Origin: a virus | IMG/VR virus record: IMGVR_UViG_3300025012_000956 | Coordinates: 1 to 64,000 of that record | DNA: 64,000 bases | Direction: 5' to 3' (one strand) | In this document: positions 1 to 64,000 of the stretch, in pieces | Numbering within the stretch: position 1 is the first letter of the stretch | How the letters are laid out: each line of letters starts with the position of its first letter | Notes under the pieces: model-generated | What the model saw: the letters and a program-made list of their open reading frames with translations, nothing else | Told to the model about the DNA's origin: nothing | The model's database searches: none | Position numbers and translations under genes: made by a program

Positions 1-2
1 GA

Positions 3-432
3 TTAACTTATTATTATAATTCTGGTTCAAACACAACTTCAGGTTCAATAAGCAGTCTTCCAACTGGATTAACTTATTATTATAATTCTGGTTCAAACAC
101 AACTTCAGGTTTAATAAGCAGTCTTCCAACTGGATTAACTTATTATTATAATTATGGTTTAAACACAACTTCAGGTTCAATAAGCAGTCTTCCAACTGGA
201 TTGATTACTTATCTTAATTCTGGTTCAAACACAACTTCTGGTTTAATTAGTGCTTTACCCGATGGATTGACTTACTATTATAATTCTGGTTTAAACACAA
301 CTTCTGGTTTAATTAGTGCTTTACCCGCTGGATTGACTTACTATTATAATACTGGTTCAAACACAACTTCTGGTTTAATTAGTGCTTTACCCGCTGGATT
401 GACTTACTATTATAATACTGGTTCAAACACAG
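3..432 (+). repeat. 66-bp in-frame tandem repeat array
   Basis: Units of exactly 66 bp start at 3, 69, 135, 201, 267 and 333, with a partial seventh at 399. The first three copies are closely alike (AGCAGTCTTCCAACTGG endings). The later ones share a different ending (AGTGCTTTACCCGCTGG), giving two sequence classes. The period keeps the reading frame, so copy number can change without breaking the protein. The array probably extends upstream of the window. Confidence 0.9.
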
Positions 433-680
433 TAGCAGATTATACTGCTGGTAGAACTTGGGCAAATAATCAACAGTATTTTTTAAGTTTACCAACTGTA
501 GGTAATGGTTTGAGCAGCACAGAAGTTGATAATTTGTTAATCGACTTAGCAAATGTTGTCACATGGACTGGAAATAAAGTTATAAATATTGCTGGGAACA
601 ATGCAGCACGAACTTCTGCTTCAGATGCAGCTAAAGCAACTTTACTTGGAAAGGGTGTAACGGTAACAGTAAATGAATAA
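3..680 (+). CDS. repeat-rich tail-fibre-like protein, 5' end outside window
   Basis: The frame is open from the first bases of the window, so the start lies upstream; the TTG at 201 is only an internal codon. The visible 225 residues begin with about six and a half copies of a 22-residue repeat (core GLTYYYNSGSNTTSG then SLPTG or ALPAG). A non-repetitive C-terminal part of about 85 residues ends TVTVNE. Thr/Ser/Gly/Tyr-rich short repeats of this kind are typical of phage fibre shafts. Fibre identity is inferred from repeat character; no conserved domain was recognised. It overlaps the next gene by 8 bases. Confidence 0.6.
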   Translation, partial: LTYYYNSGSNTTSGSISSLPTGLTYYYNSGSNTTSGLISSLPTGLTYYYNYGLNTTSGSISSLPTGLITYLNSGSNTTSGLISALPDGLTYYYNSGLNTTSGLISALPAGLTYYYNTGSNTTSGLISALPAGLTYYYNTGSNTVADYTAGRTWANNQQYFLSLPTVGNGLSSTEVDNLLIDLANVVTWTGNKVINIAGNNAARTSASDAAKATLLGKGVTVTVNE

Positions 681-1023
681 ATTTATTCCAATTTTTGTTT
701 TATTTCCATTATTTATTTTTGCTCAAGCAAAAGTACCAACAAAAGTACCATTCACTATTTCATTATCTGCAGAAGATACAGCACAATATTCTGCATCAAT
801 TAAAAAAGGTAATTATAAAGATGGTAAGATTAATTTTATTGCAAACAAAAGCAATAAAGATATATCCTGGCGTATAGTTTTTGATAATAAAAATATAATT
901 GCATATTTTGAGAGCATCGGCTACACTTATACTATTTTTGATTTATTTGAAGGCATAAAAGAGGAGTGTGAGAAGTTTATTAAAGATAATGGGTTAATAA
1001 TTAAAGAAGTTCTTAATCCATAA
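673..1023 (+). CDS. small exported or membrane-anchored hypothetical protein
   Basis: This encodes 116 residues. The N-terminus (MNKFIPIFVLFPLFIFAQA) looks like a Sec signal peptide or a membrane anchor: one Lys, a hydrophobic core and an Ala-Gln-Ala end. The rest is Lys-rich and soluble. It overlaps the fibre-like gene by 8 bases, suggesting co-translation. Function is unknown; an envelope-targeted lysis or superinfection role would fit its form but is speculation. Confidence 0.6.
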   Translation: MNKFIPIFVLFPLFIFAQAKVPTKVPFTISLSAEDTAQYSASIKKGNYKDGKINFIANKSNKDISWRIVFDNKNIIAYFESIGYTYTIFDLFEGIKEECEKFIKDNGLIIKEVLNP

Positions 1024-1056
1024 TGCCAACAATGTAGGAAATTCAAAATAAATTAA

Positions 1057-1302
1057 ATGATTTTGGTTATAATAACTGGTTTGTCTTGGAGTGCAGTTTC
1101 TGGTGAAACTGAATATTGCAAAATGCTTGATAGAAAACTATATGGTGAACATAATAAGCAATATTTAGAATATTCAAATAAATGGCAAGGTGCAACAGAT
1201 GGAGCTACGCTTAATGATGCTTCGGCAGGTGACAAGATAAAAAATTTAATCTTATATATTTATTATAATAAGGAAATGGTGGTTAAGAATGGAGTCAACT
1301 AA
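1057..1302 (+). CDS. hypothetical protein
   Basis: This encodes 81 residues with a short hydrophobic N-terminus (MILVIITGLSW) and a polar remainder. No clear ribosome binding site precedes the ATG. The other frame just upstream also reads plausibly (EIQNKLNDFGYNNW), so the true N-terminus may involve a frame change. It overlaps the next gene by 14 bases. No family recognised. Confidence 0.4.
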   Translation: MILVIITGLSWSAVSGETEYCKMLDRKLYGEHNKQYLEYSNKWQGATDGATLNDASAGDKIKNLILYIYYNKEMVVKNGVN

Positions 1303-1690
1303 AATAAAATATAAAAATAAAATTTATTATCTAAATTCGAAAGATTTAGAGGATAAATCTATTAAAAAGTTGTTTGCATATGTAGATAAAGAATGTAAAC
1401 AATTAGCTAAAACATTTGGTGGTAAAACAATGATGTTTGATAAAAATGACATTAAGGATAAATTAAAAGAAACTAAGATAGCAAATAATAAAACGTTAAT
1501 AGAGAGAAAGTGGATATCATGGTCATCTAAAAATGAAAATATTCCAGTTGGAACAAAAGTAAAAATTGGTGGTCATTTTGGTGACATATCCGGAAGAGTA
1601 GGAGTTGTATCTGATGACTCTACGACTGACAATTTCTCAATTGTAAAAATTTCAGAAAAAAACGAACATTCCACAATTCAGATTTATTAA
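1289..1690 (+). CDS. hypothetical protein with KOW-like C-terminal segment
   Basis: This encodes 133 residues with a Lys-rich N-terminal half. The segment near residues 88-110 (VGTKVKIGGHFGDISG then RVGVVS) resembles a small beta-barrel of the KOW/SH3 type. This is a resemblance only. It lies among small genes between the fibre-like gene and a large hypothetical protein. Function unknown. Confidence 0.5.
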   Translation: MESTKIKYKNKIYYLNSKDLEDKSIKKLFAYVDKECKQLAKTFGGKTMMFDKNDIKDKLKETKIANNKTLIERKWISWSSKNENIPVGTKVKIGGHFGDISGRVGVVSDDSTTDNFSIVKISEKNEHSTIQIY

Positions 1691-1734
1691 TATACGAAAA
1701 TAAGGGAAAAATAAAGACATTCGGAGGAAATAAA

Positions 1735-2051
1735 ATGAAAAAATCAGAATTAAAACATTTAATAAGAGAAGAAGTATATAAATTCTTAGAAGGATGTGGT
1801 GGGAAACCAGTAAAATATAAAAAATATCAAGATGAAAATGTAGAAGAGGTTGAAAATATAGAAGAACCAATAGAACAGAATCCCGATGAAGAAGATAATA
1901 TAGAAGAAGTATCTCCTCCAGGTTGGTCAGGTACTGTAGGGGCTATGAAAAACATAAAGATGATATAGATAATCCTTGGACACTTTCGTGGTATCTAAAA
2001 AATAAAGGCGCACATCCTCACTATAAACCGATAAAAAATAAAGGAGTATAA
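1735..2051 (+). pseudogene. small acidic phage protein split by a frame change
   Basis: The first frame (1735-1968) has a basic N-terminal helix (MKKSELKHLIREEVYKFL), a Glu-rich linker and SPPGWSGTVGAMK, then soon stops. Continuing one frame lower from about 1950 gives KHKDDIDNPWTLSWYLKNKG and a C-terminus at 2051. PPGW...AMK followed by a DNPW...WYxKNKG segment is an order seen in small proteins of many marine and T4-like phages. One extra A in the A5 run at 1948-1952 would restore a single protein. A good ribosome binding site (GGAGG) precedes 1735. Confidence 0.6.
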
Positions 2052-2054
2052 AAA

Positions 2055-2342
2055 ATGATAAAAGTGAAAGTTCAACATAAATTGGCATGGGAAGGAAATG
2101 AATCAACACCAGCACCTATGGTTTGGGCATTTATTGGTAATACTAAGCCATATGAATCAATTTTTAAAGAAATAACCGGACTAACGGAGACGGCGGACAG
2201 TAGAGAACATGCGGGAAAATTTTATTTTAATAATATCAATAAGTGGTGGTACGTACGAGATAAAAGCGCGGCAAATTTAGCAATTAAAAAAATAAATATA
2301 TTAGAGAAATTCGAGGCAGCTAAACTGTATTGGAATATCTAA
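2055..2342 (+). CDS. hypothetical protein
   Basis: This encodes 95 residues, starting four bases after the preceding gene with an AAGGAG site upstream. Aromatic-rich stretches (NINKWWYVRDKSAA) and no membrane segment. No family recognised. It belongs to the cluster of small genes between the fibre-like protein and the 673-residue protein. Confidence 0.55.
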   Translation: MIKVKVQHKLAWEGNESTPAPMVWAFIGNTKPYESIFKEITGLTETADSREHAGKFYFNNINKWWYVRDKSAANLAIKKINILEKFEAAKLYWNI

Positions 2343-2368
2343 TTTTTAAAACATAACGGAGAAAGGAA

Positions 2369-2896
2369 ATGATAATATCAGGTTCATTTGTAACTGGATC
2401 AGCAATAACTATATCCAGAATTAATAGTTCATCAATATTAGCAGAAGCATTATTTACTACTGTAGAATCTTGTAACATTCAACAAAATGGATTTGTAAAT
2501 GCACTGGCTCAGTTTACCGACTGTGATGCAGACTTTTGGGTAGAACTTGATGGGACACGTGTAGGACCAGTTGGTTCTTTTTCTGCACCCCAATCTGGAT
2601 GGCTGCAAAATATAGCAATATCTAGTGTAACAACCTTACTTAGTTCGGGTGGACACACTGCATCTCTATGTGGTAGAAAAGTAGAAGGCGACGGTATAGT
2701 ATATGTTAATTCAGCAGGATTATCAGTTATACCATTAGAAACAACATCTGGTGAAATAACACGACTTAATAATGTATTAGTAACTGGATCATTAGATATA
2801 TCCGGCTCACTTATATTTACATCTGTTTCTGGAACACAGTGGCAATTGTTTATTAATTCAGTAGATGGATCAGTAACTGCAAGTGCAGTAGTATAA
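2369..2896 (+). CDS. probable virion-associated hypothetical protein
   Basis: This encodes 175 residues with a strong GGAGAAAGGA ribosome binding site. Composition is Ser/Thr/Gly/Val-rich with alternating hydrophobic residues (for example GSLDISGSLIFTSVSG near the C-terminus), typical of beta-structured phage fibre or decoration proteins. No signal peptide. The structural role is inferred from composition and from the neighbouring fibre-like gene. Confidence 0.5.
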   Translation: MIISGSFVTGSAITISRINSSSILAEALFTTVESCNIQQNGFVNALAQFTDCDADFWVELDGTRVGPVGSFSAPQSGWLQNIAISSVTTLLSSGGHTASLCGRKVEGDGIVYVNSAGLSVIPLETTSGEITRLNNVLVTGSLDISGSLIFTSVSGTQWQLFINSVDGSVTASAVV

Positions 2897-2919
2897 AAGA
2901 ATAGACAGTGGTACCCTAG

Positions 2920-3044
2920 ATGCGTATAAAAGATTTAGCATATGCTAAAGAATATAAAGAGAATCCATTTTTGTAGATGAAGAAGATGGTACTAAATGTG
3001 CTGTGGTTGATGGAAAAAATAACAGATGCTTATTAAATGAATAA
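2920..3044 (+). pseudogene. very small protein interrupted by a T-run frame change
   Basis: ATG at 2920 reads MRIKDLAYAKEYKENPFL and stops at 2974-2976. One frame lower the sequence continues VDEEDGTKCAVVDG then KNNRCLLNE to a stop at 3042-3044. One more T in the T5 run at 2968-2972 would give one protein of about 40 residues. Its end overlaps the ATG of the next gene. Whether this is decay or a sequence error cannot be told here. Confidence 0.45.
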
Positions 3045-5058
3045 AGATCTTGCAACAATTATAGATCTGGATAAAATAGCCAGTGAACTGGTTTATAGAG
3101 TAGGGATCCCCGATTTTAAGAATAATGACCACTTAGCTATCCTGATAGAAATTTTAAAAAATTTCAATTGGCCCAAACAGGGCATCCAAGCATTAATAAG
3201 AAACCTAATATTAGTTTCAGAAGCAACACCAACATCTCAAAAAAAAGTAAAGGTTTATTTACAAAAAGGAGAAGAAGCTCCTAAGGATAGAAAGGTTAAA
3301 AAGGGTCCTAGAGGTGGGACATATTATGATGCAACATCTGAAGAAAAAGCTAAAATTGAAAAATCAAGAATACAAAAACCTATAAATAATAAATCTACTA
3401 TTGCTCCTGTAGATAAAACAGTTCAGCGTCAACAAAAAATAATTACTAAAGAACCAATACAAAAAAAGAATATAGACACAAAAGAAGAAATTATTACTCC
3501 TGAACATATTCAACGAGTACAGAAGGCACTTGAAAAAACTAAAAGTACTACCAGTTTTTTACAAAATGAACCAGAAACACAGAAAATAGTAAATAGTTTT
3601 ATTGGTGATGTAAATGTATTATTAAAAACAAGAAATAAAGATTTAGCAAAAAAGATGGTGGACAAATATAAACTTGAGCATAATAATGAAAACGCTAAAC
3701 TTGGAGAAAAATCTAAACTTTATTTAAGATCTGTGAACTTAAAATATAGAAAAATATTTAGTGGTCTTGAAGGAAATGTAGCATCAACTACATTGGCAAA
3801 AATATTATATGATTCTGGAGCACTTAGTAAAAAAGGTAAGATGAGTAAAAAGTCTATGACAGCAAATAAAATCTTTACTGAATCTGAGCAATTACCTATT
3901 AAGAAAACTGATGCTGGTATACAAATTGGAAATATAACCGTTAAACATGCTAAAAATTATGATTATAATAAATTACCTCAGATGTTTATGAATTCTCAGG
4001 GTTTAAGTAAGAAAGAAGCAATTCAAAAAACAAAAGAATTAAAACTAAGAGTTGAAAGACACAATTTTATTATAAATAATTTTAGTAGTATTTTTAGTGG
4101 TGCGAATCTAAATACGTTGAAGGTGTGTCCTAAGTGTGATGTTACAACTTCAGAAGGTAGAACTTTTACTAAAAAAACAGCTACAGATATCTTACTAAAT
4201 AAAATAACAGAACTAGGGGGTAAAGATAAAACAATTACTGAAATTACAAAATCACTAAACGCATTAAATAATATTACAGATAAAGATAAATATGAAACTG
4301 AATTAAATGATATATTATTTAAAATATCAAATAATAAATCTACAACTTCAACATCAGCTGACTTAACAGAAATAATTGATTATTTGAGATTATTAAACAG
4401 AGACATAATAGCATATTTTCCATCAGAATCTAATTTTGCCTTAGGAGATATATTAACTTTTACTGATAGGCAACCCACAATAAAGGATATTCTAGGTGCT
4501 AAAAATTTAAGTTCAATATTTGTTAGTTTAGAAAACAGGAGTGTAAAAAAAGGAACAGGTGGAGCATCTTCATCTGAAAATAAAATTAAATTGACAAAAT
4601 TTAAATCTAAAGATACTCAAACTAATTTAGTGAAAATTGTAGATATATATGATTCTCTTATTAACAAAGATAACGTGACAGAAGCAGATAAATTAATCAG
4701 AACATTAGAACAAAAATATTCTAGTTATTTGACAGAAGATGATACTTATGTAAAATATATAAGAGGTAGAGATAATTGGGTTGCAGATAATTCTAAAAAG
4801 CTTCACAATAAAGAAGTATGGAAAAGATATTATCAATTAGGATATATGCTACAAACTATTTATAATAATGATGTGTCAATTCAAGCATTTCAAAATTCAA
4901 AATATAATGTAAGGACAAAGAGTGTAGATCATGAATTATCAGATGGTGTTAATGTAGTTGCAAAACTTGAATTTACACCGAGTATGATAAGAACATCAAC
5001 TAGAAAACCATTGAATAAATATGGAACTAGATTTCATCATGTAGTAAATAAATATTAA
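3037..5058 (+). CDS. large Lys-rich hypothetical protein
   Basis: This encodes 673 residues. The N-terminus may be a small folded unit. Residues near 85-100 contain KKGPRGGTYYDA, a short motif found in various phage virion-associated proteins. The following 100 residues are low-complexity Lys/Gln/Glu. A CPKC pair lies near residue 365. No enzymatic motif was recognised. Position between structural-looking genes and gene 32 does not decide its role. Confidence 0.55.
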   Translation: MNKDLATIIDLDKIASELVYRVGIPDFKNNDHLAILIEILKNFNWPKQGIQALIRNLILVSEATPTSQKKVKVYLQKGEEAPKDRKVKKGPRGGTYYDATSEEKAKIEKSRIQKPINNKSTIAPVDKTVQRQQKIITKEPIQKKNIDTKEEIITPEHIQRVQKALEKTKSTTSFLQNEPETQKIVNSFIGDVNVLLKTRNKDLAKKMVDKYKLEHNNENAKLGEKSKLYLRSVNLKYRKIFSGLEGNVASTTLAKILYDSGALSKKGKMSKKSMTANKIFTESEQLPIKKTDAGIQIGNITVKHAKNYDYNKLPQMFMNSQGLSKKEAIQKTKELKLRVERHNFIINNFSSIFSGANLNTLKVCPKCDVTTSEGRTFTKKTATDILLNKITELGGKDKTITEITKSLNALNNITDKDKYETELNDILFKISNNKSTTSTSADLTEIIDYLRLLNRDIIAYFPSESNFALGDILTFTDRQPTIKDILGAKNLSSIFVSLENRSVKKGTGGASSSENKIKLTKFKSKDTQTNLVKIVDIYDSLINKDNVTEADKLIRTLEQKYSSYLTEDDTYVKYIRGRDNWVADNSKKLHNKEVWKRYYQLGYMLQTIYNNDVSIQAFQNSKYNVRTKSVDHELSDGVNVVAKLEFTPSMIRTSTRKPLNKYGTRFHHVVNKY

Positions 5059-5070
5059 ACGGAAAAAATT

Positions 5071-5475
5071 ATGGAAAGTCAGTTACTTATAACGTTTACA
5101 ACAGGAAAAAAATTAGATGAAACTTTGGTAGAAATTCAAAATGCTTATAAATTATTATATGATAAAATATTTATATTACAAGATGAGGAAAATGAAAAAG
5201 AGGTAATCTGTAGTTATAATATAGATTTACATGAAACTATAGATGGAGATAAGATACCTAGAAATACAATTGGAGTACATAGGAAAAAGCAAACTAATAC
5301 TTTATATACAATAAATGCTTTAAATTATTTGATTACCGTGTTGAACGATGGAAAATTAGATAAACAATTTCCAGTACCATGGCAAAATTATTCTAACATG
5401 GTGTTGGTAACAAATAATGGTGAATTTAAAAAAATTAAAACGAGGTTATTGAAAATTGTAGAATTAAATGGATGA
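5071..5475 (+). CDS. hypothetical protein
   Basis: This encodes 134 residues, beginning 13 bases after the previous gene. No domain, membrane segment or metal motif was recognised. It is the last gene before the 147-bp gap that leads into gene 32, so it likely ends the upstream transcription unit. Confidence 0.5.
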   Translation: MESQLLITFTTGKKLDETLVEIQNAYKLLYDKIFILQDEENEKEVICSYNIDLHETIDGDKIPRNTIGVHRKKQTNTLYTINALNYLITVLNDGKLDKQFPVPWQNYSNMVLVTNNGEFKKIKTRLLKIVELNG

Positions 5476-5532
5476 AAAAGTTAAATGAAATTCTACTTTA
5501 TTGATAAATTTTTATAATAAAAAGAAATTCTT

Positions 5533-5622
5533 CTTATATTTATTACTAATGGTAGTTATTTAAATATAATAATTACTTATTAACTATTAAATATTAACTA
5601 ATAAATTACAAGGAGAATTGTT
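5533..5622 (+). promoter_or_regulatory. AT-rich promoter-like element and leader of gene 32
   Basis: CTTATATTTATTAC at 5533-5546 matches the AT-rich element found upstream of many genes here (best form CTATATTTATAATA). It begins a 90-bp AT-only leader ending in an AAGGAGAA ribosome binding site directly before the gene 32 ATG. T4 gene 32 is also known for a regulated leader. That parallel is only suggestive. Confidence 0.4.
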
Positions 5623-6438
5623 ATGAACACATCCAGTCAAACAAATGATCTTTTAAAAAAAGTCAAAGATCGTCTAAAAACACTTCAAGATTCAAACAAG
5701 CGAACAACTGGAACATGGAAACCAAAAGGTGTACATGTTATTAGGATGTTGCCCTACAAGTTCAATGAATATCCGTTTATTGAATTATATTTTCATTATG
5801 ACATATTCAAAAACAGTGAAATATCCCCTATTTCATTTGGTGATCCAGACCCAGTAGTAGAAGCTGCTGAAAAATTAAAAGCAGAACGAGACAAAGAATC
5901 GTTTATATTAAGTAGAAAACTAATGCCTAAACTGAGAACCTACGTTCCCATTATTGTAAGGGGAGAAGAGGCTGCTGGTGTTAGATATTGGGGGTTTGGA
6001 AAAGAAATATATGAAGCTATATTAAAATATATGGATGATCCAGAATATGGTAATGTATTCGATCCTGATACAGGAGTGGATTTTGATCTTGAATATACTC
6101 CTCCAGAACAAGCTGGAAATACTTATGGCAAGATATCAATTAAGGCAAAAAGAAATTCAACCAAATTGGCTGATTCTCCTGAACTGGTTCAGAAGTGGCT
6201 TAATACTCAAACCAATATTAATGAAGTATATAAGGTGAAAAGTTACGAAGAATTAAAGGACATGTTGAATGAATGGTTAGAAAAAGCTAGCGAAGATACT
6301 GGAGAAGAAACTGGAACTGAAGATGAAAAAGAACCTGAAGCTAAAGAGCAAAAAAAAGATGAAGTTAAATCTTCAAAAACAGTAAAAGATGCGAGCGCAG
6401 CATTTAACGAACTATTTAACAAAAACAAAAAAATATAA
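5623..6438 (+). CDS. 32: single-stranded DNA-binding protein, gp32-like
   Basis: This encodes 271 residues. It would coat single-stranded DNA during replication and recombination. Evidence is the core pattern of T4-like marine phage gp32: VIRMLPYKFNEYPFIEL, a DPDPVVEAAEKL segment, YVPIIVRGEE, GVRYWGFGKE and a DPDTGVDFDLEYTP block. The C-terminal 50 residues are Glu/Asp/Lys-rich, the expected acidic partner-binding tail. No Cys is present, so the T4 zinc site is missing. It lies directly upstream of uvsX, its expected partner. Confidence 0.85.
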   Translation: MNTSSQTNDLLKKVKDRLKTLQDSNKRTTGTWKPKGVHVIRMLPYKFNEYPFIELYFHYDIFKNSEISPISFGDPDPVVEAAEKLKAERDKESFILSRKLMPKLRTYVPIIVRGEEAAGVRYWGFGKEIYEAILKYMDDPEYGNVFDPDTGVDFDLEYTPPEQAGNTYGKISIKAKRNSTKLADSPELVQKWLNTQTNINEVYKVKSYEELKDMLNEWLEKASEDTGEETGTEDEKEPEAKEQKKDEVKSSKTVKDASAAFNELFNKNKKI

Positions 6439-6454
6439 TAACCAGAGTTGACGT

Positions 6455-6772
6455 ATGAAGAAAGAAAAAAATAGTACTGAGAAGGCTGACCAATCTGAAA
6501 AAAATGTAGTTAAGCATGAAACCAGAGATAAACTTATTAGCGAAGTTTATAAAATGATTAACGAATCTGAGTCTGATTATTTTGCAACATTTTTAGATGA
6601 GGAAGAATCGACATCAACTATTATAGATTGGGTCTCTACAGGAGACCCAATTTTGGATATCCACATAAGCAATAGAATGAATGGAGGCATTGCAGTCGGG
6701 CGAATTTCAGAAATTAATGGATTAGAGTCATGTGTAACTGAGGATACACTTATTGATATAATAGTTGAATAA
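6455..6772 (+). CDS. uvsX: UvsX recombinase N-extein plus 13-residue N-intein
   Basis: This encodes 105 residues. Residues 1-92 are the start of the RecA/UvsX strand-exchange ATPase (STGDPILDIHISNRM, then RISEINGLES). Residues 93-105 (CVTEDTLIDIIVE) are an intein beginning at catalytic Cys1, followed by a stop. The break falls inside Walker A: NGLES here, SGKSLL at the start of the C-extein, together GLESSGKS. The product must be trans-spliced with the 7275-8579 product to be active. Extein total is 402 residues, near T4 UvsX (391). Confidence 0.88.
   Translation: MKKEKNSTEKADQSEKNVVKHETRDKLISEVYKMINESESDYFATFLDEEESTSTIIDWVSTGDPILDIHISNRMNGGIAVGRISEINGLESCVTEDTLIDIIVE
6731..6769 (+). other. 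UvsX split intein, N-part (13 aa)
   Basis: Starts at TGT (Cys1) right after the GLES of Walker A and runs 13 codons to TAA at 6770-6772. It holds only the first beta strand of block A. Most natural split inteins have N-parts near 100 residues, so this is an atypical split position. The reading frame stays open after the TAA into the endonuclease gene. Confidence 0.82.
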
Positions 6773-6847
6773 AATAATGTTCAACCTAAGAATAAGAATT
6801 TTGCAAAGGGTAAAGATAGTAATAGTTATGGAAGATCACCATCAATT

Positions 6848-7300
6848 ATGTCTGGGAGGGGAATCAATGGATATTTAAATTATTACGATAATAAAATATA
6901 TTTTAGAAGTAGTCTAGAGATGTTAGTTTATATTTATTTATGTGAAAATAATGTAAGGTTTGAATTATCCAAACATAGAATAGAGTATGATAACGGAAAT
7001 AAGACATATAATCCAGATATAGTTATTGATAATACAATAATAGAAATAAAACCAAAATTTCTATTAAATTGTAAAACAGTTGTGGACAAATTAGAAGCTC
7101 TCAAAAATTATTGTAATATATTTAACCTTAAATTTAAAATAATTACAGAAGATTCATATGAAATATGGAAATATTTCAATAAAGATTTTATAGAATTGTT
7201 AATAAAAGAAAATAAATTGATATTATCAGATAAACAAAAAGAAAGATTATATAACTATAATTGGAAGTTTAATTATGGACATACAAAAAATAAAAATTAA
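6848..7300 (+). CDS. PD-(D/E)XK homing endonuclease in the uvsX intein
   Basis: This encodes 150 residues from the first ATG. Residues 19-24 (FRSSLE) and NPDIVIDNTIIEIKPK (PD at 56-57, E66, K68) form the PD-(D/E)XK nuclease core, with the Arg-Ser-Ser-Glu helix ahead of it as in the other nucleases of this type here. The frame is open upstream back to the UvsX TAA, so the true start could lie earlier. It overlaps the C-intein gene by 26 bases. It would spread the intein by cutting intein-less uvsX. Confidence 0.75.
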   Translation: MSGRGINGYLNYYDNKIYFRSSLEMLVYIYLCENNVRFELSKHRIEYDNGNKTYNPDIVIDNTIIEIKPKFLLNCKTVVDKLEALKNYCNIFNLKFKIITEDSYEIWKYFNKDFIELLIKENKLILSDKQKERLYNYNWKFNYGHTKNKN

Positions 7301-7646
7301 AGATGTTAAAAAGTTACTCGATTCGGGCAAAATAGTAAGGGTGAAAACTCTAAATGGAGATTTTACTAAGATTAAGAATTATATTACTAAAGGAATACTA
7401 GATACATATGAAATTGAACTTGAAAACCTTAATAAGATTAAGGTTTCGGCAACCCATCTGTTTTTTAGTAATATTGGATGGATTAAAACCGAAAATCTGA
7501 AAGTCAATAAACATAGTTTGTTGTGTGATGATGGTGGGTACCATCTTGTTAAGAAAATAGAATATGTAGGAAAACATAATATAGTTGATATAGGTGTAGA
7601 ACATTTAGAACAGTGCTATTTCGGTAATGGAATACTTAATCATAAT
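7275..7646 (+). other. UvsX split intein, C-part (124 aa)
   Basis: Holds nearly the whole intein fold, including the block B-like SATHLFFSNIGW and terminal block G with His-Asn at 7641-7646. Ser (TCT, 7647) is the +1 nucleophile. With the 13-residue N-part it totals 137 residues, a normal mini-intein size. Confidence 0.82.
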
Positions 7647-8579
7647 TCTGGAAAATCTTTGTTAATCGGTCACATATTAGCAGAAACTCAGAAAAAAGAT
7701 GGAATTGCCGTATTAATAGATACTGAAGATGCGATTGATAGAGATTTTTTAAAAATTATAGGCGTGGATCTAAATAAATTAATTTATGTAAATACAAATT
7801 TAATAGAAGATGTATTTGAAATAATTGAGAGTATTATAGAAAAGGTTAGAAAAGATGACTCTAATAAACTTATTACCATAGCAGTTGATTCTATAATGGG
7901 CGCAACGGATAAAACAGAAGATGAAGCGGGCTGGGACAAAGCAGGTTATAAGACTCAAAAAGCAATTATCATTGGACAAGCAATGAGAAAAATAACTCAT
8001 ACGATTGCAAAATATAGAATTGCGCTTGTGTTTACTAATCAATTAAGAACCAAGCTCGGGGTACTTTGGGGAGATCCTCTCACAACATCCGGAGGTAAAG
8101 CTATTGGATTTCATGCATCACTCAGACTTAGATTAAAAATGTTATCTCAGATAAAATTGAAGGACAAAACTGTTGGTATTAAGGTAAACTGTACTGTAAA
8201 AAAGAGCAGATTTGGTTCAATGTATAATTCATGTAACTTTGATATTTATTTTGATAGAGGACTAGATCCTATTTCAACTTGGTTTGAAGAAGGAAAACGA
8301 TATAAAATAATAATTCCTGCAAAAAAATTGGATGATGTTGGTAAAAAAATGAAAGAAGTGAAGGGATGGAACATGTTAGATACTGATGAAAATCAACCTG
8401 AGCACTTTTTCCAACTACCGTCGTTTGAAGAAAAAATATTAAAAAATTCGGAAAAAAAGGAATACTTATATACAAAATTAGTTGACAATATTCTTCTAAA
8501 ATATAAGAACAGGTCTCAACTTATTCCTATGGATAAAGAAGAGCTGAAGTATATAGGCGATGAAGAAGATGAAGGATAA
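7275..8579 (+). CDS. uvsX: C-intein plus UvsX recombinase C-extein
   Basis: This encodes 434 residues. Residues 1-124 are the C-intein, ending GNGILNHN, with Ser as the first extein residue. The extein begins SGKSLLIGHIL (second half of Walker A). It continues with AVLIDTEDAIDRDFL, the Walker B-like strand ITIAVDSIMG, and FTNQLRTKLG (L2/Q motif). The extein part is 310 residues. Start is ATG 7275, inside the endonuclease gene, suggesting coupled translation. Recombinase role is known for the family; trans-splicing is inferred from intact intein termini. Confidence 0.88.
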   Translation: MDIQKIKIKDVKKLLDSGKIVRVKTLNGDFTKIKNYITKGILDTYEIELENLNKIKVSATHLFFSNIGWIKTENLKVNKHSLLCDDGGYHLVKKIEYVGKHNIVDIGVEHLEQCYFGNGILNHNSGKSLLIGHILAETQKKDGIAVLIDTEDAIDRDFLKIIGVDLNKLIYVNTNLIEDVFEIIESIIEKVRKDDSNKLITIAVDSIMGATDKTEDEAGWDKAGYKTQKAIIIGQAMRKITHTIAKYRIALVFTNQLRTKLGVLWGDPLTTSGGKAIGFHASLRLRLKMLSQIKLKDKTVGIKVNCTVKKSRFGSMYNSCNFDIYFDRGLDPISTWFEEGKRYKIIIPAKKLDDVGKKMKEVKGWNMLDTDENQPEHFFQLPSFEEKILKNSEKKEYLYTKLVDNILLKYKNRSQLIPMDKEELKYIGDEEDEG

Positions 8580-9627
8580 GTTTAGAGCTATTTTAGATGA
8601 AATAGAAAAAGACAATAGAGGTTTAAGTTCACAAAACATAAATTCTAGAATATTACTAGTAGATGGTTTAAATAATTATATTAGAATTTGGGTCATTATG
8701 CCAACTGTTAATGAAGACGGAACTCACGTTGGAGGAATTGTTGGATTTTTACAGACGTTGGGTTTAGCAATTCGGACGCTTCGACCAACTAGACTAATAG
8801 TTACTTTCGATGGGAAGGGCGGCTCCTTGCGTAGGAGAAAACTATATCCACAATATAAACAGAATAGAGGACGAGGCGTTCGTTTAAATAGAACCCATAA
8901 TTGGGCAGATGATGCAGAAGAATCTAAACAGATGATGTATCAATTAATGAGGGTTATAAAATATTTAAGTCAACTACCATGTACAGTAATTTCAGTAGAT
9001 AATATCGAAGCAGATGACACAATAGGATATATATGTGAGTTATGCAGAGAAAATGATGATACTGAAAGTTTATTTATAATGTCTTCAGATAAAGATTTTT
9101 ATCAACTAGTAGATAAAAAAATAAAAATTTGGAATCCAGTTAAAAAGAAAATGACTGAATATAATGATATTATAAATGAATTTAATATTCAGCCATATAA
9201 TTTTTTATTATTTAAGGCTATGAACGGTGACAGTAGTGATAACTTACCAAAGATAAAAGGTATAGGAAAAAAGACAGGAATTAAAAATTTTCCTTTATTA
9301 ACTGAAACAACCCAATATAGTACAACTGATGTATTAAAGTATGCTCAGGAGCACCAGGATAGCTCCAGATTATGCAGAATACTTCTAGATAATAGTAAAC
9401 AATATGAATTAAATTACATACTTATGAGGCTCGCTGGAGGTAATATAAGCAAATCAGCTGCTTTACATATTTTAGATAAGTTCAATTCTAAACCTCATAA
9501 ACTAGATCACCATAGTATTCAAGAACTAGTATTAGAGGACAAACTTTGGTCTTCATTTCCGAACATAAACTCATGGGTAAATTTAAATTTTGCCCGTTTG
9601 AACTTTTTCGCGATGAAAAATAAATAA
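8560..9627 (+). CDS. rnh: RNase H / 5'-3' flap exonuclease, T4 Rnh-like
   Basis: This encodes 355 residues, overlapping uvsX by 20 bases (ATG at 8560, or 8569). It removes RNA primers and 5' flaps from Okazaki fragments. FEN/PIN-type acidic motifs are visible: ILLVDGLNNY, VTFDGKGGSLRR, DNIEADDTIGY, MSSDKDFYQL and MNGDSSDNLPKIKGIGKK (helix-hairpin-helix). Length is slightly above T4 RNase H (305). All expected catalytic Asp positions look present. Confidence 0.85.
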   Translation: MKKMKDKFRAILDEIEKDNRGLSSQNINSRILLVDGLNNYIRIWVIMPTVNEDGTHVGGIVGFLQTLGLAIRTLRPTRLIVTFDGKGGSLRRRKLYPQYKQNRGRGVRLNRTHNWADDAEESKQMMYQLMRVIKYLSQLPCTVISVDNIEADDTIGYICELCRENDDTESLFIMSSDKDFYQLVDKKIKIWNPVKKKMTEYNDIINEFNIQPYNFLLFKAMNGDSSDNLPKIKGIGKKTGIKNFPLLTETTQYSTTDVLKYAQEHQDSSRLCRILLDNSKQYELNYILMRLAGGNISKSAALHILDKFNSKPHKLDHHSIQELVLEDKLWSSFPNINSWVNLNFARLNFFAMKNK

Positions 9628-9630
9628 TTT

Positions 9631-9675
9631 TATTACTTTTTAAATTGTAAATTTGTAGAAATTAAAGAATGGTAA
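9631..9675 (+). pseudogene. 3'-end scar of a Cys-rich-family homing endonuclease
   Basis: In frame the bases read YYFLNCKFVEIKEW then stop. This matches the C-terminus of the 43932-44878 endonuclease ([11 protein letters not shown]) and a second scar at 39401-39448. No other part of the gene remains. It sits in the 55-bp gap between rnh and gene 41, and its AAAGAATGG lies where the gene 41 ribosome binding site should be. Confidence 0.65.
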
Positions 9676-9682
9676 CATCTAA

Positions 9683-11023
9683 GTGGAAGTAGATAATCTT
9701 GCAAATTTTGGTCAATCATATCAATCGAAAACGATTTATTCTTTGCTTACTGATGGGCCATTTTTAGAACAGATAGAAGATGTTTTATTTACAGAATATT
9801 TTGAATCTGAAGCGAATCAATGGATTGTAAAAATAATCAAACAGCACTTTGAGGTGTTTAAAGTACCCCCTACTTTAGATGTATTTAAATGTGAACTAGA
9901 AAAAGAAACAAATGATTTATTTAAAGAAGAAATCATAAAGAGATTATCAGATGCGCTTGATTATAAAGATGCACAAGACCTGCAATATATAAAGGAAAAC
10001 TTTATTCAGTTCTGTATCAATCAGCACTACAAGATTACATTTTATCAATCCTTAGATGATTATAAAAAAGGAAATTATTCTGCGATTAGAAAAAGATTCG
10101 AAGATGCAGAAAAAGTAGGACAAAGTAGAGATTTAGGTCTTATGTTATTAGACAAAACAGCAGACACTGTAATGAATCAACTTAAGAGAAAAACTATATC
10201 AACTCCATGGGACATAATAAATGATATGACAGAAGGAGGCTTGGCACCTGGGGATTTATCAATAATAGTTGGAGGACCGGGAGCGGGAAAATCATGGTTT
10301 TTATGCAATGTTGGGTCGCATGGTTTAAAATTAGGATTAAACATAATCCATTATACATTAGAACTAGATGATATAATGATTGCAAGAAGATATTATTCTT
10401 TATTTACTGGTATACCGAGTATGGATTTAAAATATAGTTTAAGTGAAATAGATAGTAAAATTACTGTATATAAGAATAAAAATGCAACACTATGTATAAA
10501 GAAATACCCAACAAAACGTGCATCTATTAATACTCTAATTACACATGTTAAAAAATATAAATCCATGGGGTTAAACCCTGACTTAATTGTAGTAGATTAT
10601 GCTGATTTACTTAAGCCAGAAAAATTTTACAAAGACAAACGATTAGAATTAGGTAACATATATGAGGAACTAAGAGGAATGGCTGGTGAACTTCAGGTAC
10701 CAATTTGGACTGGAAGTCAGGCAAACCGTTGTCTATTTTTAGATACAAATGTTATAACATGTGATAAGGGTACTATAAAAATAGTAAATATTACTGTAGG
10801 AGATAAAATATTAACGCATGCTGGGTTTAAAAAAGTAACATTTATATATCCTATAGAAAAACAACCCGTTTATAAAATCAAAACAAAGGGAGGAAAAGAA
10901 ATTTTGGTTTCTGCTAAGCATTTATTTCCAGTTCAATACAATAAGTTCAAATCAATTGATAGTGGTCTAGTTCCAGGTGATAAATTATTTATTAAAAAGC
11001 AAAAATTGACACCTAGTTCATAA
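9683..11023 (+). CDS. 41: gp41-like replicative helicase N-extein plus N-intein
   Basis: This encodes 446 residues from a GTG start. Residues 1-349 are a DnaB-type hexameric helicase. Walker A is IVGGPGAGKSWF, Walker B is LIVVDYADLL, and the extein ends at the TGSQANR motif. Residues 350-446 are an N-intein beginning CLFLDTNVITC and followed by a stop. The insertion site equals that of the gp41-8 type split intein (Gln-x-Asn-Arg, then Ser). The C-terminal part of the helicase is encoded at 12190-12651, giving 456 extein residues (T4 gp41: 475). Confidence 0.88.
   Translation: MEVDNLANFGQSYQSKTIYSLLTDGPFLEQIEDVLFTEYFESEANQWIVKIIKQHFEVFKVPPTLDVFKCELEKETNDLFKEEIIKRLSDALDYKDAQDLQYIKENFIQFCINQHYKITFYQSLDDYKKGNYSAIRKRFEDAEKVGQSRDLGLMLLDKTADTVMNQLKRKTISTPWDIINDMTEGGLAPGDLSIIVGGPGAGKSWFLCNVGSHGLKLGLNIIHYTLELDDIMIARRYYSLFTGIPSMDLKYSLSEIDSKITVYKNKNATLCIKKYPTKRASINTLITHVKKYKSMGLNPDLIVVDYADLLKPEKFYKDKRLELGNIYEELRGMAGELQVPIWTGSQANRCLFLDTNVITCDKGTIKIVNITVGDKILTHAGFKKVTFIYPIEKQPVYKIKTKGGKEILVSAKHLFPVQYNKFKSIDSGLVPGDKLFIKKQKLTPSS
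10730..11020 (+). other. gp41 split intein, N-part (97 aa)
   Basis: Starts at Cys1 (TGT 10730) after SQANR and includes block A (CLFLDTNVITC) and block B-like VSAKHLFPV. It stops at 11021-11023. Size and break position are those of canonical split inteins, where the endonuclease domain would sit. Confidence 0.85.
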
Positions 11024-11033
11024 GAATTTTTTA

Positions 11034-11067
11034 TTTTTCTATATATTATTATAATAAAATAGGAAAA
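11034..11067 (+). promoter_or_regulatory. AT-rich element with RBS-masking hairpin
   Basis: The T-rich stretch TTTTCT (11035-11040) can pair with GGAAAA (11062-11067), which contains the ribosome binding site of the endonuclease starting at 11071. The loop holds the AT-rich TATATTATTATAATA. It resembles the promoter-like element before other endonuclease genes here. Pairing was judged by eye. Confidence 0.4.
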
Positions 11068-11070
11068 TAC

Positions 11071-12200
11071 ATGGAAACAATATCATTCGATGATTTTACA
11101 AAATTCAAAAACATTAAAACATATAGATTAACTAACAAACAAAAACAGCAACTGGTAGACATATTAAATTCATTTGATAAAAATATATATCATCAAATAG
11201 ATATATAATAGAAAACTTTATAAAGTATGATGTAGAATTTGATCCTACTTGGAAAAACAGGTTTATTAAAATTAAAAATATTTTAAAGCATGATTCTTGT
11301 TCACTAGATTCTTTCGTAACCAGATATGGAAAAAGCAATGGACATACATTGTGGTTAGAAAGAAGAAAAGGTATTAGTGTAACTAAAGAAAAATATGCAA
11401 AAAAGCACGGAATAGATAAAGCTAATGAATTATCACGTAAGAAGGCATGTATTGGTAAACATATAATGATAAATAAATATGGAATTGAAGAAGGAACAGA
11501 TAAATGGAATTCATATTTAAAAAAATGGAAACATAGTTATAAAGAAAATAAACAATATCATAAACCATCAAATACCAAATCTCTGAATTTTTGGGTAAAT
11601 AGATTAGGAAAAGAGGAAGGAACTAAAAAATACAATTTTATTATAGGAAAACAGAAGTATAGATTCTCTAAGCAATATTATATTGATACATACGGGAAAG
11701 AACAAGGAGAAATAGAGTGGCAAAATTATATAGCTTCAATGAATAAAACATCATTAACTTCTTTTATAAGTAGATATGGAGATAAAAAAGGAAACAAAAA
11801 ATTTAAAAAATACTTAGAAAAATTAAAAAGAAGCCATCGATCGACATATTATAGTAAAGTTTCTCAGGAACTATTTTGGTCAATTTATAATTTACTACCT
11901 CAAATCACCCAGCAATATTGTAGATTTGCTGAATTTGGTGGAGAAGAAAAAATATACTACATAAATGATTATGATATCTTTTATCCAGATTTTAAGTTGT
12001 GCAATGTTGTAATAGAATTTGATGGTGATTATTGGCACAGCAGAGAAACTACAATTATAGCAGATAAACTCAGAGAAGAAAAATTGATTAGCAAAGGATA
12101 TGAAGTATTGAGAATTAAAGAAAAAGATTATAGTTTAAACGAAGAATTAATACTTGATAATTGTATTGAATTTATAAAGGAAAATATAAATGAAACATAG
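11071..12200 (+). pseudogene. Vsr-like homing endonuclease in gene 41, frame-interrupted
   Basis: ATG 11071 gives 45 residues to a stop at 11206. One frame lower, the frame is open from 11181 to 12200 (main ORF from 11349). A missing base near 11200 would join them to about 375 residues. The body has four or five repeats of a (F/Y)xxRYG...G...W pattern, probably DNA-binding. The C-terminus has YPDFKLCNVVIEFDGDYWHS and a following basic helix, matching the Vsr-like nucleases described in fractured phage genes. Overlaps the C-intein gene by 11 bases. Activity is doubtful if the frame break is real. Confidence 0.7.
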
Positions 12201-12327
12201 GTTAAAGAAGGGGGACTTTATAATAGATGAAATAGAGTCTATAGAATTAGTAGGAGATTTGCCAACAATAGATATTGAAGTAGAAAAAACGCATATGTTT
12301 TTTGCAAATGATATATATGTGCATAAT
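12190..12327 (+). other. gp41 split intein, C-part (46 aa)
   Basis: Contains block F (PTIDIEVEKTHMFFAN) and block G (DIYVHN), with +1 Ser at 12328. With the 97-residue N-part the intein totals 143 residues. Confidence 0.85.
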
Positions 12328-12651
12328 TCTGGTTCCTCAACAGAGTTTATTTCAGGAGAACAAATTGCAGAAGATTACAGTAAAATAATGACAGGAGATT
12401 TTATATTTTCTATTTCACGTAAAATAGAGGATGCAATGCATAAAACTGCTAGAATTTTTATAATAAAAAACAGATTTGGAGTTGATAAAATAATATGTCC
12501 TGCAAAATTTGATGTTTCAAATGGAAATTCTGTAATTCATGATCCATCATCTTTACTAGGCAAAGAAACTAAAGGTCAGATGAATAAAGATGATAATATA
12601 AAGAGTTTAATAAGAGAAAGATTGTTTTCTGACAAAAAAAGAAAAAAATAA
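12190..12651 (+). CDS. 41: C-intein plus gp41-like helicase C-extein
   Basis: This encodes 153 residues. Residues 1-46 are the C-intein, ending FFANDIYVHN with +1 Ser. The extein of 107 residues begins SGSSTEFISGEQIAEDYSK and includes the C-terminal helicase segment (IMTGDFIFSISRK, then RIFIIKNRFGVDK). Start ATG 12190 lies inside the endonuclease gene. It is the last gene before the 266-bp regulatory-looking gap preceding nrdJ. Confidence 0.87.
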   Translation: MKHRLKKGDFIIDEIESIELVGDLPTIDIEVEKTHMFFANDIYVHNSGSSTEFISGEQIAEDYSKIMTGDFIFSISRKIEDAMHKTARIFIIKNRFGVDKIICPAKFDVSNGNSVIHDPSSLLGKETKGQMNKDDNIKSLIRERLFSDKKRKK

Positions 12652-12800
12652 AAAATATTTTAAAATTTTTTAGTAAAAAAGAAATTCGACTACTAATTAT
12701 TATATGTGCACATAACGCGTTATTGAATCTAAAAATATATTAGATATCCTTATTAAAGGTACCCTTTAATAGCTAGCCATATTATAAATACTGTATTTAT

Positions 12801-12856
12801 ACTTTAAAACTTTAAAACTTTAAAACTTTAAAACTTTAAAACTTTAAAACTTTAAA
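12801..12856 (+). repeat. seven perfect tandem copies of ACTTTAAA
   Basis: Exactly 56 bases of an 8-bp unit with no mismatch, lying between the TATAAATA palindrome and the TATAAATA box upstream of nrdJ. Each unit contains the self-complementary TTTAAA. Such arrays change copy number easily. Could be iteron-like or simple slippage. Confidence 0.9.
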
Positions 12857-12887
12857 TCTATTTTAAATTAATTAATAACTTTTAAAT

Positions 12888-12895
12888 TATAAATA
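12888..12895 (+). promoter_or_regulatory. T4-late-type promoter octamer before nrdJ
   Basis: A perfect TATAAATA on the + strand, 23 bases upstream of the nrdJ ATG. The octamer matches the T4 late promoter consensus. In AT-rich DNA chance matches are common. The position supports a promoter, but late expression of a reductase would be unusual. Confidence 0.4.
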
Positions 12896-12917
12896 CCACC
12901 TAACTGGAGAAGTTTTA

Positions 12918-14234
12918 ATGATAAAGTTTGAAGATGTAAAAAATATTACCAATGAAGAATATTTCAATGGAAATCAATTTTCTATTGATGCTTATAATAA
13001 AAAATATGCAGCCTATCCAGAAGAAACTTACGTAAAAGCCCTCAAACGAGTATGTGATTTTGTAGCATCTGTTGAGGCTACAGAAGAACTTAAAAAATAT
13101 TGGAGTGAAAAATGGTTCGATGAAATTTATAATGATTGGTGGCATCCTGCTGGGAGTATAATGCAAGGAGCAGGTTCTGGTAGAAAAATTTCATTATCTA
13201 ATTGTACTACAATTTCAATGGGTGTCCTAGATGATAATAAGGAATGGGATAATTTAGAATCTATAATAAAAAATACAGGTTATACATTAGCAAAAGCTGC
13301 TGCATATCGTCAAGGATCAGGAATCGATGGTTCACGACTTCGTCCAGAAGGATCCTCAGTTTTAAATTCTGCTAATACTAGTACTGGAGTATTACACTGG
13401 CTACAGTGGTTAGATAGTATGGCATATTGTGTAGGGCAAAACGGACGCAGGCCGGCAATGCTTTTCTCATTATCTTGTTCCCACCCAGATATAGAAAAAT
13501 TTATAACTGTTAAATCTGATTACACTACAATTCAAAATGCTAACATTAGCGTTCAAATTACAAATAAATTTTACGAAGCAGCAGAAAAGAATGAAGATTG
13601 GGAATTATATTTTAAGGTATCTAAAACTAAAAAAGGTGACAAAATATATTTGGATATACATTCTATAGACATAGATTGTTTATGGGATAAAGAAGTTAAG
13701 TCTTGGTATAGAATTGCCACGCACGATAAAAAAGAACAGGTTATAAGAAAAACGGTTAATGCTAGAAAGCTTTTAGAATTGATTGCCGAAAATATGAGTA
13801 ACAATGCAGAACCAGGAATTCAAAATATTGACATAGCCAGAGAGTACTCAAACTCAGACGTTTTTTATGATCCAGAAAATAAAGAATTCGATCCTAGAAT
13901 TATTTCTACAAATGCCTGTTGTGTAGTAGAAGAAACGAAGGTGATGACTGACAAGGGATGGTTAACGATGGAACAGATTTATGATACAATGATTAATAAA
14001 AAAGAAACATTATTAGGAATGAGCTATAATATTAAAGAAAAATTATATGAGTTTAAACCTATATCAAATGTATATCAACATAGAAATGATGTTACTGTTA
14101 ATTTAGAAATAGAAGAAGAAGGAAAAATTTATAGAATAGAGTGCTCATCTGATCATCCTATATTAACAGAGAATAGAGGATTTGTAAAAGCTATTAGTTT
14201 GTCTAAAGATGATAACATAGTAATTTATAAATAA
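12918..14234 (+). CDS. nrdJ: class II ribonucleotide reductase N-extein plus N-intein
   Basis: This encodes 438 residues. Residues 1-334 are the NrdJ start: GAGSGRKISLSNCTT, YRQGSGIDGSRLRP, then IISTNAC. Residues 335-438 are an N-intein starting CVVEETKVMTDKG with block B-like CSSDHPILTENRG, then a stop. NrdJ reduces ribonucleotides using adenosylcobalamin and needs no separate radical subunit; none is seen here. The insertion point NAC/SE equals that of the NrdJ-1 split intein. The reductase is completed at 15308-17014 (865 extein residues). Confidence 0.88.
   Translation: MIKFEDVKNITNEEYFNGNQFSIDAYNKKYAAYPEETYVKALKRVCDFVASVEATEELKKYWSEKWFDEIYNDWWHPAGSIMQGAGSGRKISLSNCTTISMGVLDDNKEWDNLESIIKNTGYTLAKAAAYRQGSGIDGSRLRPEGSSVLNSANTSTGVLHWLQWLDSMAYCVGQNGRRPAMLFSLSCSHPDIEKFITVKSDYTTIQNANISVQITNKFYEAAEKNEDWELYFKVSKTKKGDKIYLDIHSIDIDCLWDKEVKSWYRIATHDKKEQVIRKTVNARKLLELIAENMSNNAEPGIQNIDIAREYSNSDVFYDPENKEFDPRIISTNACCVVEETKVMTDKGWLTMEQIYDTMINKKETLLGMSYNIKEKLYEFKPISNVYQHRNDVTVNLEIEEEGKIYRIECSSDHPILTENRGFVKAISLSKDDNIVIYK
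13920..14231 (+). other. NrdJ split intein, N-part (104 aa)
   Basis: Begins at the second Cys of NACC (TGT 13920) and ends just before TAA 14232-14234. Canonical split position. The preceding extein Cys belongs to the conserved NAC motif of the reductase. Confidence 0.85.
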
Positions 14235-14256
14235 AATACTGTTCATTTATTATAGA

Positions 14257-14291
14257 CTTCTATATTTATAATAAACAATACTTAATAGGAG
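14257..14291 (+). promoter_or_regulatory. RBS-masking hairpin with AT-rich promoter-like loop
   Basis: CTTCTAT (14257-14263) can pair with ATAGGAG (14285-14291) through seven base pairs including one G-U. The 21-base loop completes the AT-rich element CTATATTTATAATA. The masked GGAG is the ribosome binding site of the endonuclease starting at 14299. T4 I-TevI is controlled by a comparable hairpin with a late promoter inside it. Confidence 0.5.
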
Positions 14292-14298
14292 ATTTATT

Positions 14299-15315
14299 AT
14301 GAATAATTGTATAAGGATGAAAGGTAGAATAAAAAGAGGAAACTATAGTTTAGGAAGAGGATATAGTGGTTGGTATACCACTAAATATAATAAAAATGTG
14401 TTCTTACGATCTTTACAAGAATTTGTTTTCGCTAAAGAATTAGATTTTAATAAAATTCCTTTCTTAACAGAACAAACAATATTTAGGATTAACAAAGAAA
14501 ATTATAAACCAGATTTTTTTATATATTCAGATAATATATTTAAAAACTTGATAAAAATAATAGAGTTAAAAAACTCTGAAGATGATTTTAAAAGATATTT
14601 AGATTATATTCCGTATTTTAAGAATATAAACGTAGAGTATGAATTAATAACAGGAAAGGATTTAAGAAAAAATTATATATTCTGTTCAGTTGATGATATG
14701 AATGTGTGGAGGCAGAGTAGTATAAATTCAAGTATCATACTTTCTGGTATACATAATCCAATGTATGGAATGCACCATACAGAAGAAACAAAGAACAAAA
14801 TAGGAAATAAAACTAGAGAATATATGAAGGACCCCACCACAAAAAGAAAACATTCAGAAAATATAAAGGCATTTTGGAATAGTAGTAAATCAGATCATGT
14901 AAAGAAAAAATATAGAAAATTAAGAAAGATAGAAAAAATAAAAAGATTAGAATTAAAAAACATATTAGATCCTATTATAAATTGTAATTGTATTATATGT
15001 GAATCAAAGTTTAAAAAAAGAAAATCATCTAAGAGATTAACATGTTCTGGAAGTTGTGAACAAAAATATACATGGAGAATAGGTAAAAGAAAGTATGTCG
15101 ATTATGCGGATATTGCAAAAAAAACATATAGAAAACGAATACTGGGTTATATGAAAATAATGAATGAAGATATAAATTTGAATAGTATGAGTACGTTGAT
15201 AGATAAGTATAAAAATAATAAATTAATTCCAAATACCTTTGGGTTGAATATTAATATTATTAATAAATATTTTGGAAACTTGGACAATCTGAAACTGGAG
15301 ATAAATAATGGGTAA
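14299..15315 (+). CDS. PD-(D/E)XK homing endonuclease in the nrdJ intein
   Basis: This encodes 338 residues. The catalytic part is N-terminal: FLRSLQEFVF (Glu 41), KPDFFIYSDN (PD at 71-72) and KIIELKN (E89, K91). A NUMOD3-type DNA-binding segment follows (GIHNPMYGMHHTEETKNKIG), then a four-Cys element (CNCIICESK... CSGSCE) and a C-terminal helical region. It shares the nuclease type with the uvsX and gene 44 copies but not with the Vsr-like one in gene 41. Overlaps the C-intein gene by 8 bases. Confidence 0.78.
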   Translation: MNNCIRMKGRIKRGNYSLGRGYSGWYTTKYNKNVFLRSLQEFVFAKELDFNKIPFLTEQTIFRINKENYKPDFFIYSDNIFKNLIKIIELKNSEDDFKRYLDYIPYFKNINVEYELITGKDLRKNYIFCSVDDMNVWRQSSINSSIILSGIHNPMYGMHHTEETKNKIGNKTREYMKDPTTKRKHSENIKAFWNSSKSDHVKKKYRKLRKIEKIKRLELKNILDPIINCNCIICESKFKKRKSSKRLTCSGSCEQKYTWRIGKRKYVDYADIAKKTYRKRILGYMKIMNEDINLNSMSTLIDKYKNNKLIPNTFGLNINIINKYFGNLDNLKLEINNG

Positions 15316-15418
15316 ACTATTATCTATAGAAATATGTGATAAAATAAAAAGGTTATATGATATAGAGATCAAAGACAATAATAATTTTATTGTTAATGAT
15401 GGAATAGTCATACACAAT
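15308..15418 (+). other. NrdJ split intein, C-part (37 aa)
   Basis: Holds block F (LYDIEIKDNNNFIVNDG) and block G (IVIHN), with +1 Ser at 15419. Total intein is 141 residues. Confidence 0.85.
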
Positions 15419-17014
15419 TCTGAACAATACCTAAACCGAGACGGAGGATGTTTCTTAGCGTCAATAAATATGGAGAAATTCGAAACAAATTCATCAACAT
15501 ATAGACCTCAGTTAATTTTAATAGGAGAATCTATAAATAGATTTTTAGATAATGTTGTTTCATGTGAATTGGTTTATCATACTTATGCAACTCCTCATCA
15601 AAGACTTTCAAATGAAATGCTAAGAAGAACAGGTGCAGGGGTTACAAATATCGGTGGGTGGTTATTTAAATTAAATTTGGAATACGGAAGTAAGATAGCA
15701 AATGAAAAAGTAGAGGAATTTTTAGATGTTTATAATTTTAGCTTATACTTATCTACTGTTAATTTAGGTAAGGAAAAAGGAAATTTTAAATTATTTGATA
15801 AAGAAAAAATACTTAAATCTAAATTTATAAAACAACTTATTAAGAGATGGCCAGAATTAACATTTAATACTATGAGAAATGTTACTGTTTCCACCATAGC
15901 TCCATGTGGCACTCTAAGTCTTATGTTCAGACATATGGGTATGGGTTATGGAGTCGAGCCATCATTTGGAATATATTATTGGAAGAGAACAAGAATAAGT
16001 GGTAAATATGAATATTATTTCATAGTTCCTTATATTGTGAGAGAAGCATTTGACACAGCAGGAATTCCTATTCCAATGAAATCAGACACTATTAAAGATA
16101 CGTGGGATGGAAAATATGGTATACCAATAGCACAATTCATAGATGAAAATAAATCTAAATTAGACATACATTTTAAATCTGCAACTGAAATAAATCCATT
16201 AAATAAATTAGATTTAATGATTAGAGCAATGAAGTCAGTTGATTCTTCTATCTCAGTAACATACATGTTACCGGAGAGTAGCAACCCTAAAGATGTATAT
16301 GAGTTTATATTAAAAGCACATGAAGGTGGAGTAAAATCTATTGCTGCATTTCCTGATAGAAAAATGTATGGGATTATTTCTTATGTTCCATTTAAAGAAT
16401 TAGCGAATAAATTATTATCAGAAAATACCATTATAACACCACAGAACTTTACTGAAGGGGAATTGCAAGAATTGAACATGTCATTAGATTTTATTAAAGC
16501 TAGTTCAGCTCCGAAGAGGCTTAAAAAATTACCAGCAGATATTTATAATATTACAGTTAAAACTGAAAAATTTATTGTTGCTATTGGTTTATTAAATGGA
16601 GCCCCATATGAAATTTTTTGCGGTAAAATGAATGGATTAAATTTTAAATTTGTTCATAAGAAAGGTATAATTGAAAAGGTTAAACGCGGTCAATATAAAT
16701 TAGATATAGGTGAAGATATTTCAGTAGAAGATTTCTCCGGATATTTTAAACCTGTAGAAGCAGAATTGTTTAGGATGGTTTCTACTGCGCTTAGACACGG
16801 CGTACCCATTAGATTTTTGGTAGAACAATTAAGTAAATCTGCAGAAGATTTACAATCATTAACAATTGCAGCTGCTCGCGTATTGAAGAAATATATAAAG
16901 GCAGGAGAAGTAACTGGAATTCAATGTCCTCAGTGTTGTTCTTCTGTTATATATGACGAAACAGGGTGTACTACATGTACAAACTTACAATGTGGATGGG
17001 CTAAATGTTTTTAA
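15308..17014 (+). CDS. nrdJ: C-intein plus class II ribonucleotide reductase C-extein
   Basis: This encodes 568 residues. Residues 1-37 are the C-intein ending VNDGIVIHN, with +1 Ser. The extein starts SEQYLNRDGGCFLASINM. It contains STIAPCGTLSLMF and SSISVTYMLPESS of the alpha/beta barrel, and ends in a Cys-rich tail (QCPQCC, then CTTCTNLQCGWAKCF) typical of NrdJ, which passes electrons to the active site. ATG 15308 lies within the endonuclease gene. Confidence 0.88.
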   Translation: MGKLLSIEICDKIKRLYDIEIKDNNNFIVNDGIVIHNSEQYLNRDGGCFLASINMEKFETNSSTYRPQLILIGESINRFLDNVVSCELVYHTYATPHQRLSNEMLRRTGAGVTNIGGWLFKLNLEYGSKIANEKVEEFLDVYNFSLYLSTVNLGKEKGNFKLFDKEKILKSKFIKQLIKRWPELTFNTMRNVTVSTIAPCGTLSLMFRHMGMGYGVEPSFGIYYWKRTRISGKYEYYFIVPYIVREAFDTAGIPIPMKSDTIKDTWDGKYGIPIAQFIDENKSKLDIHFKSATEINPLNKLDLMIRAMKSVDSSISVTYMLPESSNPKDVYEFILKAHEGGVKSIAAFPDRKMYGIISYVPFKELANKLLSENTIITPQNFTEGELQELNMSLDFIKASSAPKRLKKLPADIYNITVKTEKFIVAIGLLNGAPYEIFCGKMNGLNFKFVHKKGIIEKVKRGQYKLDIGEDISVEDFSGYFKPVEAELFRMVSTALRHGVPIRFLVEQLSKSAEDLQSLTIAAARVLKKYIKAGEVTGIQCPQCCSSVIYDETGCTTCTNLQCGWAKCF

Positions 17015-17023
17015 ATTTTAGAA

Positions 17024-17040
17024 TTTCTATATTTATAATA
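17024..17040 (+). promoter_or_regulatory. AT-rich promoter-like element before 17082
   Basis: TTTCTATATTTATAATA, identical over its core to the element at 14261-14273. Here it precedes an ordinary gene, not an endonuclease, so the element is not limited to mobile genes. It includes TATAAT on the + strand and TATAAATA on the - strand. Confidence 0.45.
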
Positions 17041-17081
17041 AAAACTGTTAACTTTAAATTGAAAAAAGGATATATTATAAT

Positions 17082-17669
17082 ATGAAAAATAAGAAGATAT
17101 TAGACTCAGGTTTTTCTGTTTATTTTAAAACTCTTAAACATAAAATAGAACCTAAAAAACTAATAAAATTAGTAAAATTAGATGAAGCAGAAAGTGTTTC
17201 AAAAGGTGGTCCCCTGATTTCTAAGAAAACTAGAGCATTTTATCATTGGTCATATCAAATAAAACCTGCAATATTTGATATCGACTTTAAATATAATGTG
17301 GTCTTCGATCTAAATAAAATAAAATTAGATTATACAGATCCTGACAATCCTAAAAAGGCAGATTTTAATTCGTTTTATACTGAACATATTCAGCCTATGT
17401 TTTCAGAAAGAGGAATTTGGATAAAAGGTAAGAGTATAGCAGTAGATAATTTTAAAGTTGATTATATTACCTATCTTTCAGATACAACAGATAAGGCATT
17501 GAATCCAAATAGAAAAAATAAATATACGTTTTCCCATACATTTACAATCGAAGCATTAGATAATAAGGATTATAATAAAAAGGATATCCAAAAAATTGCT
17601 CAAGAATTTGTAAATAAAATTGAGAATCAATTGTATCAAGACACAGAGTATTATAAGATTACAAAATAA
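17082..17669 (+). CDS. hypothetical protein
   Basis: This encodes 195 residues, with an AAAGGA site upstream. Mixed alpha/beta composition (FDIDFKYNVVFDLNKIKLDY and a C-terminal helix). The SKKTRAFYHWSYQIKP region suggests a small soluble or structural protein. No family recognised. It lies between nrdJ and the DinG-like helicase. Confidence 0.55.
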   Translation: MKNKKILDSGFSVYFKTLKHKIEPKKLIKLVKLDEAESVSKGGPLISKKTRAFYHWSYQIKPAIFDIDFKYNVVFDLNKIKLDYTDPDNPKKADFNSFYTEHIQPMFSERGIWIKGKSIAVDNFKVDYITYLSDTTDKALNPNRKNKYTFSHTFTIEALDNKDYNKKDIQKIAQEFVNKIENQLYQDTEYYKITK

Positions 17670-17678
17670 GGAACTAAA

Positions 17679-17726
17679 ATGGTTATATTATATCCTATTA
17701 GAAAAATAGAACTACTGAGTGAATAG
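17679..17726 (+). CDS. possible 15-residue leader peptide
   Basis: ATG at 17679 is preceded by AAGGAACT and encodes MVILYPIRKIELLSE, ending 5 bases before the helicase ATG. The spacing could allow coupled translation. With nothing else to support it, it may be chance. Confidence 0.2.
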   Translation: MVILYPIRKIELLSE

Positions 17727-17731
17727 AGTTT

Positions 17732-19333
17732 ATGGTTACTACAAAAGACTGGAAACAATATTTTCCATATCCTGAGATAAGGCCAATTCAAGAAAAGTCA
17801 ATTAATTTAATTTTAAATTCTTTTGTTAATTCCAACATAAGGTACTTTCTTTTAAATGGACCTCCTGGTTCAGGAAAATCCGCGATTGCAATAACAATAT
17901 CCAAATATTTTGAAAATATAGGTGTGTCTAATTCTATTTTTAATAAAACATCTTGGATACTGACAACACAAAAAATTTTACAACAGCAGTATCAAAAAGA
18001 TTTTAGTTGGTTACCAAGTGTTTGGTCTAAAAGTAATTATGAGTGTGTTAAAAGAGTTGGAGTATCTTGTCAGTTAGGTCTTTGGATGAATTCAATATTT
18101 AAAGGTACATATTGTAATTGTGTATATCTAAAAGATAAAAAAAAATTCTTAGAAGGTAATATATCACTAACTAATATTTCATTTTTTATAAATCACGTAG
18201 AATATGGACATGGAGAAATATCACAGAGAAAATTGTTAATTGTAGATGAATGTCACGTAGTAGATGAAAGCATTACCAACTTCGTTTCAATAAAGCTTAA
18301 TAAATATATAATATTAGATTATGGTATACTATGGGTCGGCACTTCTAAAAGCATTCAGGAAGTAGTATTGTGGATAAAAACAGAACTGCTACCTCCTTTA
18401 ACAATTTTAAAGAATAAAATATCAAATGATATAAAAGCATCTGATAAGAATACAATCTTAGGTACTCCAGAGGGTAGAAATTTAGTTAAGAGATTTGATG
18501 ATATAGATAGATATATGTGTCAACTTAATAGGTGTGTAGAAAGATTTAATAAAGATGAATGGGTAATGAGTATAAATTCTGCTTATGATGAAATATCTCT
18601 GAAGCCTATATTCTCTTCTAGATATTCTTATAATCAATTATTTTGTATGGGTGAAAAAATACTATTAATGAGCGGAACTCTTTTAGATAAAGAAACATTC
18701 TGTAGGAATGTTGGAATTCCAGAACACAATGCAGAATTTGTTTCACTGGAATCTCCATTTGAACTGAAAAATAGACCTATATTTTATATTAATGTAGGTT
18801 CAATGAGTTATAAAAATATAGATGAGACATTGCCAAAGATGGTAGTTGTTATAAAAGATATAATTTTTTCAGAAGATCATAAAAGAGATAAAGGAATAAT
18901 TTTTTCCCATACCTATAAAAATGCAAAATATATATATGATCACATTAAAACTAAAAGATTTCTATTACATGATTCTTCTAATAGAATGGAAGTTTATAAT
19001 TTTCATTTAAATTCTAAAGAACCTACTATATTGCTTTCCCCTTCCCTGACAGAAGGAATTGATCTATTTGATAATCTATCTAGGTTTCAAATAATAGTGA
19101 AAGTACCATTTCCATATTTAGGAGATAAGTTTGTAATAGAGAAGATGAAACGAATTAAGAATTGGTATAATTGGGAAACAATAAAAACTATAATACAGGC
19201 ATCCGGACGCTCAATAAGAAATGTAGATGATTATTCCATAACATATATCCTGGATAAAGATTTTGAATTTTTTTATAAAAATAATATTTCTATGTTTCCA
19301 GTTTGGTGGAGAAATTCTGTTCAATCTGTTTAA
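17732..19333 (+). CDS. DinG/XPD-like superfamily 2 DNA helicase
   Basis: This encodes 533 residues. Motif I is LNGPPGSGKSAIA, motif II LIVDECHVVDE (DECH), motif III-like LLMSGTLLDKE, motif IV IIFSHTYKNA, motif V TEGIDLFDNLSRFQ, motif VI IIQASGRSIRNVDD. Between I and II lie Cys residues (YECVKR, VSCQLG, YCNC) fitting the iron-sulphur domain of the XPD/DinG family. Expected activity is 5'-3' unwinding of DNA. It lies between nrdJ and the polymerase, so a replication or repair role is likely. Confidence 0.8.
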   Translation: MVTTKDWKQYFPYPEIRPIQEKSINLILNSFVNSNIRYFLLNGPPGSGKSAIAITISKYFENIGVSNSIFNKTSWILTTQKILQQQYQKDFSWLPSVWSKSNYECVKRVGVSCQLGLWMNSIFKGTYCNCVYLKDKKKFLEGNISLTNISFFINHVEYGHGEISQRKLLIVDECHVVDESITNFVSIKLNKYIILDYGILWVGTSKSIQEVVLWIKTELLPPLTILKNKISNDIKASDKNTILGTPEGRNLVKRFDDIDRYMCQLNRCVERFNKDEWVMSINSAYDEISLKPIFSSRYSYNQLFCMGEKILLMSGTLLDKETFCRNVGIPEHNAEFVSLESPFELKNRPIFYINVGSMSYKNIDETLPKMVVVIKDIIFSEDHKRDKGIIFSHTYKNAKYIYDHIKTKRFLLHDSSNRMEVYNFHLNSKEPTILLSPSLTEGIDLFDNLSRFQIIVKVPFPYLGDKFVIEKMKRIKNWYNWETIKTIIQASGRSIRNVDDYSITYILDKDFEFFYKNNISMFPVWWRNSVQSV

Positions 19334-19388
19334 CTTCATAGAAATTCATTTTATATTTATTAATAACAAACCTCACTAAAATAAAAGT

Positions 19389-19442
19389 TATAAATAAAGT
19401 GTATTTTTTTACACTTTTCCTATATATTATAAAGAACATATT
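19389..19442 (+). promoter_or_regulatory. promoter-like boxes and hairpin before an RHH/endonuclease module
   Basis: TATAAATA at 19389-19396 is followed by an 8-bp hairpin (19396-19403 with 19410-19417, six-T loop) that could act as a terminator. The AT-rich element CCTATATATTATAA (19419-19432) comes next, then an AAAGAA site before ATG 19443. The hairpin may close the helicase transcript and the element start the module transcript. Confidence 0.4.
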
Positions 19443-19604
19443 ATGAAAACAATTAAAATTGATGATCTATCTTATGAAATACTGAAGAAATACTGTAATA
19501 AGATTGGATTAAAAATAACTAGATTTGTTTCTAATATGATTGTGGAATATATAGAGAAAAAAGATGGAATTAAAATTAATAAGAAAATGTCCGAATCCAA
19601 ATAA
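19443..19604 (+). CDS. small ribbon-helix-helix-like protein
   Basis: This encodes 53 residues. The pattern is a strand (KTIKIDDLS), a helix (YEILKKYCNKIG) and a helix (ITRFVSNMIVEYIEKK), as in Arc/CopG-type DNA-binding proteins. Closely similar small proteins are at 43811 and 53565. Its 3' end overlaps the next endonuclease gene by 41 bases in the +1 frame. It could repress the module or guide the nuclease; neither is shown. Confidence 0.6.
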   Translation: MKTIKIDDLSYEILKKYCNKIGLKITRFVSNMIVEYIEKKDGIKINKKMSESK

Positions 19605-20412
19605 TAATCCTAGATGTAAATGTATATTAAATTATACAACTAAAAAGGGATATCTAGGTGCTTTACGTAGAAATACTATGTGTAAAAGTTGTTCAATGAG
19701 TAAATCTCCCAATAAATTAGTCTATGAAAGAATATGTCCTAATCCTAAAGATAATCCAGGTTGTAGAGTAAATTTAAAATATAAAAGTAAACAAAAATAT
19801 TATATAGCATTAGAAAAAAATTCTACATGTCATAGTTGTTGTTCCTATAGTAATGCATATAATATCTGTAGAAAATGTTCAAATGAAACGAAGAAAAAAT
19901 TATCTATTATATTTAAAGGTAGAAAATTTACTGATGAGTGGAAAAATAATATTAGAATTGCAAGATTAAAGATGATCGAGTCTGGAAAAAACTTTGGAAT
20001 GTATGGAAGTAGTATGTATGATAGTTGGTTAATTAAATATGGTAAAGAGGAAGCAGATAAAAAACAGATAGAAAAAATAAAGAAAATCAGATTAAAACTT
20101 CACACGAGATTGAAGGATAAATTTAATTGTATTAGTCCAGCATTCTTTAATCCAGAAGCATGCAAAATAATAGATGAATATGGTAAAACTAACGGCTATT
20201 CATTCCAACATGCTCTAAACGGTGGAGAATTTTATATTAAAGAATTGGGTTATTGGGTAGATGGGTATGATAAAGATAAAAACGTTGTTATAGAAATTGA
20301 TGAAAAGCATCATTTTGATAAAAATGGAAATTTAAGAGAATCTGATAGTAATAGACAGGCCGAAATAGAAAATTTACTATGTTGTAAAAAATTCATTAGA
20401 GTAAAAATTTAA
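19564..20412 (+). CDS. Cys-rich, Vsr-like free-standing homing endonuclease
   Basis: This encodes 282 residues. The N-terminus has two zinc-finger-like units (RKCPNPNNNPRCKC with CKSC; RICPNPKDNPGC with CHSC). The middle has one NUMOD3-like stretch. The C-terminus has [42 protein letters not shown] and FIRVKI, a Vsr/EDxHD-like nuclease core. It is the intact reference copy of a five-member family here. It sits between the helicase and polymerase genes, its stop overlapping the polymerase ATG. Confidence 0.72.
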   Translation: MELKLIRKCPNPNNNPRCKCILNYTTKKGYLGALRRNTMCKSCSMSKSPNKLVYERICPNPKDNPGCRVNLKYKSKQKYYIALEKNSTCHSCCSYSNAYNICRKCSNETKKKLSIIFKGRKFTDEWKNNIRIARLKMIESGKNFGMYGSSMYDSWLIKYGKEEADKKQIEKIKKIRLKLHTRLKDKFNCISPAFFNPEACKIIDEYGKTNGYSFQHALNGGEFYIKELGYWVDGYDKDKNVVIEIDEKHHFDKNGNLRESDSNRQAEIENLLCCKKFIRVKI

Positions 20413-23400
20413 TGTATACGAATATATATTATGATAGAGAGCGTAATAGAATATCCTTATGGGACGACAAATTTGGATATAGGTCATTCCCATATAAAAA
20501 ATATGCATATATAGAAGATGCTGAAGGTGACTTTTCTACCATCTTTGGTACTAAAGTGAAAAAAATTACAAGTTGGAATAATAATATGGAAGATAAATTA
20601 TATGAATCAGATTTATCTCCAGAGATGAGAACTTTAATAGATGTATATTATGATTCACCTGATAACTTATATCCAGACAATAATATTGTTATATTAGATA
20701 TTGAAGTTGAGACATCTCATTCGCTACCAGATGTATATAAGGCTGAAAATGCTGTTACTGGAATAAGTATTCATGAAAGCAAAAACGATAAATATTATTC
20801 TTTTATATTAGATCTTGATAATAAAATAGATGATAGTAAAATATTTACAGATTCAAAAGGGAATAATGTAATACTTAAAGCTTGTATTTCTGAAAGTCAG
20901 ATGCTTCAGGAATTCATAAATTTGATAGTATTAATTAAACCAACAATATTAACAGGATGGAACATAGAATTCTTTGATATACCATATTTAATTAATAGAA
21001 TAGCAGGTATGTTAGGTGAGGCGATTGTTAAAACATTGTCACCAATAAATATAATTAGATATTCCGAATTTAAAAAAAGATATATTATAGCAGGAATATC
21101 AATTATAGATTATTTAAGTATCTATAAAAAGTTTACATTCTCAGAAGAAGCATCATATAGGTTGGATTCAATAGCTAAGAAAGAAATTGGAAGAGGTAAA
21201 ACTGGATTTGATTGTTCTCTACAAGAATTATATGAAAAGGATATCCATAAATTTATTGAGTATAATATAAATGATGTTGAATTGGTTTTAGAAATAGATA
21301 AAAAGAAAAAATTTATAGATTTAGTAGTAGGTATTTCTCATAAAGGCAGGATTCCATATGAGGATATATTTTATTCTTCTCGTTATCTAGAAGGTGCAAT
21401 TTTATGTGATTTAAAATCTAAAAACTTAGTTGCACCAAATAAACCAAATAGAACTTTAACTAGAGATGTTAGTTTTATAGGTGCATATGTTAAAGATCCA
21501 AAAGTAGGATTTCATGAATGGGTGTTTGATTTAGATTTAACATCTTTATATCCATCAATTATTATGTCACTGAATATATCTCCTGAAACAAAGGTTGGTA
21601 AAATATTAGATTGGAATGCAAATGAATTTACAAGTAGAAAACAGAGAACTTGGAAAGTTTTTAATTTTATAAAAAATGTTGAAGCGGATGTAGATACTAA
21701 AGACTTATGGGATTTTTTAGAAGTTTCTAAATATTATATATCATCAAATGGAATTATCTACCAATCAACGCATCAAAGAGAAGGAGTTATTCCGAAAATA
21801 TTATCTAAGTGGTTCGATGAAAGAGTAGAATATAAAAATCTAATGAAGAAATTTGGTAAAGATAATAAAAAAGACAAGTATGATTTCTATGACAGACTCC
21901 AAAATATACAAAAAGTATTATTAAATTCACTCTATGGTGTACTAGGGTTACCTATTTTTAGATTTTATGATTTAGATAATGCCGCATCTGTTACGGAAAC
22001 AGGTAGATCTATTATAAAATTTTCCGAGAAAAAAGGAGATGAATATTTTAATAATGTTTTGAAAACTAATAATAATTATTGTTTAGCCGGAGACACCGAT
22101 TCTGTTGGAAAAGACAGTGTTATTGATACTAATTTATATGGTAAAATTACATTATTACAGTGTTTTGATAACTTAACTATTAGAGGAGAATGCGATATCT
22201 ATTCCGATATCTCTAACAGAAAATTTATATTCCCAGACAATTTAGTTTTACCCTACTATGATGAAGATAATAAAGAAATATCATATGGTAAGGTGAAATA
22301 TATTGAAAAACACATTATTAACAAGAGAATGTTTAGAATTAAAACAAAATCAGGTAAATTTGTAGACATTACAGAAGATCATTCTTTAATGATTTTAGAT
22401 GAATCGACTAAAAAATTAAAGGAAATCAAACCAAATAAATTAAAAAAAGGTGATAAAATTATTAAATTAAAGTATGACATAGATGAAGTAGACGAGATTA
22501 TAGATTTAGGAATAAAGAAAGAAGTTGTTTTTGATGTGGGCATGGATGATAGTCCACATACGTTTTTTGCAAATAATATTTTAGTACATAATTCAGTATA
22601 TTTCTCAGCATCTCCATTACTTAAATATTTATATCCTAATTTGGATTATTCAAATGAAAAACTTGCTACAGATGCAGTATCTCATATAGTTAGTGATGTA
22701 CAAAAGTATATAAATGATTCATATGATGACTTTGCTAAAGAAATATTAAATATAACGACAGGACATAGATTTAATATAAAACAAGAATTAATTTGTAAGT
22801 CTGGGTTATGGACTGCAAAGAAACGATATGCATTAAAGGTTGTAAATAGAGAAGGAATATTAGTTGATAAATTAGAAGTTAAGGGATTAGATACTGTGAG
22901 GTCTAGTTTTCCTCCAGCATTTAAAGGATTTTTAGAAAAAATGTTAATATCTATATTAGATAAAGAGTCACAGGATAAAATTGATGATGATATAGTTAAG
23001 ATGGAAAACAAATTGAATTCATTTACTATAAACGAAGTATCTAAAAATACCTCAATAACGGATATAGTAAAATATACAGATGAAGTAAGTGGTTATTATG
23101 CAGATAGAATATTTTCTGCTATAAAGAAAGCTACTCCTGCACATGTAAGAGCTGCAATTGCTTTTAATGATTTATTAAAGTATTATGGTTTAGATAATTC
23201 TATTAGTCCGATTAAAAATGGAGAAAAGATTAAGTGGTGTTATCTAAAAAATAATAATTTTGGTTTAGATAAGATTGCATTCAGAGGATATGATGATCCA
23301 AAGGAAATTTTAGATTTTGTAAATACATATATTGATAGGCAACGTATATATGAAAGTGAATTAAAATCTAAAATAGAAAATATATATGCAGCACTTCAGT

Positions 23401-23453
23401 GGAAATTTCCAAGTAGATACAAAAAGTTAGCTAAACAATTTTTCAATATTTAA
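20412..23453 (+). CDS. 43: family B DNA polymerase with in-frame mini-intein
   Basis: This encodes 1013 residues, of which 849 are polymerase (T4 gp43: 898). Exonuclease motifs are VILDIEVETS, LTGWNIEFFDIPYLINR and YNINDVELV. Polymerase motifs are FDLDLTSLYPSIIMS (A), KVLLNSLYGVLG (B) and GDTD/SVYFS (C). Motif C is interrupted by a 164-residue intein that must splice out in cis. The gene lies directly upstream of the sliding clamp and clamp loader, its partners in the holoenzyme. Confidence 0.92.
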   Translation: MYTNIYYDRERNRISLWDDKFGYRSFPYKKYAYIEDAEGDFSTIFGTKVKKITSWNNNMEDKLYESDLSPEMRTLIDVYYDSPDNLYPDNNIVILDIEVETSHSLPDVYKAENAVTGISIHESKNDKYYSFILDLDNKIDDSKIFTDSKGNNVILKACISESQMLQEFINLIVLIKPTILTGWNIEFFDIPYLINRIAGMLGEAIVKTLSPINIIRYSEFKKRYIIAGISIIDYLSIYKKFTFSEEASYRLDSIAKKEIGRGKTGFDCSLQELYEKDIHKFIEYNINDVELVLEIDKKKKFIDLVVGISHKGRIPYEDIFYSSRYLEGAILCDLKSKNLVAPNKPNRTLTRDVSFIGAYVKDPKVGFHEWVFDLDLTSLYPSIIMSLNISPETKVGKILDWNANEFTSRKQRTWKVFNFIKNVEADVDTKDLWDFLEVSKYYISSNGIIYQSTHQREGVIPKILSKWFDERVEYKNLMKKFGKDNKKDKYDFYDRLQNIQKVLLNSLYGVLGLPIFRFYDLDNAASVTETGRSIIKFSEKKGDEYFNNVLKTNNNYCLAGDTDSVGKDSVIDTNLYGKITLLQCFDNLTIRGECDIYSDISNRKFIFPDNLVLPYYDEDNKEISYGKVKYIEKHIINKRMFRIKTKSGKFVDITEDHSLMILDESTKKLKEIKPNKLKKGDKIIKLKYDIDEVDEIIDLGIKKEVVFDVGMDDSPHTFFANNILVHNSVYFSASPLLKYLYPNLDYSNEKLATDAVSHIVSDVQKYINDSYDDFAKEILNITTGHRFNIKQELICKSGLWTAKKRYALKVVNREGILVDKLEVKGLDTVRSSFPPAFKGFLEKMLISILDKESQDKIDDDIVKMENKLNSFTINEVSKNTSITDIVKYTDEVSGYYADRIFSAIKKATPAHVRAAIAFNDLLKYYGLDNSISPIKNGEKIKWCYLKNNNFGLDKIAFRGYDDPKEILDFVNTYIDRQRIYESELKSKIENIYAALQWKFPSRYKKLAKQFFNI
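22101..22592 (+). other. contiguous mini-intein in DNA polymerase motif C
   Basis: Starts with Ser (TCT 22101) after GDTD and ends FFANNILVHN, with +1 Ser of SVYFS. Length is 164 residues. Block B-like FVDITEDHSLMIL is present, and no endonuclease motif. It uses the well-known polymerase DTD/S insertion site. First residue Ser differs from the Cys of the four split inteins. Confidence 0.88.
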
Positions 23454-23465
23454 TCAGAGGTTATA

Positions 23466-24218
23466 ATGAATATTACTAAAAACAGATTATTAAGCTTTAT
23501 AAGAAAGTATAATCTAGGTGGAGAAGTCCAGACGGTTTTATGGACCATTAAAGATAATATATTAAATGTTAAATTTATAATAGATGATGAATCCCTTAGA
23601 GGAGAAGTTAACTGTGAGAATGTAGATCATGAGGATTTAGAATTCGTTATTTATGAAACAGATCCTTTAATAAAAATGCTTTCTGTTTTAGATGACAATA
23701 ATTTTGATGTAACAATATCTCCAATTGCGTTAAATTTTAAAGATGGTAATTCTAAACTTAAATATGTATTAGCAGATAAAAGTTTAGGTCGACGTGTAAA
23801 AAATGTAACTTATCCTAAAGATTTTATAACTATATATGAAACAGAAGATATATTAACAAAGTTTACAAAGGCACTTTCGTCTTTTACTAGGTGTGAAATT
23901 TTTGGAATAATTGCAGATGAATTAGAATCTAAAATAATATTTTCTATGAGAGAAGGTAGTACGGTTGATGTAGATGAAAGCAATTTGTCAGAACAAAAGA
24001 CTCATACATTTAATATTGATATAAAATCTGAAGAAGTTACTTTAGATATTCCTATGTTAAACTTTAATTCTAAAAGATTTAAATCTATAATTGACACTAA
24101 TAAGGGCTTTACAATGTGTAAAATTAAAATATTTAAAGTTGGAATGTTAGAATTAATATTTAAACATGAAGATGATAAAATAGATACAAATTATCAATTA
24201 GTAGCATTACAAAAATAA
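23466..24218 (+). CDS. 45: sliding clamp, gp45-like
   Basis: This encodes 250 residues (T4 gp45: 228). It would form the ring that tethers the polymerase. Support is partly the position between gene 43 and gene 44, and partly the clamp-like beta pattern, ending LELIFKHEDDKIDTNYQLVALQK in place of the usual clamp C-terminus. It starts 12 bases after gene 43 with an AGAGG site. Confidence 0.78.
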   Translation: MNITKNRLLSFIRKYNLGGEVQTVLWTIKDNILNVKFIIDDESLRGEVNCENVDHEDLEFVIYETDPLIKMLSVLDDNNFDVTISPIALNFKDGNSKLKYVLADKSLGRRVKNVTYPKDFITIYETEDILTKFTKALSSFTRCEIFGIIADELESKIIFSMREGSTVDVDESNLSEQKTHTFNIDIKSEEVTLDIPMLNFNSKRFKSIIDTNKGFTMCKIKIFKVGMLELIFKHEDDKIDTNYQLVALQK

Positions 24219-24226
24219 GGTGTATA

Positions 24227-24853
24227 ATGGAATTAAAAATTAATAGTCTGTTCGCAGAAAAATATAGACCTAATAATTTAGATGAATTTGTGGGTAATAA
24301 ACCCATTATAGATAAATTTAAATTATATATAAAAGAAAAGGATATACCTCATTTATTATTGGTTGGCCCACAGGGATGTGGAAAAACTTCCATCTCAAAA
24401 ATATTAGCAAAGACTATATCTCCAGATGACTATTTATATATAAATGCTTCTGATGAAAATAATATTGAAACCGTTAGAAACAAAATTAAAAATTTTGCTA
24501 TCTCTATTTCTATGAATAGTACAATAAAAATAATTATATTGGATGAATGTTTAGATGAGAATACTCCAGTTTCTGTTCTTAGATGCGGTAAAGAAGTTTT
24601 AATAAAAATTAAGGATTTAGATGATTCTGGAGATTTAGTGAAGTCTTTTAATATTAAGAAAAATAGAATAGAATATATGCCTTTTAATTTAATTGATAAA
24701 GGCATCAGCGATGATTGTTTAGAAATAGAATTAGAAACCGGTGAAATTGTTATATGTTCAAAAACACATGGATGGTATATTGAAAATGAGACCGGCGAAA
24801 TTATAATGGTTAAAGCATCTAATTTGAACAAACACATGCACATTATGACATAA
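24227..24853 (+). CDS. 44: clamp loader large subunit N-extein plus N-intein
   Basis: This encodes 208 residues. The AAA+ clamp loader begins LFAEKYRPNNLDEFVGN, with Walker A LLVGPQGCGKTS, and breaks inside Walker B at IIILDE. Residues 108-208 are the N-intein, starting CLDENTPVSVLRCGKE with block B-like VICSKTHGWYI, then a stop. The remaining 206 extein residues are at 26362-27105, total 313 (T4 gp44: 319). The loader opens the clamp using ATP and needs trans-splicing to regain Walker B. Confidence 0.87.
   Translation: MELKINSLFAEKYRPNNLDEFVGNKPIIDKFKLYIKEKDIPHLLLVGPQGCGKTSISKILAKTISPDDYLYINASDENNIETVRNKIKNFAISISMNSTIKIIILDECLDENTPVSVLRCGKEVLIKIKDLDDSGDLVKSFNIKKNRIEYMPFNLIDKGISDDCLEIELETGEIVICSKTHGWYIENETGEIIMVKASNLNKHMHIMT
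24548..24850 (+). other. gp44 split intein, N-part (101 aa)
   Basis: Begins at Cys1 (TGT 24548) after LDE of Walker B and ends before TAA 24851-24853. Canonical split position. Confidence 0.84.
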
Positions 24854-24881
24854 TTTTATACAAAGTGTGATTTTTCTAGAT

Positions 24882-24916
24882 CATACCTATATATATAATT
24901 AAGAAACCTATTGGAG
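24882..24916 (+). promoter_or_regulatory. AT-rich promoter-like element and RBS of the gene 44 endonuclease
   Basis: ACCTATATATATAATT (24884-24899) is a variant of the shared AT-rich element, followed by TTGGAG (24911-24916) about 7 bases before GTG 24923. No strong masking hairpin is apparent at this copy. Confidence 0.4.
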
Positions 24917-24922
24917 AAAGAT

Positions 24923-26365
24923 GTGTTTGTAAAAATATTAGGAAAAAAAATTGAATCAAATAGAAGTATAACAAATTTATTAAGAAATAAATTTAAAACT
25001 GTTGAAGTTGCATACTTATTGGAGCACGGTATGGATGCACCAAAGTGCAAATATTGTGGATTTAAGTGTATGTTTATTAGTTTTTTTAAAGGATATTTGG
25101 ATAGATGTAATTCAAATGAGTGTATACATAGAAGCGTTGTTGATTCCAATAAAATGTTGGGAAAGAAACGTGTTTTGAACAAGTTGAATAAGGACAGTGA
25201 TTTTTATAAATATATCATACAAAATTCAAATTTTTATATAAACAATTTTAAAAAGATAAATATAATAGAACCCTTTACAGGGATACGTACTGGAAAGCTA
25301 ACTCTACGATCCTTTTTACGAAGACGTATTTCTAAAGAATGTTTTTACACATATAAAGATTGTATATATTGTAATTCATCATTCTTAACAGATATTTTTA
25401 TTAATAGAAAATATTGTCATAATTCTAAATGTGTTGAAAAAGCACGTAGAAAATACATTATAAGTTCTAAACAGTTTACTCCTCAAGAGATAAACAATCT
25501 ATATCAGGTTTTTAGAATAGATGGAATATCTCATGTGGATGCGATGACTAAGATAAGAACCGAATATACATCGGACTATGTGTTAATTAATAAAATTTAC
25601 AAATATTATGACGATTACTCAATACTAAAAATTAAATACTTAACATGTCCAGTTACCGGGTTTATTATACCACTTAGATCAAGATCAAACATTTTAAAAA
25701 AACACTGCTTTATTCATAATATAGATATCAATTCATATATAGAAAAGTATTTTCCGAATTTCATCAGTAGGTGTTTATTATGTGCCGACTTTTCAGAAGT
25801 GAAATCAGATCTTATTAAAGAAACACATAAAAAGTTTTGTAACAGGGATCATTATTTACAATACAAAAAAATTAACCCCGATAAATATAGGTGTAGTGAT
25901 GATCAAAAGAATAAACAATCTAAAATAATTAAAAACTTAATTTTAAGTGGTAAATTTACTCCTAAGACTCAAAATAGGTTTACTCACTTTGAGCAAAAAA
26001 TAGTAATTAATAATATAGAGTATAAGTTTAGGAGTTCTTGGGAAGCTGCATTTTTTGTATCTAACAATATAAATTATGAAAAATCGTATGAGAAGTTGAG
26101 AATTTTATATCGTGATAAGCTTGGTAAATCCCACATATATATTTCTGATTTTTATTTACCAAACACTAATACATTATATGAATTAAAACCAAGAAATTTA
26201 TATAAAATACAAAAATATAAAATGAATGAGGTAATTAAATATTGTAAGACTAATAACATCAAATTTATATGGATTAATGAAGATAATTTATTAAATTTCT
26301 TAAACATTGAAATAGTAAAAAATTATCCAACTATTTTCGATAAGATTAAAGGAATAATAAAGTGA
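24923..26365 (+). CDS. PD-(D/E)XK homing endonuclease in the gene 44 intein
   Basis: This encodes 480 residues from GTG 24923, chosen for the GGAG spacing; TTG 24911 is also in frame. It has several two-Cys or four-Cys zinc-like units (KCKYCGFKC; DCIYCNSS with CHNSKC; SRCLLC). The C-terminal nuclease core has FRSSWEAAFFV, then ISDFYLPNTNTLYELKPRN (D, then E-x-K), as in the uvsX and nrdJ copies. The long Cys-rich N-terminal region is unlike those copies. Overlaps the C-intein start by 4 bases. Confidence 0.74.
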   Translation: MFVKILGKKIESNRSITNLLRNKFKTVEVAYLLEHGMDAPKCKYCGFKCMFISFFKGYLDRCNSNECIHRSVVDSNKMLGKKRVLNKLNKDSDFYKYIIQNSNFYINNFKKINIIEPFTGIRTGKLTLRSFLRRRISKECFYTYKDCIYCNSSFLTDIFINRKYCHNSKCVEKARRKYIISSKQFTPQEINNLYQVFRIDGISHVDAMTKIRTEYTSDYVLINKIYKYYDDYSILKIKYLTCPVTGFIIPLRSRSNILKKHCFIHNIDINSYIEKYFPNFISRCLLCADFSEVKSDLIKETHKKFCNRDHYLQYKKINPDKYRCSDDQKNKQSKIIKNLILSGKFTPKTQNRFTHFEQKIVINNIEYKFRSSWEAAFFVSNNINYEKSYEKLRILYRDKLGKSHIYISDFYLPNTNTLYELKPRNLYKIQKYKMNEVIKYCKTNNIKFIWINEDNLLNFLNIEIVKNYPTIFDKIKGIIK

Positions 26366-26484
26366 ATAAAATAAAAATAAAATCAATAAAAAATTACACA
26401 CAGCCCACTCACCTATATGATTTGCATGTATCATCGAATCATAATTTTTTTATCGGCGAAATGGGTACAATTCTCACTCACAAC
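26362..26484 (+). other. gp44 split intein, C-part (41 aa)
   Basis: Block F (LYDLHVSSNHNFFIGE) and block G (TILTHN), with +1 Cys at 26485. The total is 142 residues. Confidence 0.84.
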
Positions 26485-27105
26485 TGTGACTATATGACTC
26501 CTAATGCCCAGGCAGCGTTGAGAAATTTAATGGAAACTTATAGTAGACATACTAGATTTATCTTAACTGCTAATTATTATAATAGAATCTATGAACCTAT
26601 AATTTCTAGGTGTACAGTTTTTGAAATGGGACAAATGCCAAAACCGGATATGGCAAACAGAGTTGCAAACATTTTAGATATAGAAAAGGTAATATATAAA
26701 CCTGAGGATGTGGTTTTATTGATAAACTCTTTTTATCCGGATATGAGACAAATATTAAATGTAACCCAAAGATCAATTACAAATTGGAAACTTGAGGTAA
26801 ATAGTAATGAGATATTAGAATCAGATTATAGGTTGAAAATAATAGATATACTAAAAGATAAAAAGTTATTAAGTGAAACTAAATTTGCGAATATTAGAAA
26901 ATTAATAGCAAATCATCAGATAAAACAATTCACAGATGTGTATAGAATAATGTATGAAAATATAGATGATATTGCAAAAAATGTTTCAGATGTAATCTTA
27001 ATAATTGCAGAACAACAATATCAAGAATCATTTGTGATAGATAAGGAGATCTCCTTTATTGCATGTGTCGTGCGTATATTAAATAGTAATGATATGGAAA
27101 GATAA
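26362..27105 (+). CDS. 44: C-intein plus clamp loader large subunit C-extein
   Basis: This encodes 247 residues from GTG 26362. Residues 1-41 are the C-intein ending GEMGTILTHN. The extein begins CDYMTPNAQAALRNLME, completing Walker B (LDE/CDYMT). It continues RFILTANYYNRIYEPIISRC (sensor 1 and SRC Arg-finger motif) and the C-terminal collar domain. +1 residue is Cys, the only such case among the five inteins. Confidence 0.87.
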   Translation: MNKIKIKSIKNYTQPTHLYDLHVSSNHNFFIGEMGTILTHNCDYMTPNAQAALRNLMETYSRHTRFILTANYYNRIYEPIISRCTVFEMGQMPKPDMANRVANILDIEKVIYKPEDVVLLINSFYPDMRQILNVTQRSITNWKLEVNSNEILESDYRLKIIDILKDKKLLSETKFANIRKLIANHQIKQFTDVYRIMYENIDDIAKNVSDVILIIAEQQYQESFVIDKEISFIACVVRILNSNDMER

Positions 27106-27364
27106 TGTTTATTAAAAATGCCAGAAATTTTAAATATGATTATCTATGTCCTATATGTGGCGGAGATTTGATGTATTTAAGAGAATTAAATTTATGAGAA
27201 TATTCGATGGTAATTCTGTATTTGAATGTTCTAATAATAGAGAGCATAGATTTTGGAAAAATAGCAGAGAAGAACATGGTATTTTACATCTAAATAAGCA
27301 TGCTACACAGTTTCTGTTCCATTCTGATAAAGATTATGTTTGGAATGAAAGTGTGAGGGCGTGA
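27105..27364 (+). pseudogene. zinc-ribbon-like small protein, frame-interrupted
   Basis: ATG 27105 overlaps the gene 44 stop and reads a CPICGGDL zinc-like pair, then stops at 27195. One frame lower the sequence continues FDGNSVFECSNNREHRFWKN to 27364. A one-base loss near 27185 would explain it. Joined, it would be about 86 residues with a Cys-x2-Cys and a further Cys. No function assigned. Confidence 0.4.
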
Positions 27365-27370
27365 GAATAA

Positions 27371-27601
27371 ATGGCGATATATGACTTTGTTTGTAATAAT
27401 TGCGGATCAGAAAGATTTGATGTACACACTGATTGGCAAACTGCACACTTTAATATGCCTAAATGTTCGATTTGTAAAATAGGGACATTAGTACCTAAGT
27501 TTCCAAGATCAACAACATTTAAATTGGTGGGTGACAATTGGAGTAAAGACGAATACGGAATTAAACCAATAAAACAGGAGAAAAATAATGAATGGAAATA
27601 A
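27371..27601 (+). CDS. FmdB-like zinc-ribbon protein
   Basis: This encodes 76 residues. The start MAIYDFVCNNCGSERFD and the later PKCSICKIGTLV give two Cys-x2-Cys pairs in the spacing of the FmdB/CxxC-CxxC putative regulator family. Many phages carry such proteins. The exact role is unknown. It overlaps the next gene by 14 bases. Confidence 0.65.
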   Translation: MAIYDFVCNNCGSERFDVHTDWQTAHFNMPKCSICKIGTLVPKFPRSTTFKLVGDNWSKDEYGIKPIKQEKNNEWK

Positions 27602-27845
27602 CAATCTAGGGAGAGACTTAAAATTAAATGTAGACTTAAGGACTGTTCCTAATTTAACATGTGAGTCATGTGGCAATGGTTTTTTTAAAACGGTTTTCGT
27701 TTTGAAGAGACTGTCTCCACTCATTACAGGACAACCAAAACCGGTAATAGTTCCAACTGAATTATTTGCATGTGAAAAGTGCGGTCATGTTAATGATGAA
27801 ATTAATCCATTCCGTGTAATAGAAGATGAAAAGCCAAAAGTCTAA
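27588..27845 (+). CDS. small zinc-ribbon phage protein
   Basis: This encodes 85 residues, with a strong GGAG site. Cys pairs CESCGNGFF and CEKCGHVNDE bracket a hydrophobic segment (PVIVPTELFA), a zinc-ribbon layout frequent in T4-like marine phages near the clamp loader genes. Function unknown. Confidence 0.6.
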   Translation: MNGNNNLGRDLKLNVDLRTVPNLTCESCGNGFFKTVFVLKRLSPLITGQPKPVIVPTELFACEKCGHVNDEINPFRVIEDEKPKV

Positions 27846-28236
27846 ACAGTTTTTCGATCATCTAAATCATTTGATGAAAATTCAGTCTAAGAATTACTGG
27901 TCTACGTTGTCTGAGGAGGAAAGAAAAACCTGGAGTACTTTTATGATTAATCGGTATTTATCTATGGACTACAATTTAATAGAGATTGTAGATATATTTC
28001 AAAAGTATACCCCACAACTATCTAACGAAATGGTTTATAGATTATATGCTGGCATTGTACCAAAGTCTAATAAATTTCTGAGGTATATCAAAAGAGATTC
28101 TAAAGATAAAATAGATAAAGATAATATAGAAAAAATTTCAATATATTATGGGTGTTCGCTGTCAGAAGCAGAACAATATTGTGAAATATTAACAAAAGAA
28201 GAAATTAAACAAATAACTAAAATGTTTGGAGGATAA
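27826..28236 (+). CDS. 62: clamp loader small subunit, gp62-like
   Basis: This encodes 136 residues. Pattern of marine T4-like gp62: FMINRYLSMDYNLIEIVD, then MVYRLYAGIVPKSNKFLRYIK, then IYYGCSLSEAEQYCEILTKEEI, ending MFGG. With gp44 it would form the clamp loader. The position a short way after gene 44 supports this. Shorter than T4 gp62 (187) but like the marine versions. Confidence 0.75.
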   Translation: MKSQKSKQFFDHLNHLMKIQSKNYWSTLSEEERKTWSTFMINRYLSMDYNLIEIVDIFQKYTPQLSNEMVYRLYAGIVPKSNKFLRYIKRDSKDKIDKDNIEKISIYYGCSLSEAEQYCEILTKEEIKQITKMFGG

Positions 28237-28237
28237 A

Positions 28238-28995
28238 ATGAGTGATGAAAAAACGAACAGTGGTAAATCAAACTTTATTAAAAAGTGGTTAATTAAGAAA
28301 TTTAATCTAACATTAAAGGGTGATACTTGTCAAGGAATTGCACCAAACATATCAGATTTTTCTTTAAATGATCGATATGTTTTTGACTTTAGAGCGGGTT
28401 ATTGGAGAGGAGAGTCTATTGGTATTAATCAAACACCTATGGCCGCGGGCAACACATCAGAGTATACTGGGCAAAAAACTATTAAAAAAATATTTGTTAA
28501 GCCTGTTGATGTTTTAAAAGAATTAGAGGAAAAACCTAGATTTTTTGAAACTGATAATTTAGAAGAAAAAATAGCAATGATGAATGATAGAAGAGAATTG
28601 ATAAAAGAATCATATTCTAGAAGAGAATTAGATGGTTTGGTCATGTGTCTAGAGAACAGAAAAAATATGACAGAGCATTTTTTGGTCAATTTACTACTAC
28701 TACTTTAGAAAAAATAAACAATCTATTAGAAACGTATGAATTAATAATGCAGTCTGCAGATTTATTTATTCTAGATTTTCCTAAAGAAGCAATAGATACA
28801 ATGAAATTATATAAAGATAAGGTAAAAGAATTATTAGATAAAGATGCTATTTTTTATGTTATAGCCACTAATAGTTCTTTTTCAAGTGTTACTAGTAAAA
28901 GAGATCCAATATTACTTGCACAGTCTCCATTTGGATTTTACTATGATATTTTAGGTGCGTGGGATGAAGAAATGTTAGTATTATCAAAATTATAA
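28238..28995 (+). pseudogene. hypothetical protein with an A-run frame change
   Basis: ATG 28238 is preferred because TGGAGGAT precedes it. The first frame runs to 28708; from about 28660 the second frame (to 28995) carries the better protein (KKYDRAFFGQFTTTTLEKI and onward). One more A in the run at 28660-28665 joins them to about 252 residues. No domain recognised. Its place among replication genes suggests a phage core or accessory protein. Confidence 0.5.
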
Positions 28996-29007
28996 GAGGA
29001 AAGTTAT

Positions 29008-29535
29008 ATGGGAAACAATTTATTTTTTACAAAGGTTAGAGATGTAAAATCACCTACACGTGGAACACCAGGCAGTGCCGGCATCGATTTCTATGTCCCA
29101 AAGTTTACTGAAAGTTTTATAACGGATCTTGTTAATAAAAATCCAGGTTATTATCACAGGCCAACTATTAATGGAATTGTTATGCATCCTCATGATAGAA
29201 TTTTAATTCCATCTGGAATTTGCGTTAGCATACCCCATGGGTATACTTTAATAGGTCACAATAAAAGTGGGGTAGCAAGTAAAAAAGGATTGGATATATT
29301 AGCAAGCGTTATTGACGAAGACTATCAATCTGAAATTCATTTAAATGTAGTAAATACGGGATTAACAATTCAGGATATACTTGAAGATGATAAGTTGCTT
29401 CAGTATATTTTAATTCCAGTTGTAATATCGGAAATATTGGAAATTCCTACATTGGAGGAATTATATCCTGTAAAAACAGATCGTGGAGTCGGTGGGTTTG
29501 GTTCGACGGATGAAAGAGATGAAAGAATTGTTTAA
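29008..29535 (+). CDS. dut: trimeric dUTPase
   Basis: This encodes 175 residues. It hydrolyses dUTP to dUMP and pyrophosphate. The five motifs are visible: SAGIDFYVP (1), NKSGVASKKG (2), VIDEDYQSEIHL (3), LQYILIPV (4) and RGVGGFGSTD (5). Extra segments lie between motifs 1-2 and 4-5 compared with the usual 150 residues. It opens the nucleotide and DNA-modification block, with an AGAGGAAAG ribosome binding site. Confidence 0.88.
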   Translation: MGNNLFFTKVRDVKSPTRGTPGSAGIDFYVPKFTESFITDLVNKNPGYYHRPTINGIVMHPHDRILIPSGICVSIPHGYTLIGHNKSGVASKKGLDILASVIDEDYQSEIHLNVVNTGLTIQDILEDDKLLQYILIPVVISEILEIPTLEELYPVKTDRGVGGFGSTDERDERIV

Positions 29536-30707
29536 TGAGATGGGCAACTATCATACCGTTAATAGGTGGACAATCAATAGGAACATACCAATTTCTAAAG
29601 GAGGAACCAGAGGTTATTGCTTCCTTTAGACAATTTAAAAATAACGAAAGGTATTTAAAGCAGTATTGGCCATCATTTAATTATAAGATACTTGACAAAA
29701 CTAATATTAATTTGAAATTAAAGAATATCGATTTTATAAATACTTTGTGTCCATGTGCAGGGTTATCAGAATTAAATAGTGGGAAAGACTCAGAGTTAGC
29801 TCGTGGAGTCGAAGCATTACAAAACAATTGGATGTATTTAACTGCAGAATATGTTCTGCAAAATGTTAAACCCAAGGTGTTTTATGGTGAGAATACAGAT
29901 AACTTATTTTCAGGCAAAATAGGATCAGAGATATCTGATAGGTTATATAAAATTGCTGTAGATAATGGTTATTCATTTTCGATGTTAAGAACAGATGCGA
30001 GATTTCACGGGCTTCCTCAGAAAAGAATTCGTACATTTTATTTTTTCTGGAATTCTAAACGAGCTCCTAGTATTCCTATTAATAGTTTAACCACCAATGA
30101 AGATTTAGGAATGTTTTTAGGAGAAGATTATTTAATAAATGAACAATTAAATAAGGCAACTGATAGATTAGTTAACAATATATATTATAAATATGTTATA
30201 AAAGAATTTGGTCAAGATTATAGATCTTTATATTCAGGAATTCCATTGACACTGATGGAGTTGATTGTTAAAAACAATAAGCTACTAGATTTTGAAATAT
30301 TTGTCAAAGATATTATGGACCAAAAAGTTTTATTGAAAATAGAAAAACATAAAAATAAGTTAGGTTATTGGGATGACTCACCAATAATAGTAAAAGATTA
30401 TACAAACTCGGCGACAAGTAGAAATATAAATACAATCCACCCTACAGAAGAAAGAATTTTAACCTTAGGTGAATGGATAAAAATTATGGGAATGCCACCA
30501 CAATTTCTAACATATTTATCAGATAGAAGAACTTCATACTTACACTTATTTCAAAATGTTCCAGTAGATGTTGCTAGAGATGTTGCTAGATATGTCGTAC
30601 AGTTTATAAATGGGGATTTAAGTTTTGCTAATACTGATTATGTTAAGCAAGACTGGGTTACCACAAAATTTGAAGATATAGGTAAATTTAAACATTCGTT
30701 TTTTTAA
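29535..30707 (+). CDS. C5-cytosine DNA methyltransferase-like protein
   Basis: This encodes 390 residues. Motif IV is CPCAGLSE (Pro-Cys), motif VI GENTDNL, motif VIII GLPQKRIRTFYF. The region LTLGEWIKIMGMP and the closing NVPVDVARDVARYV match motifs IX-X. Motif I (IPLIGGQSIGTYQF) departs from the usual FxGxG. The family transfers methyl to cytosine C5. The catalytic Cys is present. Start overlaps the dUTPase stop. Confidence 0.75.
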   Translation: MRWATIIPLIGGQSIGTYQFLKEEPEVIASFRQFKNNERYLKQYWPSFNYKILDKTNINLKLKNIDFINTLCPCAGLSELNSGKDSELARGVEALQNNWMYLTAEYVLQNVKPKVFYGENTDNLFSGKIGSEISDRLYKIAVDNGYSFSMLRTDARFHGLPQKRIRTFYFFWNSKRAPSIPINSLTTNEDLGMFLGEDYLINEQLNKATDRLVNNIYYKYVIKEFGQDYRSLYSGIPLTLMELIVKNNKLLDFEIFVKDIMDQKVLLKIEKHKNKLGYWDDSPIIVKDYTNSATSRNINTIHPTEERILTLGEWIKIMGMPPQFLTYLSDRRTSYLHLFQNVPVDVARDVARYVVQFINGDLSFANTDYVKQDWVTTKFEDIGKFKHSFF

Positions 30708-30717
30708 GAGGTATAAT

Positions 30718-31269
30718 ATGGAACCAAAAGTAATTGTGCTTGAAGGTCCGGATTCCGGAGGTAAAAGTACCCAAGCAAAAATGTTATTAAAATATTTATT
30801 AGATAAACCAACCTATGTAATTCATTTTTCTAATATATCTGGAATCACTTCAGAGCAATCAAGAGAATATAGTTATAAGTTATATAATGATGCATTTGTA
30901 ATGATGCAAGAAGCATATTCTAATAACAGAAATTTAATATTTGACAGGTGTCATATCGGTGAGTATGTATATTCTCCAATATATAGAGATTATTCAGGAG
31001 ATTTTATATTTGAAATAGAGAATAAATTTAAAAATAAAAACTTTTTTAAAAACGTATATCTATTTTTATTTGAAGATTTAATAGAAAATCTTATAAAGAG
31101 AGATGATGGTCATTCATTTTCTACTGAACCGGATGTTAAGATTAGGGAATTAAAACTGTTTAAAGAAGCATTTGAAAAATCTCACATTCATCATAAGTTT
31201 ATAGTGAATATATTTAATTCTCCTAAAGAAGAGGTTAATGATTTTATTGTTAAAGCATTAGGAATTTAA
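30718..31269 (+). CDS. deoxynucleoside monophosphate kinase, thymidylate-kinase fold
   Basis: This encodes 183 residues. P-loop VLEGPDSGGKSTQA, DR-type motif NLIFDRCHIGEYVYSPIYR and a lid-like RDDGHSF segment. Thymidylate kinases are close in size and motifs. Given the neighbouring hydroxymethylase-like enzyme, the substrate may be hydroxymethyl-dCMP as for T4 gp1. That is inference. Confidence 0.72.
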   Translation: MEPKVIVLEGPDSGGKSTQAKMLLKYLLDKPTYVIHFSNISGITSEQSREYSYKLYNDAFVMMQEAYSNNRNLIFDRCHIGEYVYSPIYRDYSGDFIFEIENKFKNKNFFKNVYLFLFEDLIENLIKRDDGHSFSTEPDVKIRELKLFKEAFEKSHIHHKFIVNIFNSPKEEVNDFIVKALGI

Positions 31270-32027
31270 TGTTAGAAGAAACATTACTTCCTTTTATTAT
31301 ACCAACGTTCAATTTAAATGAACTTAAAGATGAATATTGGGAATTAATCGGTATACATAAATTTAAATATACATTACCTCAGAATTTTATAGATATGAGT
31401 GGTATAATGTTTCCCGGATTTAAATTTTCTAGTAAAGAAGCAGCTAAATTTTATGATGAAACTGTTTTAGACTTTGTAGTAAATGAATTAAAAGCATTTA
31501 CAACTCCTAGAGGGAATTTAAGTAAAGAAAATAATATAATAATGATAGGTCAAAGACCAGGTCATTTTGGTGCACATTTAAGTAAAGCAGAATCTGCTTG
31601 GTTGTTGGGTCCATCGAGTAAAATGTTGGTTAATTTATGTAAAGAATTAAAAATATATCCATATTTTACAAACTTTTATCATTCGCACTATGTAGATCCA
31701 GATAGAGCTTGGTATAATATCTATAAGGAATTAGTTGGTATATTTACTTTATACAAAAATTTTTATAATAAATCCGATTTTAGAATCGTTTTCTTAGGTA
31801 ACTATAGTGAATATGATGAATTGAAAATAGAGTTAGAAAAGCTTACAGACTTAAAATTACAATTTATTAAAATTTGGCATCCTGCATACTTGCTAAGAAA
31901 CAGTAATCCTAATTTATTTAGTCAGTGGGTAACTAGTTTAGGAAGACAGTTAGTAAAAGAAGAAATTCCAGGTTATTATTTAGACCATAAATTTAAAGGT
32001 AAATACAAATATGATAAAATTATCTGA
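31269..32027 (+). CDS. uracil-DNA-glycosylase-superfamily protein
   Basis: This encodes 252 residues. IGQRPGHFGAHLSK resembles the family 4 GxxPG active-site motif, and KIWHPAYLLR is close to the HPAYLLR leucine-loop motif of family 4 glycosylases. The Cys ligands of family 4 are not obvious. It could be a base-excision enzyme or a member with a changed role in modified-base metabolism. Confidence 0.6.
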   Translation: MLEETLLPFIIPTFNLNELKDEYWELIGIHKFKYTLPQNFIDMSGIMFPGFKFSSKEAAKFYDETVLDFVVNELKAFTTPRGNLSKENNIIMIGQRPGHFGAHLSKAESAWLLGPSSKMLVNLCKELKIYPYFTNFYHSHYVDPDRAWYNIYKELVGIFTLYKNFYNKSDFRIVFLGNYSEYDELKIELEKLTDLKLQFIKIWHPAYLLRNSNPNLFSQWVTSLGRQLVKEEIPGYYLDHKFKGKYKYDKII

Positions 32028-32625
32028 TATTATTAATTATTTAATTCAACAGAATAATTTTAATTCTTATTTAGAAATAGGAGTATCAACTGGAGTTTGT
32101 TTCGGTGCAGTAAATTGTAAATTTAAAGATGTCGTAGATCCTGTTAAACAAACGTCTGATGTTAATTATAATATGACGTCCGATGCGTTTTTCAAAGTGG
32201 TCGACCCTAATAAAAAATATGATGTAATATTAATTGATGGGTTGCACACCACAGAACAGGTATTAAAAGATTATAATCATTCATTATCTCACCTATCAGA
32301 AACTGGATATATTTTACTGGATGATACTTGTCCGTATGATGAATCTTGGGTAATCCCAGAAGGAAATCCTGGTGGCTGGTGTGGTACTATATATAAGTTT
32401 ATGATCGATCTTGCGTATAATAACTGTGATATTAATTATAATACGGTTTTTGTACCCCATGGACATACAATAATAACAAGAGGAAAACGAGAACCCTTGT
32501 ATCTTCAATATTCTGATGATTGGTCATTCTTTGATAGATATAGATCTGTTATATTAAACTTAATTTCAGAAGAAGATTTTTATATGATGTACATGAAAAA
32601 ACAAAATGAAACTAGCAGTTATTAA
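32011..32625 (+). CDS. class I SAM methyltransferase-like protein
   Basis: This encodes 204 residues. YLEIGVSTGVCFGAV is the SAM-binding motif I, KYDVILIDGLHTTEQVLKDY motif IV with an Asp-Gly-x-His typical of the Methyltransf_24 type, and GYILLDDTCPYD follows. Acceptor unknown. It overlaps the glycosylase-like gene by 17 bases and the glucosyltransferase gene by 20. Confidence 0.7.
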   Translation: MIKLSDIINYLIQQNNFNSYLEIGVSTGVCFGAVNCKFKDVVDPVKQTSDVNYNMTSDAFFKVVDPNKKYDVILIDGLHTTEQVLKDYNHSLSHLSETGYILLDDTCPYDESWVIPEGNPGGWCGTIYKFMIDLAYNNCDINYNTVFVPHGHTIITRGKREPLYLQYSDDWSFFDRYRSVILNLISEEDFYMMYMKKQNETSSY

Positions 32626-33727
32626 ATTTGGTGGCAGAATGAATGCCAATGCAGATGGTGCAGTTGGTGGTGAGGTAATGGCTGCGATTGATCTATTAGT
32701 TAGAGGTGACAATGAAGTACATTACTATACACATATTAATAATAAAGATGTTGCACTACCAGGTGCACACGGTCAGAATATAGAATATTTTGGCAATGAT
32801 ACTAGTTTTGATGCATTAATAGTAATAAATGGTAATATAAATTATTATGGTGGTGCTGAACCGGAACTCGAGATGAAAAATTTAAGATTGCTCAATTCTT
32901 TTCCGGGAAAAGTTTTCTATATAATGTTTGATCCTATGCTACCACTTCGACAACATTGGAAAGGTGTAAGTAATAAGCAAGAAAAATATAAGTGGAATAA
33001 TAAATATTCTAAAGAAGAAATAGAAATAGTTAGAGATGATATTATTTATATTTCACAGCCGTATGACCTAACAGCAGTTAGAGAAATGTTAGATGGTTTA
33101 GGAGTACCTTATAAGGATGTATTACACTATCCTTTATATAAAATGCATTTAGTATTTTATGATAGGTTACTTAAAATAAAATCGCCATCAGGAGAATATA
33201 GAACTGTAGATTTGACATACGGTGGTACTTTTAGAAATAAAAAACGAGAAGATAAACTTATAAAATTTTATTTTGGGTACCCATGTACTGTCAATGTTGA
33301 GATATTTGGTAAGATTAAGCTATCAGACTTCAATAAGAATAAGATAAAAGGACTGAGAGCACCTTTATTTACTGGACAAATTAAACATAATCTAGTTCGA
33401 CGGAAGATGTCTAGGGCATATGCCACTGTATCAATTGGCGATAAGTGGTATGAAGGTAGAAATCTAGCACAGCGAATTTATGAAAGTATATTATCAAATT
33501 GTATTACATTTATTGATGAAGAATTAGATCCTCAACACGTAGTATATGGAGAAGAATTGCCTAAATTTTATGTTAAAGATAGGGATCAGGTTCTTGAGCA
33601 ACTATTATTAATTAAAATATTTGAGGAAAAATTTGATGAAATACTTGATCAACAATATGATATAGTAAAGATAGATAAACAAGAATTTGTAAACGGATTA
33701 ACTAATCTCATAGGTAATAATTTATGA
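32606..33727 (+). CDS. bgt: DNA beta-glucosyltransferase homologue (T4 BGT-like)
   Basis: This encodes 373 residues (T4 BGT: 351). It would transfer glucose from UDP-glucose to hydroxymethylcytosine in DNA. Long similarity to T4 BGT as remembered: ALIVINGNINYYGG, FYIMFDPMLPLRQHW (Asp as D100), TYGGTFRNKKREDK (Arg pair as R191/R195), RAPLFTGQIKHNLV, SIGDKWYEG and TFIDEELDPQHV (Glu as E272). The catalytic and UDP-binding residues appear kept. Neighbours supply a possible sugar donor and modified base. Confidence 0.82.
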   Translation: MKLAVIKFGGRMNANADGAVGGEVMAAIDLLVRGDNEVHYYTHINNKDVALPGAHGQNIEYFGNDTSFDALIVINGNINYYGGAEPELEMKNLRLLNSFPGKVFYIMFDPMLPLRQHWKGVSNKQEKYKWNNKYSKEEIEIVRDDIIYISQPYDLTAVREMLDGLGVPYKDVLHYPLYKMHLVFYDRLLKIKSPSGEYRTVDLTYGGTFRNKKREDKLIKFYFGYPCTVNVEIFGKIKLSDFNKNKIKGLRAPLFTGQIKHNLVRRKMSRAYATVSIGDKWYEGRNLAQRIYESILSNCITFIDEELDPQHVVYGEELPKFYVKDRDQVLEQLLLIKIFEEKFDEILDQQYDIVKIDKQEFVNGLTNLIGNNL

Positions 33728-33775
33728 CAACGTTGGACTGGGAATTGGTAAAAGAAAAATAACAGATATAGAACT

Positions 33776-35587
33776 ATGATAAAAACAGATAAAATAAAAA
33801 TAGTAATATTTTCAGGTGGGCACGGTGCCTCTAATATTCTAGAAGGATTATATGCGTTAGATAAAACCGGAGAAGCACTTCAGATAACTCAAATTGTCAA
33901 TGGACTAGATGATGGGGCATCAGGTGGAATTGTAAGAAGAGTAATGAATGTACTGTGTCCTGGAGATTTAAGAAAAAATCAATTTAAACATTATTGCCTT
34001 ACTCATAAAGGAAACGTGAATATGGCGATTGTTGAATTTTGTGACAAGCGATATGATTTGACTCTTGGTTCTGAATTACATGATGTGTTAAAACTATTAG
34101 ATATTTGGGATTTTCCAGAAAAATTATTATTTAAAGAATTAGCAACTAAATTCTTTAGTGTAGCGAGTTCTTTTAAAGAAAAATTTAATTTCTTCGGAAT
34201 CAATATCTCAAATATTATATATGCATCTATGATTAATAGTATTGGATATGATGAAACGTTTAAGTATTTTAAGAAGTTCTTTGGGATAAAACATGACGTA
34301 ATGTTGATATCAGAAGATAATTTACAGTTGCGTGCGATCACTAAAGACTGGACACTAATAGAAACAGAAACTCCTGGAATAATAAAACATAATAATAAAG
34401 AAAATTATATTATGGATATATTATTTGAACGATTTAATCCTCTTAGTTCTAAATCTGAACATACGACTGCGTTAGCATCAAAGATAATAATATATTCTGA
34501 AGAAAAAATAAAAGACGCAGATTTAATTATATTTGCACCTGGTACTCAATGGAGTTCTTTAATTCCAACATATGCTACAGTTGGACTAGATGATGTATTG
34601 AAGAAATCTAAGGCTAAAAAGATTTTAATAATGAATAATGATGAAGATGGAGATTCAATAGGAAGAACTGCGGGTGATTTACTAAATAGTATATCAAAAT
34701 ATTTAACATTAGATAATATAAATATATTTATTAATAATCTTGCCAGTGAGCCACTTCAGAATATAGAAAATTTTAAAAATAAAAACAATATAACGATCTA
34801 TATTAAGGTATTAGGTCATGGTTTAGCTAGATCATCTAAAACTGTAGAAGAAATATTTAAGCTATATTATAATTTAACTAAACCTGATTTTATATTCTGT
34901 GATTTTGATGATACTATTTATTCTAGAGATCCAACACACAGTAAGATTTCAGAAGAAAATTTGATTTTATTGGATAAAATTTCTAAAAAAATTCCTACTA
35001 TTATTGTTTCAGGTAATGATTATGAAACTATTCACAGTAAACTAATTAAGAATTTTGGAAGTTCTGGTCTAAATAATATTAAATTTGATATCTGGGCAGA
35101 TGGTGGTTTAGTTAAATATGAACAGGGTATACCCGTTATAAGAACAGCACTTTTGGACAATACTAAAGAAACACTGTCTTATTTACAAGGCGACATACTG
35201 GGTTTACCTAAAGATAAAATATTTCTTAGAGGTGATTGGCCAAAACAAGATATAAAAAATATTACGTGTATAGGAATAAAACCTCTTACGGAATTAGAAA
35301 AAACGTTATTGATAAATATTTTAAATATATTTTTTAAAGAAAATCGCTTTTATAATGTTGCCAAAAGAATAGGTTTAACTGGTATAGATATTATATCTGT
35401 TAATAGTGACAAGAAAAAAGTTTTACATTATTATAATTCATCATATGGAAAAACTACATTGTACATAGGAGATGAATTGAGAGATGGAAATGATGAAAAT
35501 ATTTCTAGTGCATGTAATTTTAAATATAATGTTAAATCACCATATGACACAAATATACTGTTACAACTAATAAATGAGGAATTGTAA
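33776..35587 (+). CDS. CofD/YvcK-like domain fused to phosphomannomutase-like HAD domain
   Basis: This encodes 603 residues. The N-terminal part (about 1-360) has the CofD/YvcK pattern: IFSGGHGASNILEGL, NGLDDGASGGIVRR, CPGDLRKN, IFAPGTQWSSLIPT. The C-terminal part (about 370-603) is a HAD enzyme: FCDFDDTIYS (nucleophile Asp), TIIVSGNDYET, and IGDELRDGNDENI, which matches the GD...GND-x-x-I loop of eukaryote-type phosphomannomutases. YvcK is reported to bind UDP-GlcNAc; CofD makes phosphodiesters. The fusion suggests a sugar-phosphate role, next to a nucleotidyltransferase. Confidence 0.72.
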   Translation: MIKTDKIKIVIFSGGHGASNILEGLYALDKTGEALQITQIVNGLDDGASGGIVRRVMNVLCPGDLRKNQFKHYCLTHKGNVNMAIVEFCDKRYDLTLGSELHDVLKLLDIWDFPEKLLFKELATKFFSVASSFKEKFNFFGINISNIIYASMINSIGYDETFKYFKKFFGIKHDVMLISEDNLQLRAITKDWTLIETETPGIIKHNNKENYIMDILFERFNPLSSKSEHTTALASKIIIYSEEKIKDADLIIFAPGTQWSSLIPTYATVGLDDVLKKSKAKKILIMNNDEDGDSIGRTAGDLLNSISKYLTLDNINIFINNLASEPLQNIENFKNKNNITIYIKVLGHGLARSSKTVEEIFKLYYNLTKPDFIFCDFDDTIYSRDPTHSKISEENLILLDKISKKIPTIIVSGNDYETIHSKLIKNFGSSGLNNIKFDIWADGGLVKYEQGIPVIRTALLDNTKETLSYLQGDILGLPKDKIFLRGDWPKQDIKNITCIGIKPLTELEKTLLINILNIFFKENRFYNVAKRIGLTGIDIISVNSDKKKVLHYYNSSYGKTTLYIGDELRDGNDENISSACNFKYNVKSPYDTNILLQLINEEL

Positions 35588-36343
35588 ATGTTGGGCCTAA
35601 TTCTCTGTGCGGGTAAACAAACCAGATTTAATTCTGGAGTACCTAAGGCATTAATGCCTTATAATAAAGATAAAACTATTTTAGGTAAAAATATAGAAAC
35701 TATGATAGAATTCGTAAATGATATTATTTTAGTACTTAATAAAGATAATAATAATACTTTATATGAGGAATATGCTAATAATTTTGTTAGGATTATAGAA
35801 ATAGAATCAGGTCATGGAAGTGGAGATGCTATCCTTCAAATATTTAATCAGTTGAAGACTGTAGAAGAAATATTCGCAGACATTTTTTTAATCTGGGGTG
35901 ATTCTATACAAGACAGTACTGCTCTATATAGAACTACATTAAATAATTATAATGATTATTGCACGGTTCCTATTAGATTAGAAAATGAACCCTATACTCA
36001 TTTTGTATGTGATCATGATAATATTATCAAGTCAGTGGAATTTAAAAACAGAGGTGCTAAATATATTCAAGGTTACCATGATTTTTCTCTATTTTTATTT
36101 AATTTAGTTAAAATGAATGTTATTTTAGATTCTTATAATTTAATGAAATGGTTACCGGAGAATAATAAATATGATACAATAAATGGTGAATTTGAATTTT
36201 TAGATATATTTAACCAATTTAATTATCTAGAATTTGCAAAAGCTGTTATAATTGATAATATAAAATCTAACAATGCATTCAATACAATGGAAGAATATTT
36301 GAAATTAATTAATGGGGTTACAGATGAGAATAGTAAGCAATAA
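35588..36343 (+). CDS. sugar-phosphate nucleotidyltransferase
   Basis: This encodes 251 residues. LILCAGKQTRFNSGVPKALMPYN is the GxGTR...PK signature of NTP-sugar transferases in slightly changed form. IFLIWGDSIQ gives the metal-binding Asp, and the ESGHGSGDAIL loop would contact the base. It would join a sugar 1-phosphate to an NTP. It follows the mutase-like fusion with no gap and precedes the hydroxymethylase-like gene, fitting a donor-sugar pathway. Confidence 0.75.
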   Translation: MLGLILCAGKQTRFNSGVPKALMPYNKDKTILGKNIETMIEFVNDIILVLNKDNNNTLYEEYANNFVRIIEIESGHGSGDAILQIFNQLKTVEEIFADIFLIWGDSIQDSTALYRTTLNNYNDYCTVPIRLENEPYTHFVCDHDNIIKSVEFKNRGAKYIQGYHDFSLFLFNLVKMNVILDSYNLMKWLPENNKYDTINGEFEFLDIFNQFNYLEFAKAVIIDNIKSNNAFNTMEEYLKLINGVTDENSKQ

Positions 36344-37226
36344 TTTTGCAGAAATATATAAAGATCTATTAACAACAATATATTATAATCCAGATCATAT
36401 TATTTCTCCACGAGAATACCAGACAAAAGAGTGTTGTAATGTTGAATTAGTTTTAACAGATCCAACTTCAAACTTATTTACAAATAAAATTAGAAGTCCT
36501 AAGTTAAATTATTTATATCCTGAATTGTTATACTATTTTTTAGGTAGAAATGATTTAGAATTTATTTCTAAATATTCTACTTTCTGGAATAAAATAGCAA
36601 ATAATGATAGAACTGTAAATAGTGCATATGGATATCTTTTATTTAGAGAGAGGAATATACATGGCTGGACAGAATATCAATGGGCATTTAATTCACTTAT
36701 TGTAGATAAAAATTCTAGGCAAGCTATTTTAAGATTTAATAAACCAGAACACTCATATTTAGATAATAAGGATTTTGTGTGTACATTGAATGGTATATTT
36801 CATATCAGAAAAAATAAAGAATTAAACTGTGATGTATTAAATTTTACAACAACAATGAGATCACAAGATGTTTGGTTTGGAATTATATATGATATTCCTT
36901 TTTATACTTTGTTGCAGCAACAAATGTTAAATCATTTAAAACAAGAAAAATATCCTGATTTACAGCTTGGTAAATATACTCATTATATATTAAGTGAACA
37001 TATATATAAAAAAGATTTTGAAAATATAGAAAAAATGCTAAATGAAGAATTTATATCGGACAGTACTCCGTTACTAGTTAAAAATTTAATAGAACCCAGT
37101 GGTAATCCAACGCAAGAATTATATTTAATATTACAAACAGTAGAAAATAATAATGAGTATACAGATTTTGGAGATGAACTAATAAATAAAATAGTAAAAT
37201 TTTCTTTAAGGGAAAACAATGAATAA
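36324..37226 (+). CDS. thymidylate-synthase-fold enzyme, probable dCMP hydroxymethylase
   Basis: This encodes 300 residues from ATG 36324, chosen for the GGGG six bases upstream; 36312 also possible. Fold motifs: NSAYGYLLF (99-107), SRQAILRF (131-138), catalytic Cys in DFVCTLNGIFHIR (C153), MRSQDVWFGIIYDIPFY. The Asn of thymidylate synthase that reads dUMP (GLPFNIA) is Asp here (GIIYDIP, D190), as in T4 gp42. That change favours dCMP. Reaction expected: dCMP to 5-hydroxymethyl-dCMP. Six extra residues lie between Cys and Asp. Confidence 0.7.
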   Translation: MRIVSNNFAEIYKDLLTTIYYNPDHIISPREYQTKECCNVELVLTDPTSNLFTNKIRSPKLNYLYPELLYYFLGRNDLEFISKYSTFWNKIANNDRTVNSAYGYLLFRERNIHGWTEYQWAFNSLIVDKNSRQAILRFNKPEHSYLDNKDFVCTLNGIFHIRKNKELNCDVLNFTTTMRSQDVWFGIIYDIPFYTLLQQQMLNHLKQEKYPDLQLGKYTHYILSEHIYKKDFENIEKMLNEEFISDSTPLLVKNLIEPSGNPTQELYLILQTVENNNEYTDFGDELINKIVKFSLRENNE

Positions 37227-37683
37227 ACAACAGAGATTAGATAAAATATTTATTAATATTGCACTGGAATTTGCAACATTATCTCATTGTGTTACTTATA
37301 AAGTGGGCGCAGTTGCAGTTAATGATAATAGGATTATTGCTACAGGAATTAATGGTACTCCAGAAGGAATGTTAAACTGCGATCGAGTATTTAAAAATTA
37401 TAATTCTGAGACAGATAGAGAAGAACACCATATGTGGAGTGAAATACATGAGCTCCACGCTGAATTAAATGTTATACTTTTTTGTGCAAAAAACGGAATT
37501 TCATTAAAAGGAACAACAGTTTATTCTACTGTTCAACCATGTCAACAGTGTCTGAAAAATATGTTGCAATGTGGTATAGTAAGAATAGTTTATAAATACC
37601 CATATGACAAAGCAGTTGAAAGTAAACTTATAAAAGAATATATGAAAGAAAAAAATATAATAATAGAACAAATAGAGGAGTAA
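37219..37683 (+). CDS. cd: dCMP deaminase
   Basis: This encodes 154 residues. Zinc motifs ELHAELNVI (His-Ala-Glu) and STVQPCQQCLKNML (PCxxC) mark the cytidine/dCMP deaminase family. It converts dCMP to dUMP. Together with dUTPase it supplies the dUMP pool, so it competes with the hydroxymethylase-like enzyme for dCMP. Overlaps the preceding gene by 8 bases. Confidence 0.87.
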   Translation: MNKQQRLDKIFINIALEFATLSHCVTYKVGAVAVNDNRIIATGINGTPEGMLNCDRVFKNYNSETDREEHHMWSEIHELHAELNVILFCAKNGISLKGTTVYSTVQPCQQCLKNMLQCGIVRIVYKYPYDKAVESKLIKEYMKEKNIIIEQIEE

Positions 37684-37685
37684 AT

Positions 37686-38057
37686 ATGAAAACAGATATA
37701 AAATTATCTAATGAAGATTTAATATTAACGACTGAGATGGAGAAAAAATATCCCAAAATGACAGCTGAGTTTAGAAATATATGTGCAGAACAATATTTAA
37801 TGTTTTTAAAAAAACAGCATGATTATGGTCCCTCAAATATTGCAATAAACACACAACTAGAAACAGACGAGGATATCAAAAATTCATTGATTGGAATTAC
37901 TGTTAGATGTAGTGATAAGGTAAGTAGATTGGTTAATTTAATATTAAAGAGAAAAGATGAGAAACCAAAAAACGAATCGATTGTAGACACTTTTGTTGAT
38001 ATGAGTATTTATTCTAAAATTGCAATGATTGTCCTAAGAGGAAAATGGGCAAAATGA
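37686..38057 (+). CDS. Nmad1/DUF1599-like nucleotide-modification-associated protein
   Basis: This encodes 123 residues. KKQHDYGPSNIA, ITVRCSDKVSRLVNLIL and ESIVDTFVDMSIYSKIA match the DUF1599 family (nucleotide modification associated domain 1), a helical domain named for its frequent place beside modified-base genes in phages. This supports the view that the surrounding genes make a modified nucleotide. Biochemical role unknown. Confidence 0.72.
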   Translation: MKTDIKLSNEDLILTTEMEKKYPKMTAEFRNICAEQYLMFLKKQHDYGPSNIAINTQLETDEDIKNSLIGITVRCSDKVSRLVNLILKRKDEKPKNESIVDTFVDMSIYSKIAMIVLRGKWAK

Positions 38058-38914
38058 TACACTTATCTTTTTCACAATATAACATATGGAAGACATGTCC
38101 ATTTCAATGGAAACTACTCTATATAGATAAAATTAAAATACCTTCTGCTAGTATAGATTTGGTTTTTGGTTCATCACTTCACCATGTCCTACAGGAATAC
38201 TTAGATACATTTTATAAGTTAACAGAAAAGAAAGCAAACGAACTAGATTTAGAAAAATCACTTTTAGATTCTATGGTTAAAGAAATAGAAGAATATAGAA
38301 AAAAGGGTATAGAAGATTTTACAACACCAGAAGAATTAATAGAATATTATATAGATGGAATTGAAATAATTCATTGGTTTAAGAAACACAGAGCAGATTA
38401 TTTTAGTAAAAAAAATATAAAGATGATTGGCTATGAGGTACCTATAGATATTGAAATATTACCAGGGGTTAAATTTATTGCAAAATTGGATTTTGTGACA
38501 GAGGATAAAAGAGATAATAATTATGTAATTGTAGATTTTAAAAAGTCTTATAGAGGATGGGGAGCAAATAAAAAAGCAAATAAAATGGTACAGGCACAGC
38601 TGCAATTATATAAACATTTTTTTTCAGAAGTTAAAAAGATAGTTCCAGCTAATGTTAATATTTTATTTTTAATTTTTAAACAAAAACTCTATAAAGATTC
38701 ATTATATCCTCAAAAAAGAGTTCAAAAATTTGAACCTAGTAGTGGAAAAAATACGTTGATTAAGGTTAAAAACGAATTTATGGAATTTGCAAAGCGTGTT
38801 ACAAAAGATGGTGATTATAATGCAAATATAGAATATTCAGCAAACCCATCTGACTTCAACTGTAAATATTGTCCATTTAAAAATAAAAAAGAGTTATGCC
38901 CAGTAGGAGTTTGA
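38045..38914 (+). CDS. PD-(D/E)XK exonuclease, Cas4/RecB type with iron-sulphur Cys
   Basis: This encodes 289 residues (ATG 38045 or 38054). SFSQYNIWKTCPFQWKLLY carries the first Cys and the RecB-like start; GSSLHHVLQE the His; FIAKLDFVTED and VIVDFKKS the Asp and Asp/Lys of the nuclease core; QLQLYKHF motif QxxxY. The end CKYCPFKNKKELCP supplies three Cys for a 4Fe-4S cluster. Expected role is DNA end processing in recombination. Confidence 0.78.
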   Translation: MGKMIHLSFSQYNIWKTCPFQWKLLYIDKIKIPSASIDLVFGSSLHHVLQEYLDTFYKLTEKKANELDLEKSLLDSMVKEIEEYRKKGIEDFTTPEELIEYYIDGIEIIHWFKKHRADYFSKKNIKMIGYEVPIDIEILPGVKFIAKLDFVTEDKRDNNYVIVDFKKSYRGWGANKKANKMVQAQLQLYKHFFSEVKKIVPANVNILFLIFKQKLYKDSLYPQKRVQKFEPSSGKNTLIKVKNEFMEFAKRVTKDGDYNANIEYSANPSDFNCKYCPFKNKKELCPVGV

Positions 38915-38916
38915 TT

Positions 38917-39381
38917 ATGAAAAAAATGAATATGTTTATAATTAGAATAGAATTAGTACCTCAATTGGCTGATATTTTAGATAGTATAAATGACTTTATA
39001 GAAATATTTAAAAAAGAAACCAAAGCAGAATTACGTATAATATTTTGGTATAATAAGTCTAGGGTGTTGAAACCAATTGAAGATAAATTTTTAGAATCTA
39101 TAAATAATAAAATGAAACAATATTCACTTAATATTTATGATCATTGTGTTTTTAAAAAAGGAATATTCTGTGATCTATATTTGAGTATTTCAGAAGATGC
39201 TAGATCCGGAAAAGATGATAATTGTAAATTTTATTTGACTTATTATGACCCAAATTCGTTTATAATAAGTTTATTTGAATTGTTTAGTTTTATTAAAGCA
39301 AAACTTAATTATGAATCTCAGCAAGCTATTGACCGAAATGTTAGAAAAGTAATATTTTCTAATAAAGTTAAAAATAATTAG
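38917..39381 (+). CDS. hypothetical protein
   Basis: This encodes 154 residues from ATG 38917, chosen for the TAGGAG site; the frame opens at 38896. Mixed alpha/beta sequence, no motif recognised. Follows the nuclease gene with overlap or contact, and is the last gene before an endonuclease scar. Confidence 0.5.
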   Translation: MKKMNMFIIRIELVPQLADILDSINDFIEIFKKETKAELRIIFWYNKSRVLKPIEDKFLESINNKMKQYSLNIYDHCVFKKGIFCDLYLSISEDARSGKDDNCKFYLTYYDPNSFIISLFELFSFIKAKLNYESQQAIDRNVRKVIFSNKVKNN

Positions 39382-39400
39382 ACAGAATAGTTACCTTTTT

Positions 39401-39448
39401 GTACTTTATCTATTAAATTGTAAATTTATAGAGATTAAAGAGTGGTAA
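39401..39448 (+). pseudogene. 3'-end scar of a Cys-rich-family homing endonuclease
   Basis: Reads VLYLLNCKFIEIKEW then stop in frame, matching the C-terminus of the 43932-44878 endonuclease and the scar at 9631-9675 nearly base for base. The next gene starts with GTG immediately after the scar stop, so AAAGAGTGG from the scar likely serves as its ribosome binding site. Confidence 0.65.
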
Positions 39449-39853
39449 GTGCGGTTAGGAATAATAGGAAACAAATATTACTATAAAAAATTAGAAATAA
39501 AGGAATTTCTGTGGAAAATAAAACAGAGAAATGATGATGAAATTAAAGTTATTTCTATAGGAAGAAAATCCGGCGCAGATAAATATATAAGGGATTACTG
39601 TTTACAGTTTAACATAAATTACGGTGAATTTATTCCTTATCATGAGAACTATAATTCATTTTGTATTGAGGAGAGATATATGTTTTCGCGAGAATATTCT
39701 CCAAAATATTATTTTGCTATTTATAAGAGATTTGTTGATTATTGTGATAACTTTGTTATATTTGAATATTCTAGTAAACGGGATGATGTGGTAACGAGAA
39801 TTTTAAAAACTATCAACAAACAAAACAAATACCATGTAATTTTACAAGAGTGA
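39449..39853 (+). CDS. SLOG/DUF2493-like nucleotide-binding protein
   Basis: This encodes 134 residues from GTG. MRLGIIGNKYY at the start, VISIGRKSGADKYIRDYC and the following YGEFIPYHENYN fit the Rossmann-like YspA/SLOG family, which binds nucleotide-derived ligands. The role in phages is unknown. The start lies directly after an endonuclease scar. Confidence 0.55.
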   Translation: MRLGIIGNKYYYKKLEIKEFLWKIKQRNDDEIKVISIGRKSGADKYIRDYCLQFNINYGEFIPYHENYNSFCIEERYMFSREYSPKYYFAIYKRFVDYCDNFVIFEYSSKRDDVVTRILKTINKQNKYHVILQE

Positions 39854-39888
39854 TATATATATAATTACATATATCTAAGAGGAAACTA

Positions 39889-40101
39889 ATGAATATAGGA
39901 GATGAGAAACTAACAACTGTTAGGGTATCTGTAAATGAATATGATAAATTTAAAATAAACTGCATAAAACAAAAAACAAATTTTAAAAAAGTAGTAGCTA
40001 AGATGCTTCATTTGATTAATAATTACGAAGATATAAAGTACTTGATGACAACTGATATTTTATATGTTTCAGGTAGTTTAAATTTAGGAGATGATGTATG
40101 A
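39889..40101 (+). CDS. small ribbon-helix-helix-like protein
   Basis: This encodes 70 residues with an AGAGGAAAC site. TTVRVSVNEYDKFKINCIK followed by FKKVVAKMLHLINNY resembles strand-helix-helix of RHH regulators, related in form to those at 19443, 43811 and 53565. Here no endonuclease follows; its end overlaps a glycosyltransferase gene by 4 bases. Confidence 0.5.
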   Translation: MNIGDEKLTTVRVSVNEYDKFKINCIKQKTNFKKVVAKMLHLINNYEDIKYLMTTDILYVSGSLNLGDDV

Positions 40102-41546
40102 TAATAAATGGATATGAGTACATACCAAGAGAACAAAGAAAGCACATATTACTTCTTAGTGATGATCTCCGAATGAGTTCAGGGGTAGGAACAGCATCTA
40201 GAACATTTGTTATGGGAACAGCTCATAGATTTAATTGGTTTCAATTGGGTACTGCAATCAATCATCCAGAGATGGGTAAAAGATTTGATCTATCCCAAGA
40301 CTTAAATAATAGATTGGGAATAACAGATGCTCAGGTAATGGTACAACCTCATAATAATTATGGAGATCCAGACTTAATAAGAATGCTATTACATGAGTTT
40401 AAGTTTGATGCAATAATGCACTTCACAGATCCAAGACAGTGGCTTTGGTTATATAATATGGAACATGAAATTAGGTTACAAATGCCCATATTTTTTTACC
40501 ACGTTTGGGATAATTTACCATATCCTGAATATAATAAAACATATTATCAATCGTGTGATTGGATTGCGTGTATAAGTAAACAAACAGAAAATATTGTAAA
40601 GAATGTTTGGAATGAATTTGGACCAGAAGATTGGCAAGTTACATATATACCCCATGGTATAGATGAAAAAGAATATTACCCCACAACAGAACTAGAACCT
40701 GGGTTAAACAGAGAGGTTGAGGGTCATATTAAAACTGATTATGATATGATGTTAGATATGAAAAAGAAGATATTTGGAGAAAATGAGTTCGACTTTATAG
40801 TATTTTATAATAATAGGAATATAAGAAGAAAAAGTCCATCGGATATTATATTGGCATTTGTAGAATTATTAAAATCTTTACCTAAAGAAAAAGCAGATAA
40901 GTGTGCCTTACTTATGCACACTCATGTTGTAGATTTTAATGGTACAGATTTGAATGAGGTTAGGAATATGGTTGGACGTGGCTGGGAAAGAAATATTCAT
41001 TTTCATGAGACTAAAGTTAATCCTATAGAATTAAATTATCTTTATAATATGAGTGATATCACAATAAACATAGCTGCCGCAGAGGGATTTGGATTATCAA
41101 CTGCGGAATCATTGATGGCGGGTGTGCCAATTTTAGCAACTGTTACAGGTGGATTACAAGATCAAATGGGATTTAAAGATGAAAACGGAAAATATATAAA
41201 GTTTACAAAGGACTTTGGTAGCAATCACGATGGCAAAATAAAAGGTACTCATGGTGAATGGGTATTTCCTATATTCCCAGCAGCTAGAAGCTTAGTTGGA
41301 TCTCCTCCTACACCATATATATTTGATGATAGAGTACGATGGGAAGATACGGGAATATTGTTAAGGGAAATTTATGATTTGGGTAAAGATGAATTAAGAA
41401 GACGTGGGTTAGAAGGAAGAAAGTTTGTATTAAAAGAAGAAGTTGGAATGAGTGCTAGCAATATGTGTAATAGATTTATTACTGGAATGGAAAAGGCCTG
41501 GGAAAAATGGAAACCTAGAAATAGGTACAGCATAATTAAATTTTAA
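40098..41546 (+). CDS. GT-B glycosyltransferase (group 1-like)
   Basis: This encodes 482 residues. LSDDLRMSSGVGTASRTFV is the N-terminal acceptor-side loop, YIPHGIDEKEYYP a group 1 hallmark, IVFYNNRNIRRKSPSDII the start of the C-terminal Rossmann domain, and AAAEGFGLSTAESLMAGVPILAT the donor-binding motif with Glu-x7-Glu. Donor and acceptor unknown. It opens the sugar region. Confidence 0.82.
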   Translation: MIINGYEYIPREQRKHILLLSDDLRMSSGVGTASRTFVMGTAHRFNWFQLGTAINHPEMGKRFDLSQDLNNRLGITDAQVMVQPHNNYGDPDLIRMLLHEFKFDAIMHFTDPRQWLWLYNMEHEIRLQMPIFFYHVWDNLPYPEYNKTYYQSCDWIACISKQTENIVKNVWNEFGPEDWQVTYIPHGIDEKEYYPTTELEPGLNREVEGHIKTDYDMMLDMKKKIFGENEFDFIVFYNNRNIRRKSPSDIILAFVELLKSLPKEKADKCALLMHTHVVDFNGTDLNEVRNMVGRGWERNIHFHETKVNPIELNYLYNMSDITINIAAAEGFGLSTAESLMAGVPILATVTGGLQDQMGFKDENGKYIKFTKDFGSNHDGKIKGTHGEWVFPIFPAARSLVGSPPTPYIFDDRVRWEDTGILLREIYDLGKDELRRRGLEGRKFVLKEEVGMSASNMCNRFITGMEKAWEKWKPRNRYSIIKF

Positions 41547-41571
41547 AAATATAAATGAAATATATGAAAAC

Positions 41572-41700
41572 ATGGACAAAATTAAACATTATATAGTATA
41601 TAAAACAACTAATCTAGTTAATGGTAAAATTTATATAGGAATACATTCTACTTTTAATTTATCAGACATAAATAATAAATTGGAGTATAATTATGAATAA
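41572..41700 (+). pseudogene. N-terminal fragment of a GIY-YIG endonuclease
   Basis: This encodes 42 residues. HYIVYKTTNLVNGKIYIGIHST is the GIY-YIG start (Y-I-V-Y-K-x-T-N-x-x-N-G-K-x-Y-I-G). The catalytic Arg and Glu further on are missing, so it cannot cut. It lies between two glycosyltransferase genes and overlaps the second by 8 bases. Confidence 0.65.
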
Positions 41701-43042
41701 ACCACTGTTATTATGTATTTCTCCTGTTAGAGCTCGGGCCGGGTACGGGTCGCATTCTAGAGATATCGTGCGTTCTTTGATTAAATTAAACAAATATGAT
41801 ATTAAAATTTTAAGTATTCGTTGGGGTACAACACCGTTAAATGTATTAAAACCTGGTATTGATGATGATATTTTAAGTAGACTTCTTTTAAGACCAGAAT
41901 TATCTAAGAAACCTGAGATAACTGTTCAAATTTCGGTTCCAAATGAATATAATGGTGACTTAGGTTTGTTTAATATAGGAATAACAGCTGGTGTTGAAAC
42001 AACAATTTGTTCTCCTCAGTGGTTAGAGGGGTTGAATAGAATGAATTTTAATATAGTGCCATCTAAATCTGCTAAAAGCGTATTTGAAAATTCTGTGTAT
42101 GGTAAAAAAGATCAAATGGGTAATATAGTTTCAGAACTTCGATGTCAGAAGCCTATTTATGTTCTATTTGAAGGTGTAGATACAAATGTATTTAAGAGAA
42201 ACGAAAATATTACTGGAAATATTAAAAGAAAGTTAAATGAATTTCCAGAAGATTTTCTTTTCTTATTTGTAGGTCACTGGTTGAATGGTGAATTGGGTGC
42301 AGATAGAAAAGATACAGGTATGTTAATTAAAATATTTTTGGAAACATTTAAGAATAAATTAAATAAACCTGCACTATTACTTAAGACTGGAAATACTTTT
42401 TCTTATACTGAAAGACAGGAATTATTAGCTAAAGTTAATAGAATAAAAAATGTGATACAGGGGGATTTGCCAAATATATATATACTGTTTGGTGATCTGA
42501 CTCAAGAAGAAATGAATGATTTGTATAACCATACAAAAGTCAAAGTTCATATAACATTTACAAAAGGTGAGGGATTTGGACGTCCACTATTAGAGGCTAG
42601 TTTAAGTGAGAAACCGATAATCGCTAGTGGGTGGAGTGGTCATTTAGATTTTTTGCCAAAAGAAAAAGCAATATTATTGCCAGGTACTATATCCCAAGTT
42701 CATCCAAGTGCAGTTTGGAATGGAGTTATTGAACCAAATTCTCAGTGGTTTAATGTAAATTATTCATATGCTTCTAACATAATGACTGATGTTTGGAAAA
42801 ATTATCAGAAATATGTACCTATGGCAAAGTTATTAGCACAAGAAAACAAAGAAAAATTTTCATTAGATAAGATGGTAGAAGAATTAGATAAATTATTTAA
42901 TGAACATGTTCCAAAATTCGCAGAACAAAAAACTTTTAATATTCCACAGTTACCTCGTTTAACACCAATTAAAATAAAAAATGAAGGTAAAGAAGATAAT
43001 AAGGAAACAGAAGAAATTAAAGAAGTACAAGAAAAACAATAA
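41693..43042 (+). CDS. GT-B glycosyltransferase
   Basis: This encodes 449 residues. SPVRARAGYGSHSRDIVRSL at the N-terminus, a FLFVGHWLNGELGADRKDTG phosphate-loop region, and FTKGEGFGRPLLEASLSEKPIIASGWSG, the Glu-rich donor motif of group 1 enzymes. The C-terminal tail is Lys/Glu-rich. Probably adds a sugar to a glycan made by this cluster. Confidence 0.8.
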   Translation: MNKPLLLCISPVRARAGYGSHSRDIVRSLIKLNKYDIKILSIRWGTTPLNVLKPGIDDDILSRLLLRPELSKKPEITVQISVPNEYNGDLGLFNIGITAGVETTICSPQWLEGLNRMNFNIVPSKSAKSVFENSVYGKKDQMGNIVSELRCQKPIYVLFEGVDTNVFKRNENITGNIKRKLNEFPEDFLFLFVGHWLNGELGADRKDTGMLIKIFLETFKNKLNKPALLLKTGNTFSYTERQELLAKVNRIKNVIQGDLPNIYILFGDLTQEEMNDLYNHTKVKVHITFTKGEGFGRPLLEASLSEKPIIASGWSGHLDFLPKEKAILLPGTISQVHPSAVWNGVIEPNSQWFNVNYSYASNIMTDVWKNYQKYVPMAKLLAQENKEKFSLDKMVEELDKLFNEHVPKFAEQKTFNIPQLPRLTPIKIKNEGKEDNKETEEIKEVQEKQ

Positions 43043-43053
43043 GGAGAACCAAA

Positions 43054-43287
43054 ATGTATTATATTAATAAAGTTACAAAAATGCTGGTCAATGCTAAAAA
43101 ATATGATCGTGATGATCCAAAAGTTGAAATATTAACTGAAAATCATTTGGTTACAAAGTCAATAAAAGAAACGCAGTGGTTAGTTATGATATTGGATTCT
43201 GATAAAAACGTAAAAGATGTTATTATATTAGAGGATCAAATATTTAATTCTACCTTTGAACCATTTAAACAGATATTACACGGATAA
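43054..43287 (+). CDS. hypothetical protein
   Basis: This encodes 77 residues with an AAGGAGAA site. Acidic/basic mixed sequence, no motif. Lies between a glycosyltransferase and a zinc-ribbon protein. Confidence 0.5.
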   Translation: MYYINKVTKMLVNAKKYDRDDPKVEILTENHLVTKSIKETQWLVMILDSDKNVKDVIILEDQIFNSTFEPFKQILHG

Positions 43288-43291
43288 AATT

Positions 43292-43753
43292 ATGGAAAAA
43301 CAAAACTGTCCAAGCTGTAAAACAGAAAATGTAATAGTTGAAAATTTTGAACTTCATAATAAAACAGTGACTACTTTTTTATGCGTTAGATGTGGATATA
43401 CGTCAAATTCAGAGTATAAGATAAATTCTCCTATAGTTCAGCAGATATTTGATAATAAAGATACATCTAAATTAATATTAGATTTACATATATTTGATGA
43501 AAATACTTCTCTATTTTGGTTTCCAATTGTACTAATGAAGAATGATGGAGGAATATTTCCAGAGGGTACACTAGAAGATTGGAAATGGTCATATGTGCCT
43601 ATTATCAAAATAAAAGAAGATGAGAAAGAACAATACGGTTCAGAATTTGAAACTAGATTTGCGGTTGAATTAAAAGAAGTGTTTGATAAATATGATTTTT
43701 TAAGTGCATGTAAAAAATTAGGATTAATTTCCCAAGAAATAATGGTGGATTAA
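43292..43753 (+). CDS. zinc-ribbon hypothetical protein
   Basis: This encodes 153 residues from ATG 43292; the frame is open from 43256, but that part overlaps the previous gene. QNCPSCKTENVIVE and LCVRCGYTSN form a Cys-x2-Cys pair set. The rest is rich in aromatics (SLFWFPIVL, DWKWSYVPII). Similar proteins occur in marine T4-like phages without known function. Confidence 0.6.
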   Translation: MEKQNCPSCKTENVIVENFELHNKTVTTFLCVRCGYTSNSEYKINSPIVQQIFDNKDTSKLILDLHIFDENTSLFWFPIVLMKNDGGIFPEGTLEDWKWSYVPIIKIKEDEKEQYGSEFETRFAVELKEVFDKYDFLSACKKLGLISQEIMVD

Positions 43754-43792
43754 TGCTTAAATATTTTATAATTTTTTATAATTTTTTACAAT

Positions 43793-43810
43793 TTCTCTAT
43801 ATTTATTACT
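43793..43810 (+). promoter_or_regulatory. AT-rich promoter-like element before RHH gene
   Basis: TTCTCTATATTTATTACT ends directly at ATG 43811, so a transcript started here would be leaderless or nearly so. The core CTATATTTATTA matches the elements at 5533, 14261 and 17028. Confidence 0.4.
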
Positions 43811-43981
43811 ATGAAAACAATACAAATAAAAGAAGAAACTCATTCAAAATTTAAAGATTATTGTAAACAGAATAATCTTAAAATCAATAGTTTTATTGAT
43901 ACTATCTTAGATGAACATATGGAGAAATTAATTGAAAAAGAAAAAAGAAGTTTGGACAAGAATTTGCTCAAATCCAAATAA
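43811..43981 (+). CDS. small ribbon-helix-helix-like protein
   Basis: This encodes 56 residues. KTIQIKEETHSKFKDYCKQ and LKINSFIDTILDEHMEKL match the strand-helix-helix layout of the 19443 and 53565 proteins. Its 3' part overlaps the endonuclease gene by about 50 bases in the +1 frame. No ribosome binding site is visible upstream. Confidence 0.6.
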   Translation: MKTIQIKEETHSKFKDYCKQNNLKINSFIDTILDEHMEKLIEKEKRSLDKNLLKSK

Positions 43982-44878
43982 TAATTCTAACTGTAAAAAA
44001 ATAATAAAATGTAAAAAATCTAAATTTTGTACGAATTGTTCTAAAGTAGGTAAAAATAATCCCAATTTTAGGAAGCATCCGTCTAAAGAAACTATAAGTA
44101 AAATGTCTGAGGCCAATAAAGGTAAAAATAATCCATGGTTTGGTAGACATCGTTCTAAAGAGACTATAGAAAAGATAAGTAAAACCAAAACAGGAAAACA
44201 CCATTCAGAAGAAGCTAAATCAAAAATGTCTGAGTCACATAAAGGGAAACACCTTTCAGAAGAACATAAGAGAAACATATCTAAGGTGCGCAAAGGTAGA
44301 CATCATTCTGAAGAAACTAAGAAAAAATATCTGAGGCACGAAAAGGTAAAATTTTATCTGAAGAAACTAAAAAGAAATTATCTGATGTAAAAAAAGGTAA
44401 ATCCGGGAACAGATTAGGAATACACCATTCTGATGAAACTAAAAGAAAACTATCTGTTGCGCAAAAAGGTAAAAAGAGAAAACCATTTTCAGAAGAACAT
44501 AAGAAAAAACTATCTGACGTGGCGAAAGGCAGAGCTTTATCAGATGAACATAAGAGAAAACTAAGAATAGCAGCTATAAAAAGAATAGAAGAAAATAAAT
44601 TAAATGGTAATCAACTGTGTCCTTCTTACAATCCAATAGCATGTAAAACGATAGACGAGTATGGTAAAGCTAACGGATATTCATTCCAGCACGCAGAAAA
44701 CGGTGGAGAATTTCGTATACTAGAACTCGGTTACTGGGTAGACGGATATGATAAGACTCGAAACGTGGTAATAGAATATTATGAGAAAGCACATAAAAAT
44801 AACATCAATAAAGATGAAAGAAGAAAACAAGAAATTATTAATTTTTTAAACTGTGAATTTATAGAAATTAAAGAATGA
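43932..44878 (+). pseudogene. Cys-rich, Vsr-like homing endonuclease, frame-interrupted
   Basis: From TTG 43932: a zinc-like unit (RICSNPNNNSNC with CTNC), then many NUMOD3-type repeats (GKHHSEE, SKMSEANKGKN and similar). The frame breaks at the A6 run 44322-44327. One frame lower it continues through further repeats to [39 protein letters not shown] and [11 protein letters not shown] at 44878. Joined length is about 315 residues. The same -1 change occurs at the same place in the 47567 copy. Confidence 0.68.
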
Positions 44879-44893
44879 TAAACGAGGATTGTT

Positions 44894-45343
44894 ATGACTA
44901 ATTTTATCGGTGAACATAAAATAAAAAGAATAGAAGAATATATACCTACAAAATATAATGATATTGTAGAAGGAAATATTATTTATTTCAAATATAATAA
45001 ATCTGTACACAATTCAAATCCACATGTGCTGGTTGTTAACAAGCAGTGGAACCACAAGTTACATGGCCTGGTAATAGATTATATGTCTTTATTAGAACTT
45101 CATAAACTTAGGGATTTTATTATTTCTGAAGCAGAAGAAGTAGAACCTAATACAAAAGATACACTTGCAGCTTCTATATATGAATTAAATAGATCTTCTC
45201 AGACACCTCTAACTTTTTATGATACAAGATTAAAGCCTTATTTGAAACAATATTTTAAAGATAGATCTATCTATAGAACATATGAGATAACAGAGATAGG
45301 TAATTTACAATTAGTAAAATATAATTTTGGGAAACTAATATGA
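44894..45343 (+). CDS. hypothetical phage protein
   Basis: This encodes 149 residues. VEGNIIYFKYNKSVHNSNPHVLVVN and HGLVIDYMSLLELHKL recall small beta-barrel phage proteins of unknown role found in T4-like genomes. No enzymatic motif. Directly follows the endonuclease gene. Confidence 0.5.
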   Translation: MTNFIGEHKIKRIEEYIPTKYNDIVEGNIIYFKYNKSVHNSNPHVLVVNKQWNHKLHGLVIDYMSLLELHKLRDFIISEAEEVEPNTKDTLAASIYELNRSSQTPLTFYDTRLKPYLKQYFKDRSIYRTYEITEIGNLQLVKYNFGKLI

Positions 45344-45537
45344 AAAAAATAAAACAATTACAATGCAGATATTCTGGAATTAAATCTAATCGATTTTGGA
45401 AAATTATAAATTCTAGTAAAAAAAATAAAGATGAATTATATTCTCTTGGGTGTGTTTTACAAAATGTTGAAGATTTTGTTTTACGTAGAATAGAGGAAGC
45501 AAATCCAGGTTCAGTTAAACCTGATCAATATTATTAA
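45340..45537 (+). CDS. small hypothetical protein
   Basis: This encodes 65 basic residues, overlapping the previous gene by 4 bases. RYSGIKSNRFWKIINSSKK suggests nucleic-acid affinity by charge only. No family recognised. Confidence 0.45.
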   Translation: MKKIKQLQCRYSGIKSNRFWKIINSSKKNKDELYSLGCVLQNVEDFVLRRIEEANPGSVKPDQYY

Positions 45538-45551
45538 AGATGGAGAACAAA

Positions 45552-46217
45552 ATGGAAACAATAAGTTATGCAGTATTAGTAAAAGATGAAGTTGAAGAAA
45601 TTTCTAGACTTATAAAATTGCTGAGTCAATATAAAAATGGTGATGAAATAGTCGTAGTTCAAGATATAAGTACGGAAACTGAAAATACGAAGAAAGTAAA
45701 AGAGGTGTTAACAAATTTAATTTTAACAAGTAAGATTACAGATTTGTCATGGTATAAATTTGATGGAGATTATTCTAATATTAAAAACTTTTTAATATCT
45801 AAATGTGTGAATAATTGGATATTTAATATAGATGCAGATGAATATCCAGATGTTTCTTTATTAGACAGTTTACATTCTATTTTAGAATCAAATTCTGGCG
45901 TAGAATTATTTTGGGTACCCAGAATAAATATTGTAAAAGGATTAACAGAACAACATATAAAGGAGTGGCGATGGGTAATGAGTAATATAGAAGGGGTTGC
46001 TGATGAACAAGTTGTGAATTTTCCAGATTATCAAGGTAGAATATTCCGAAATAATAAACAAATCAAATGGAAATATAGGGTACATGAAGTTATAATCGGA
46101 AATACAAATTATGTGCAGTTACCACCTGAACGAGAGTTTGCACTGTGGCACATAAAAGACATACAGCGACAGGTTTTTCAAAACGAATATTATAAAACAA
46201 TAAAAAGGATTGAATAA
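45552..46217 (+). CDS. GT-A (family 2-like) glycosyltransferase
   Basis: This encodes 221 residues from ATG 45552, preferred because GATGGAG precedes it. METISYAVLVKDEVEEI start, and WIFNIDADEYPD supplies the Asp-x-Asp metal motif of family 2 enzymes. LFWVPRINIVKG and RIFRNNKQIKWKYRVHE match the SunS/TPR-linked GT2 pattern of small sugar transferases. Confidence 0.75.
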   Translation: METISYAVLVKDEVEEISRLIKLLSQYKNGDEIVVVQDISTETENTKKVKEVLTNLILTSKITDLSWYKFDGDYSNIKNFLISKCVNNWIFNIDADEYPDVSLLDSLHSILESNSGVELFWVPRINIVKGLTEQHIKEWRWVMSNIEGVADEQVVNFPDYQGRIFRNNKQIKWKYRVHEVIIGNTNYVQLPPEREFALWHIKDIQRQVFQNEYYKTIKRIE

Positions 46218-46218
46218 T

Positions 46219-46452
46219 ATGACTAAATTTTATTACATTAAACTTCTCAAATTAAAAATAGATCTTCTTGAAAATTATGATGTTGAATTGGATAAGATAG
46301 AGGGAAGATCGTGTGGGGAACTACTAAAAATGAAAAGTGATTTTTTAATGATTCATATACCAATTGATATCAATTATAAATTACTTGAAGATCCTAGTTT
46401 AGCTAGAAATGAAGTTATAATAAATGATAAATTAGTTCGTTTAAATGAATAA
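46219..46452 (+). CDS. small hypothetical protein
   Basis: This encodes 77 residues from ATG 46219. Leu/Lys-rich helical start (YYIKLLKLKIDLLENY). No motif. Overlaps the next glycosyltransferase gene by 8 bases. Confidence 0.45.
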   Translation: MTKFYYIKLLKLKIDLLENYDVELDKIEGRSCGELLKMKSDFLMIHIPIDINYKLLEDPSLARNEVIINDKLVRLNE

Positions 46453-47401
46453 TAAAAAAATACTTTTTATAACAGAAAATAATTTTGTTGGTAAAGTTCC
46501 TAGGAATTATCTTAATATGAGGACTGAATATAGCTGGATGCATTCATTAGATGCTTATCATGTGCCCTTATTCGGTACCTGGAATTTAGATAAAGAAGAT
46601 AATTATGATTTGGGTATAATTATTATTCCAAAAAAAATTGAAAAGATGAATAAAGAATTAGATTGGATATCTTTATTTAGAAAATATTGTAAAAAGGTTG
46701 CAATTATGCAAGAAGGTCCTGGGGATTTTTTTCACACCTATTCTATAGAGAATCAGTTTTTTTATTACAATTTGCTTTTAGATTCTGATTTTTTATTATG
46801 TCATAATTCTACTGATGTTCCTTACTATAAAGGGCTGACGGGAAAAAATACATACCCATTACAAAGTTTAATGATTACAGATAATATTAAACCACGAGAA
46901 AAAGAAACCAAGGTTATGATAGGTGGCACATTTTGTTCTTGGTATTCAGGATTTGATTCTTATATTGTAGCACGCGAATTTAGCTGTCCTATATTTGCCC
47001 CATCTATGGGTAGAAAACAAGCTCAAGAAGATTATATTTCTGGCCTAACTTATTTGCCATATATGATTTGGGCTGATTGGATTTATATATTATCGGAATT
47101 TAAATATGCAGTACATTTGATGAGAACATATGCAGCTGGTACGTTTTCACTTAATTGTGCATTTTTATCCATACCTTGTATAGGATATAATTCAATAGAT
47201 ACACAGAATATATTGCATACCAGATTGTCAGTTGATGAAGGTGATATAGAAGCAGCTAAATATTTAGCTGTAAAACTTAGAGATGATAAAGAATTTTATG
47301 AATATCAATCTAGGAAATGTAAAGAGAATTATAATTTATTTTATAGTGAAGAAATATTTCTTCGTAAGTTTGATGAAATTCTTATGAGTGAAAATGTTTA
47401 A
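46445..47401 (+). CDS. probable GT-B glycosyltransferase
   Basis: This encodes 318 residues. The N-terminal half has Rossmann-like strands (KKILFITENN, YDLGIIIIPKK, KVAIMQEGPGD). The C-terminal half shows KYAVHLMRTYAAGTFSLNCAFLSIPCIGY, the conserved donor-domain region of glycosyltransferases, and a terminal helix after LSVDEGD. Specificity unknown. Confidence 0.6.
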   Translation: MNNKKILFITENNFVGKVPRNYLNMRTEYSWMHSLDAYHVPLFGTWNLDKEDNYDLGIIIIPKKIEKMNKELDWISLFRKYCKKVAIMQEGPGDFFHTYSIENQFFYYNLLLDSDFLLCHNSTDVPYYKGLTGKNTYPLQSLMITDNIKPREKETKVMIGGTFCSWYSGFDSYIVAREFSCPIFAPSMGRKQAQEDYISGLTYLPYMIWADWIYILSEFKYAVHLMRTYAAGTFSLNCAFLSIPCIGYNSIDTQNILHTRLSVDEGDIEAAKYLAVKLRDDKEFYEYQSRKCKENYNLFYSEEIFLRKFDEILMSENV

Positions 47402-47424
47402 ATTTTTGTTTTACTTTTTTTGTT

Positions 47425-47445
47425 TTACCTATATTTATATATAAG
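47425..47445 (+). promoter_or_regulatory. AT-rich promoter-like element
   Basis: TTACCTATATTTATATATAAG directly precedes ATG 47446. The core CCTATATTTATATATA is nearly the element at 53538. No clear hairpin. Confidence 0.4.
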
Positions 47446-47601
47446 ATGGGAAGAAAGAAACTATATATAACACCCAAGGAGATTAAATTGGCCAACACAA
47501 AAAAATCTCTTAAATATTATTATAAAAATAGGACTACAATAAATAAAAAAAGAATGAAATTGTATTATGAAAGAAAAGATATTTCGAAGAAATTGTCCTA
47601 A
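47446..47601 (+). CDS. small basic protein ahead of an endonuclease
   Basis: This encodes 51 residues, very Lys/Tyr/Arg-rich (KKSLKYYYKNRTTINKKRMKL). It holds the place of the ribbon-helix-helix gene in the sister modules but does not resemble it. The first half reads as an adaptor-like TPKEIKLANTKKS. It overlaps the endonuclease start by 35 bases. Confidence 0.4.
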   Translation: MGRKKLYITPKEIKLANTKKSLKYYYKNRTTINKKRMKLYYERKDISKKLS

Positions 47602-48183
47602 TCCAGACAATAATCCAAAATGTAAAAAGAAAATTGTATATAAAAATAAAAGATATTATATAAATGGACTAAAGAAAAAAACTGTATGTAATAGTTGCCA
47701 TTGCTATGGTATACATCCTTCTGAAGAAACAATAAAAAAATAAGCAAAGGTAATTTGGGTGAAAATAATGGAATGTATGGAAAACACCAAAGTATAGAAA
47801 CTATAGAAAAAATTCGCGCTCGAGCTAAAAAAAGGTTTGAGGATCCAAAAGAAAGAGAAAAACAGAGACTTACAGCTATAAAAAGAATAGAAAATAATTT
47901 ATCAATTGGTGGTCAAATTCAACCATGGTTTAATCCCAGGGGTTGTCAAATAATAGATAACTATGGAAATAAAAATGGCTATAAATTTAAACATGAAATG
48001 AACGGAGGCGAAATTTGTATCAGTGGATATTTTCCAGATGGATTAGACGAAGAAAGAAAAACAATAATTGAAATAGATGAGAAACACCACTATGATACAC
48101 ATGGTAATTTAAAAAAGAAAGATGTTGATAGACAGAAATATCTTGAAGGTTTAGGTTATAAGTTTATTAGAATTAAAATATGA
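47567..48183 (+). pseudogene. Cys-rich, Vsr-like homing endonuclease, frame-interrupted
   Basis: ATG 47567 reads a zinc-like unit (RRNCPNPDNNPKC with CNSC) and stops at 47741 after SEETIKK. One frame lower it continues ISKGNLGENNGMYG, then GCQIIDNYGNKNGYKFKHE, ISGYFPDGLDEERKTIIEID, HHY and FIRIKI at 48183. The change falls on A7 (47734-47740), a possible A-AAA-AAA slip site followed by TAA. Either a lost base or programmed -1 slippage would explain it. Joined length is about 205 residues. Confidence 0.68.
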
Positions 48184-48608
48184 AAAAAAATAAAAAAATA
48201 ATAGGCGTAGTGGCTTCTAGCTTCGACATCTTCCACCCAGGCCACATAATGATGCTCAAAGATGCCAAAACCATGTGCACATATTTGATTGCGCTGGTAC
48301 AAATTAATCCCGCTTCGGAAAGACCTGATAAAAATAAACCAATTCAGACAATAGAGGAAAGACAGATCATGTTGAAGGGCATTAAATATGTTGATGAAAT
48401 TTACGTATATACAACTGAGGAACAATTATTAGGTCTATTGAAAGTTTTAAATCCTGATGTCCGAATAATGGGTACTGATTGGAAAGGTAAACAATTTACT
48501 GGTTATGAACTGAATATTCCTATATATTGGCATGAACGCAATGCCCATTCATTTTCGACAACATCATTAAGACGTAGAATATGGGAAGAAGAAAATAAAA
48601 AAGGTTAA
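48180..48608 (+). CDS. cytidylyltransferase-like nucleotidyltransferase
   Basis: This encodes 142 residues. VVASSFDIFHPGHIMMLKDAK has the HxGH motif, and HSFSTTSLRRRIWEE ends with the ST-x-x-x-R motif of the TagD/RfaE-type family. These activate glycerol phosphate or heptose phosphate with CTP or ATP. Codon use in the first 150 bases is less AT-rich than its neighbours. It likely supplies an activated unit for the glycan. Confidence 0.75.
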   Translation: MKKNKKIIGVVASSFDIFHPGHIMMLKDAKTMCTYLIALVQINPASERPDKNKPIQTIEERQIMLKGIKYVDEIYVYTTEEQLLGLLKVLNPDVRIMGTDWKGKQFTGYELNIPIYWHERNAHSFSTTSLRRRIWEEENKKG

Positions 48609-48610
48609 AT

Positions 48611-49462
48611 ATGGTTATAAGTATTATACATAATCTATATAAAAGAAATCCCTATATATTAGAAACCGTTAAGTTAAATATAAAGGCACTTGTTGATGCA
48701 GGTGTAGATTTTCAATATATTTTATTTAATGATAGTGGTGATAGAGAAATAGAAAATGATTTAGAAGATTATTTATCATATTCAATTGCATATGCTGGGT
48801 ACAAGTTGAAATATTTTTATAGTCCTATAAACTACGGAATGCATATGTGTGCAGGAGGGTATGTTGGAGCTGAAAAAGAAGGATTAGTTAGAGGAGATAT
48901 TATACACAACATCGGTCAAGATGATGTAATGACTTCTTTATTATATTCTAATGCTTTAAAATATTTTAAAACAGAACCTGATTTATACTTTGTAAGTTCA
49001 AATGGGTATAGAGTTGATGAATCATTGAGGTTTTTGGGAATCATGACTGACTTAAGATTTAATTTAGATTTTAGATATCCGTTAGATGCATTTAAATTGT
49101 GGTTTGGGATGGCACCTCCAGAATATAAAGTAACGCGCGCAAATAATTATTTTTTAGCAAGTGGTACCATGTATAGAAAAGAATTACATAATTTAATAGG
49201 ATATCCAGATTTAGATAATTTTACAGGCGCAGCGGATTTTGAATATTGGGCAAGGATATTATTTAATGGTTATAAAGGTCACTATACCCCTGAGCCAAGT
49301 TGGTATTATAGAATGTCTAAATATTCTGTTGGTGATGAAATAGTGGATGGTTTAATAAATAGAGGAACTATGGAGAAACCTGGACACCAACAATTAGCTG
49401 TTCAGAGAATAAAAGAACATTTTGCTAAGTTAGTAGAAGAACAAAAAGAAAGATTTATATGA
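48611..49462 (+). CDS. GT-A-like glycosyltransferase, tandem copy 1
   Basis: This encodes 283 residues. VISIIHNLYKRNPYILETV, FQYILFNDSGD, and HNIGQDDVMTS, where Gln-Asp-Asp takes the place of Asp-x-Asp. RANNYFLASGTMYRKELH and the WARILF segment fit family 2. A second, related gene follows immediately. Acceptor unknown. Confidence 0.72.
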   Translation: MVISIIHNLYKRNPYILETVKLNIKALVDAGVDFQYILFNDSGDREIENDLEDYLSYSIAYAGYKLKYFYSPINYGMHMCAGGYVGAEKEGLVRGDIIHNIGQDDVMTSLLYSNALKYFKTEPDLYFVSSNGYRVDESLRFLGIMTDLRFNLDFRYPLDAFKLWFGMAPPEYKVTRANNYFLASGTMYRKELHNLIGYPDLDNFTGAADFEYWARILFNGYKGHYTPEPSWYYRMSKYSVGDEIVDGLINRGTMEKPGHQQLAVQRIKEHFAKLVEEQKERFI

Positions 49463-50275
49463 AAGTATCAGTTATACATAATTTATTTAGAAGAAATCCT
49501 TATGTAAATGATAGTGTGATATTAAATTTAATAGCACTCAGAAACGCACATGTAGAATTTGAATATATTTTATTTAACGACCATGGTGATATTGAAATAA
49601 AAGAAGATGTTAAGGAATATACTGATCTTCCTAACATTAAATATATCTATTCTAATATTAATTATGGAAATCGGATGTGTAGTGGTGGTTGGGTAGGTGC
49701 ACTTACATACATAACAGGAGATTTAATTCATAATATTGGTCAAGATGATGTATTCTCTAGTTTATTTTATGAGATATTTAGAAGCAGAACCTGATCTATA
49801 TTTTATAAGTCAAAATGCTTATAAAGTATCAGAAACATATGATACATTCGGTCTTATGTTGGATGAGAATATATATTTTGATTATAGATTTCCACGTGGT
49901 GCACTTATTCAATGGCTGGGCATATATCCTCCTCATTTTAAAGTTCAAAGGTTATCAAATTATTTCTTAGCACCAGGTACAATGTATAAAAGAAAATTAC
50001 ATGATTTAATAGGACCACCAGATATAGAAACATTCCTCGCGGCAGCAGATCTAGAATATTGGTTGAGAATTTTATATAATAATTATAAAGGGCATTATAT
50101 TTCAACACCTACTTGGTTTTATCGAATGTCAAATTATTCTACTCATAATGAGATAATCGATGGAGTAGTAAACGATGGAGGATTTGAAAACCCTGGACAC
50201 GAACAGGCTGCGGGAAATAGAGTACAGGATAAATATACAAAACTAGTTGAAGAAAATAAGGAGAAATTTATATGA
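49459..50275 (+). pseudogene. GT-A-like glycosyltransferase, tandem copy 2, frame-interrupted
   Basis: Paralogue of the previous gene over its full length (VSVIHNLFRRNPYVNDSV; HNIGQDDVFSS; LSNYFLAPGTMYKRKLH). The first frame ends at 49794 and the second is entered near 49765 (YLEAEPDLYF). A +1 change in TTTATTTTATGAG is needed, and about four residues present in copy 1 are missing, so this may be a true deletion. If not corrected, the enzyme is lost. Confidence 0.65.
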
Positions 50276-50302
50276 ATTATCTTATAACAGGGTTATTATA
50301 AA

Positions 50303-51247
50303 ATGAATAATATAATATGTACGGGGGGTGTGGGATTTATAGGGTCTCATTTAGTAGAAAGGTTATTAAAAGAAACAGATGCTCCAAAAATATATATTGT
50401 CGATAATTTGGTACGGACACATTCGTTGAGGAATATTCAGTATTTACTATTTGATCCAAGAGTTGAATTCATTTATGGTGATATTTCCACAATTAAATAT
50501 GAAACCTATTTTAATCCACCTGACATAGATTGGGTTTTTCATTTAGCTGCAACTCGTATCAACAGATGTAATAGTTATAATTTAGAAGGACATCAATATA
50601 TTGCAACAGGTGGAGCAAGATTAATAGATTGGGTAAGTAAATACCATATCAAAATATTTTTTGCGAGTAGTGCAAGTGTGTATCAATCACCAAAAACGTT
50701 GCCTATTAAAGAAGAAGATCCTTGCAATCCACACACAATATATGGGGCTGGAAAATTATATACTGAAAATTTATTGAGAAGTTATCATATATTATATGGC
50801 CTAGAGTATGTAATAAATCGATTTTTTAGCGTATATGGTGAACGAATTGATTCCGAAGGAAGTTATACTGAAATAATATTTAATTTTTTTAATCAAATAA
50901 AAAAAGGAAAAACTGACATAACTTTATATGGAAATCCAGATGAAAAGATTTTAGATTTAATTTATGTAGATGACGTCGTCAATGCTATTTTATTGACTAT
51001 GAAAAAATCAAAAAATGATGCATTTAATGTTTCTACTCAGACTGGGATAACACTCACAGAGTTAGTAAGCTTAATAGAAAGTATAACTAACACTAGATTG
51101 AATAAAATAATATTACCAGAGAAAAGAACAGATATAGAGTTAAAACGAATAGGTGATGTTTATAAATTAAAAAATTTAGGTTGGCAATTAAATACTACAA
51201 TAGAATCTGGATTAACTAAAACGTGGAATTGGATAAAAAATTTATGA
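50303..51247 (+). CDS. NAD-dependent sugar epimerase/dehydratase (extended SDR)
   Basis: This encodes 314 residues. ICTGGVGFIGSHL is the NAD loop, HLAATR the cofactor strand, ASSASVY and YGAGK the Ser and Tyr-x3-Lys catalytic set, and DLIYVDDVVNAILL the substrate side. Related to UDP-glucose 4-epimerases. A 10-codon ORF at 50274 (MNYLITGLL) just upstream looks like the start of a second SDR gene, perhaps a remnant. Confidence 0.83.
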   Translation: MNNIICTGGVGFIGSHLVERLLKETDAPKIYIVDNLVRTHSLRNIQYLLFDPRVEFIYGDISTIKYETYFNPPDIDWVFHLAATRINRCNSYNLEGHQYIATGGARLIDWVSKYHIKIFFASSASVYQSPKTLPIKEEDPCNPHTIYGAGKLYTENLLRSYHILYGLEYVINRFFSVYGERIDSEGSYTEIIFNFFNQIKKGKTDITLYGNPDEKILDLIYVDDVVNAILLTMKKSKNDAFNVSTQTGITLTELVSLIESITNTRLNKIILPEKRTDIELKRIGDVYKLKNLGWQLNTTIESGLTKTWNWIKNL

Positions 51248-52090
51248 AAAAGAAAAAATTTTTTAGGATATGTCCTAAGTGTGGAAATAAAGTTTGGCAT
51301 ACTCAAAAAAACCATAGAAACAGTGCTGATAAAAATAAAAAAATATGTAATAAATGTTCAACCCGAGGAGAAAAAAACGGATTTTATAATAAAAAACATT
51401 CTATAGAAACAATTGAAAAGATATCCATGAATACTAAGTTGGCTATGAAGAAACCTGAAGTTTTTGAAAAAATTAAAAAATATCACGATGATATTAAAAA
51501 TAAAACTTATAAGGAAAGATATGGTAAAGAAAAATCAATAGAAATTAGAAATAAACAAAGTAAATCAATTAAGGGAATGTTCAGTGGAGATAAACATTAT
51601 CAATTTGGAAAAAAACAAAGTAGAGAAATTATTGAAAATAGAATATTAAAAAATACTGGTAAAAAAAGAACTAAGGAGCAAATAGAAAATATAAGAAATT
51701 CATTGGTTGGAAGAACACTTTCTAGGGAACATATAAAGCGTCTTCGTTTGGCTGTCATAAAAAGAATAGAAGATAGACATGGTACCATATTTCCAAATTA
51801 TAATATAGAAGCATGCAAAATCATAGAAGAATATGGTAAAGAAAATGGCTATAATTTACAGCATGCTGAAAATGGTGGAGAATACTACATCAAAGAACTT
51901 GGATATTTTTTAGATGGTTATGATAAAAATAAAAATGTTGTGATAGAATATTATGAAAGACATCACTATACGCTTGGTAATTTAAGAGAAAAAGATTTAA
52001 AAAGAAATTATTCAACAACTTGGTTGTAAGTTCATTAGAATAAATGCGTTTGATAAAAATAATTTAAAGATAGAGGTAATACATGGATAA
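51244..52090 (+). pseudogene. Cys-rich, Vsr-like homing endonuclease with C-terminal frame change
   Basis: ATG 51244 reads a zinc-like unit (RICPKCGNK with CNKC), NUMOD3-type repeats, [38 protein letters not shown] and RHHY. The frame stops at 52029, but one frame higher gives IIQQLGCKFIRINAFDKNN and a stop at 52088-52090, matching the family end. A change in the A5 run near 52001 is implied. The ATG of the next gene lies inside this 3' end. Confidence 0.68.
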
Positions 52091-52541
52091 GATTTTACCA
52101 CCTTGGAATGAATTAAAAAACATAGTTGGTAAAAGATTTAATGATTTTTGTATTATTAGAGGAGACGAATTTATTGAATGGGGTGATGATGTCTGGGTGG
52201 GTTATTTTTGTTTAATTGATGGAAGTGGTGGATTGGAAATAGGTAACCATGTATCTATTAGTTCAGGAGTTCACATATATACACATTCTAGTGTAGATTT
52301 TAGAAGACTAAATTTAAATAAAGATCCTATAAATGGTACACACATTAAAAGAGCTCCAGTCAAAATAGGAAATTTTGTCCAAATCGGGGCAAATGCTGTT
52401 GTTCTTCCCGGGATAACAATAGGTAACAACGTGATTATTGGAGCATTGTCATTAGTTAACAAAGATATACCAGACAACTGTGTTGCATTTGGTATACCAG
52501 CTAAAATAAAGGAAACAAATAATAGAGAAACTAAACTGTAA
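52083..52541 (+). CDS. hexapeptide-repeat acyltransferase
   Basis: This encodes 152 residues. Left-handed beta-helix repeats (IGNHVSISSGVHIY, VKIGNFVQIGANAVVLPGITIGNNVIIGALSLV) and a closing AFGIPAKI are typical of sugar O- or N-acetyltransferases. It sits between two copies of the 3' end of an endonuclease (52028-52090 and 52540-52599). With the oxidoreductase and aminotransferase downstream it could make an acetamido sugar. Confidence 0.8.
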   Translation: MDKILPPWNELKNIVGKRFNDFCIIRGDEFIEWGDDVWVGYFCLIDGSGGLEIGNHVSISSGVHIYTHSSVDFRRLNLNKDPINGTHIKRAPVKIGNFVQIGANAVVLPGITIGNNVIIGALSLVNKDIPDNCVAFGIPAKIKETNNRETKL

Positions 52542-52599
52542 ATTTATACGAATGAATGCATTTGATAAAAATAATATTAAAATCGAAAGGGTAAATTAG
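52540..52599 (+). pseudogene. 3'-end scar of a homing endonuclease
   Basis: Reads KFIRMNAFDKNNIKIERVN then stop. Compare KFIRINAFDKNNLKIE at the end of the 51244 endonuclease. It starts on the stop codon of the acetyltransferase and ends one base before the ATG of the oxidoreductase, so it provides that gene's leader (GAAAGGG). Confidence 0.7.
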
Positions 52600-52600
52600 T

Positions 52601-53512
52601 ATGTTGCCTAAAGTGATTCTTTGTGGATTTGGTAGATGGGGAAAAATTTGGTTTAACACAATAAAAAAATCAGGTTATCAATGTGTAGGAATAGTAGACC
52701 CAAAAATACTCATGACAGAGATAGAAGGAGTTACTGTTTATAATCGTAGTACTGAGGTACAAAATAGAGAATATACCCATGTTATCTTAGCAACACCACC
52801 AGAAACTCATCTTAAATTATTTCAATATTTTTCACAAAGAATAAATCCGAGAAATATTCTAGTTGAAAAACCTATGGGAATAAGCAGTTCTGAAGCAAGT
52901 AAGATGATAAATTGTTTTCCTGGATTAGTATTTCTTTATGATCCAATTACTCACTATATTAAAAAAAATATGACTATTATAGGAGAACCACTTTTATATA
53001 AATCTACGCGAGCTAGTATGGGTCCAACAATTAGAAGTGAAATTTCTGTTGTTGAGGATTATTTAATACATGATATTAGTATTTTCATATGGTTATTTTG
53101 CAGAAAAATAAAAATTATTAATGCTTTTAAAACTAATAAATTTGTTAATGATTCAGTAAAAAATGATACTGTGATTGTTGTAGGTGAATCAAATAACCTT
53201 ATAATTGATATGTTTAGCTCGTGGATATATCCTATTAAAGAACGGTCAACTTATATTATAGGGACACGTGGTTCATTTATATGGAAAAATGATGAACTAT
53301 ACTTTGATGATACTCACTATAATTTTGACAATATTTCTATAGATAGATATAAGTTAATAGTTGGTATCAACAATAAAATAATAATAGATAAAAAATACAG
53401 TACTTTAGAACTTCAATTGAAACATTTCATAGAAGATAAGAAGATTAATATGAATATTTTAGATATATGGGATACTATTGATGATATAAATATAAAATGT
53501 AATTTTTTGTAA
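52601..53512 (+). CDS. Gfo/Idh/MocA-family oxidoreductase
   Basis: This encodes 303 residues. VILCGFGRWGKIW is the NAD-binding loop, HVILATPPETHLKL the second strand, and ILVEKPMGISSSEA the Glu-Lys-Pro motif. Members such as WlbA/WbpB oxidise UDP-sugars at C3 before transamination. The neighbouring acetyltransferase and DegT aminotransferase support that kind of pathway. Confidence 0.78.
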   Translation: MLPKVILCGFGRWGKIWFNTIKKSGYQCVGIVDPKILMTEIEGVTVYNRSTEVQNREYTHVILATPPETHLKLFQYFSQRINPRNILVEKPMGISSSEASKMINCFPGLVFLYDPITHYIKKNMTIIGEPLLYKSTRASMGPTIRSEISVVEDYLIHDISIFIWLFCRKIKIINAFKTNKFVNDSVKNDTVIVVGESNNLIIDMFSSWIYPIKERSTYIIGTRGSFIWKNDELYFDDTHYNFDNISIDRYKLIVGINNKIIIDKKYSTLELQLKHFIEDKKINMNILDIWDTIDDINIKCNFL

Positions 53513-53535
53513 AATACTGGTTACATTTTGAAAAA

Positions 53536-53560
53536 TCTCTATATTTATATATAAAGGAGT
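53536..53560 (+). promoter_or_regulatory. AT-rich promoter-like element and RBS
   Basis: TCTCTATATTTATATATA (53536-53553) then AAGGAG (53555-53560). The outer CTCT can pair with GGAG over four bases, a weaker form of the hairpin seen at 14257 and 63213. Confidence 0.4.
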
Positions 53561-53564
53561 TAAT

Positions 53565-53726
53565 ATGAAATATAAATCAAGACCGATTAGAATAGATGAA
53601 GAAGTTTATATTAAGTTAAGAGATTATTGTGATATAAATTCTTATAAAATTTCTAGATGGGTTAGTAGAATTTTATTAGAGAAATTAAATGATTTACAAA
53701 AGAAAGTGTCCAAACCTAAAAAATAA
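53565..53726 (+). CDS. small ribbon-helix-helix-like protein
   Basis: This encodes 53 residues. RPIRIDEEVYIKLRDYCDINS and ISRWVSRILLEKLNDL follow the strand-helix-helix layout of the 19443 and 43811 proteins. It overlaps the following truncated endonuclease gene by 38 bases in the +1 frame, exactly as in those modules. Confidence 0.6.
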   Translation: MKYKSRPIRIDEEVYIKLRDYCDINSYKISRWVSRILLEKLNDLQKKVSKPKK

Positions 53727-54009
53727 TCCAAACTGTAGGGAGATTATTAGATATATAAGTGAAGGTGGATATTATTACTCGATAAAAAATAATTCTTTCT
53801 GTACTAGTTGTAGACACTTTGGAAAACCTGTAGGATTTAGTGGACACAAACACAAAAAATCTACAATAATTAAAATGAAAAAACCAAAGACACAAGAACA
53901 CAAAAATAAAATAGGATTAGCATTAAAAGGTAGAAAATTTTCTAAAGAACACATTAAGAATTTAAAAATTGGATCTGATAAAAGAATAGGAAAAAGTAGA
54001 GAAATGTGA
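53689..54009 (+). pseudogene. truncated Cys-rich homing endonuclease
   Basis: This encodes 106 residues: a zinc-like unit (RKCPNLKNNPNC with CTSC) and NUMOD3-type repeats, ending shortly after EHIKNLKIGSDKRIG. The whole Vsr-like catalytic C-terminus present in its relatives is missing, so it should be inactive. The 86 bases that follow (54010-54095) hold no clear gene. Confidence 0.65.
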
Positions 54010-54095
54010 ATAAACAATATATCAAGGAATCAAGCGAGATGCCAACTTCAGAAACAAAATTAAAGAATCATGGAAAAAAAGAAAGGAAATAAACG

Positions 54096-55256
54096 ATGAA
54101 AAATCTACCTCTAGGTCGACCTTATTTAAAACCTGAGTTGATTTTAGAAGAAATAGAAAAAGTACTACAGACTCGTTGGATTTCCGGAGGACCCGCGATT
54201 TCCAGGTTCGAAACTGCACTGAAGGAATATAATGGAGACCCGGATAGAAAATATATAGCAGTTTCAAACGGTACAACTGCGATAGAATTAGCATTATTAA
54301 TGTTAAACGGTGGTTATAATTATAAACCTGACGATGAAATTATCACTCCTTCGTATTCCTGGGTTGCAACCGGATTTTCAGTTCCTAGAGTTGGTGCGAA
54401 ACCTGTCTGGATAGATGTAGATATATTTGGAGTACCAACTGCAAAAGAAATAGAAAAAAATATCTCAGATAAAACTGTAGCTATAATTGTTGTCCATCAA
54501 ATGGGTATACCATGTGATATGGATGCAATAAATGATGTGGCTAATAGGTATGGGATTCCTATAATTGAAGATGCTGCATGCGCAATTGGGTCTGAATATA
54601 AAGGGAAAAAAATAGGAGCATTTACAAAAAACATAGTTACTTATTCCTTTCAAGCTAGAAAAGTATTGACTACTGGTGAAGGTGGTATGATAGTAGTAAG
54701 TGATGAAGAAGATGAAAAGTGGTTAAGATCATATAGAGCATTCGGTACAAATTCACCTCCACTTGATAGAGACAAAACAGCTAATATAAATAAAGAATAT
54801 TTTGATAAACTAGGTGGTAATTATAAGTTATCAGATATTGCTTCTGCAGTTGGATTAGCACATTTAAAATATTTAGATGAAGAAATAGAATTGAGAACAA
54901 ATGCTGGTTATTATTATAATACTATAATTAAAGAAAAGAATTTAGATACACTTCTTGGTAATCAAATTCCAGAATATTGTACAAGATATAACTGGCAAAA
55001 TTATCATATTATATTACCACCACATTATAATAGAGATTTAGTGGTACAGAAATTAAAGGAAAAAGGAATTGGTTGCAAATGGGATATTCAAGCAATTAGT
55101 AGTGAACCTGTAATATCTAGTTCAAAGGTGTTACCTATTACAGAGGAGTTTTCAAACCGGGGACTCTGGCTTCCGTTTTATGCGGAAATTACTAAAGAAG
55201 ATCAAACATTTGTTATTGATAATTTAAAGGATATTTTAAATGAAACTAAATCCTAA
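54096..55256 (+). CDS. DegT/DnrJ/EryC1-family sugar aminotransferase
   Basis: This encodes 386 residues. LGRPYLKPELILEEIEKVL, TRWISGGPAISRFE, AVSNGTTAIELALLML, PIIEDAACAIGSEYKG (PLP Asp) and TYSFQARKVLTTGEGG (PLP Lys) are the family signatures. It transfers an amino group from glutamate to a keto sugar nucleotide. A good AAAGAAAGGAA site precedes the ATG. Overlaps the next gene by 17 bases. Confidence 0.87.
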   Translation: MKNLPLGRPYLKPELILEEIEKVLQTRWISGGPAISRFETALKEYNGDPDRKYIAVSNGTTAIELALLMLNGGYNYKPDDEIITPSYSWVATGFSVPRVGAKPVWIDVDIFGVPTAKEIEKNISDKTVAIIVVHQMGIPCDMDAINDVANRYGIPIIEDAACAIGSEYKGKKIGAFTKNIVTYSFQARKVLTTGEGGMIVVSDEEDEKWLRSYRAFGTNSPPLDRDKTANINKEYFDKLGGNYKLSDIASAVGLAHLKYLDEEIELRTNAGYYYNTIIKEKNLDTLLGNQIPEYCTRYNWQNYHIILPPHYNRDLVVQKLKEKGIGCKWDIQAISSEPVISSSKVLPITEEFSNRGLWLPFYAEITKEDQTFVIDNLKDILNETKS

Positions 55257-56127
55257 GCTATGTTCTATATGTTGTAATGAATTAGATTCTTATTCTAAAG
55301 TTATTTATAAAGATAGTAGGCATAAATATGTAGTATGTGGTGCATGCGGATTTGTTTGTCAAAACCCAGGTTATAATAAAGAATATTATAAGAATTTGGG
55401 CTATGATACTCAACATAATTATATTGAACATGCTATGAACAGAGCAAAATATATTTTTAATTTTATTCAATATAATTTAATGATAACCAACTATAAACGA
55501 GATACAATTGATATATTAGATATTGGATGTGGGCGCGGCGGTGTATTATATTACTTAGGAATATCTATGAAACATTTTTATAATAATGTTCATTTAGATG
55601 CTATTACCCTACATGAAGATGATTATAATAACAAACACCATAGTATAAATATGTCAGTGTTGGATATAGAAGATGAAATTGATGTCTTTGTTAAAACCCA
55701 ACCTACTAGAAAATATGATTTAATAATCATGAGTCATGTATTAGAACATTTACATGATCCAGGTAAGGCATTAAGACAAATAAAAGAAAAATTATTAGAA
55801 CCATTTGGACAAATTTATATAGAGGTACCTAGTTTTTACAGAGTAGAAGTTAGAGCTAAAAAGGTTTTTGTTCCTGTACATATATCATATTTTACCGAAA
55901 CTTCATTAAATAATTTATTACTTCTATGTGGGTTTAAAACAATAAAAGTAAAAGATAGCAACTGGTGGGGCAACATTAAGTGTTTAGTTACAAAAATTCA
56001 AGACGATTATGTATATGATCATTTTAGAACGGAACATCTTGTTAAGACAAAATATTATTTATATAAGATAATAAATTTATTTTATGAGTCTATTAGTAAA
56101 TTCAAACATATAGAAAGTAATGACTAA
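55240..56127 (+). CDS. SAM methyltransferase with N-terminal zinc-binding domain
   Basis: This encodes 295 residues. The N-terminus has LCSICCNELDS and CGACGFVCQNP, a zinc-binding unit as in sugar C-methyltransferases of the NovU type. ILDIGCGRGGVLYYLG is SAM motif I, DLIIMSHVLEHLHDP motif IV. A sugar or glycan acceptor is likely from context. Confidence 0.78.
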   Translation: MKLNPKLCSICCNELDSYSKVIYKDSRHKYVVCGACGFVCQNPGYNKEYYKNLGYDTQHNYIEHAMNRAKYIFNFIQYNLMITNYKRDTIDILDIGCGRGGVLYYLGISMKHFYNNVHLDAITLHEDDYNNKHHSINMSVLDIEDEIDVFVKTQPTRKYDLIIMSHVLEHLHDPGKALRQIKEKLLEPFGQIYIEVPSFYRVEVRAKKVFVPVHISYFTETSLNNLLLLCGFKTIKVKDSNWWGNIKCLVTKIQDDYVYDHFRTEHLVKTKYYLYKIINLFYESISKFKHIESND

Positions 56128-57080
56128 TGAAGCGAATGCTCTGGATAATGCAATTGAAGGACAAAACAGGTTATTACTATAGTCCGGGGATTATATGGTG
56201 GTATTCTGTGTTGGAAAATATGGGTTACGAATGTAATTATTATTCATATGAGAAATATGACATAGAGGATTTATATAAACGTGTAAAAGAATATAAACCT
56301 GATTTTATAATAGTTTTAGCATACGATCACCTACACACAGAATTAATTAGATTAAAGGAATTTACAAAAGTTGGAGTTTTGCAATCTGATGATAAATGGC
56401 GCTATGGAAATTTTTCAAGATTTTGGATCCCGTTTGTAGATTTTGTGTTAACATTTGAAGGTGAAGAAGCAAATTATGTTTCTGATGGATTAAAATCAGA
56501 CAGTTTTTGTAAAATGAGATGGGCATTCAATCCTACTACAATGGCATATTTAAATAGTGTTGAAGATACATTATCATATCATGTCTCACATACAGGTGGA
56601 ATGCACGGAAATAGAAAAGAAATTATAAACGAATTTAGTAAAAGAGGTATTACTATACACATTGATCAAGATCCAAATTATGATGTAACAAAGGATATTT
56701 GGAATCACTCATCTTATTCACTCTGTATTACAAATAATTCACTGAACACAGGTAAAGAATTAAAGGGTAGAGTTGTAGAAATACCAAACTGGTGTGTACT
56801 AGTAACTGAACCATTTCCTGATATGGAACAATATTATGATATGGACAAAGAATGTGTATTGTTTAATTCTGTAGATGAGGCAGTAGATAAAATAAAATAT
56901 TTAGATAATAATCAAACGGAATATAAGAAAATAAAAGAGGCTGGTAAAAGAAAATTGTGGAATTCTAATACTGTCTACCATCAATGGGATACTATTTTAC
57001 ATAAAATAGATCCTGATTATAAAAAAATAGATGTAATTAAATTATTAAAAGAAAAACATGGAGAACATTATTATGAATAA
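56127..57080 (+). CDS. CgeB-like glycosyltransferase
   Basis: This encodes 317 residues. A Rossmann-like N-terminal half (DFIIVLAYDHLH; VGVLQSDDKWRY), VDFVLTFEGEEANYV, and a C-terminal GRVVEIPNWCVLVTEPFPDMEQYY with YDMDKECVLFNSVDEAVDKI. That last region is the hallmark of CgeB-type enzymes. Starts on the stop of the methyltransferase. Confidence 0.68.
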   Translation: MKRMLWIMQLKDKTGYYYSPGIIWWYSVLENMGYECNYYSYEKYDIEDLYKRVKEYKPDFIIVLAYDHLHTELIRLKEFTKVGVLQSDDKWRYGNFSRFWIPFVDFVLTFEGEEANYVSDGLKSDSFCKMRWAFNPTTMAYLNSVEDTLSYHVSHTGGMHGNRKEIINEFSKRGITIHIDQDPNYDVTKDIWNHSSYSLCITNNSLNTGKELKGRVVEIPNWCVLVTEPFPDMEQYYDMDKECVLFNSVDEAVDKIKYLDNNQTEYKKIKEAGKRKLWNSNTVYHQWDTILHKIDPDYKKIDVIKLLKEKHGEHYYE

Positions 57081-57267
57081 CGATATAACACCAGATGATT
57101 TGATGAAATATTATCCAGCTGATAAATTAATAGATTTAACTAAGGATGAATTATTAATAATTGCACGTAAATTCGTTGAATTATCAAAAGAATATTTTCC
57201 TGGAACTGAAAAAGAAATAGAAGAAATTATTAATAATGAAATAAAAAGAAAGGCTAATTTAAATTGA
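57073..57267 (+). CDS. small helical hypothetical protein
   Basis: This encodes 64 acidic residues from ATG 57073, with an ATGGAGAAC site. DDLMKYYPADKLIDLTKDELL and a second helix of Glu/Ile. No family recognised. Overlaps its neighbours on both sides. Confidence 0.5.
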   Translation: MNNDITPDDLMKYYPADKLIDLTKDELLIIARKFVELSKEYFPGTEKEIEEIINNEIKRKANLN

Positions 57268-57725
57268 TCAGAAAATTTTATTCAAAGATAGAAAAAGATA
57301 AATTGTTGCATATTGTATATGGACCTGATAAATATCCTGACTGGTCTCGTGGTAATTATATATTCAGAGAAGATATATCTCCAAATAAAATGTTTTTGCA
57401 ATCTGCATTTATTTATATTCCCCAAGCAGGTCATAAATTTAAAGCTCACATACATAAACCACTTTATAGAGCAAGTTTAATAACCCAGGAAAGTTGGATC
57501 GTGTTGAGAGGACTAATTAGAGTTACTTTTTATGATTTAGATTCTACTTATTTAGATGAAACTGTATTATATCCTACATGGATGAGCATTACGTTTTACG
57601 GTGGACATGGTTATGAATGTCTAGAAGATAACACAGAAGTCTTGGAATATAAGCTTGGTCCGTATTTTGGAGTAGAATCAGATAAAGAAAATATCAAGGA
57701 AGAAGTACGTGAACCAATTAATTGA
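57264..57725 (+). CDS. cupin-fold protein
   Basis: This encodes 153 residues from TTG. HKFKAHIHKPLYR, TQESWIVLRGLIRVTFYDLD and GHGYECLEDNTEVLEYKLGPY follow the two cupin motifs. Related small cupins accompany sugar-nucleotide genes (WxcM/FdtA-like). The His pair could bind metal. Confidence 0.65.
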   Translation: MIRKFYSKIEKDKLLHIVYGPDKYPDWSRGNYIFREDISPNKMFLQSAFIYIPQAGHKFKAHIHKPLYRASLITQESWIVLRGLIRVTFYDLDSTYLDETVLYPTWMSITFYGGHGYECLEDNTEVLEYKLGPYFGVESDKENIKEEVREPIN

Positions 57726-57753
57726 TGCATTTAATAATAGAGAACGAGGTGGA

Positions 57754-58431
57754 ATGATTAAGGAAACTCACTTTTTTGATATATATGATAGTGAATTAAA
57801 TGCAATAAAGAATAATTTTATAAATATATTAATTCTAGGTGTTTATAACGCAGGTGATCTTTATATGTGGAAAAAATATTTTTCAAATTGTAAAAATATT
57901 ATTGGGATAGATATTGATAAATATACAAAACAATTCGAAGATAGATCTAAAAATATTTTTATTGAAATTGGAGATCAATCTAATGTTAATTTTTTAAAAG
58001 AAATAAACAATAAATATGGAAAATTTGATTTAATAATTGATGATGCCTCACATGAAAATTATCCTACAATCACATCATTAAAAACTTTATTTCTATTATT
58101 AAATGACAGTGGTATTTATGTTATTGAAGATACATTTTGTTCGTATGATAAAAATTGGGACAGTGATAGAGATAAAGATACATTTGGTAATATTACAAAC
58201 ATGATTCATGGTGATAATTCATATTCAGTTATGGAATATTTAAAATCGTTAGCAGATAAATTACATCCATATGCATATAATAGAAAATATGAGGAAGCTG
58301 ATGAATTTGAAAAAAAATTATTTTCTATTCATTTTTACGACGGAATTTGTTTCCTGTATAAATTTCCAAGAAATAAAGATATGAAATATGGTTATTCAAA
58401 ATATTGGCATGCCAAGGAAAATTATGAGTAA
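57754..58431 (+). CDS. class I SAM methyltransferase-like (CmcI/rhamnosyl type)
   Basis: This encodes 225 residues from ATG 57754, chosen for GAGGTGGA upstream; 57709 is also in frame. INILILGVYNAGDLYMWKKYF is motif I, IIGIDIDKYT the acidic loop, FDLIIDDASHENYPTI and YVIEDTFCSYD the later motifs. Pattern of O-methyltransferases acting on sugars. Overlaps the next gene by 8 bases. Confidence 0.65.
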   Translation: MIKETHFFDIYDSELNAIKNNFINILILGVYNAGDLYMWKKYFSNCKNIIGIDIDKYTKQFEDRSKNIFIEIGDQSNVNFLKEINNKYGKFDLIIDDASHENYPTITSLKTLFLLLNDSGIYVIEDTFCSYDKNWDSDRDKDTFGNITNMIHGDNSYSVMEYLKSLADKLHPYAYNRKYEEADEFEKKLFSIHFYDGICFLYKFPRNKDMKYGYSKYWHAKENYE

Positions 58432-59113
58432 TTATAAAAAAATAGATATAAAAGAATTAGTAGAAAAGGATATTTTATTTGAAAAAAATAATATCTCAGA
58501 AATTTTAGAAAAAATAGAAAAAATTGCAACATGGGAAGATATCAAAGTTTTTTATGAAAATGAAAAACCTGTGTTTGGAGCAACAGGTTTAAATGATCAA
58601 TGGGTTTATAAAAAAGACGTAGTATCTCCTGAGATGTGGAGAGCAATATATAAATATAGTTATGAATATGGAAGCGTGATGCATTCAAATTGTGATTATC
58701 ATAACGTAGATGAAAATATTCTAAGCAATGAAAACTGTAAATTATTAGATTTTGGGTCCGGACCAAATCCTACTATAGCAAATAACTACGCATGTCAATT
58801 TTATCTCGTAGAAATAAACGATACATCGGTCATTAATCTAAAAGAAGGGTTTAAAAATCGTTCAAATATTAAAATTTTTAACTGTTTATCTGATGTTGTT
58901 AAACTGAATATAAAATTTGATGTAGCGTTTTCATCAGAGACCTTAGAACATGTTAGATATATAAATGAACACCTATATATTTTATATAATCTCTGTAAGG
59001 AAGATGGTCAATTTTATCTACAATATCCGTTTGATCATGACTGTGGTGGTCATGTATATGGATTATATAAAGATACTATTACACGAGAAACATTTTTAAC
59101 AATAGGACATTAA
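58424..59113 (+). CDS. SAM methyltransferase-like protein, possibly short
   Basis: This encodes 229 residues from ATG 58424. KLLDFGSGPNPTIAN is motif I, FDVAFSSETLEHVRY motif IV, and QFYLQYPFDHDCGGHVYG follows. The protein ends abruptly at TFLTIGH, shorter than usual for this fold, so the C-terminus may be lost. Confidence 0.65.
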   Translation: MSNYKKIDIKELVEKDILFEKNNISEILEKIEKIATWEDIKVFYENEKPVFGATGLNDQWVYKKDVVSPEMWRAIYKYSYEYGSVMHSNCDYHNVDENILSNENCKLLDFGSGPNPTIANNYACQFYLVEINDTSVINLKEGFKNRSNIKIFNCLSDVVKLNIKFDVAFSSETLEHVRYINEHLYILYNLCKEDGQFYLQYPFDHDCGGHVYGLYKDTITRETFLTIGH

Positions 59114-59117
59114 TGAG

Positions 59118-60050
59118 ATGAATAAACTAAAAATAAATATTGTTACAGATTCTAAAATGAGCAGAACTCTAGGGTTCGAACCTGGTAAAATCCCAACTAA
59201 AATAGAATATGTTACAGGTGAATATAACTATGACGGATTGACTATTTTTATTGATAAATGTTTCGATCCTGATCAGATAGATATTTTAGATAAAATTAAG
59301 GGTAAAATTCGCTGTGTGTGGATGCATGATCCAAGACCAATTAATAATTTACAGGAAATTAGATACAAAAACGTAGAAAAATCATTAGACAAAGTAGATT
59401 ATATTTTCACATACGATGAGTATCTTTTAGATAAGTATCCAGAAAAATGTGTATTTGCTGCAGATAATGGTACGTGGATCCAAAATGATAATATAAAAAT
59501 ATATCCTAAAACAAAATTAATATCTATGATTTATTCATGGAAAAATTGGACAGAAGGTCATAAACTTCGTCATGAAATTGCAGAACAAAATATAGAAGGA
59601 TTAGATTTGTATGGTGACGGGTCAAATCATCCCATACAATTTAAAGAAGAAGGAATCGCTCCCTACAAATTTTCAATTACTATAGAAAATTCAAGAGCCA
59701 AATATTATTATACAGAAAAACTATTAGATTGTTTGGCATGTGGAACCGTACCCATATATTGGGGTTGTAAAAATCTTGATAATTTTTTTGATACTAAAGG
59801 AATTATTCAATTTGAAGAACCAAAGGAATTAATAAATATATTCTATAAGATTATGGAACCTGATTATTATGAGAGCCTAATGCCATATATTAAAAACAAT
59901 TTTGACAAGGTATTAGAATATTCTATTTATGATGATTGGATGTATGAAAATGTTTATAAAAAAATATTACCAAAATATGAATTAGATAAATTAAATAAGG
60001 ATTATAGAGATATGACATTACAAGAAAAATTTCCAGGAATAAAAAGATGA
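59118..60050 (+). CDS. GT10 fucosyltransferase-like glycosyltransferase
   Basis: This encodes 310 residues. PYKFSITIENSRAKYYYTEKLLDCLACGTVPIYWG is represented by YKFSITIENS, YYTEKLLDCL and GTVPIYWG, the GDP-fucose binding signature of alpha-1,3-fucosyltransferases (GT10). IRCVWMHDPRP fits the acceptor domain. It would add fucose or a similar sugar to the glycan. Confidence 0.78.
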   Translation: MNKLKINIVTDSKMSRTLGFEPGKIPTKIEYVTGEYNYDGLTIFIDKCFDPDQIDILDKIKGKIRCVWMHDPRPINNLQEIRYKNVEKSLDKVDYIFTYDEYLLDKYPEKCVFAADNGTWIQNDNIKIYPKTKLISMIYSWKNWTEGHKLRHEIAEQNIEGLDLYGDGSNHPIQFKEEGIAPYKFSITIENSRAKYYYTEKLLDCLACGTVPIYWGCKNLDNFFDTKGIIQFEEPKELINIFYKIMEPDYYESLMPYIKNNFDKVLEYSIYDDWMYENVYKKILPKYELDKLNKDYRDMTLQEKFPGIKR

Positions 60051-60241
60051 CATATGAATTGTGGGATATTATTGGATTGACAGAAGGAGAAGTAGCTATT
60101 CCCTTTACTAGATTATATGAAGATGATTCTTTTATAAAGGTATATGATAAATTTTTAAAGCATATGCAAAATAATGAGCTCTGTGTTATTATAGTTAATA
60201 AAGACGATACTAGTTTAAAATATAAAAGTATATCATTATAA
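60047..60241 (+). CDS. small hypothetical protein
   Basis: This encodes 64 residues, overlapping the fucosyltransferase-like gene by 4 bases. Acidic, no motif. The 82 bases after it hold only strong AAGGAGG-like sites and short stops. Confidence 0.45.
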   Translation: MTYELWDIIGLTEGEVAIPFTRLYEDDSFIKVYDKFLKHMQNNELCVIIVNKDDTSLKYKSISL

Positions 60242-60323
60242 TGAGTATAATTTTTAGGTATTAAAGGAGGAAAAGGACTTCATTCGCAGAAATTGATGAT
60301 GATAAAAAATAAAGGAGAACATA

Positions 60324-60920
60324 ATGATTAAATTACATATAGGATGTGGTCCACGAGATTTTGGAACTAGTTGGATTAGTATTGACGGAGGAAAATTTCC
60401 TCATGTTAAAAATTATGATGTAACATTAAGATCTGAAGAAGCAAAAGATTTTGTAGATATAATATATTCATCTCATCTAATTTCTTATTTTGACAGAGAA
60501 GAAATTGTTCCAATATTAGCTAAGTGGTATTTAGTATTAAAGCCAGGAGGAATATTAAGATTAGCAGTTCCTGATTTTGAGGCGATGTCCAAATTATATA
60601 TAGATCACAAATACAAAAAAGGACCTAAGAGTACTAGATATTCTTTAAAATCTTTTTTGGGAATGCTCTATGGTAAAATGAAGATGGACGATAAATTTAT
60701 ATACCATAAAACAGTATACGATAAAGAAACACTGACAGATTTATTACTTAATGTAGGATTCAAAAATATTAGAAAATGGGACTGGAAACAAATGAAAGCT
60801 GAAGGTTATCCGGACGATTGTTCACGTTCGTTCTTACCCCACGATCTAGATTGTATATATAGAGGAGAGTTTAGAGATAATCAAACATTAATGAGTTTGA
60901 ATTTGGAGGCTATTAAATGA
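60324..60920 (+). CDS. SAM methyltransferase-like protein (predicted sugar type)
   Basis: This encodes 198 residues with an AAGGAGAAC site. IKLHIGCGPRDFGTSWISIDGG is motif I, IIYSSHLISYFDREE motif IV, and KPGGILRLAVPDFEAMSKLY motif VI, the pattern often found in glycan clusters. Overlaps the next gene by 4 bases. Confidence 0.72.
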   Translation: MIKLHIGCGPRDFGTSWISIDGGKFPHVKNYDVTLRSEEAKDFVDIIYSSHLISYFDREEIVPILAKWYLVLKPGGILRLAVPDFEAMSKLYIDHKYKKGPKSTRYSLKSFLGMLYGKMKMDDKFIYHKTVYDKETLTDLLLNVGFKNIRKWDWKQMKAEGYPDDCSRSFLPHDLDCIYRGEFRDNQTLMSLNLEAIK

Positions 60921-62077
60921 AAATGAAAATAACAGATAAACCAACTGAAACTGTAAAAGGTACACGTGAGCCAGTTAATAATAATCTTAGTACAGGTTTA
61001 TCTTTTTCATATGATTTTACATCTGATGGTTATTATAAATTTTTAACAATTGCTTATATTATACAAACAATTATAGATAAATATTTAAATATTACGGTTA
61101 AGAATGAACGCAGTTATGAATATAATTATGATTTTAACAAATATAAACAAATAGTAATTGAAGGAGACATAATTTTTTATTATAATAAACAATTATTTAT
61201 TTATAAGATTAGTACAGATGGTTTCAAAAATAAAATATTATCTAATGGGTCGACCCATCTATTTGTCAAAATAATTAAAGATGAAATTAAAAATAATAAT
61301 CCACTTAGAAACAAACATCTATATATATATGATACTAGTGACTGTTTAGCTGGTACTATTAAAAAAAGACCAACTGTAAATTTTTCAGATGTAATATTAG
61401 ATGATACCTTAAAGTCTGATATATATGATAATACTATATTTCATTTGGAAAAAATGGTAGAAAATAATGGTATTATATTATTTGGGAAACCAGGTGTTGG
61501 TAAATCATTGGTATGTTCTGCTATCATAAATGAGGCTATTAATAAGGGTTTTAGTACATGTTATTTGTGTAGTAAGGTAAATTTTGAGTCGCTATCTGAA
61601 CTTATAAGAGAATTTTTAACTCCTTGTATCTTAATATATGAAGATATAGATTCCTTGGGTCAAGATAGAAAAGAAACTATAAATACAGAATTGTCGTCAT
61701 TTTTACAATTTATAAATGGATTAACGGAAGGAAATGATCGCATTGTATTTATAGCAACAACAAATTATCTAGAACATTTAGATGATGCAATTAAAAATAG
61801 ACCTATGAGATTTAATAGAAAATTCGAATTTAAATATCCCAATAATGATCAAATTAATAAGTTAATAACATTATACTTTGATAAAAAAACAAGTGATAAA
61901 TATTCTACCACGTGCTATAATAAGAATTTCACTGGAGCACATATAAAAGAAATAAAAAGAACAGCTACTATTTTATCTGTAAAGGATAACACTGATATAG
62001 ATAGTGTATTTGAAAAATCGGTAAAATTAGTATATGATAACTTTAGCATAACACTAAGAAATAAACCTGGATTTTAA
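60917..62077 (+). CDS. AAA+ ATPase
   Basis: This encodes 386 residues. A non-conserved N-terminal domain of about 180 residues is followed by an AAA+ core: LFGKPGVGKSLVCSA (Walker A), CILIYEDIDSL (Walker B), VFIATTNYLEHLDDAI (sensor 1) and NRPMRFNRKFEF (Arg finger). Closest in form to the BCS1/proteasome-type clade. The partner is unknown; it is odd among sugar genes and could be a chaperone or remodelling factor. Confidence 0.8.
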   Translation: MKMKITDKPTETVKGTREPVNNNLSTGLSFSYDFTSDGYYKFLTIAYIIQTIIDKYLNITVKNERSYEYNYDFNKYKQIVIEGDIIFYYNKQLFIYKISTDGFKNKILSNGSTHLFVKIIKDEIKNNNPLRNKHLYIYDTSDCLAGTIKKRPTVNFSDVILDDTLKSDIYDNTIFHLEKMVENNGIILFGKPGVGKSLVCSAIINEAINKGFSTCYLCSKVNFESLSELIREFLTPCILIYEDIDSLGQDRKETINTELSSFLQFINGLTEGNDRIVFIATTNYLEHLDDAIKNRPMRFNRKFEFKYPNNDQINKLITLYFDKKTSDKYSTTCYNKNFTGAHIKEIKRTATILSVKDNTDIDSVFEKSVKLVYDNFSITLRNKPGF

Positions 62078-62079
62078 AT

Positions 62080-63156
62080 ATGAAAACGGAAATAAGTCAA
62101 TTTACTCCCTGGATAAGGCCTATATATGCACTAAATACTACAAAGACTATAATGTCAAGTTTTATTGGTCCTGGAAAAGAAGTAGAAAAGTTTGAACTAA
62201 ATATATTAAAAACAATCGAACATTCGAATGAATATTGTATAGCAACTACAAGTGGTACTGTAGCGTTAATAATGGTAATTAAAGCATTAGAATTAAAACC
62301 TGGTTCCACTATATTGTTTCCTGCATATACATTTTTAGCGGGAGCAAATGCTGCTAAGTTTTTAGGATATAATATAAAGCTAATAGATATTGATGAGGAT
62401 AATTTATGTATGGATCCTAAATTAGTAGAAAAAGAATTGAAGGAAATTAAGAATATGAGTGCGATAATATATGTTCATCATAATGCATACGATGGTGGTA
62501 CAGAGTTAGGAGATATCAATGATTTATGTATAGATTATAATATAAAACTTATTCAAGATGCCGCACAATGTATTGATGTTCCAATTCATTTATATGGAGA
62601 AATGGCCACTTATTCATTTTCAGTACCAAAGATAGTTACCACCGCACAGGGTGGTGCGGTGGTAACTAAAGATGAAAATATATATAACAAGTTAAAACAA
62701 ATTAGAGATCATGGAGATGATAATTGGAAAAAAACAAAGCTTCATACAAATTTAGGAGTAAATTTTAAATTTAACGATATTTTAGCCTCATTTGGAAATT
62801 CTCAATTCAATCATTTTAATGAAATAATAAAAAAGAAAGATAATATATTTGAGTGGTATAGAAATCATATTAAAATTAAAGATTTTTTTCAAGAAAGAAC
62901 TTGGATGGTAATATATGAAAATTCACCTATAATTATAAATAAAGTAAAAGAACAACTTAAATTGAATAATATAGGTTCTGAACAATATTATAAACCAATT
63001 CATTGGAATCCACCATATAAAACAGAGGATAGTTTTCCAATAGCAGAAAAAATGTATGAAAGGTTATTGTATTTACCATCATCATTAACATTAAATAAAT
63101 CAGATGTAGATAGAATTTGTAGTATAATAAAGAAAGTAGAAATAGAAAATGGGTAA
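62080..63156 (+). CDS. DegT/DnrJ/EryC1-family aminotransferase, second copy
   Basis: This encodes 358 residues. TTSGTVALIMVIKAL, YTFLAGANAAKFLG, KLIQDAAQCIDVP (PLP Asp) and TYSFSVPKIVTTAQGG (PLP Lys) identify the family. It differs strongly from the 54096 copy, so a different keto sugar is likely. It is the last sugar gene of the window. Confidence 0.84.
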   Translation: MKTEISQFTPWIRPIYALNTTKTIMSSFIGPGKEVEKFELNILKTIEHSNEYCIATTSGTVALIMVIKALELKPGSTILFPAYTFLAGANAAKFLGYNIKLIDIDEDNLCMDPKLVEKELKEIKNMSAIIYVHHNAYDGGTELGDINDLCIDYNIKLIQDAAQCIDVPIHLYGEMATYSFSVPKIVTTAQGGAVVTKDENIYNKLKQIRDHGDDNWKKTKLHTNLGVNFKFNDILASFGNSQFNHFNEIIKKKDNIFEWYRNHIKIKDFFQERTWMVIYENSPIIINKVKEQLKLNNIGSEQYYKPIHWNPPYKTEDSFPIAEKMYERLLYLPSSLTLNKSDVDRICSIIKKVEIENG

Positions 63157-63212
63157 AAAAGCCTGGATATCCGGAATCACTTACTTTTAGTAATATCAGT
63201 AAAAAATGCAAA

Positions 63213-63242
63213 ATCTCCATATATATTAATAACAGTGGAGAT
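63213..63242 (+). promoter_or_regulatory. RBS-masking hairpin with AT-rich loop
   Basis: ATCTCCA (63213-63219) and TGGAGAT (63236-63242) are perfectly complementary, with the loop TATATATTAATAACAG. The 3' arm contains the GGAG ribosome binding site of the HNH endonuclease beginning at 63249. Same design as 14257-14291. Confidence 0.55.
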
Positions 63243-63248
63243 ATGCAT

Positions 63249-64000
63249 ATGAAACTAAAAGATATTATTATAGAAAAAAATTGTCATCTTGCTTCGTGTA
63301 ATAAATTATTTTTAACAAATTCTACTAAAAAAGGAAAAAACAGAAAATATTGTTCTAATATATGTGCGCGTATAGGAAACGGTAGAAATAATAAAGGAAG
63401 ACACCACACACCTGAAGCAAGAAAGAAAATATCAGATGCTATGTCAGGAGAAAAAAATTCTTTTTATGGTAGAAAACACACAGAAGAAGTTAAAAGGAGA
63501 ATAGGTAAAATAAACAGTGGGACATATGAGGAGAGGTTTGGAGAAGAAAAATCAAAAGAAATAAAAGCAAAGTTGTCAGATGCACTAAGTGGACAGAATA
63601 ATCCGTTTTATGGAAAAAAATTAACAAAAGAACATATAGAAAAAAGAACAAACACCGTCGTAAATAGAGGTTCTTATAAGGGTGAAAATAATCCTATGTA
63701 TGGAAAAGGTTATTTGATTTCAGGAGAAAAAAATGGAGCGTGGCAGGGTGGTAGCTCGTTTGGAGAATATGGATTAGAGTTTACAGATGAACTGAGAACA
63801 GAAATAAGAAAGAGAGATAATTTTACATGTCAGGTCTGTAATAGCAATGGATATACAGTCCATCACATAGATTATATAAAACATCACAACAATAAAAAGA
63901 ATTTAATCACTACATGCACATCATGTCATGGAAAAACTGGATTTAATAGAGACAGTTGGATAAGTTTTTTTAAAACTAGAATACAGGAGATTTATGGAAA
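63249..64000 (+). CDS. HNH homing endonuclease, 3' end outside window
   Basis: The frame is open from ATG 63249 (or 63243) to the window edge, about 250 residues. The N-terminus has CHLASCNKLF and CSNICARIG. NUMOD3-type units follow (GRHHTPEARKKISDAMSGEKN, partly repeated). The C-terminal HNH is CQVCNSNGYTVHHIDYIK, then NLITTCTSCH. It is not of the Vsr-like family seen elsewhere. Likely a free-standing mobile nuclease. Confidence 0.78.
   Translation, partial: MKLKDIIIEKNCHLASCNKLFLTNSTKKGKNRKYCSNICARIGNGRNNKGRHHTPEARKKISDAMSGEKNSFYGRKHTEEVKRRIGKINSGTYEERFGEEKSKEIKAKLSDALSGQNNPFYGKKLTKEHIEKRTNTVVNRGSYKGENNPMYGKGYLISGEKNGAWQGGSSFGEYGLEFTDELRTEIRKRDNFTCQVCNSNGYTVHHIDYIKHHNNKKNLITTCTSCHGKTGFNRDSWISFFKTRIQEIYG

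What the first reader, a model, noticed from the sequence alone, without database searches (positions are those of the whole stretch)
6731..7646. UvsX split intein with an N-part of only 13 residues
The N-intein is CVTEDTLIDIIVE and the C-part is 124 residues. Canonical split inteins break near residue 100, as the other three here do. Atypical short N-parts are known, from memory, for a few metagenomic inteins (AceL-TerL, VidaL UvsX-2). The break lies within Walker A (GLES/SGKS), so ATPase activity needs splicing. A short N-intein is of value for protein labelling.
Basis: partly seen in the sequence, partly recalled or inferred. Interest (0 to 1): 0.78.

Follow-up and report, generated by a model that had tools for sequence, protein, structure and literature searches.

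The report
Split intein with 13-residue N-half
A phage DNA-repair gene (uvsX) is cut in two by a self-splicing protein element whose front half is only 13 amino acids long; related phages keep that tiny half at 13-14 residues, which makes it the shortest natural one found here and potentially useful for attaching labels to proteins.

Summary
Confirmed, and broader than reported. The window's uvsX ends GLES|CVTEDTLIDIIVE|TAA (13-residue N-intein); the 124-residue C-intein (7275-7646) ends HN|SGKS. Intein-less relatives read GLESSGKS, so splicing would restore Walker A. It is not a chance stop: IMG/VR holds a family of inteins at this site. Of 23 distinct members, 14 have a 13-residue N-part, 3 have 14 and 6 are contiguous; the stops are TAA, TGA or TAG. 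Against a diverged relative, 8 of 10 changed N-intein codons are silent. In a model of a contiguous relative (pLDDT 90) the break falls in the hairpin turn after strand 1, the known 'S1' site. The best structural match is VidaL (16-residue N-part), at the same uvsX site but about 20% identical and with a basic, not acidic, N-part. Published natural N-inteins of this kind are 15-37 residues, so this clade is the shortest natural one I found. Splicing itself is untested.

The parts
6455..6730 (+). uvsX N-extein (92 residues, ends GLES, first half of Walker A)
   Evidence: ORF; matches intein-less UvsX of L003-L006
6731..6769 (+). N-intein, 13 residues, CVTEDTLIDIIVE
   Evidence: sequence; conserved in 14 lineages at 13 aa, 3 at 14 aa; purifying selection
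6770..6772 (+). TAA stop that ends the N-precursor
   Evidence: stop conserved in position in 17 split members
6773..6847 (+). in-frame remnant of the endonuclease (QPKNKNFAKGKDSNSYGRSPS), no start codon
   Evidence: aligns with endonuclease coding sequence of L024 upstream of its nuclease domain
6848..7300 (+). truncated PD-(D/E)XK homing-endonuclease-like ORF (FRSSLE / NPDIV / IEIKPK)
   Evidence: Pfam TnsA-like 1.2e-5, Phage_endo_I 3.9e-4, both under gathering; aligns to residues 270-425 of the L106 endonuclease at 47%
7275..7646 (+). C-intein, 124 residues, ends HN
   Evidence: Pfam Intein_splicing 4.5e-7; VidaL 8.6e-6 with the two-sequence profile; family alignment
7647..8579 (+). uvsX C-extein, begins SGKSLLIGH (second half of Walker A, Ser+1)
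   Evidence: Pfam RecA 8.7e-40; empty-site relatives

Best explanation
A naturally split, class-1-type intein in Walker A of a phage UvsX recombinase, broken at the S1 position (the turn after the first beta-strand). The N-precursor is 92 residues of UvsX plus 13 acidic intein residues; the C-precursor is a near-complete Hint domain plus the rest of UvsX. Inferred: the two precursors associate, the 13-mer supplies strand 1 and Cys1, and trans-splicing through Cys1, Ser+1 and the terminal His-Asn joins GLES to SGKS, restoring Walker A and hence ATPase activity. Between the halves lies what remains of a PD-(D/E)XK homing-endonuclease gene that once spread the element. Shown: anatomy, empty site, conserved 13/14-residue N-part, purifying selection on it, Hint fold of a contiguous relative (predicted), endonuclease decay series. 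Inferred: splicing, fragment affinity, endonuclease activity in relatives.
For: Empty site GLESSGKS in four intein-less contigs. Same DNA in other contigs. 14 distinct members with 13-aa and 3 with 14-aa N-inteins, three kinds of stop. Window against L024: 10 of 13 N-intein codons differ, 8 silently; dN 0.105 against 0.417 (C-intein) and 0.665 (C-extein). pN/pS over 136 pairs 0.25 in the N-intein, 0.38-0.42 in the N-extein, 0.48 at the start of the C-extein. Contiguous relatives show the joined sequence. AF2 of the L105 intein: pLDDT 90.4, strands 7-11 and 15-19, break at 13/14. Top fold hit VidaL 6vgv, TM 0.87, Z 19.9. N-part -4, first 30 residues of C-part +4. Endonuclease or remnants in 15 of 17 split loci. 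Engineered S1 N-inteins of 11-12 aa can splice (PMC3620165).
Against: No splicing data. Only 4 of 14 engineered S1 splits worked (PMC3620165). AF2 of the C-part alone is mediocre (pLDDT 77, pTM 0.56), though it lacks strand 1. The block B motif reads SxxH, not the usual TxxH.
Confidence: 0.9

Rival explanations
1. The TAA is read through or recoded, so the true N-precursor is longer and includes the in-frame endonuclease (175 further codons in the window).
For: The endonuclease is in the same frame as the N-part with no ATG/GTG/TTG before 6848. In Thanatos-2 terL an N-intein is fused to a homologous endonuclease in one ORF.
Against: Relatives have TAA, TGA or TAG at this point, one has TAATAA, and 13 of 17 have another in-frame stop within 26 codons. 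L024, L108 and L109 start the endonuclease at its own ATG after further stops. The in-frame stretch is explained by an N-terminal deletion of the endonuclease. TAA ends most long ORFs of the window (47 of 67).
Confidence: 0.04
2. The element is a decayed intein: the split gene is broken, no splicing occurs, and this UvsX is dead.
For: The endonuclease is truncated; no splicing data.
Against: All catalytic residues are kept; the N-intein is under purifying selection across 17 split members; both UvsX halves stay open and conserved.
Confidence: 0.05
3. The stop is an assembly or sequencing error in one contig, and the intein is really contiguous.
For: Contiguous relatives exist.
Against: Identical DNA in other contigs; a 502-nt insert with an endonuclease lies between the halves; same stop position in 16 diverged sequences.
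Confidence: 0.01

Closest known systems
VidaL split intein (PDB 6vgv/6vgw; IntN 16 aa)
   Same: Inserted at the same uvsX Walker A point (construct flanks ESG and SGK). Same S1 break. Best fold match. Its clade in IMG/VR also has split members with short or about 1.2-kb gaps, and contiguous ones.
   Different: About 20% identity over the whole intein. N-parts of 15, 16 or 19 aa and basic (+1 to +5), against 13-14 aa and acidic (-1 to -6) here.
PolB16 OarG split intein (IntN 15 aa, PMC10189870)
   Same: Natural atypical split with a very short N-part, 'the shortest characterized to date' in 2023.
   Different: Ser1/Ser+1, in a PolB gene, 168-aa C-part.
AceL-TerL and GOS-TerL inteins; TerL inteins of phages Thanatos-2 and SEA1
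   Same: Short N-part; Thanatos-2 and SEA1 carry a homologous PD-(D/E)XK endonuclease.
   Different: AceL/GOS break after the first helix (S2), IntN 25-37 aa; 41 aa in SEA1; in terL.
Engineered S1 split inteins (Ssp DnaB 11 aa; 11-12 aa set, PMC3620165)
   Same: Same break, even shorter N-part, several shown to splice.
   Different: Artificially split.
Salicola phage SCTP-2 gp204 intein
   Same: uvsX Walker A site, homologous mini-intein.
   Different: Contiguous; much closer to VidaL.
'Fractured genes': split intein plus endonuclease gene (Dassa et al. 2009; paper not held, from own knowledge)
   Same: Order N-part, endonuclease ORF, C-part.
   Different: From memory those have canonical breaks and Vsr-like endonucleases; here an S1 break and an E...D...ExK enzyme.

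Membership tests
Class 1 intein | Nucleophile at residue 1, His-Asn at the C-end, Cys/Ser/Thr at +1 | tested here: met
   Cys1, HN and Ser+1 in the window; kept in all 23 members
Class 1 intein | Block B motif TxxH | tested here: inconclusive
   His invariant in the alignment of ten, but Ser stands where Thr is usual
Class 1 intein | Hint fold | tested here: met
   Pfam Intein_splicing 4.5e-7 for the window C-part, under the gathering score; AF2 of contiguous relative L105 with inteins as top hits
Class 1 intein | Protein splicing activity | not testable with these tools
   needs an assay
Naturally split atypical S1 intein (VidaL/PolB16 type) | Two precursors from separate ORFs | tested here: met
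   Stop after residue 13, own start of the C-part; same in 16 relatives
Naturally split atypical S1 intein (VidaL/PolB16 type) | Break in the turn after the first strand | tested here: met
   Break 13/14 lies between strands 7-11 and 15-19 of the L105 model
VidaL clade | Same insertion point in uvsX | tested here: met
   VidaL flanks ESG and SGK; window GLES|SGKS
VidaL clade | Close sequence relation (clade members about 46-59% to SCTP-2) | tested here: not met
   window about 20% identical to VidaL; so a sister group, not a member of that clade
Fractured-gene intein with homing endonuclease | Endonuclease gene between the halves | tested here: met
   Truncated in the window; full length in L024, L106, L108, L109 and gap-filling matches in L123, L129, L139
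PD-(D/E)XK nuclease (TnsA-like / phage endonuclease I-like) | Family match and E...D...ExK motif | tested here: inconclusive
   Motif conserved; Pfam just under gathering in the window (26.2 vs 26.5), above it in L109 (27.2 vs 26.5)

The most novel reading that the evidence does not exclude
A clade of phage uvsX inteins, sister to VidaL at the same site, splices in nature with 13-residue N-inteins, shorter than any natural one described. It uses acidic instead of basic N-parts and so may be orthogonal to VidaL. It has changed between split and contiguous states more than once, including a re-fusion in L125, where the start Met of the C-part now directly follows residue 13.
Probability: 0.5. 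Interest if true: 0.68.

Novelty: new member of a known kind. Interest (0 to 1): 0.55.

Why it matters
A natural 13-residue N-intein is easily made by peptide synthesis, so it is a candidate tool for labelling the front end of proteins, and its charge suggests it could be used alongside VidaL. The family also lays out a series at one site: full endonuclease, truncated endonuclease (the window), short remnants, none, and contiguous forms. That opens to direct test the questions of how inteins become split and whether splitting is reversible.

Tried and rejected
Read-through of TAA: rejected from relatives. Descent of the window from a fused N-intein/endonuclease ORF like that of Thanatos-2: my own earlier idea, dropped because the relatives found next have separate ORFs with extra stops, and the in-frame stretch is explained by an N-terminal deletion. 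Search of 84,980 prokaryote species genomes with the C-intein alignment: no relative. UvsX alignment scan: only known loci and intein-less or distant ones. AF2 of the C-part alone: moderate confidence, not used. Single origin of the split state: AU test p 0.0025 against holding all split members together, but most branches are weak, so only suggestive. Papers Dassa 2009, Burton 2020 (VidaL) and Bachmann 2015 (GOS-TerL) are not held; statements about them rest on papers that cite them, the PDB sequence, or memory.

Full report
OBSERVATION. The window is part of a 74.5-kb virus record. ORF 6455-6772 encodes 92 residues of a UvsX/RecA-like recombinase ending GLES, then CVTEDTLIDIIVE and TAA. ORF 7275-8579 starts MDIQKIKIKDV, ends its intein part FGNGILNHN at 7646, and goes on SGKSLLIGH with the rest of UvsX (Pfam RecA 8.7e-40; the first 124 residues match Intein_splicing at 4.5e-7). 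Four uninterrupted relatives in IMG/VR read GLESSGKSLLIGH, which fixes both intein ends and shows that Walker A is interrupted. Two other IMG/VR contigs carry the same DNA (L002 identical, L001 identical but for one gap).

A FAMILY. tblastn against phage records gave only distant hits: a contiguous intein in uvsX of Salicola phage SCTP-2 at the same site, and an atypically split intein in a phoH-like gene of an uncultured phage. A scan of IMG/VR with the endonuclease alignment found L024, a diverged contig with GLEG|CVTEDTLIDVIIE|TAA, a separate endonuclease ORF and a C-part. Scans with the C-intein found about 30 loci. Without duplicates there are 23 distinct sequences. Fourteen have a 13-residue N-intein: window, L024, L108, L110, L112, L116, L120, L122, L123, L127, L129, L139, L140, L141. 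Three have 14: L106, L109, L038. Six are contiguous: L105, L125, L133, L134, L136, L138. Stops are TAA, TGA or TAG; L110 has TAATAA; 13 of the 17 have another in-frame stop within 26 codons. No relative was found in the prokaryote genome collection.

SELECTION. Between the window and L024, 10 of the 13 N-intein codons differ, 8 silently; the two replacements are I/V exchanges. dN is 0.105 for the N-intein, 0.417 for the C-intein, 0.59 for the endonuclease and 0.665 for the C-extein, which is 38% identical. Over all 136 split pairs pN/pS is 0.25 for the N-intein, 0.38-0.42 for the last 26 N-extein codons, 0.48 for the first C-extein codons and 0.11 for the end of the C-intein. The 13 residues are therefore kept as protein.

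STRUCTURE. AlphaFold2 of the contiguous relative L105 gives pLDDT 90.4 with strands at residues 7-11 and 15-19, so the break of the split members (after 13) is the hairpin turn between the first two strands. The closest solved structure by Foldseek and by VIA-align 2 is VidaL (TM 0.87; Z 19.9, rmsd 1.5 over 132 residues), tied in Z with DnaB inteins. A profile of the window and L024 C-parts finds VidaL by sequence at 8.6e-6. The N-part is acidic (-4 in the window; -1 to -6 among split members) and the first 30 residues of the C-part are basic in nearly all (+4 in the window). That the two attract each other is inferred.

RELATION TO VIDAL. The VidaL construct in the PDB begins ESG and ends SGK around the intein, so VidaL sits at the same point of Walker A. 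IMG/VR holds a VidaL clade with N-parts of 15, 16 or 19 residues (L154 and L156 carry CLPKEAVVQIRLTKKG), with short or about 1.2-kb gaps between the halves, and contiguous members. The window intein is about 20% identical to VidaL. I read these as two sister groups at one site. A paper of March 2026 gives 15-37 residues for natural atypical N-inteins, with 15 (PolB16 OarG) as the record and 16 for VidaL (PMC13014065; PMC10189870). Artificial S1 splits with 11-12 residues spliced in 4 of 14 cases (PMC3620165), so 13 is chemically plausible.

THE ENDONUCLEASE. The gap in the window holds an ORF of 150 codons (6848-7300) with E...D...ExK residues. It is homologous to the endonucleases of the TerL inteins of phages Thanatos-2 and SEA1 and to full-length endonucleases of 361-426 residues in L024, L106, L108 and L109. 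The window copy aligns only to residues 270-425 of the L106 enzyme; the homology runs upstream of its ATG to soon after the TAA, without a start codon. So its N-terminal part was deleted, and the in-frame stretch after TAA is a remnant, not a read-through extension. L110, L112, L038, L116, L122, L127 and L141 keep only C-terminal remnants (alignments of 23-71 residues); L120 and L140 have none detectable. Remnants may persist because the end of the endonuclease gene carries the start region of the C-part; this is inference.

EVOLUTION. The window's exteins group with L129 (100/99), but its intein does not. Together with the intein-less relatives that are 60-63% identical to the window's UvsX, this indicates transfer of the intein. 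Contiguous and split forms are intermingled (AU p 0.0025 against one split group, weakly resolved tree). L125 (contiguous) groups with L140 (split) in both trees, and runs CVTEDTIIDVIIE|MKKEKIKISEI, which looks like loss of the stop and gap that left the start Met of the C-part. The opposite direction, a split arising from such a contiguous form, is not excluded.

VERDICT. A real, conserved, naturally split S1 intein with the shortest natural N-part that I could find, in a group sister to VidaL. Not shown: that it splices, that the endonuclease of relatives is active, and that no unheld work already describes this group.

Noticed in passing
L105:5796-7320 and L112:5808-7316 (later part of UvsX): A second atypically split intein in the same UvsX, ending GDKW|CVDPFTTKIKIRYKV* and GDKY|CVDPYTTKIKIRYKI* (N-parts of 15 residues), followed by an endonuclease-like ORF and a C-part that resumes at a SGGKA motif.
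   Followed up: partly
L010 (LR756500.1, phoH-like gene): Atypically split intein in a Walker A motif: N-part of 26 residues, a 430-aa endonuclease-like ORF, then the C-part.
   Followed up: partly
L011 (Thanatos-2 terL) and L012 (SEA1 terL): TerL intein whose endonuclease is fused to the N-part in one ORF in Thanatos-2 but is a separate ORF in SEA1; the two extein-bearing ORFs are each annotated 'terminase large subunit'.
   Followed up: partly
L152-L173: VidaL clade in IMG/VR at the same uvsX site: N-parts of 15, 16 and 19 residues and several contiguous members.
   Followed up: partly
window 9683-12651, 12918-17014, 24227-27105: Three canonical split inteins (DnaB-like helicase, NrdA-like, clamp loader), each with an endonuclease-like ORF between the halves.
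   Followed up: partly
window 20412-23453: Contiguous mini-intein in a DNA polymerase (GDTD|SVGKDSVIDT...VHN|SVYF), apparently starting with Ser.
   Followed up: no
window 19564, 43932, 44519, 47755, 51223, 53689, 63243: Many ORFs between genes that look like free-standing HNH/NUMOD3-type endonucleases.
   Followed up: no
L024:1757-1801, L108:3869-3918, L109:3855-3891: Similar AT-rich stretch (CCTGATATTTATATTATATTACC-like) between the N-part stop and the endonuclease start, possibly a promoter; absent in the window.
   Followed up: no

Follow-up and report, generated by a model that had tools for sequence, protein, structure and literature searches.

A candidate phage cassette for building a sugar donor and glycosylating 5-hydroxymethylcytosine in DNA

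Phage T4 relies on its gp42 hydroxymethylase and a beta-glucosyltransferase, and takes the UDP-glucose from its host. Making a donor of its own is not new in principle for a phage, because RB69 (arabinose) and Thanatos (pentose) do so with other gene sets (PMC6024577, PMC12838424). T6 likely uses another DNA glycosyltransferase, a TET-associated glycosyltransferase (TAGT), to add a second glucose (PMC13390438). Here we evaluate a stretch of 64,000 nucleotides ("the window") from a 74.5 kb uncultured virus fragment (IMG/VR record IMGVR_UViG_3300025012_000956), in which a T4-type glycosyltransferase gene is accompanied by putative donor-making genes of the kind that T4 lacks.

Layout of the cassette and identity of its parts

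The core of the cassette is four intact ORFs on the + strand, lying almost end to end (Table 1). The initial annotation had read them, in order, as a beta-glucosyltransferase (BGT) homologue, a fusion of CofD-like and phosphomannomutase-like domains (CofD-PMM), a sugar nucleotidyltransferase (NTPtr) and a thymidylate-synthase-fold enzyme with the hydroxymethylase Asp, and the matches described below bear out both the order and each assignment. The neighbouring dUTPase, dNMP kinase and dCMP deaminase that it listed are likewise real by their Pfam and PHROG matches, and its Nmad1 gene falls below threshold. Upstream, a Methyltransf_24 protein that is possibly a sugar O-methyltransferase shares 20 bp with the BGT start; in several relatives the interval from BGT to CofD-PMM holds other methyltransferases (Methyltransf_23).

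Table 1. Coordinates of the cassette and neighbouring genes in the window
Feature	Position	Strand	Length and evidence
dUTPase (accessory)	29008-29535	+	Pfam dUTPase 8.2e-13; PHROG 1.6e-29
C5-cytosine methyltransferase	29535-30707
dNMP (thymidylate-kinase-like) kinase, probable hydroxymethyl-dCMP kinase	30718-31269	+	PHROG thymidylate kinase 4e-18
Methyltransf_24 family methyltransferase	32011-32625	+	Pfam 5.3e-9
BGT, T4-type DNA glycosyltransferase	32606-33727	+	373 aa; Pfam, PHROG, T4 profile match, conserved catalytic/UDP-site residues
CofD-PMM fusion protein	33776-35587	+	603 aa
CofD/YvcK(GlmR)-like domain, fusion residues 1-371	33776-34888	+	YvcK structures, model, Foldseek
Phosphomannomutase-type HAD domain, fusion residues 372-603	34889-35587	+	PMM structures, motifs
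NTPtr, GlmU-N/MobA-like sugar-1-phosphate nucleotidyltransferase	35588-36343	+	251 aa; Pfam, GlmU, model, Foldseek
dCMP hydroxymethylase, thymidylate-synthase fold, Asp194 for ThyA Asn177	36312-37226	+	304 aa; Pfam, structures, alignment
dCMP deaminase	37219-37683	+	Pfam 3.5e-20; PHROG 1.6e-47
Possible nucleotide-modification-associated domain 1 (Nmad1, DUF1599) protein	37686-38057	+	19.7 bits (cut-off 25)

The window BGT matches Pfam T4-Gluco-transf (6.6e-14) and the PHROG beta-glucosyltransferase (9.9e-53), and a profile built from four BGT relatives matched T4 BGT over its whole length (residues 1-333; 2.6e-49). The catalytic Glu22 and Asp100 of T4 BGT, along with Arg191, Arg195, Asp258 and the UDP-site residues Tyr261 and Arg269, are kept in 30/30 cassette BGTs, and a further UDP-site residue, Glu272, in 29/30; the full-length match and Glu22, Asp100, Arg191 and Arg195 together place these proteins in the T4 BGT family.

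The fusion matches Pfam CofD (7.6e-27), and its N-terminal domain is much nearer to the YvcK type, matching YvcK structures at 1.1e-32 versus 8e-5 for CofD. On the curated F420 cofD model, whose cut-off is 257 bits, the match is 15. GlmR, the nearest characterised relative of this domain, converts UTP and GlcNAc-1-P to UDP-GlcNAc (PMC10128056), and its Asp40, Asp41 and Asn198 (Listeria numbering) correspond to D45, D46 and N287 of the window protein when aligned to YvcK structures, with D45 and N287 invariant across CofD-PMM proteins and position 46 either Asp or Asn. The C-terminal third has phosphomannomutases as its top PDB matches (1.4e-16), and the PMM-type motifs DxDxT and GDE..GND (GD..GGND) are near invariant in the fusion alignment. 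Foldseek placed the AlphaFold2 model of the whole protein (pLDDT 90.6, pTM 0.90) closest to YvcK (TM 0.80) and PMM2 (TM about 0.6) among solved folds.

NTPtr matches NTP_transf_3 (Pfam, 5.6e-8) and, as a family, GlmU (2e-17), and its model (pLDDT 91.3) matches GlmU/RmlA in Foldseek. The last enzyme has a thymidylate-synthase fold (Pfam, 3.9e-16), with (d)CMP hydroxymethylases as its best solved relatives (4e-30 and 3e-22). Across 68 aligned homologues, comprising the hydroxymethylases of cassette loci and of other BGT loci, Asp at the position of E. coli ThyA Asn177, Cys146 and Asp169 were each found in 68/68 and Trp80 in nearly all, and alignment with T4 gp42 and RB69 showed the folate residues Trp80, Asp169 and Gly173 to be retained in the window enzyme. 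The Asp replacing Asn177, the catalytic Cys and the folate residues are those of a dCMP hydroxymethylase.

Recurrence among viruses and bacterial relatives

A search for the same gene set elsewhere, suggested in the initial annotation, recovered relatives mainly through profile scans (single-sequence scans gave few), and revealed that the gene set recurs beyond chance in many unrelated viral contigs. The cassette is present at 39/79 viral BGT loci, always on one strand, with CofD-PMM immediately followed by NTPtr in 37 of these 39 and a dNMP kinase nearby in 29; T4-like loci, whose phages use host UDP-glucose, lack it. Uncultured phages of large and huge size carry it, and the other uncultured viruses with the set number in the dozens. 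Of 50,697 phage records, one metagenomic genome contained it and no cultured phage did. We set aside a guanylate-kinase-like neighbour, as it also follows BGT at cassette-less loci, and Listeria/Staphylococcus "phage" matches covering the YvcK half only (24%) on unannotated contigs, which are probably host yvcK.

Comparison of sequences and genomes ties the parts to DNA glycosyltransferases. Of the 20 distinct viral records encoding CofD-PMM, 17 carry BGT and the remaining 3 carry TAGT. No TAGT occurs in the 30 cassette records having BGT, the 3 TAGT carriers among 33 searched cassette records being the BGT-less three, an exclusion expected by chance once in 5456 if records are independent. 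TAGT stands in for BGT beside the cassette in two loci (L012 and L016) and lies elsewhere in a third record (that of L021), and no hydroxymethylase was recognised in the TAGT-type cassette records. A TET search of 11 records matched nowhere at all and is hence uninformative. One locus (L068) has re-split fusions, with CofD alone, a PMM-NTPtr protein and a dNMP kinase-hydroxymethylase protein, and this different re-fusing of the parts therefore suggests that they act in one pathway; another (L003) is missing NTPtr and keeps the rest.

In bacteria, CofD+HAD+NTPtr triads are located within or close to surface-polysaccharide genes, possess a beta-PGM-family HAD (another mutase/phosphatase family) in place of the PMM domain, and were found in genomes with no detected BGT. 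Full-length CofD-PMM is rare in bacteria: one Dysosmobacter genome has it, and a search at E 1e-60 of 394 genomes from the same order yielded no second case. One bacterial locus (L007) places cassette relatives side by side with relatives of the RB69 arabinose module in a single operon, where RB69 ORF052 and ORF055 have matches at 5e-27 and 2.5e-22; within the window, no relative of these two ORFs of the RB69-type donor module was found at E <= 0.01.

Proposed pathway and the choice of sugar

We consider it highly likely that these genes form a DNA-hypermodification cassette that makes a UDP-sugar, which BGT attaches to 5-hydroxymethylcytosine in DNA. The hydroxymethylase would convert dCMP to 5-hydroxymethyl-dCMP, and two kinases, the dNMP kinase of the phage and one from the host, would raise this to the triphosphate for incorporation into DNA. 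On the sugar side, a sugar-6(or 7)-phosphate would become the sugar-1-phosphate through the PMM-type HAD domain, and the GlmU-like NTPtr, acting jointly with the YvcK/GlmR-like domain or assisted by it, would form the UDP-sugar. BGT would then place this sugar on the hydroxymethyl groups of the DNA. Each reaction, UTP as the nucleotide, and restriction protection as the purpose we infer from knowledge of the families. Identity and co-occurrence of the parts support the pathway as first annotated (hexose phosphate to hexose-1-phosphate to NDP-sugar, dCMP to hydroxymethyl-dCMP, then transfer to DNA), but its description as self-contained is not established, because the window shows no hexokinase or isomerase and the last phosphorylation to the triphosphate would fall to the host. 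Several points speak against the model: two nucleotidyltransferase-like domains for one step need explaining, locus L003 keeps the other parts with NTPtr missing, the TAGT-type records have no recognised hydroxymethylase, and a C5-cytosine methyltransferase would hardly be expected where every cytosine is to be replaced.

Seeing bacterial relatives in polysaccharide loci and a large glycan cluster downstream in the window (40-63 kb), we weighed whether CofD-PMM and NTPtr serve phage surface or virion glycans and lie beside BGT by chance, a reading that we strongly disfavour given that BGT or TAGT accompanies CofD-PMM in 20/20 distinct viral records. Very improbable, too, is 5-hydroxycytosine as the base: in RB69-type phages a homologue of thymidylate synthase does produce 5-hydroxy-dCMP, which is later glycosylated (PMC13390438), but there Asn replaces ThyA Asp169, and Gly173 and Trp80 are gone, whereas the window enzyme has all three, is nearest to (d)CMP hydroxymethylases, and is partnered by BGT, which acts on hydroxymethyl groups.

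For a sugar on 5-hydroxymethylcytosine, our estimate leans towards one other than glucose, with glucose keeping a large share. The cassette may merely top up UDP-glucose (Glc-6-P to Glc-1-P to UDP-Glc) in hosts lacking or limiting it, yielding T4-like glucosyl-hydroxymethylcytosine, a possibility to which we give appreciable though minority weight. The glucose named in the initial annotation is permitted by homology, as the PMM family includes an alpha-phosphoglucomutase (4bnd), RmlA/GlmU-type folds accept Glc-1-P and the catalytic and UDP-site residues of T4 BGT are conserved, but two observations lean away from it. At T4 BGT position 18, which lies 4 residues away from the catalytic Glu22, 30/30 cassette BGTs have Gly/Ala, and the others have mostly Val/Ile/Leu/Thr/Ser and never Gly, including two lineages that branch within the cassette clade but lack the cassette. 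This link is not significant, because it reflects just 2-4 independent changes. The other is a GmhA-like SIS isomerase gene between BGT and CofD-PMM in one viral locus (L004), which, with a second such gene upstream of NTPtr/CofD-PMM in bacterial locus L007 and a weak NTPtr match to a nucleotidyltransferase of the 6-deoxy-mannoheptose pathway (5e-9), would fit a heptose donor (sedoheptulose-7-P to heptose-7-P by GmhA, then 1-phosphate, NDP-heptose and transfer to DNA by BGT). We find this route unlikely, as GlmU matches NTPtr better, SIS_2 is above cut-off in 1/21 viral records searched (that of L004), the window's own record has no SIS_2/GmhA match, and the GmhA scores fall far under the equivalog cut-off, making the substrate of the isomerase unsure. 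The most far-reaching possibility, which we hold to be somewhat less likely than not, is 5-hydroxymethylcytosine with a sugar that is neither glucose nor arabinose (e.g., heptose or an O-methylated hexose), drawn from a UDP-sugar made by the fusion and NTPtr, which would be a base not yet seen.

Comparison with described systems

No description of this gene set was found in the literature searched, in keeping with the initial annotation, nor was the YvcK/CofD fold linked there to DNA modification, a job that it would gain here. Cultured phages show a narrow range of viral DNA decoration, and the presence of the cassette in dozens of uncultured viruses therefore means that many wild phages may carry unexamined decoration. 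Whether a given type IV restriction enzyme or DNA-glycosylase defence recognises such phages depends on the identity of the sugar, and 5hmC labelling would gain a tool from a new pairing of BGT and donor.

T4 encodes homologous BGT and hydroxymethylase genes near each other on its genome, with the same catalytic residues. In some cassette records TAGT, the enzyme of another described system, replaces the BGT that the window has. GlmR/YvcK uridyltransferase shares its fold and proposed catalytic residues with the N-terminal domain of the fusion (PMC10128056), but the cassette's domain differs in being joined to a PMM domain and tied to DNA glycosyltransferases in phages. In the modules of RB69/Mosigvirus and Shewanella phage Thanatos, as in the cassette, the phage itself carries genes for sugar activation, and these lie next to a thymidylate kinase and an enzyme of the thymidylate-synthase fold. 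RB69 combines a nucleotidyltransferase with an APH-like kinase and a KdsD-like isomerase, whereas the cassette combines YvcK/CofD-PMM with a GlmU-like NTPtr and a T4-type BGT, and would be a second, non-homologous phage route to its own sugar donor for DNA.

Component genes and their recurrence

ORF calling recovered the four genes of the proposed glucosylated-hydroxymethylcytosine pathway intact and in the order claimed by the initial annotation. The T4-type DNA beta-glycosyltransferase (BGT) homologue matched Pfam T4-Gluco-transf (6.6e-14) and PHROG beta-glucosyltransferase (9.9e-53), the presumed sugar nucleotidyltransferase (NTPtr, 251 aa) grouped with GlmU-N and RmlA folds, and the thymidylate-synthase-fold protein (304 aa) was of (d)CMP-hydroxymethylase type, with the expected Asp at the ThyA Asn177 site. 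For the 603-aa CofD-PMM fusion, phosphomannomutases were indeed the top C-terminal matches (1.4e-16, profile of 21 sequences); the N-terminus did match CofD (7.6e-27) but is far closer to YvcK/GlmR-type proteins (1.1e-32) than to F420 CofD (8e-5). The structure of the whole fusion, confidently predicted (pLDDT 90.6, pTM 0.90), compared most closely with YvcK (TM 0.80) and PMM2 (TM about 0.6). Among the accessory genes named nearby, dUTPase, dNMP kinase and dCMP deaminase were present, whereas Nmad1 yielded only a sub-threshold match.

Sought elsewhere, as had been suggested, the gene set (hereafter the cassette) recurred in many viral records in IMG/VR profile scans, all members being metagenomic contigs. 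A first scan for CofD-PMM gave 23 loci; with near-copies removed, and counting the window and LR756500 (an uncultured 462-kb phage with the same genes inside 9 kb in a different order), 20 distinct viral records carried the fusion, 17 of them with BGT and nearly all with NTPtr adjoining. Scanning in the other direction, with BGT as the starting point, yielded 79 loci, of which 39 had CofD-PMM at most 6 kb away and always on the same strand; these 39 had NTPtr in 38 cases (immediately downstream in 37), BGT immediately upstream in 19 (the remainder within about 1.5 kb), and a flanking hydroxymethylase in 28 and dNMP kinase in 29. The other 40, T4-like loci among them, had no CofD-PMM in the flank, one being close kin of LR756500 with CofD at greater distance (L134), and the cassette lay elsewhere in none of 14 such records searched whole. 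As the window comes from a fragmentary record of 74.5 kb, the lack of an isomerase, a dCTPase and nucleases there says little.

One locus (L068) cuts the domains differently, into BGT, a lone CofD (338 aa), a PMM-NTPtr fusion (444 aa) and a dNMP kinase-hydroxymethylase fusion (438 aa). Because the same partners fuse in alternative ways, this is good evidence for consecutive steps of one pathway, with PMM and NTPtr as a putative sugar branch and kinase and hydroxymethylase as a base branch. The three cassette records lacking BGT (G004, G008, G012) all carried the second known DNA glycosyltransferase type, TET-associated glycosyltransferase (TAGT), which in two of them is near the cassette (immediately upstream at L012, about 2 kb upstream at L016), and none of 30 searched cassette records with BGT had it. 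Were the records independent, so exclusive a split would arise by chance once in 5456; some of them are kin, so this counts as strong evidence although the figure is inexact. In T-even phages, too, BGT and TAGT take each other's place at a single site (PMC13390438). The cassette thus tracks DNA glycosylation rather than any single glycosyltransferase.

Base, donor and sugar

Thymidylate-synthase homologues at BGT loci, with and without cassette, had Asp for Asn177 and conserved Cys146 in 68 of 68 aligned (ThyA numbering). In ThyA, Asp169, Gly173 and Trp80 hold folate. Since a related enzyme is reported to produce 5-hydroxy-dCMP in RB69-type phages (PMC13390438), we compared the window enzyme with RB69 ORF048; in one alignment (ThyA numbering) ORF048 has lost all three folate residues and the window enzyme retains them, which makes hydroxymethyl much more likely than hydroxy as the window's modification.

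By homology, the PMM domain would convert sugar-6-P to sugar-1-P. A UDP-sugar donor is suggested by GlmU homology and by an intact UDP site in BGT (Tyr261 and Arg269 in 30/30 cassette BGTs, Glu272 in 29/30; T4 numbering). The GlmR/YvcK proteins of Listeria, B. subtilis and S. aureus use UTP and GlcNAc-1-P to make UDP-GlcNAc, and activity falls about 100-fold when Asp40, Asp41 and Asn198 are mutated together (PMC10128056). Because these residues align with D45/D46/N287 of the window fusion (D45 and N287 invariant), the CofD-like half might act as a uridyltransferase in its own right; alternatively, it might sense the product, as proposed for B. subtilis YvcK/GlmR (PMC7525490). How work would be split between this half and the other donor enzymes is the least certain step.

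We lean towards a DNA sugar other than glucose. Bacterial triads in which CofD and NTPtr are joined by a HAD of beta-phosphoglucomutase type instead of PMM (L008, L039-L041) lie inside or near surface-polysaccharide genes, and a GmhA-like isomerase precedes the PMM fusion in a Dysosmobacter operon (L007) and sits within one phage cassette (L004). BGT position 18 (T4 numbering) is Gly in 27 and Ala in 3 of 30 cassette enzymes and Gly in no non-cassette enzyme; of the lineages without cassette that branch inside the cassette clade, two carry Val and one Ala, and with so few independent changes the residue is a lead, not a test. Six large-phage BGT loci with kinases (L102, L104, L105, L108, L111, L114; contigs of 150-343 kb), all with Val18, look like cases of cassette loss and offer a natural control for donor specificity.

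Neighbouring genes

The window's C5-cytosine methyltransferase, two genes from a cytosine-hydroxymethylating pathway, is hard to square with full cytosine replacement. The uracil-DNA-glycosylase (UDG)-like protein, whose gene adjoins BGT in relatives, may edit unmodified bases or process modified ones. A guanylate-kinase-like gene near NTPtr, CofD-PMM or BGT, possibly another modified-dNMP kinase, recurs in cassette-less loci too. The glycan cluster also holds a Gfo/Idh oxidoreductase, a hexapeptide transferase and methyltransferases; its first glycosyltransferase, with a homologue downstream of the L004 cassette, might add a second sugar. By eye, several ORFs resemble intein or homing-endonuclease pieces that break up replication genes.

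Features of the window and related loci
Locus	Position	Feature	Remark
Window	7275-8579	intein/homing-endonuclease-like	by eye, ORF list
Window	12190-12651	intein/homing-endonuclease-like	by eye, ORF list
Window	12918-17014	ribonucleotide reductase, interrupted	by eye
Window	15308-17014	intein/homing-endonuclease-like	by eye, ORF list
Window	24227-27105	clamp loader, interrupted	by eye
Window	26362-27105	intein/homing-endonuclease-like	by eye, ORF list
Window	29535-30707	C5-cytosine DNA methyltransferase	1.2e-18
Window	31269-32027	UDG-superfamily-like	Pfam 0.0026, under cut-off
Window	32606-33727	BGT	
Window	33776-35587	CofD-PMM	
Window	35588-36343	NTPtr	
Window	36312-37226	hydroxymethylase	
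Window	40098-63156	large glycan cluster	GT1/GT2/GT10-type glycosyltransferases, first at 40098
Window	48180	HldE-like cytidylyltransferase	glycan cluster
Window	50303	GalE/HldD-like epimerase	glycan cluster
Window	54096	DegT aminotransferase	glycan cluster
Window	62080	DegT aminotransferase	glycan cluster
L021	3789-5000	C5-methyltransferase-like	beside TAGT-type cassette, by eye
L025	7405-7944	UDG-like	
L089	4860-5570	UDG-like	by eye
L102	7379-7861	UDG-like	by eye
L108	7340-7819	UDG-like	by eye
L005	20190-20879	guanylate-kinase-like	
L019	10681-11367	guanylate-kinase-like	
L020	10704-11363	guanylate-kinase-like	
L027	10658-11266	guanylate-kinase-like	
L102	7891-8568	guanylate-kinase-like	

Relation to known systems

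The initial annotation knew of no description of this gene set; among the largely open-access papers searched, none linked phage DNA modification with either CofD or heptose. That phages make their own DNA-sugar donors is already known from the RB69 arabinose and Thanatos pentose modules, and a relative of the RB69 module lies beside the L007 PMM fusion (ORF052 match 5e-27, ORF055 match 2.5e-22).

Follow-up and report, generated by a model that had tools for sequence, protein, structure and literature searches.

A protein joining a CofD/YvcK-like half to a phosphomannomutase-like HAD half in a predicted phage DNA-hypermodification cluster: a probable sugar-activating enzyme

In a window of 64,000 nucleotides of viral DNA (positions 1 to 64,000 of the IMG/VR record IMGVR_UViG_3300025012_000956), one open frame encodes a CofD/YvcK-like half joined to a HAD half that is closest to phosphomannomutases (PMM). 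The frame sits in a predicted DNA-hypermodification cluster with dCMP-hydroxymethylase-like, dNMP-kinase-like, T4 beta-glucosyltransferase (BGT)-like and nucleotidyltransferase genes. Judged from sequence and predicted structure, the fusion is probably the enzyme with which a phage activates sugar for DNA glycosylation, feeding the glycosylation of 5-hydroxymethylcytosine (hmC). The match of both domains to this frame is far above chance level. It is the surroundings, with DNA glycosyltransferase, nucleotidyltransferase and dCMP-hydroxymethylase genes kept across unrelated phages, that give the fusion its meaning, and these were absent from the earlier note on this DNA. The fusion and its parts are located in the window as follows:

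33776..35587, + strand: CofD/YvcK-HAD (PMM-like) fusion protein, single open frame with ATG start, 603 aa
33776..34861, + strand: CofD/YvcK-like half, aa 1-362 (boundary approximate), from Pfam CofD at aa 9-334 and VIA-align to YvcK 2hzb with model residues 5-362
33899..33970, + strand: stretch with the N42, D45, R54 and D64 codons, invariant in 35 relatives; D45/D64 align with FbiA Asp45/Asp57
34871..35584, + strand: HAD-IIB half, aa ~366-603, phosphomannomutases closest by the relatives' profile and fold match
34901..34915, + strand: HAD motif I, DFDDT; D376, D378 and T380 invariant in 35 relatives
35468..35494, + strand: HAD motif IV, GDELRDGND, with a long, PMM-like GD-ND spacing

The motifs quoted in the earlier note (GGHGASN, DDGASGG, PGDLRK, APGTQWSS, DFDDT and GDELRDGNDENI) are all present in this frame. 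An AlphaFold2 model of the fusion, built from eight aligned relatives, had a pLDDT of 82 and a pTM of 0.83. Searching with this model in Foldseek placed YvcK structures at the top (2o2z, 1.3e-15) and, for the second half, phosphomannomutases (6e-10). The matches of the HAD half included the Lactococcus alpha-phosphoglucomutase 4bnd. A mismatch of the predicted folds, YvcK for the first half and HAD-IIB/PMM for the second, is thereby excluded. Profiles and model together bear out the proposed CofD/YvcK-like N-terminal half, with YvcK nearer than CofD, as well as the proposed PMM-like HAD C-terminal half, with phosphomannomutases closest. An assembly artefact is excluded by the many other phage contigs that encode fused relatives of full length. 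No description of it was found in open-licence papers, an earlier mention in phage work on TET and TET-associated glycosyltransferases (TAGT) being possible, and a search of open-licence papers for CofD and phages gave nothing relevant.

The first half belongs to the CofD superfamily (Pfam PF01933, E=7.6e-27, aa 9-334; 94.7 bits against a gathering cut-off of 30). Among the NCBIfam families, the YvcK subfamily TIGR01826 ranked first (4.1e-26), with 92 bits falling below its curated cut-off of 196, and a GAK-system CofD-like family ranked second with the fusion as query. The match to CofD/FbiA (TIGR01819) was negligible, at 15 bits against a curated cut-off of 257. Likewise, VIA-align of this half gave a Z of 28.9 with YvcK 2hzb (rmsd 2.6, 289 residues) versus 18-19 with FbiA/CofD. 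A role in cofactor F420 was rejected, given the negligible cofD profile match and the fact that no F420 gene was noticed nearby. In 35 aligned relatives, N42, D45, R54, D64, R66 and K67 are invariant. By motif alignment, not superposed coordinates, D45 and D64 are the equivalents of FbiA Asp45 and Asp57, which coordinate the catalytic metal (PMC7253369); the FbiA sequence and numbering near these ligands were confirmed via a PDB match. N42 is common to CofD/FbiA and the phage proteins, whereas both aligned YvcK reference sequences have Thr at this position. In GlmR, the residues D40, D41 and N198 were mutated together and implicated in uridyltransferase activity (PMC10128056). Only the D40 equivalent is kept throughout (35/35); the D41 position is N in 25, D in 8 and A in 2 of the 35 relatives, and the N198 position is T in 34. 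Furthermore, GPSDxRK, GTQWSSLIPT, D291 and D293 are clade-specific invariant residues of this half in the 35 relatives. Overall, the CofD/YvcK half is better conserved than the HAD half (mean identity 37% versus 29%, invariant columns 23 versus 7), which argues against its being a dispensable add-on. A stand-alone CofD-like protein of the Acaryochloris plasmid pREC4 (L007:7983-9080) bears the same YDNGKSTG and GPSDLRKNQ signatures and is 38% identical to the megaphage domain (see below); it is a cellular counterpart of the phage half that lacks the HAD part.

Within the second half, D376, D378, T380, K546, N572 and D573 are invariant in the 35 aligned relatives, and the DxDxT, Lys and GD..ND motifs combined with a IIB fold place it in HAD superfamily IIB. 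As a single-sequence query, aa 375-599 matched human phosphomannomutase 2 (PMM2) at 1.3e-3. A profile of the 35 relatives matched PMM at 2.2e-17 and Cof-type phosphatases at 1.6e-6 or worse, a difference of ~11 orders in E-value, and matched 4bnd at 9e-13. By this profile and its long GD..ND loop, the half is nearer to PMM/alpha-phosphoglucomutases than to Cof-type phosphatases; VIA-align Z values against HAD-IIB proteins (~14-18) leave PMM (~16) and HAD phosphatases (~17) unseparated. The cap arginines of PMM2 we take to be R123, R134 and R141. Judged by the surrounding motifs, R485 (R in 31/35) and K/R509 (34/35) would correspond to R123 and R141, the HMMER alignment putting R485 elsewhere, and R134, a sugar-phosphate Arg, has no clear counterpart in the HAD half.

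The neighbouring genes of the predicted cluster in the window are:

29008..29535, + strand: dUTPase-family gene (Pfam 8.2e-13), putatively for nucleotide-pool clearing
29535-30707: C5-cytosine methyltransferase-like gene (Pfam 1.2e-18)
30718..31269, + strand: dTMP-kinase-like P-loop kinase, candidate hm-dCMP kinase (NCBIfam dTMP_kinase 7e-7, under the curated cut-off)
32606..33727, + strand: homologue of T4 BGT, a DNA hmC glycosyltransferase, directly upstream of the fusion
35588..36343, + strand: GlmU/MobA-like sugar nucleotidyltransferase, directly downstream of the fusion (Pfam NTP_transf_3 5.6e-8; family profile to GlmU 9.6e-18)
36312..37226, + strand: thymidylate-synthase-fold (d)CMP hydroxymethylase-like gene after the nucleotidyltransferase (Pfam 3.9e-16)
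37219..37683, + strand: dCMP-deaminase-like gene, named by reading its translation (HAE and PCxxC motifs), with relatives near other cassettes

A class I methyltransferase gene and a UDG-like gene are also located upstream of the fusion. The BGT homologue matched Pfam T4-Gluco-transf (6.6e-14) and phrog_7922 (9.9e-53), and its family profile matched 1bgt at 4.7e-67. Taking E22, D100, R191, R195, R269 and E272 as the catalytic and UDP-binding residues of T4 BGT, we found the equivalents of the first five in 28/28 cassette BGTs and that of E272 in 27/28. Most T4 donor-site residues are kept in BGTs both with and without a fusion nearby. Two of six BGTs without a nearby fusion, most likely those of L013 and L014 by column counts, have Asn at the position of T4 Ser189 and Phe at that of Arg191, which suggests that their donor binding may be altered. 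Among solved structures, the hydroxymethylase-like protein is nearest to CMP 5-hydroxymethylase and T4 dCMP hydroxymethylase; its D194, presumably the position of Asp179 in the T4 enzyme, is invariant in 20 relatives. The C5-cytosine methyltransferase-like gene shares a phage with apparent hydroxymethyl-dCMP synthesis.

A single-sequence scan of viral contigs returned the same virus only; a two-row alignment added a megaphage, and an eight-row alignment opened the family. With eight aligned fusions, the scan of IMG/VR gave the fusion in 44 loci. The window and 43 of these loci were compared as cassettes; some contigs are near-duplicates, so that the loci, with 37 distinct fusion sequences, are not independent. 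In clusters of mechanical ORFs (BLAST 1e-6), where an absence may reflect a contig end or a distance of more than ~10 kb, the nucleotidyltransferase was found in 43/44 cassettes, BGT in 37/44, the dTMP-kinase-like kinase in 28/44 and the hydroxymethylase in 27/44. Four of the seven BGT-less cassettes (L027, L029, L036, L063) have TAGT genes. In L027, Pfam PF20691 was recognised in two proteins (6e-31, 9e-35), and the genes of the other three were joined to them by clustering. The fusion-nucleotidyltransferase pair therefore accompanies two unrelated DNA glycosyltransferases, a BGT or TAGT gene being near the fusion in 41/44 phage cassettes. No DNA glycosyltransferase was identified nearby in L062 and L042, and the cassette of L047 is cut by the contig edge. 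L024, on a contig that also holds L011, has no nucleotidyltransferase in the visible stretch.

Scanning with BGT gave 14 loci, eight of which, including the window's own virus, have the one-frame fusion. No fusion was visible within ~10 kb of BGT in the other six (L013, L014, L017, L019, L020 and L021), and BGT thus seems not to need it. The nucleotidyltransferase-based scan returned the same virus only. In the megaphage LR756500.1, the homologue is full-length (31% identity over 99%) and is accompanied by relatives of the same four neighbours. This was the sole fusion in a search of 50,697 phage records, where no cultured phage had one. No fusion was found in the plasmid collection, and a scan of genome contigs gave one ordinary yvcK and no fusion. 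We rejected Listeria and Staphylococcus 'phage' records and Microcystis phage MaAM05, which have the YvcK half only and look like ordinary bacterial yvcK. Mantel correlations among the fusion halves, nucleotidyltransferase and BGT (r 0.82-0.86) are expected from shared phage descent and were not counted as evidence.

Several cassettes have further genes. In L012/L061, a SIS sugar-phosphate-isomerase-like gene sits between BGT and fusion. A class I methyltransferase family occupies that place in L031 (9192-10004), L028, L037, L046 and L059, and possibly methylates the attached sugar. In all four TAGT cassettes a small family adjoins TAGT or the fusion (L027:2398-2844, L029:8390-9154, L036:6746-7246, L063:2646-3104); one member scanned had no Pfam match, and the L029 member has a ParB-like N-terminus by reading.

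The full fusion was present in 1/149 genomes of a Bacilli-centred phylum sample and in 4/279 genomes of the order to which that genome belongs. A common bacterial fusion of known function was not found in these samples, the contexts of these copies naming no function. The fusion-nucleotidyltransferase pair occurs in four Bacilli MAGs, always in contigs with bacterial genes (L071, L078, L079, L080). In L071, L079 and L080 its neighbours are metG-like genes, an ABC permease and a GT8-ABC ATPase fusion (by Pfam for the L079 copy). In L078 it is part of a polysaccharide locus, where a Wzx-like flippase, GT2, nucleotidyltransferase and fusion are followed on the opposite strand by HAD, SIS isomerase and nucleotidyltransferase-APH genes. 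These last genes (L078:8359-10829, MAG G181:C10) encode a SIS isomerase, a HAD phosphatase-like protein and a nucleotidyltransferase-APH-type kinase fusion beside the CofD-HAD pair; the last may recall RB69 ORF53_52c, in which a nucleotidyltransferase region is N-terminal. From these bacterial copies, the two-gene pair would itself be a sugar-handling unit, which phages have put beside DNA glycosyltransferases.

From the domain identities, the conserved catalytic-site residues, the gene neighbourhood and its recurrence, we infer the following enzymatic steps. The PMM-type half would relocate the sugar's phosphate to C1 from a distal carbon (for example, Glc-6-P to Glc-1-P), and the downstream GlmU-like nucleotidyltransferase would convert the sugar-1-phosphate to an NDP-sugar. 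The neighbouring dCMP hydroxymethylase and kinase would supply hmC, to which a BGT-type (or TAGT-type) transferase would attach the sugar of the NDP-sugar. The CofD/YvcK half, with its D45/D64 metal site, most likely binds the NDP-sugar product, and may sense or channel it, make it, or transfer from it. Sugar activation is indicated by the order BGT-fusion-nucleotidyltransferase, the two types of DNA glycosyltransferase, the bacterial polysaccharide context and the SIS gene of L012/L061, which would make sense if a distal phosphate has to be brought to C1. Since BGT donor-site residues are mostly kept with or without a fusion nearby, a UDP-hexose is the simplest guess for the donor; the kept site would be compatible with a cassette that supplies UDP-hexose or adds a further group. 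Several points weigh against our reading. With NDP-sugar coming from the nucleotidyltransferase and sugar-1-phosphate from the HAD half, plain supply would leave the better conserved CofD/YvcK half without a needed role. BGT does not seem to depend on the fusion, as judged from the six BGT loci that lack one within ~10 kb, the structural Z values leave PMM and HAD phosphatases unseparated, and one sugar-phosphate Arg of PMM2 is without a clear equivalent.

Conceivably, the sole task of the YvcK half is sensing: by binding NDP-sugar it would control the mutase to which it is fused, much as GlmR of Bacillus reacts to UDP-GlcNAc. Such a role is compatible with sugar activation, differing solely by fixing the function of the N-terminal half, and we consider it unlikely. 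YvcK is indeed closest in fold and sequence, and the GlmR-GlmS interaction is reported to be controlled by UDP-GlcNAc (PMC7525490); the invariant metal site and the clade-specific residues, however, look more like catalysis. The sugar-nucleotide sensor or transferase, coupled to a mutase, that the earlier note suggests is a possible reading in line with the observations.

That the gene pair works like CofC, which activates, and CofD, which transfers (PMC8764529; PMC7253369), seems unlikely. The nucleotidyltransferase would then form an NDP-sugar, from which the CofD half would move the sugar-1-phosphate to a hydroxyl of hmC or of the sugar placed by BGT/TAGT, releasing NMP and leaving a phosphodiester-linked base decoration. 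Such a pairing would accord with the nucleotidyltransferase adjoining the fusion in nearly all cassettes, with the better conservation of the CofD half and with its invariant N42, as in CofD/FbiA and not YvcK, and metal-ligand Asp equivalents; the bacterial polysaccharide context also permits a phosphodiester-linked sugar. Sequence and fold are nevertheless nearer to YvcK than to CofD/FbiA, NCBIfam cofD matches very weakly and no observation favours a specific acceptor. To our knowledge, phosphodiester-linked sugars are not a known decoration of DNA bases.

It is distinctly improbable that the YvcK half is itself a uridylyltransferase, with the fusion combining mutase and nucleotidyl transfer and the separate nucleotidyltransferase serving a second sugar or an accessory role. 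GlmR does form UDP-GlcNAc from GlcNAc-1-P and UTP in vitro (PMC10128056), fusing a mutase to the next enzyme of its pathway would be logical, and L024 shows no nucleotidyltransferase in its visible stretch. The D40 equivalent is kept, but those of D41 (N 25/35, A 2/35) and N198 (T 34/35) are mostly replaced, and 43/44 cassettes have the separate enzyme. Auxiliary metabolism apart from DNA, in which the fusion alters wall or capsule sugars of the host, would suit the cell-surface glycan genes beside the bacterial copies and the work of YvcK in wall metabolism, but is very unlikely, a BGT or TAGT gene being near the fusion in 41/44 phage cassettes.

Sugar activation for DNA glycosylation remains our preferred reading, and a phage-made donor has precedent. 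DNA glycosylation in RB69 (as proposed) and in Thanatos draws on sugar-activation genes of the phage itself, and for Thanatos TH1_063 the function of a UDP-xylose pyrophosphorylase was demonstrated (PMC6024577, PMC12838424). These modules (ORF53_52c, ORF055c, TH1_060, TH1_063) likewise combine a phage nucleotidyltransferase with DNA glycosylation genes and have a SIS-type isomerase, as in the L012/L061 cassette, but as published contain no CofD-PMM fusion. A proposal for T6-like phages has a TAGT placing the second glucose on glucosyl-hmC (PMC13390438). With YvcK/GlmR, a UDP-GlcNAc-binding accessory uridyltransferase, the fusion shares the fold, best profile match, D40 equivalent and a PxxDIR-like motif; it differs in its HAD half, in N42 for the YvcK Thr, in the mostly replaced D41/N198 equivalents, in the extra GTQWSSLIPT and D291/D293 signatures and in scoring under the NCBIfam cut-off. 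With CofD/FbiA, the F420 phosphoenolpyruvate/phospholactate transferase, it has in common the fold, N42, the Asp45/Asp57 equivalents and a nucleotidyltransferase partner, but identity is ~13%, no F420 genes were noticed near it and it scores far under the F420_cofD cut-off. The HAD-IIB enzymes PMM2 and Lactococcus 4bnd share its HAD motifs, long GD..ND loop and, in part, the cap Arg/Lys set, at ~15-23% identity, with PMM2 R134 not clearly matched and no fusion to a CofD-like half.

While donor supply itself is known from RB69 and Thanatos, we found no description of a CofD/YvcK-PMM fusion as its core, and no earlier link between CofD-like proteins and DNA modification in the open-licence literature. 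The fusion is a new setting for the unsettled function of the YvcK/GlmR fold. If our reading is true, a sugar donor of their own would be produced by many large uncultured phages, so that the activated-sugar pool of the host would no longer limit phage DNA modification, or a non-host sugar would become usable. Sugar activation would then probably serve the disguise of phage DNA by base glycosylation.
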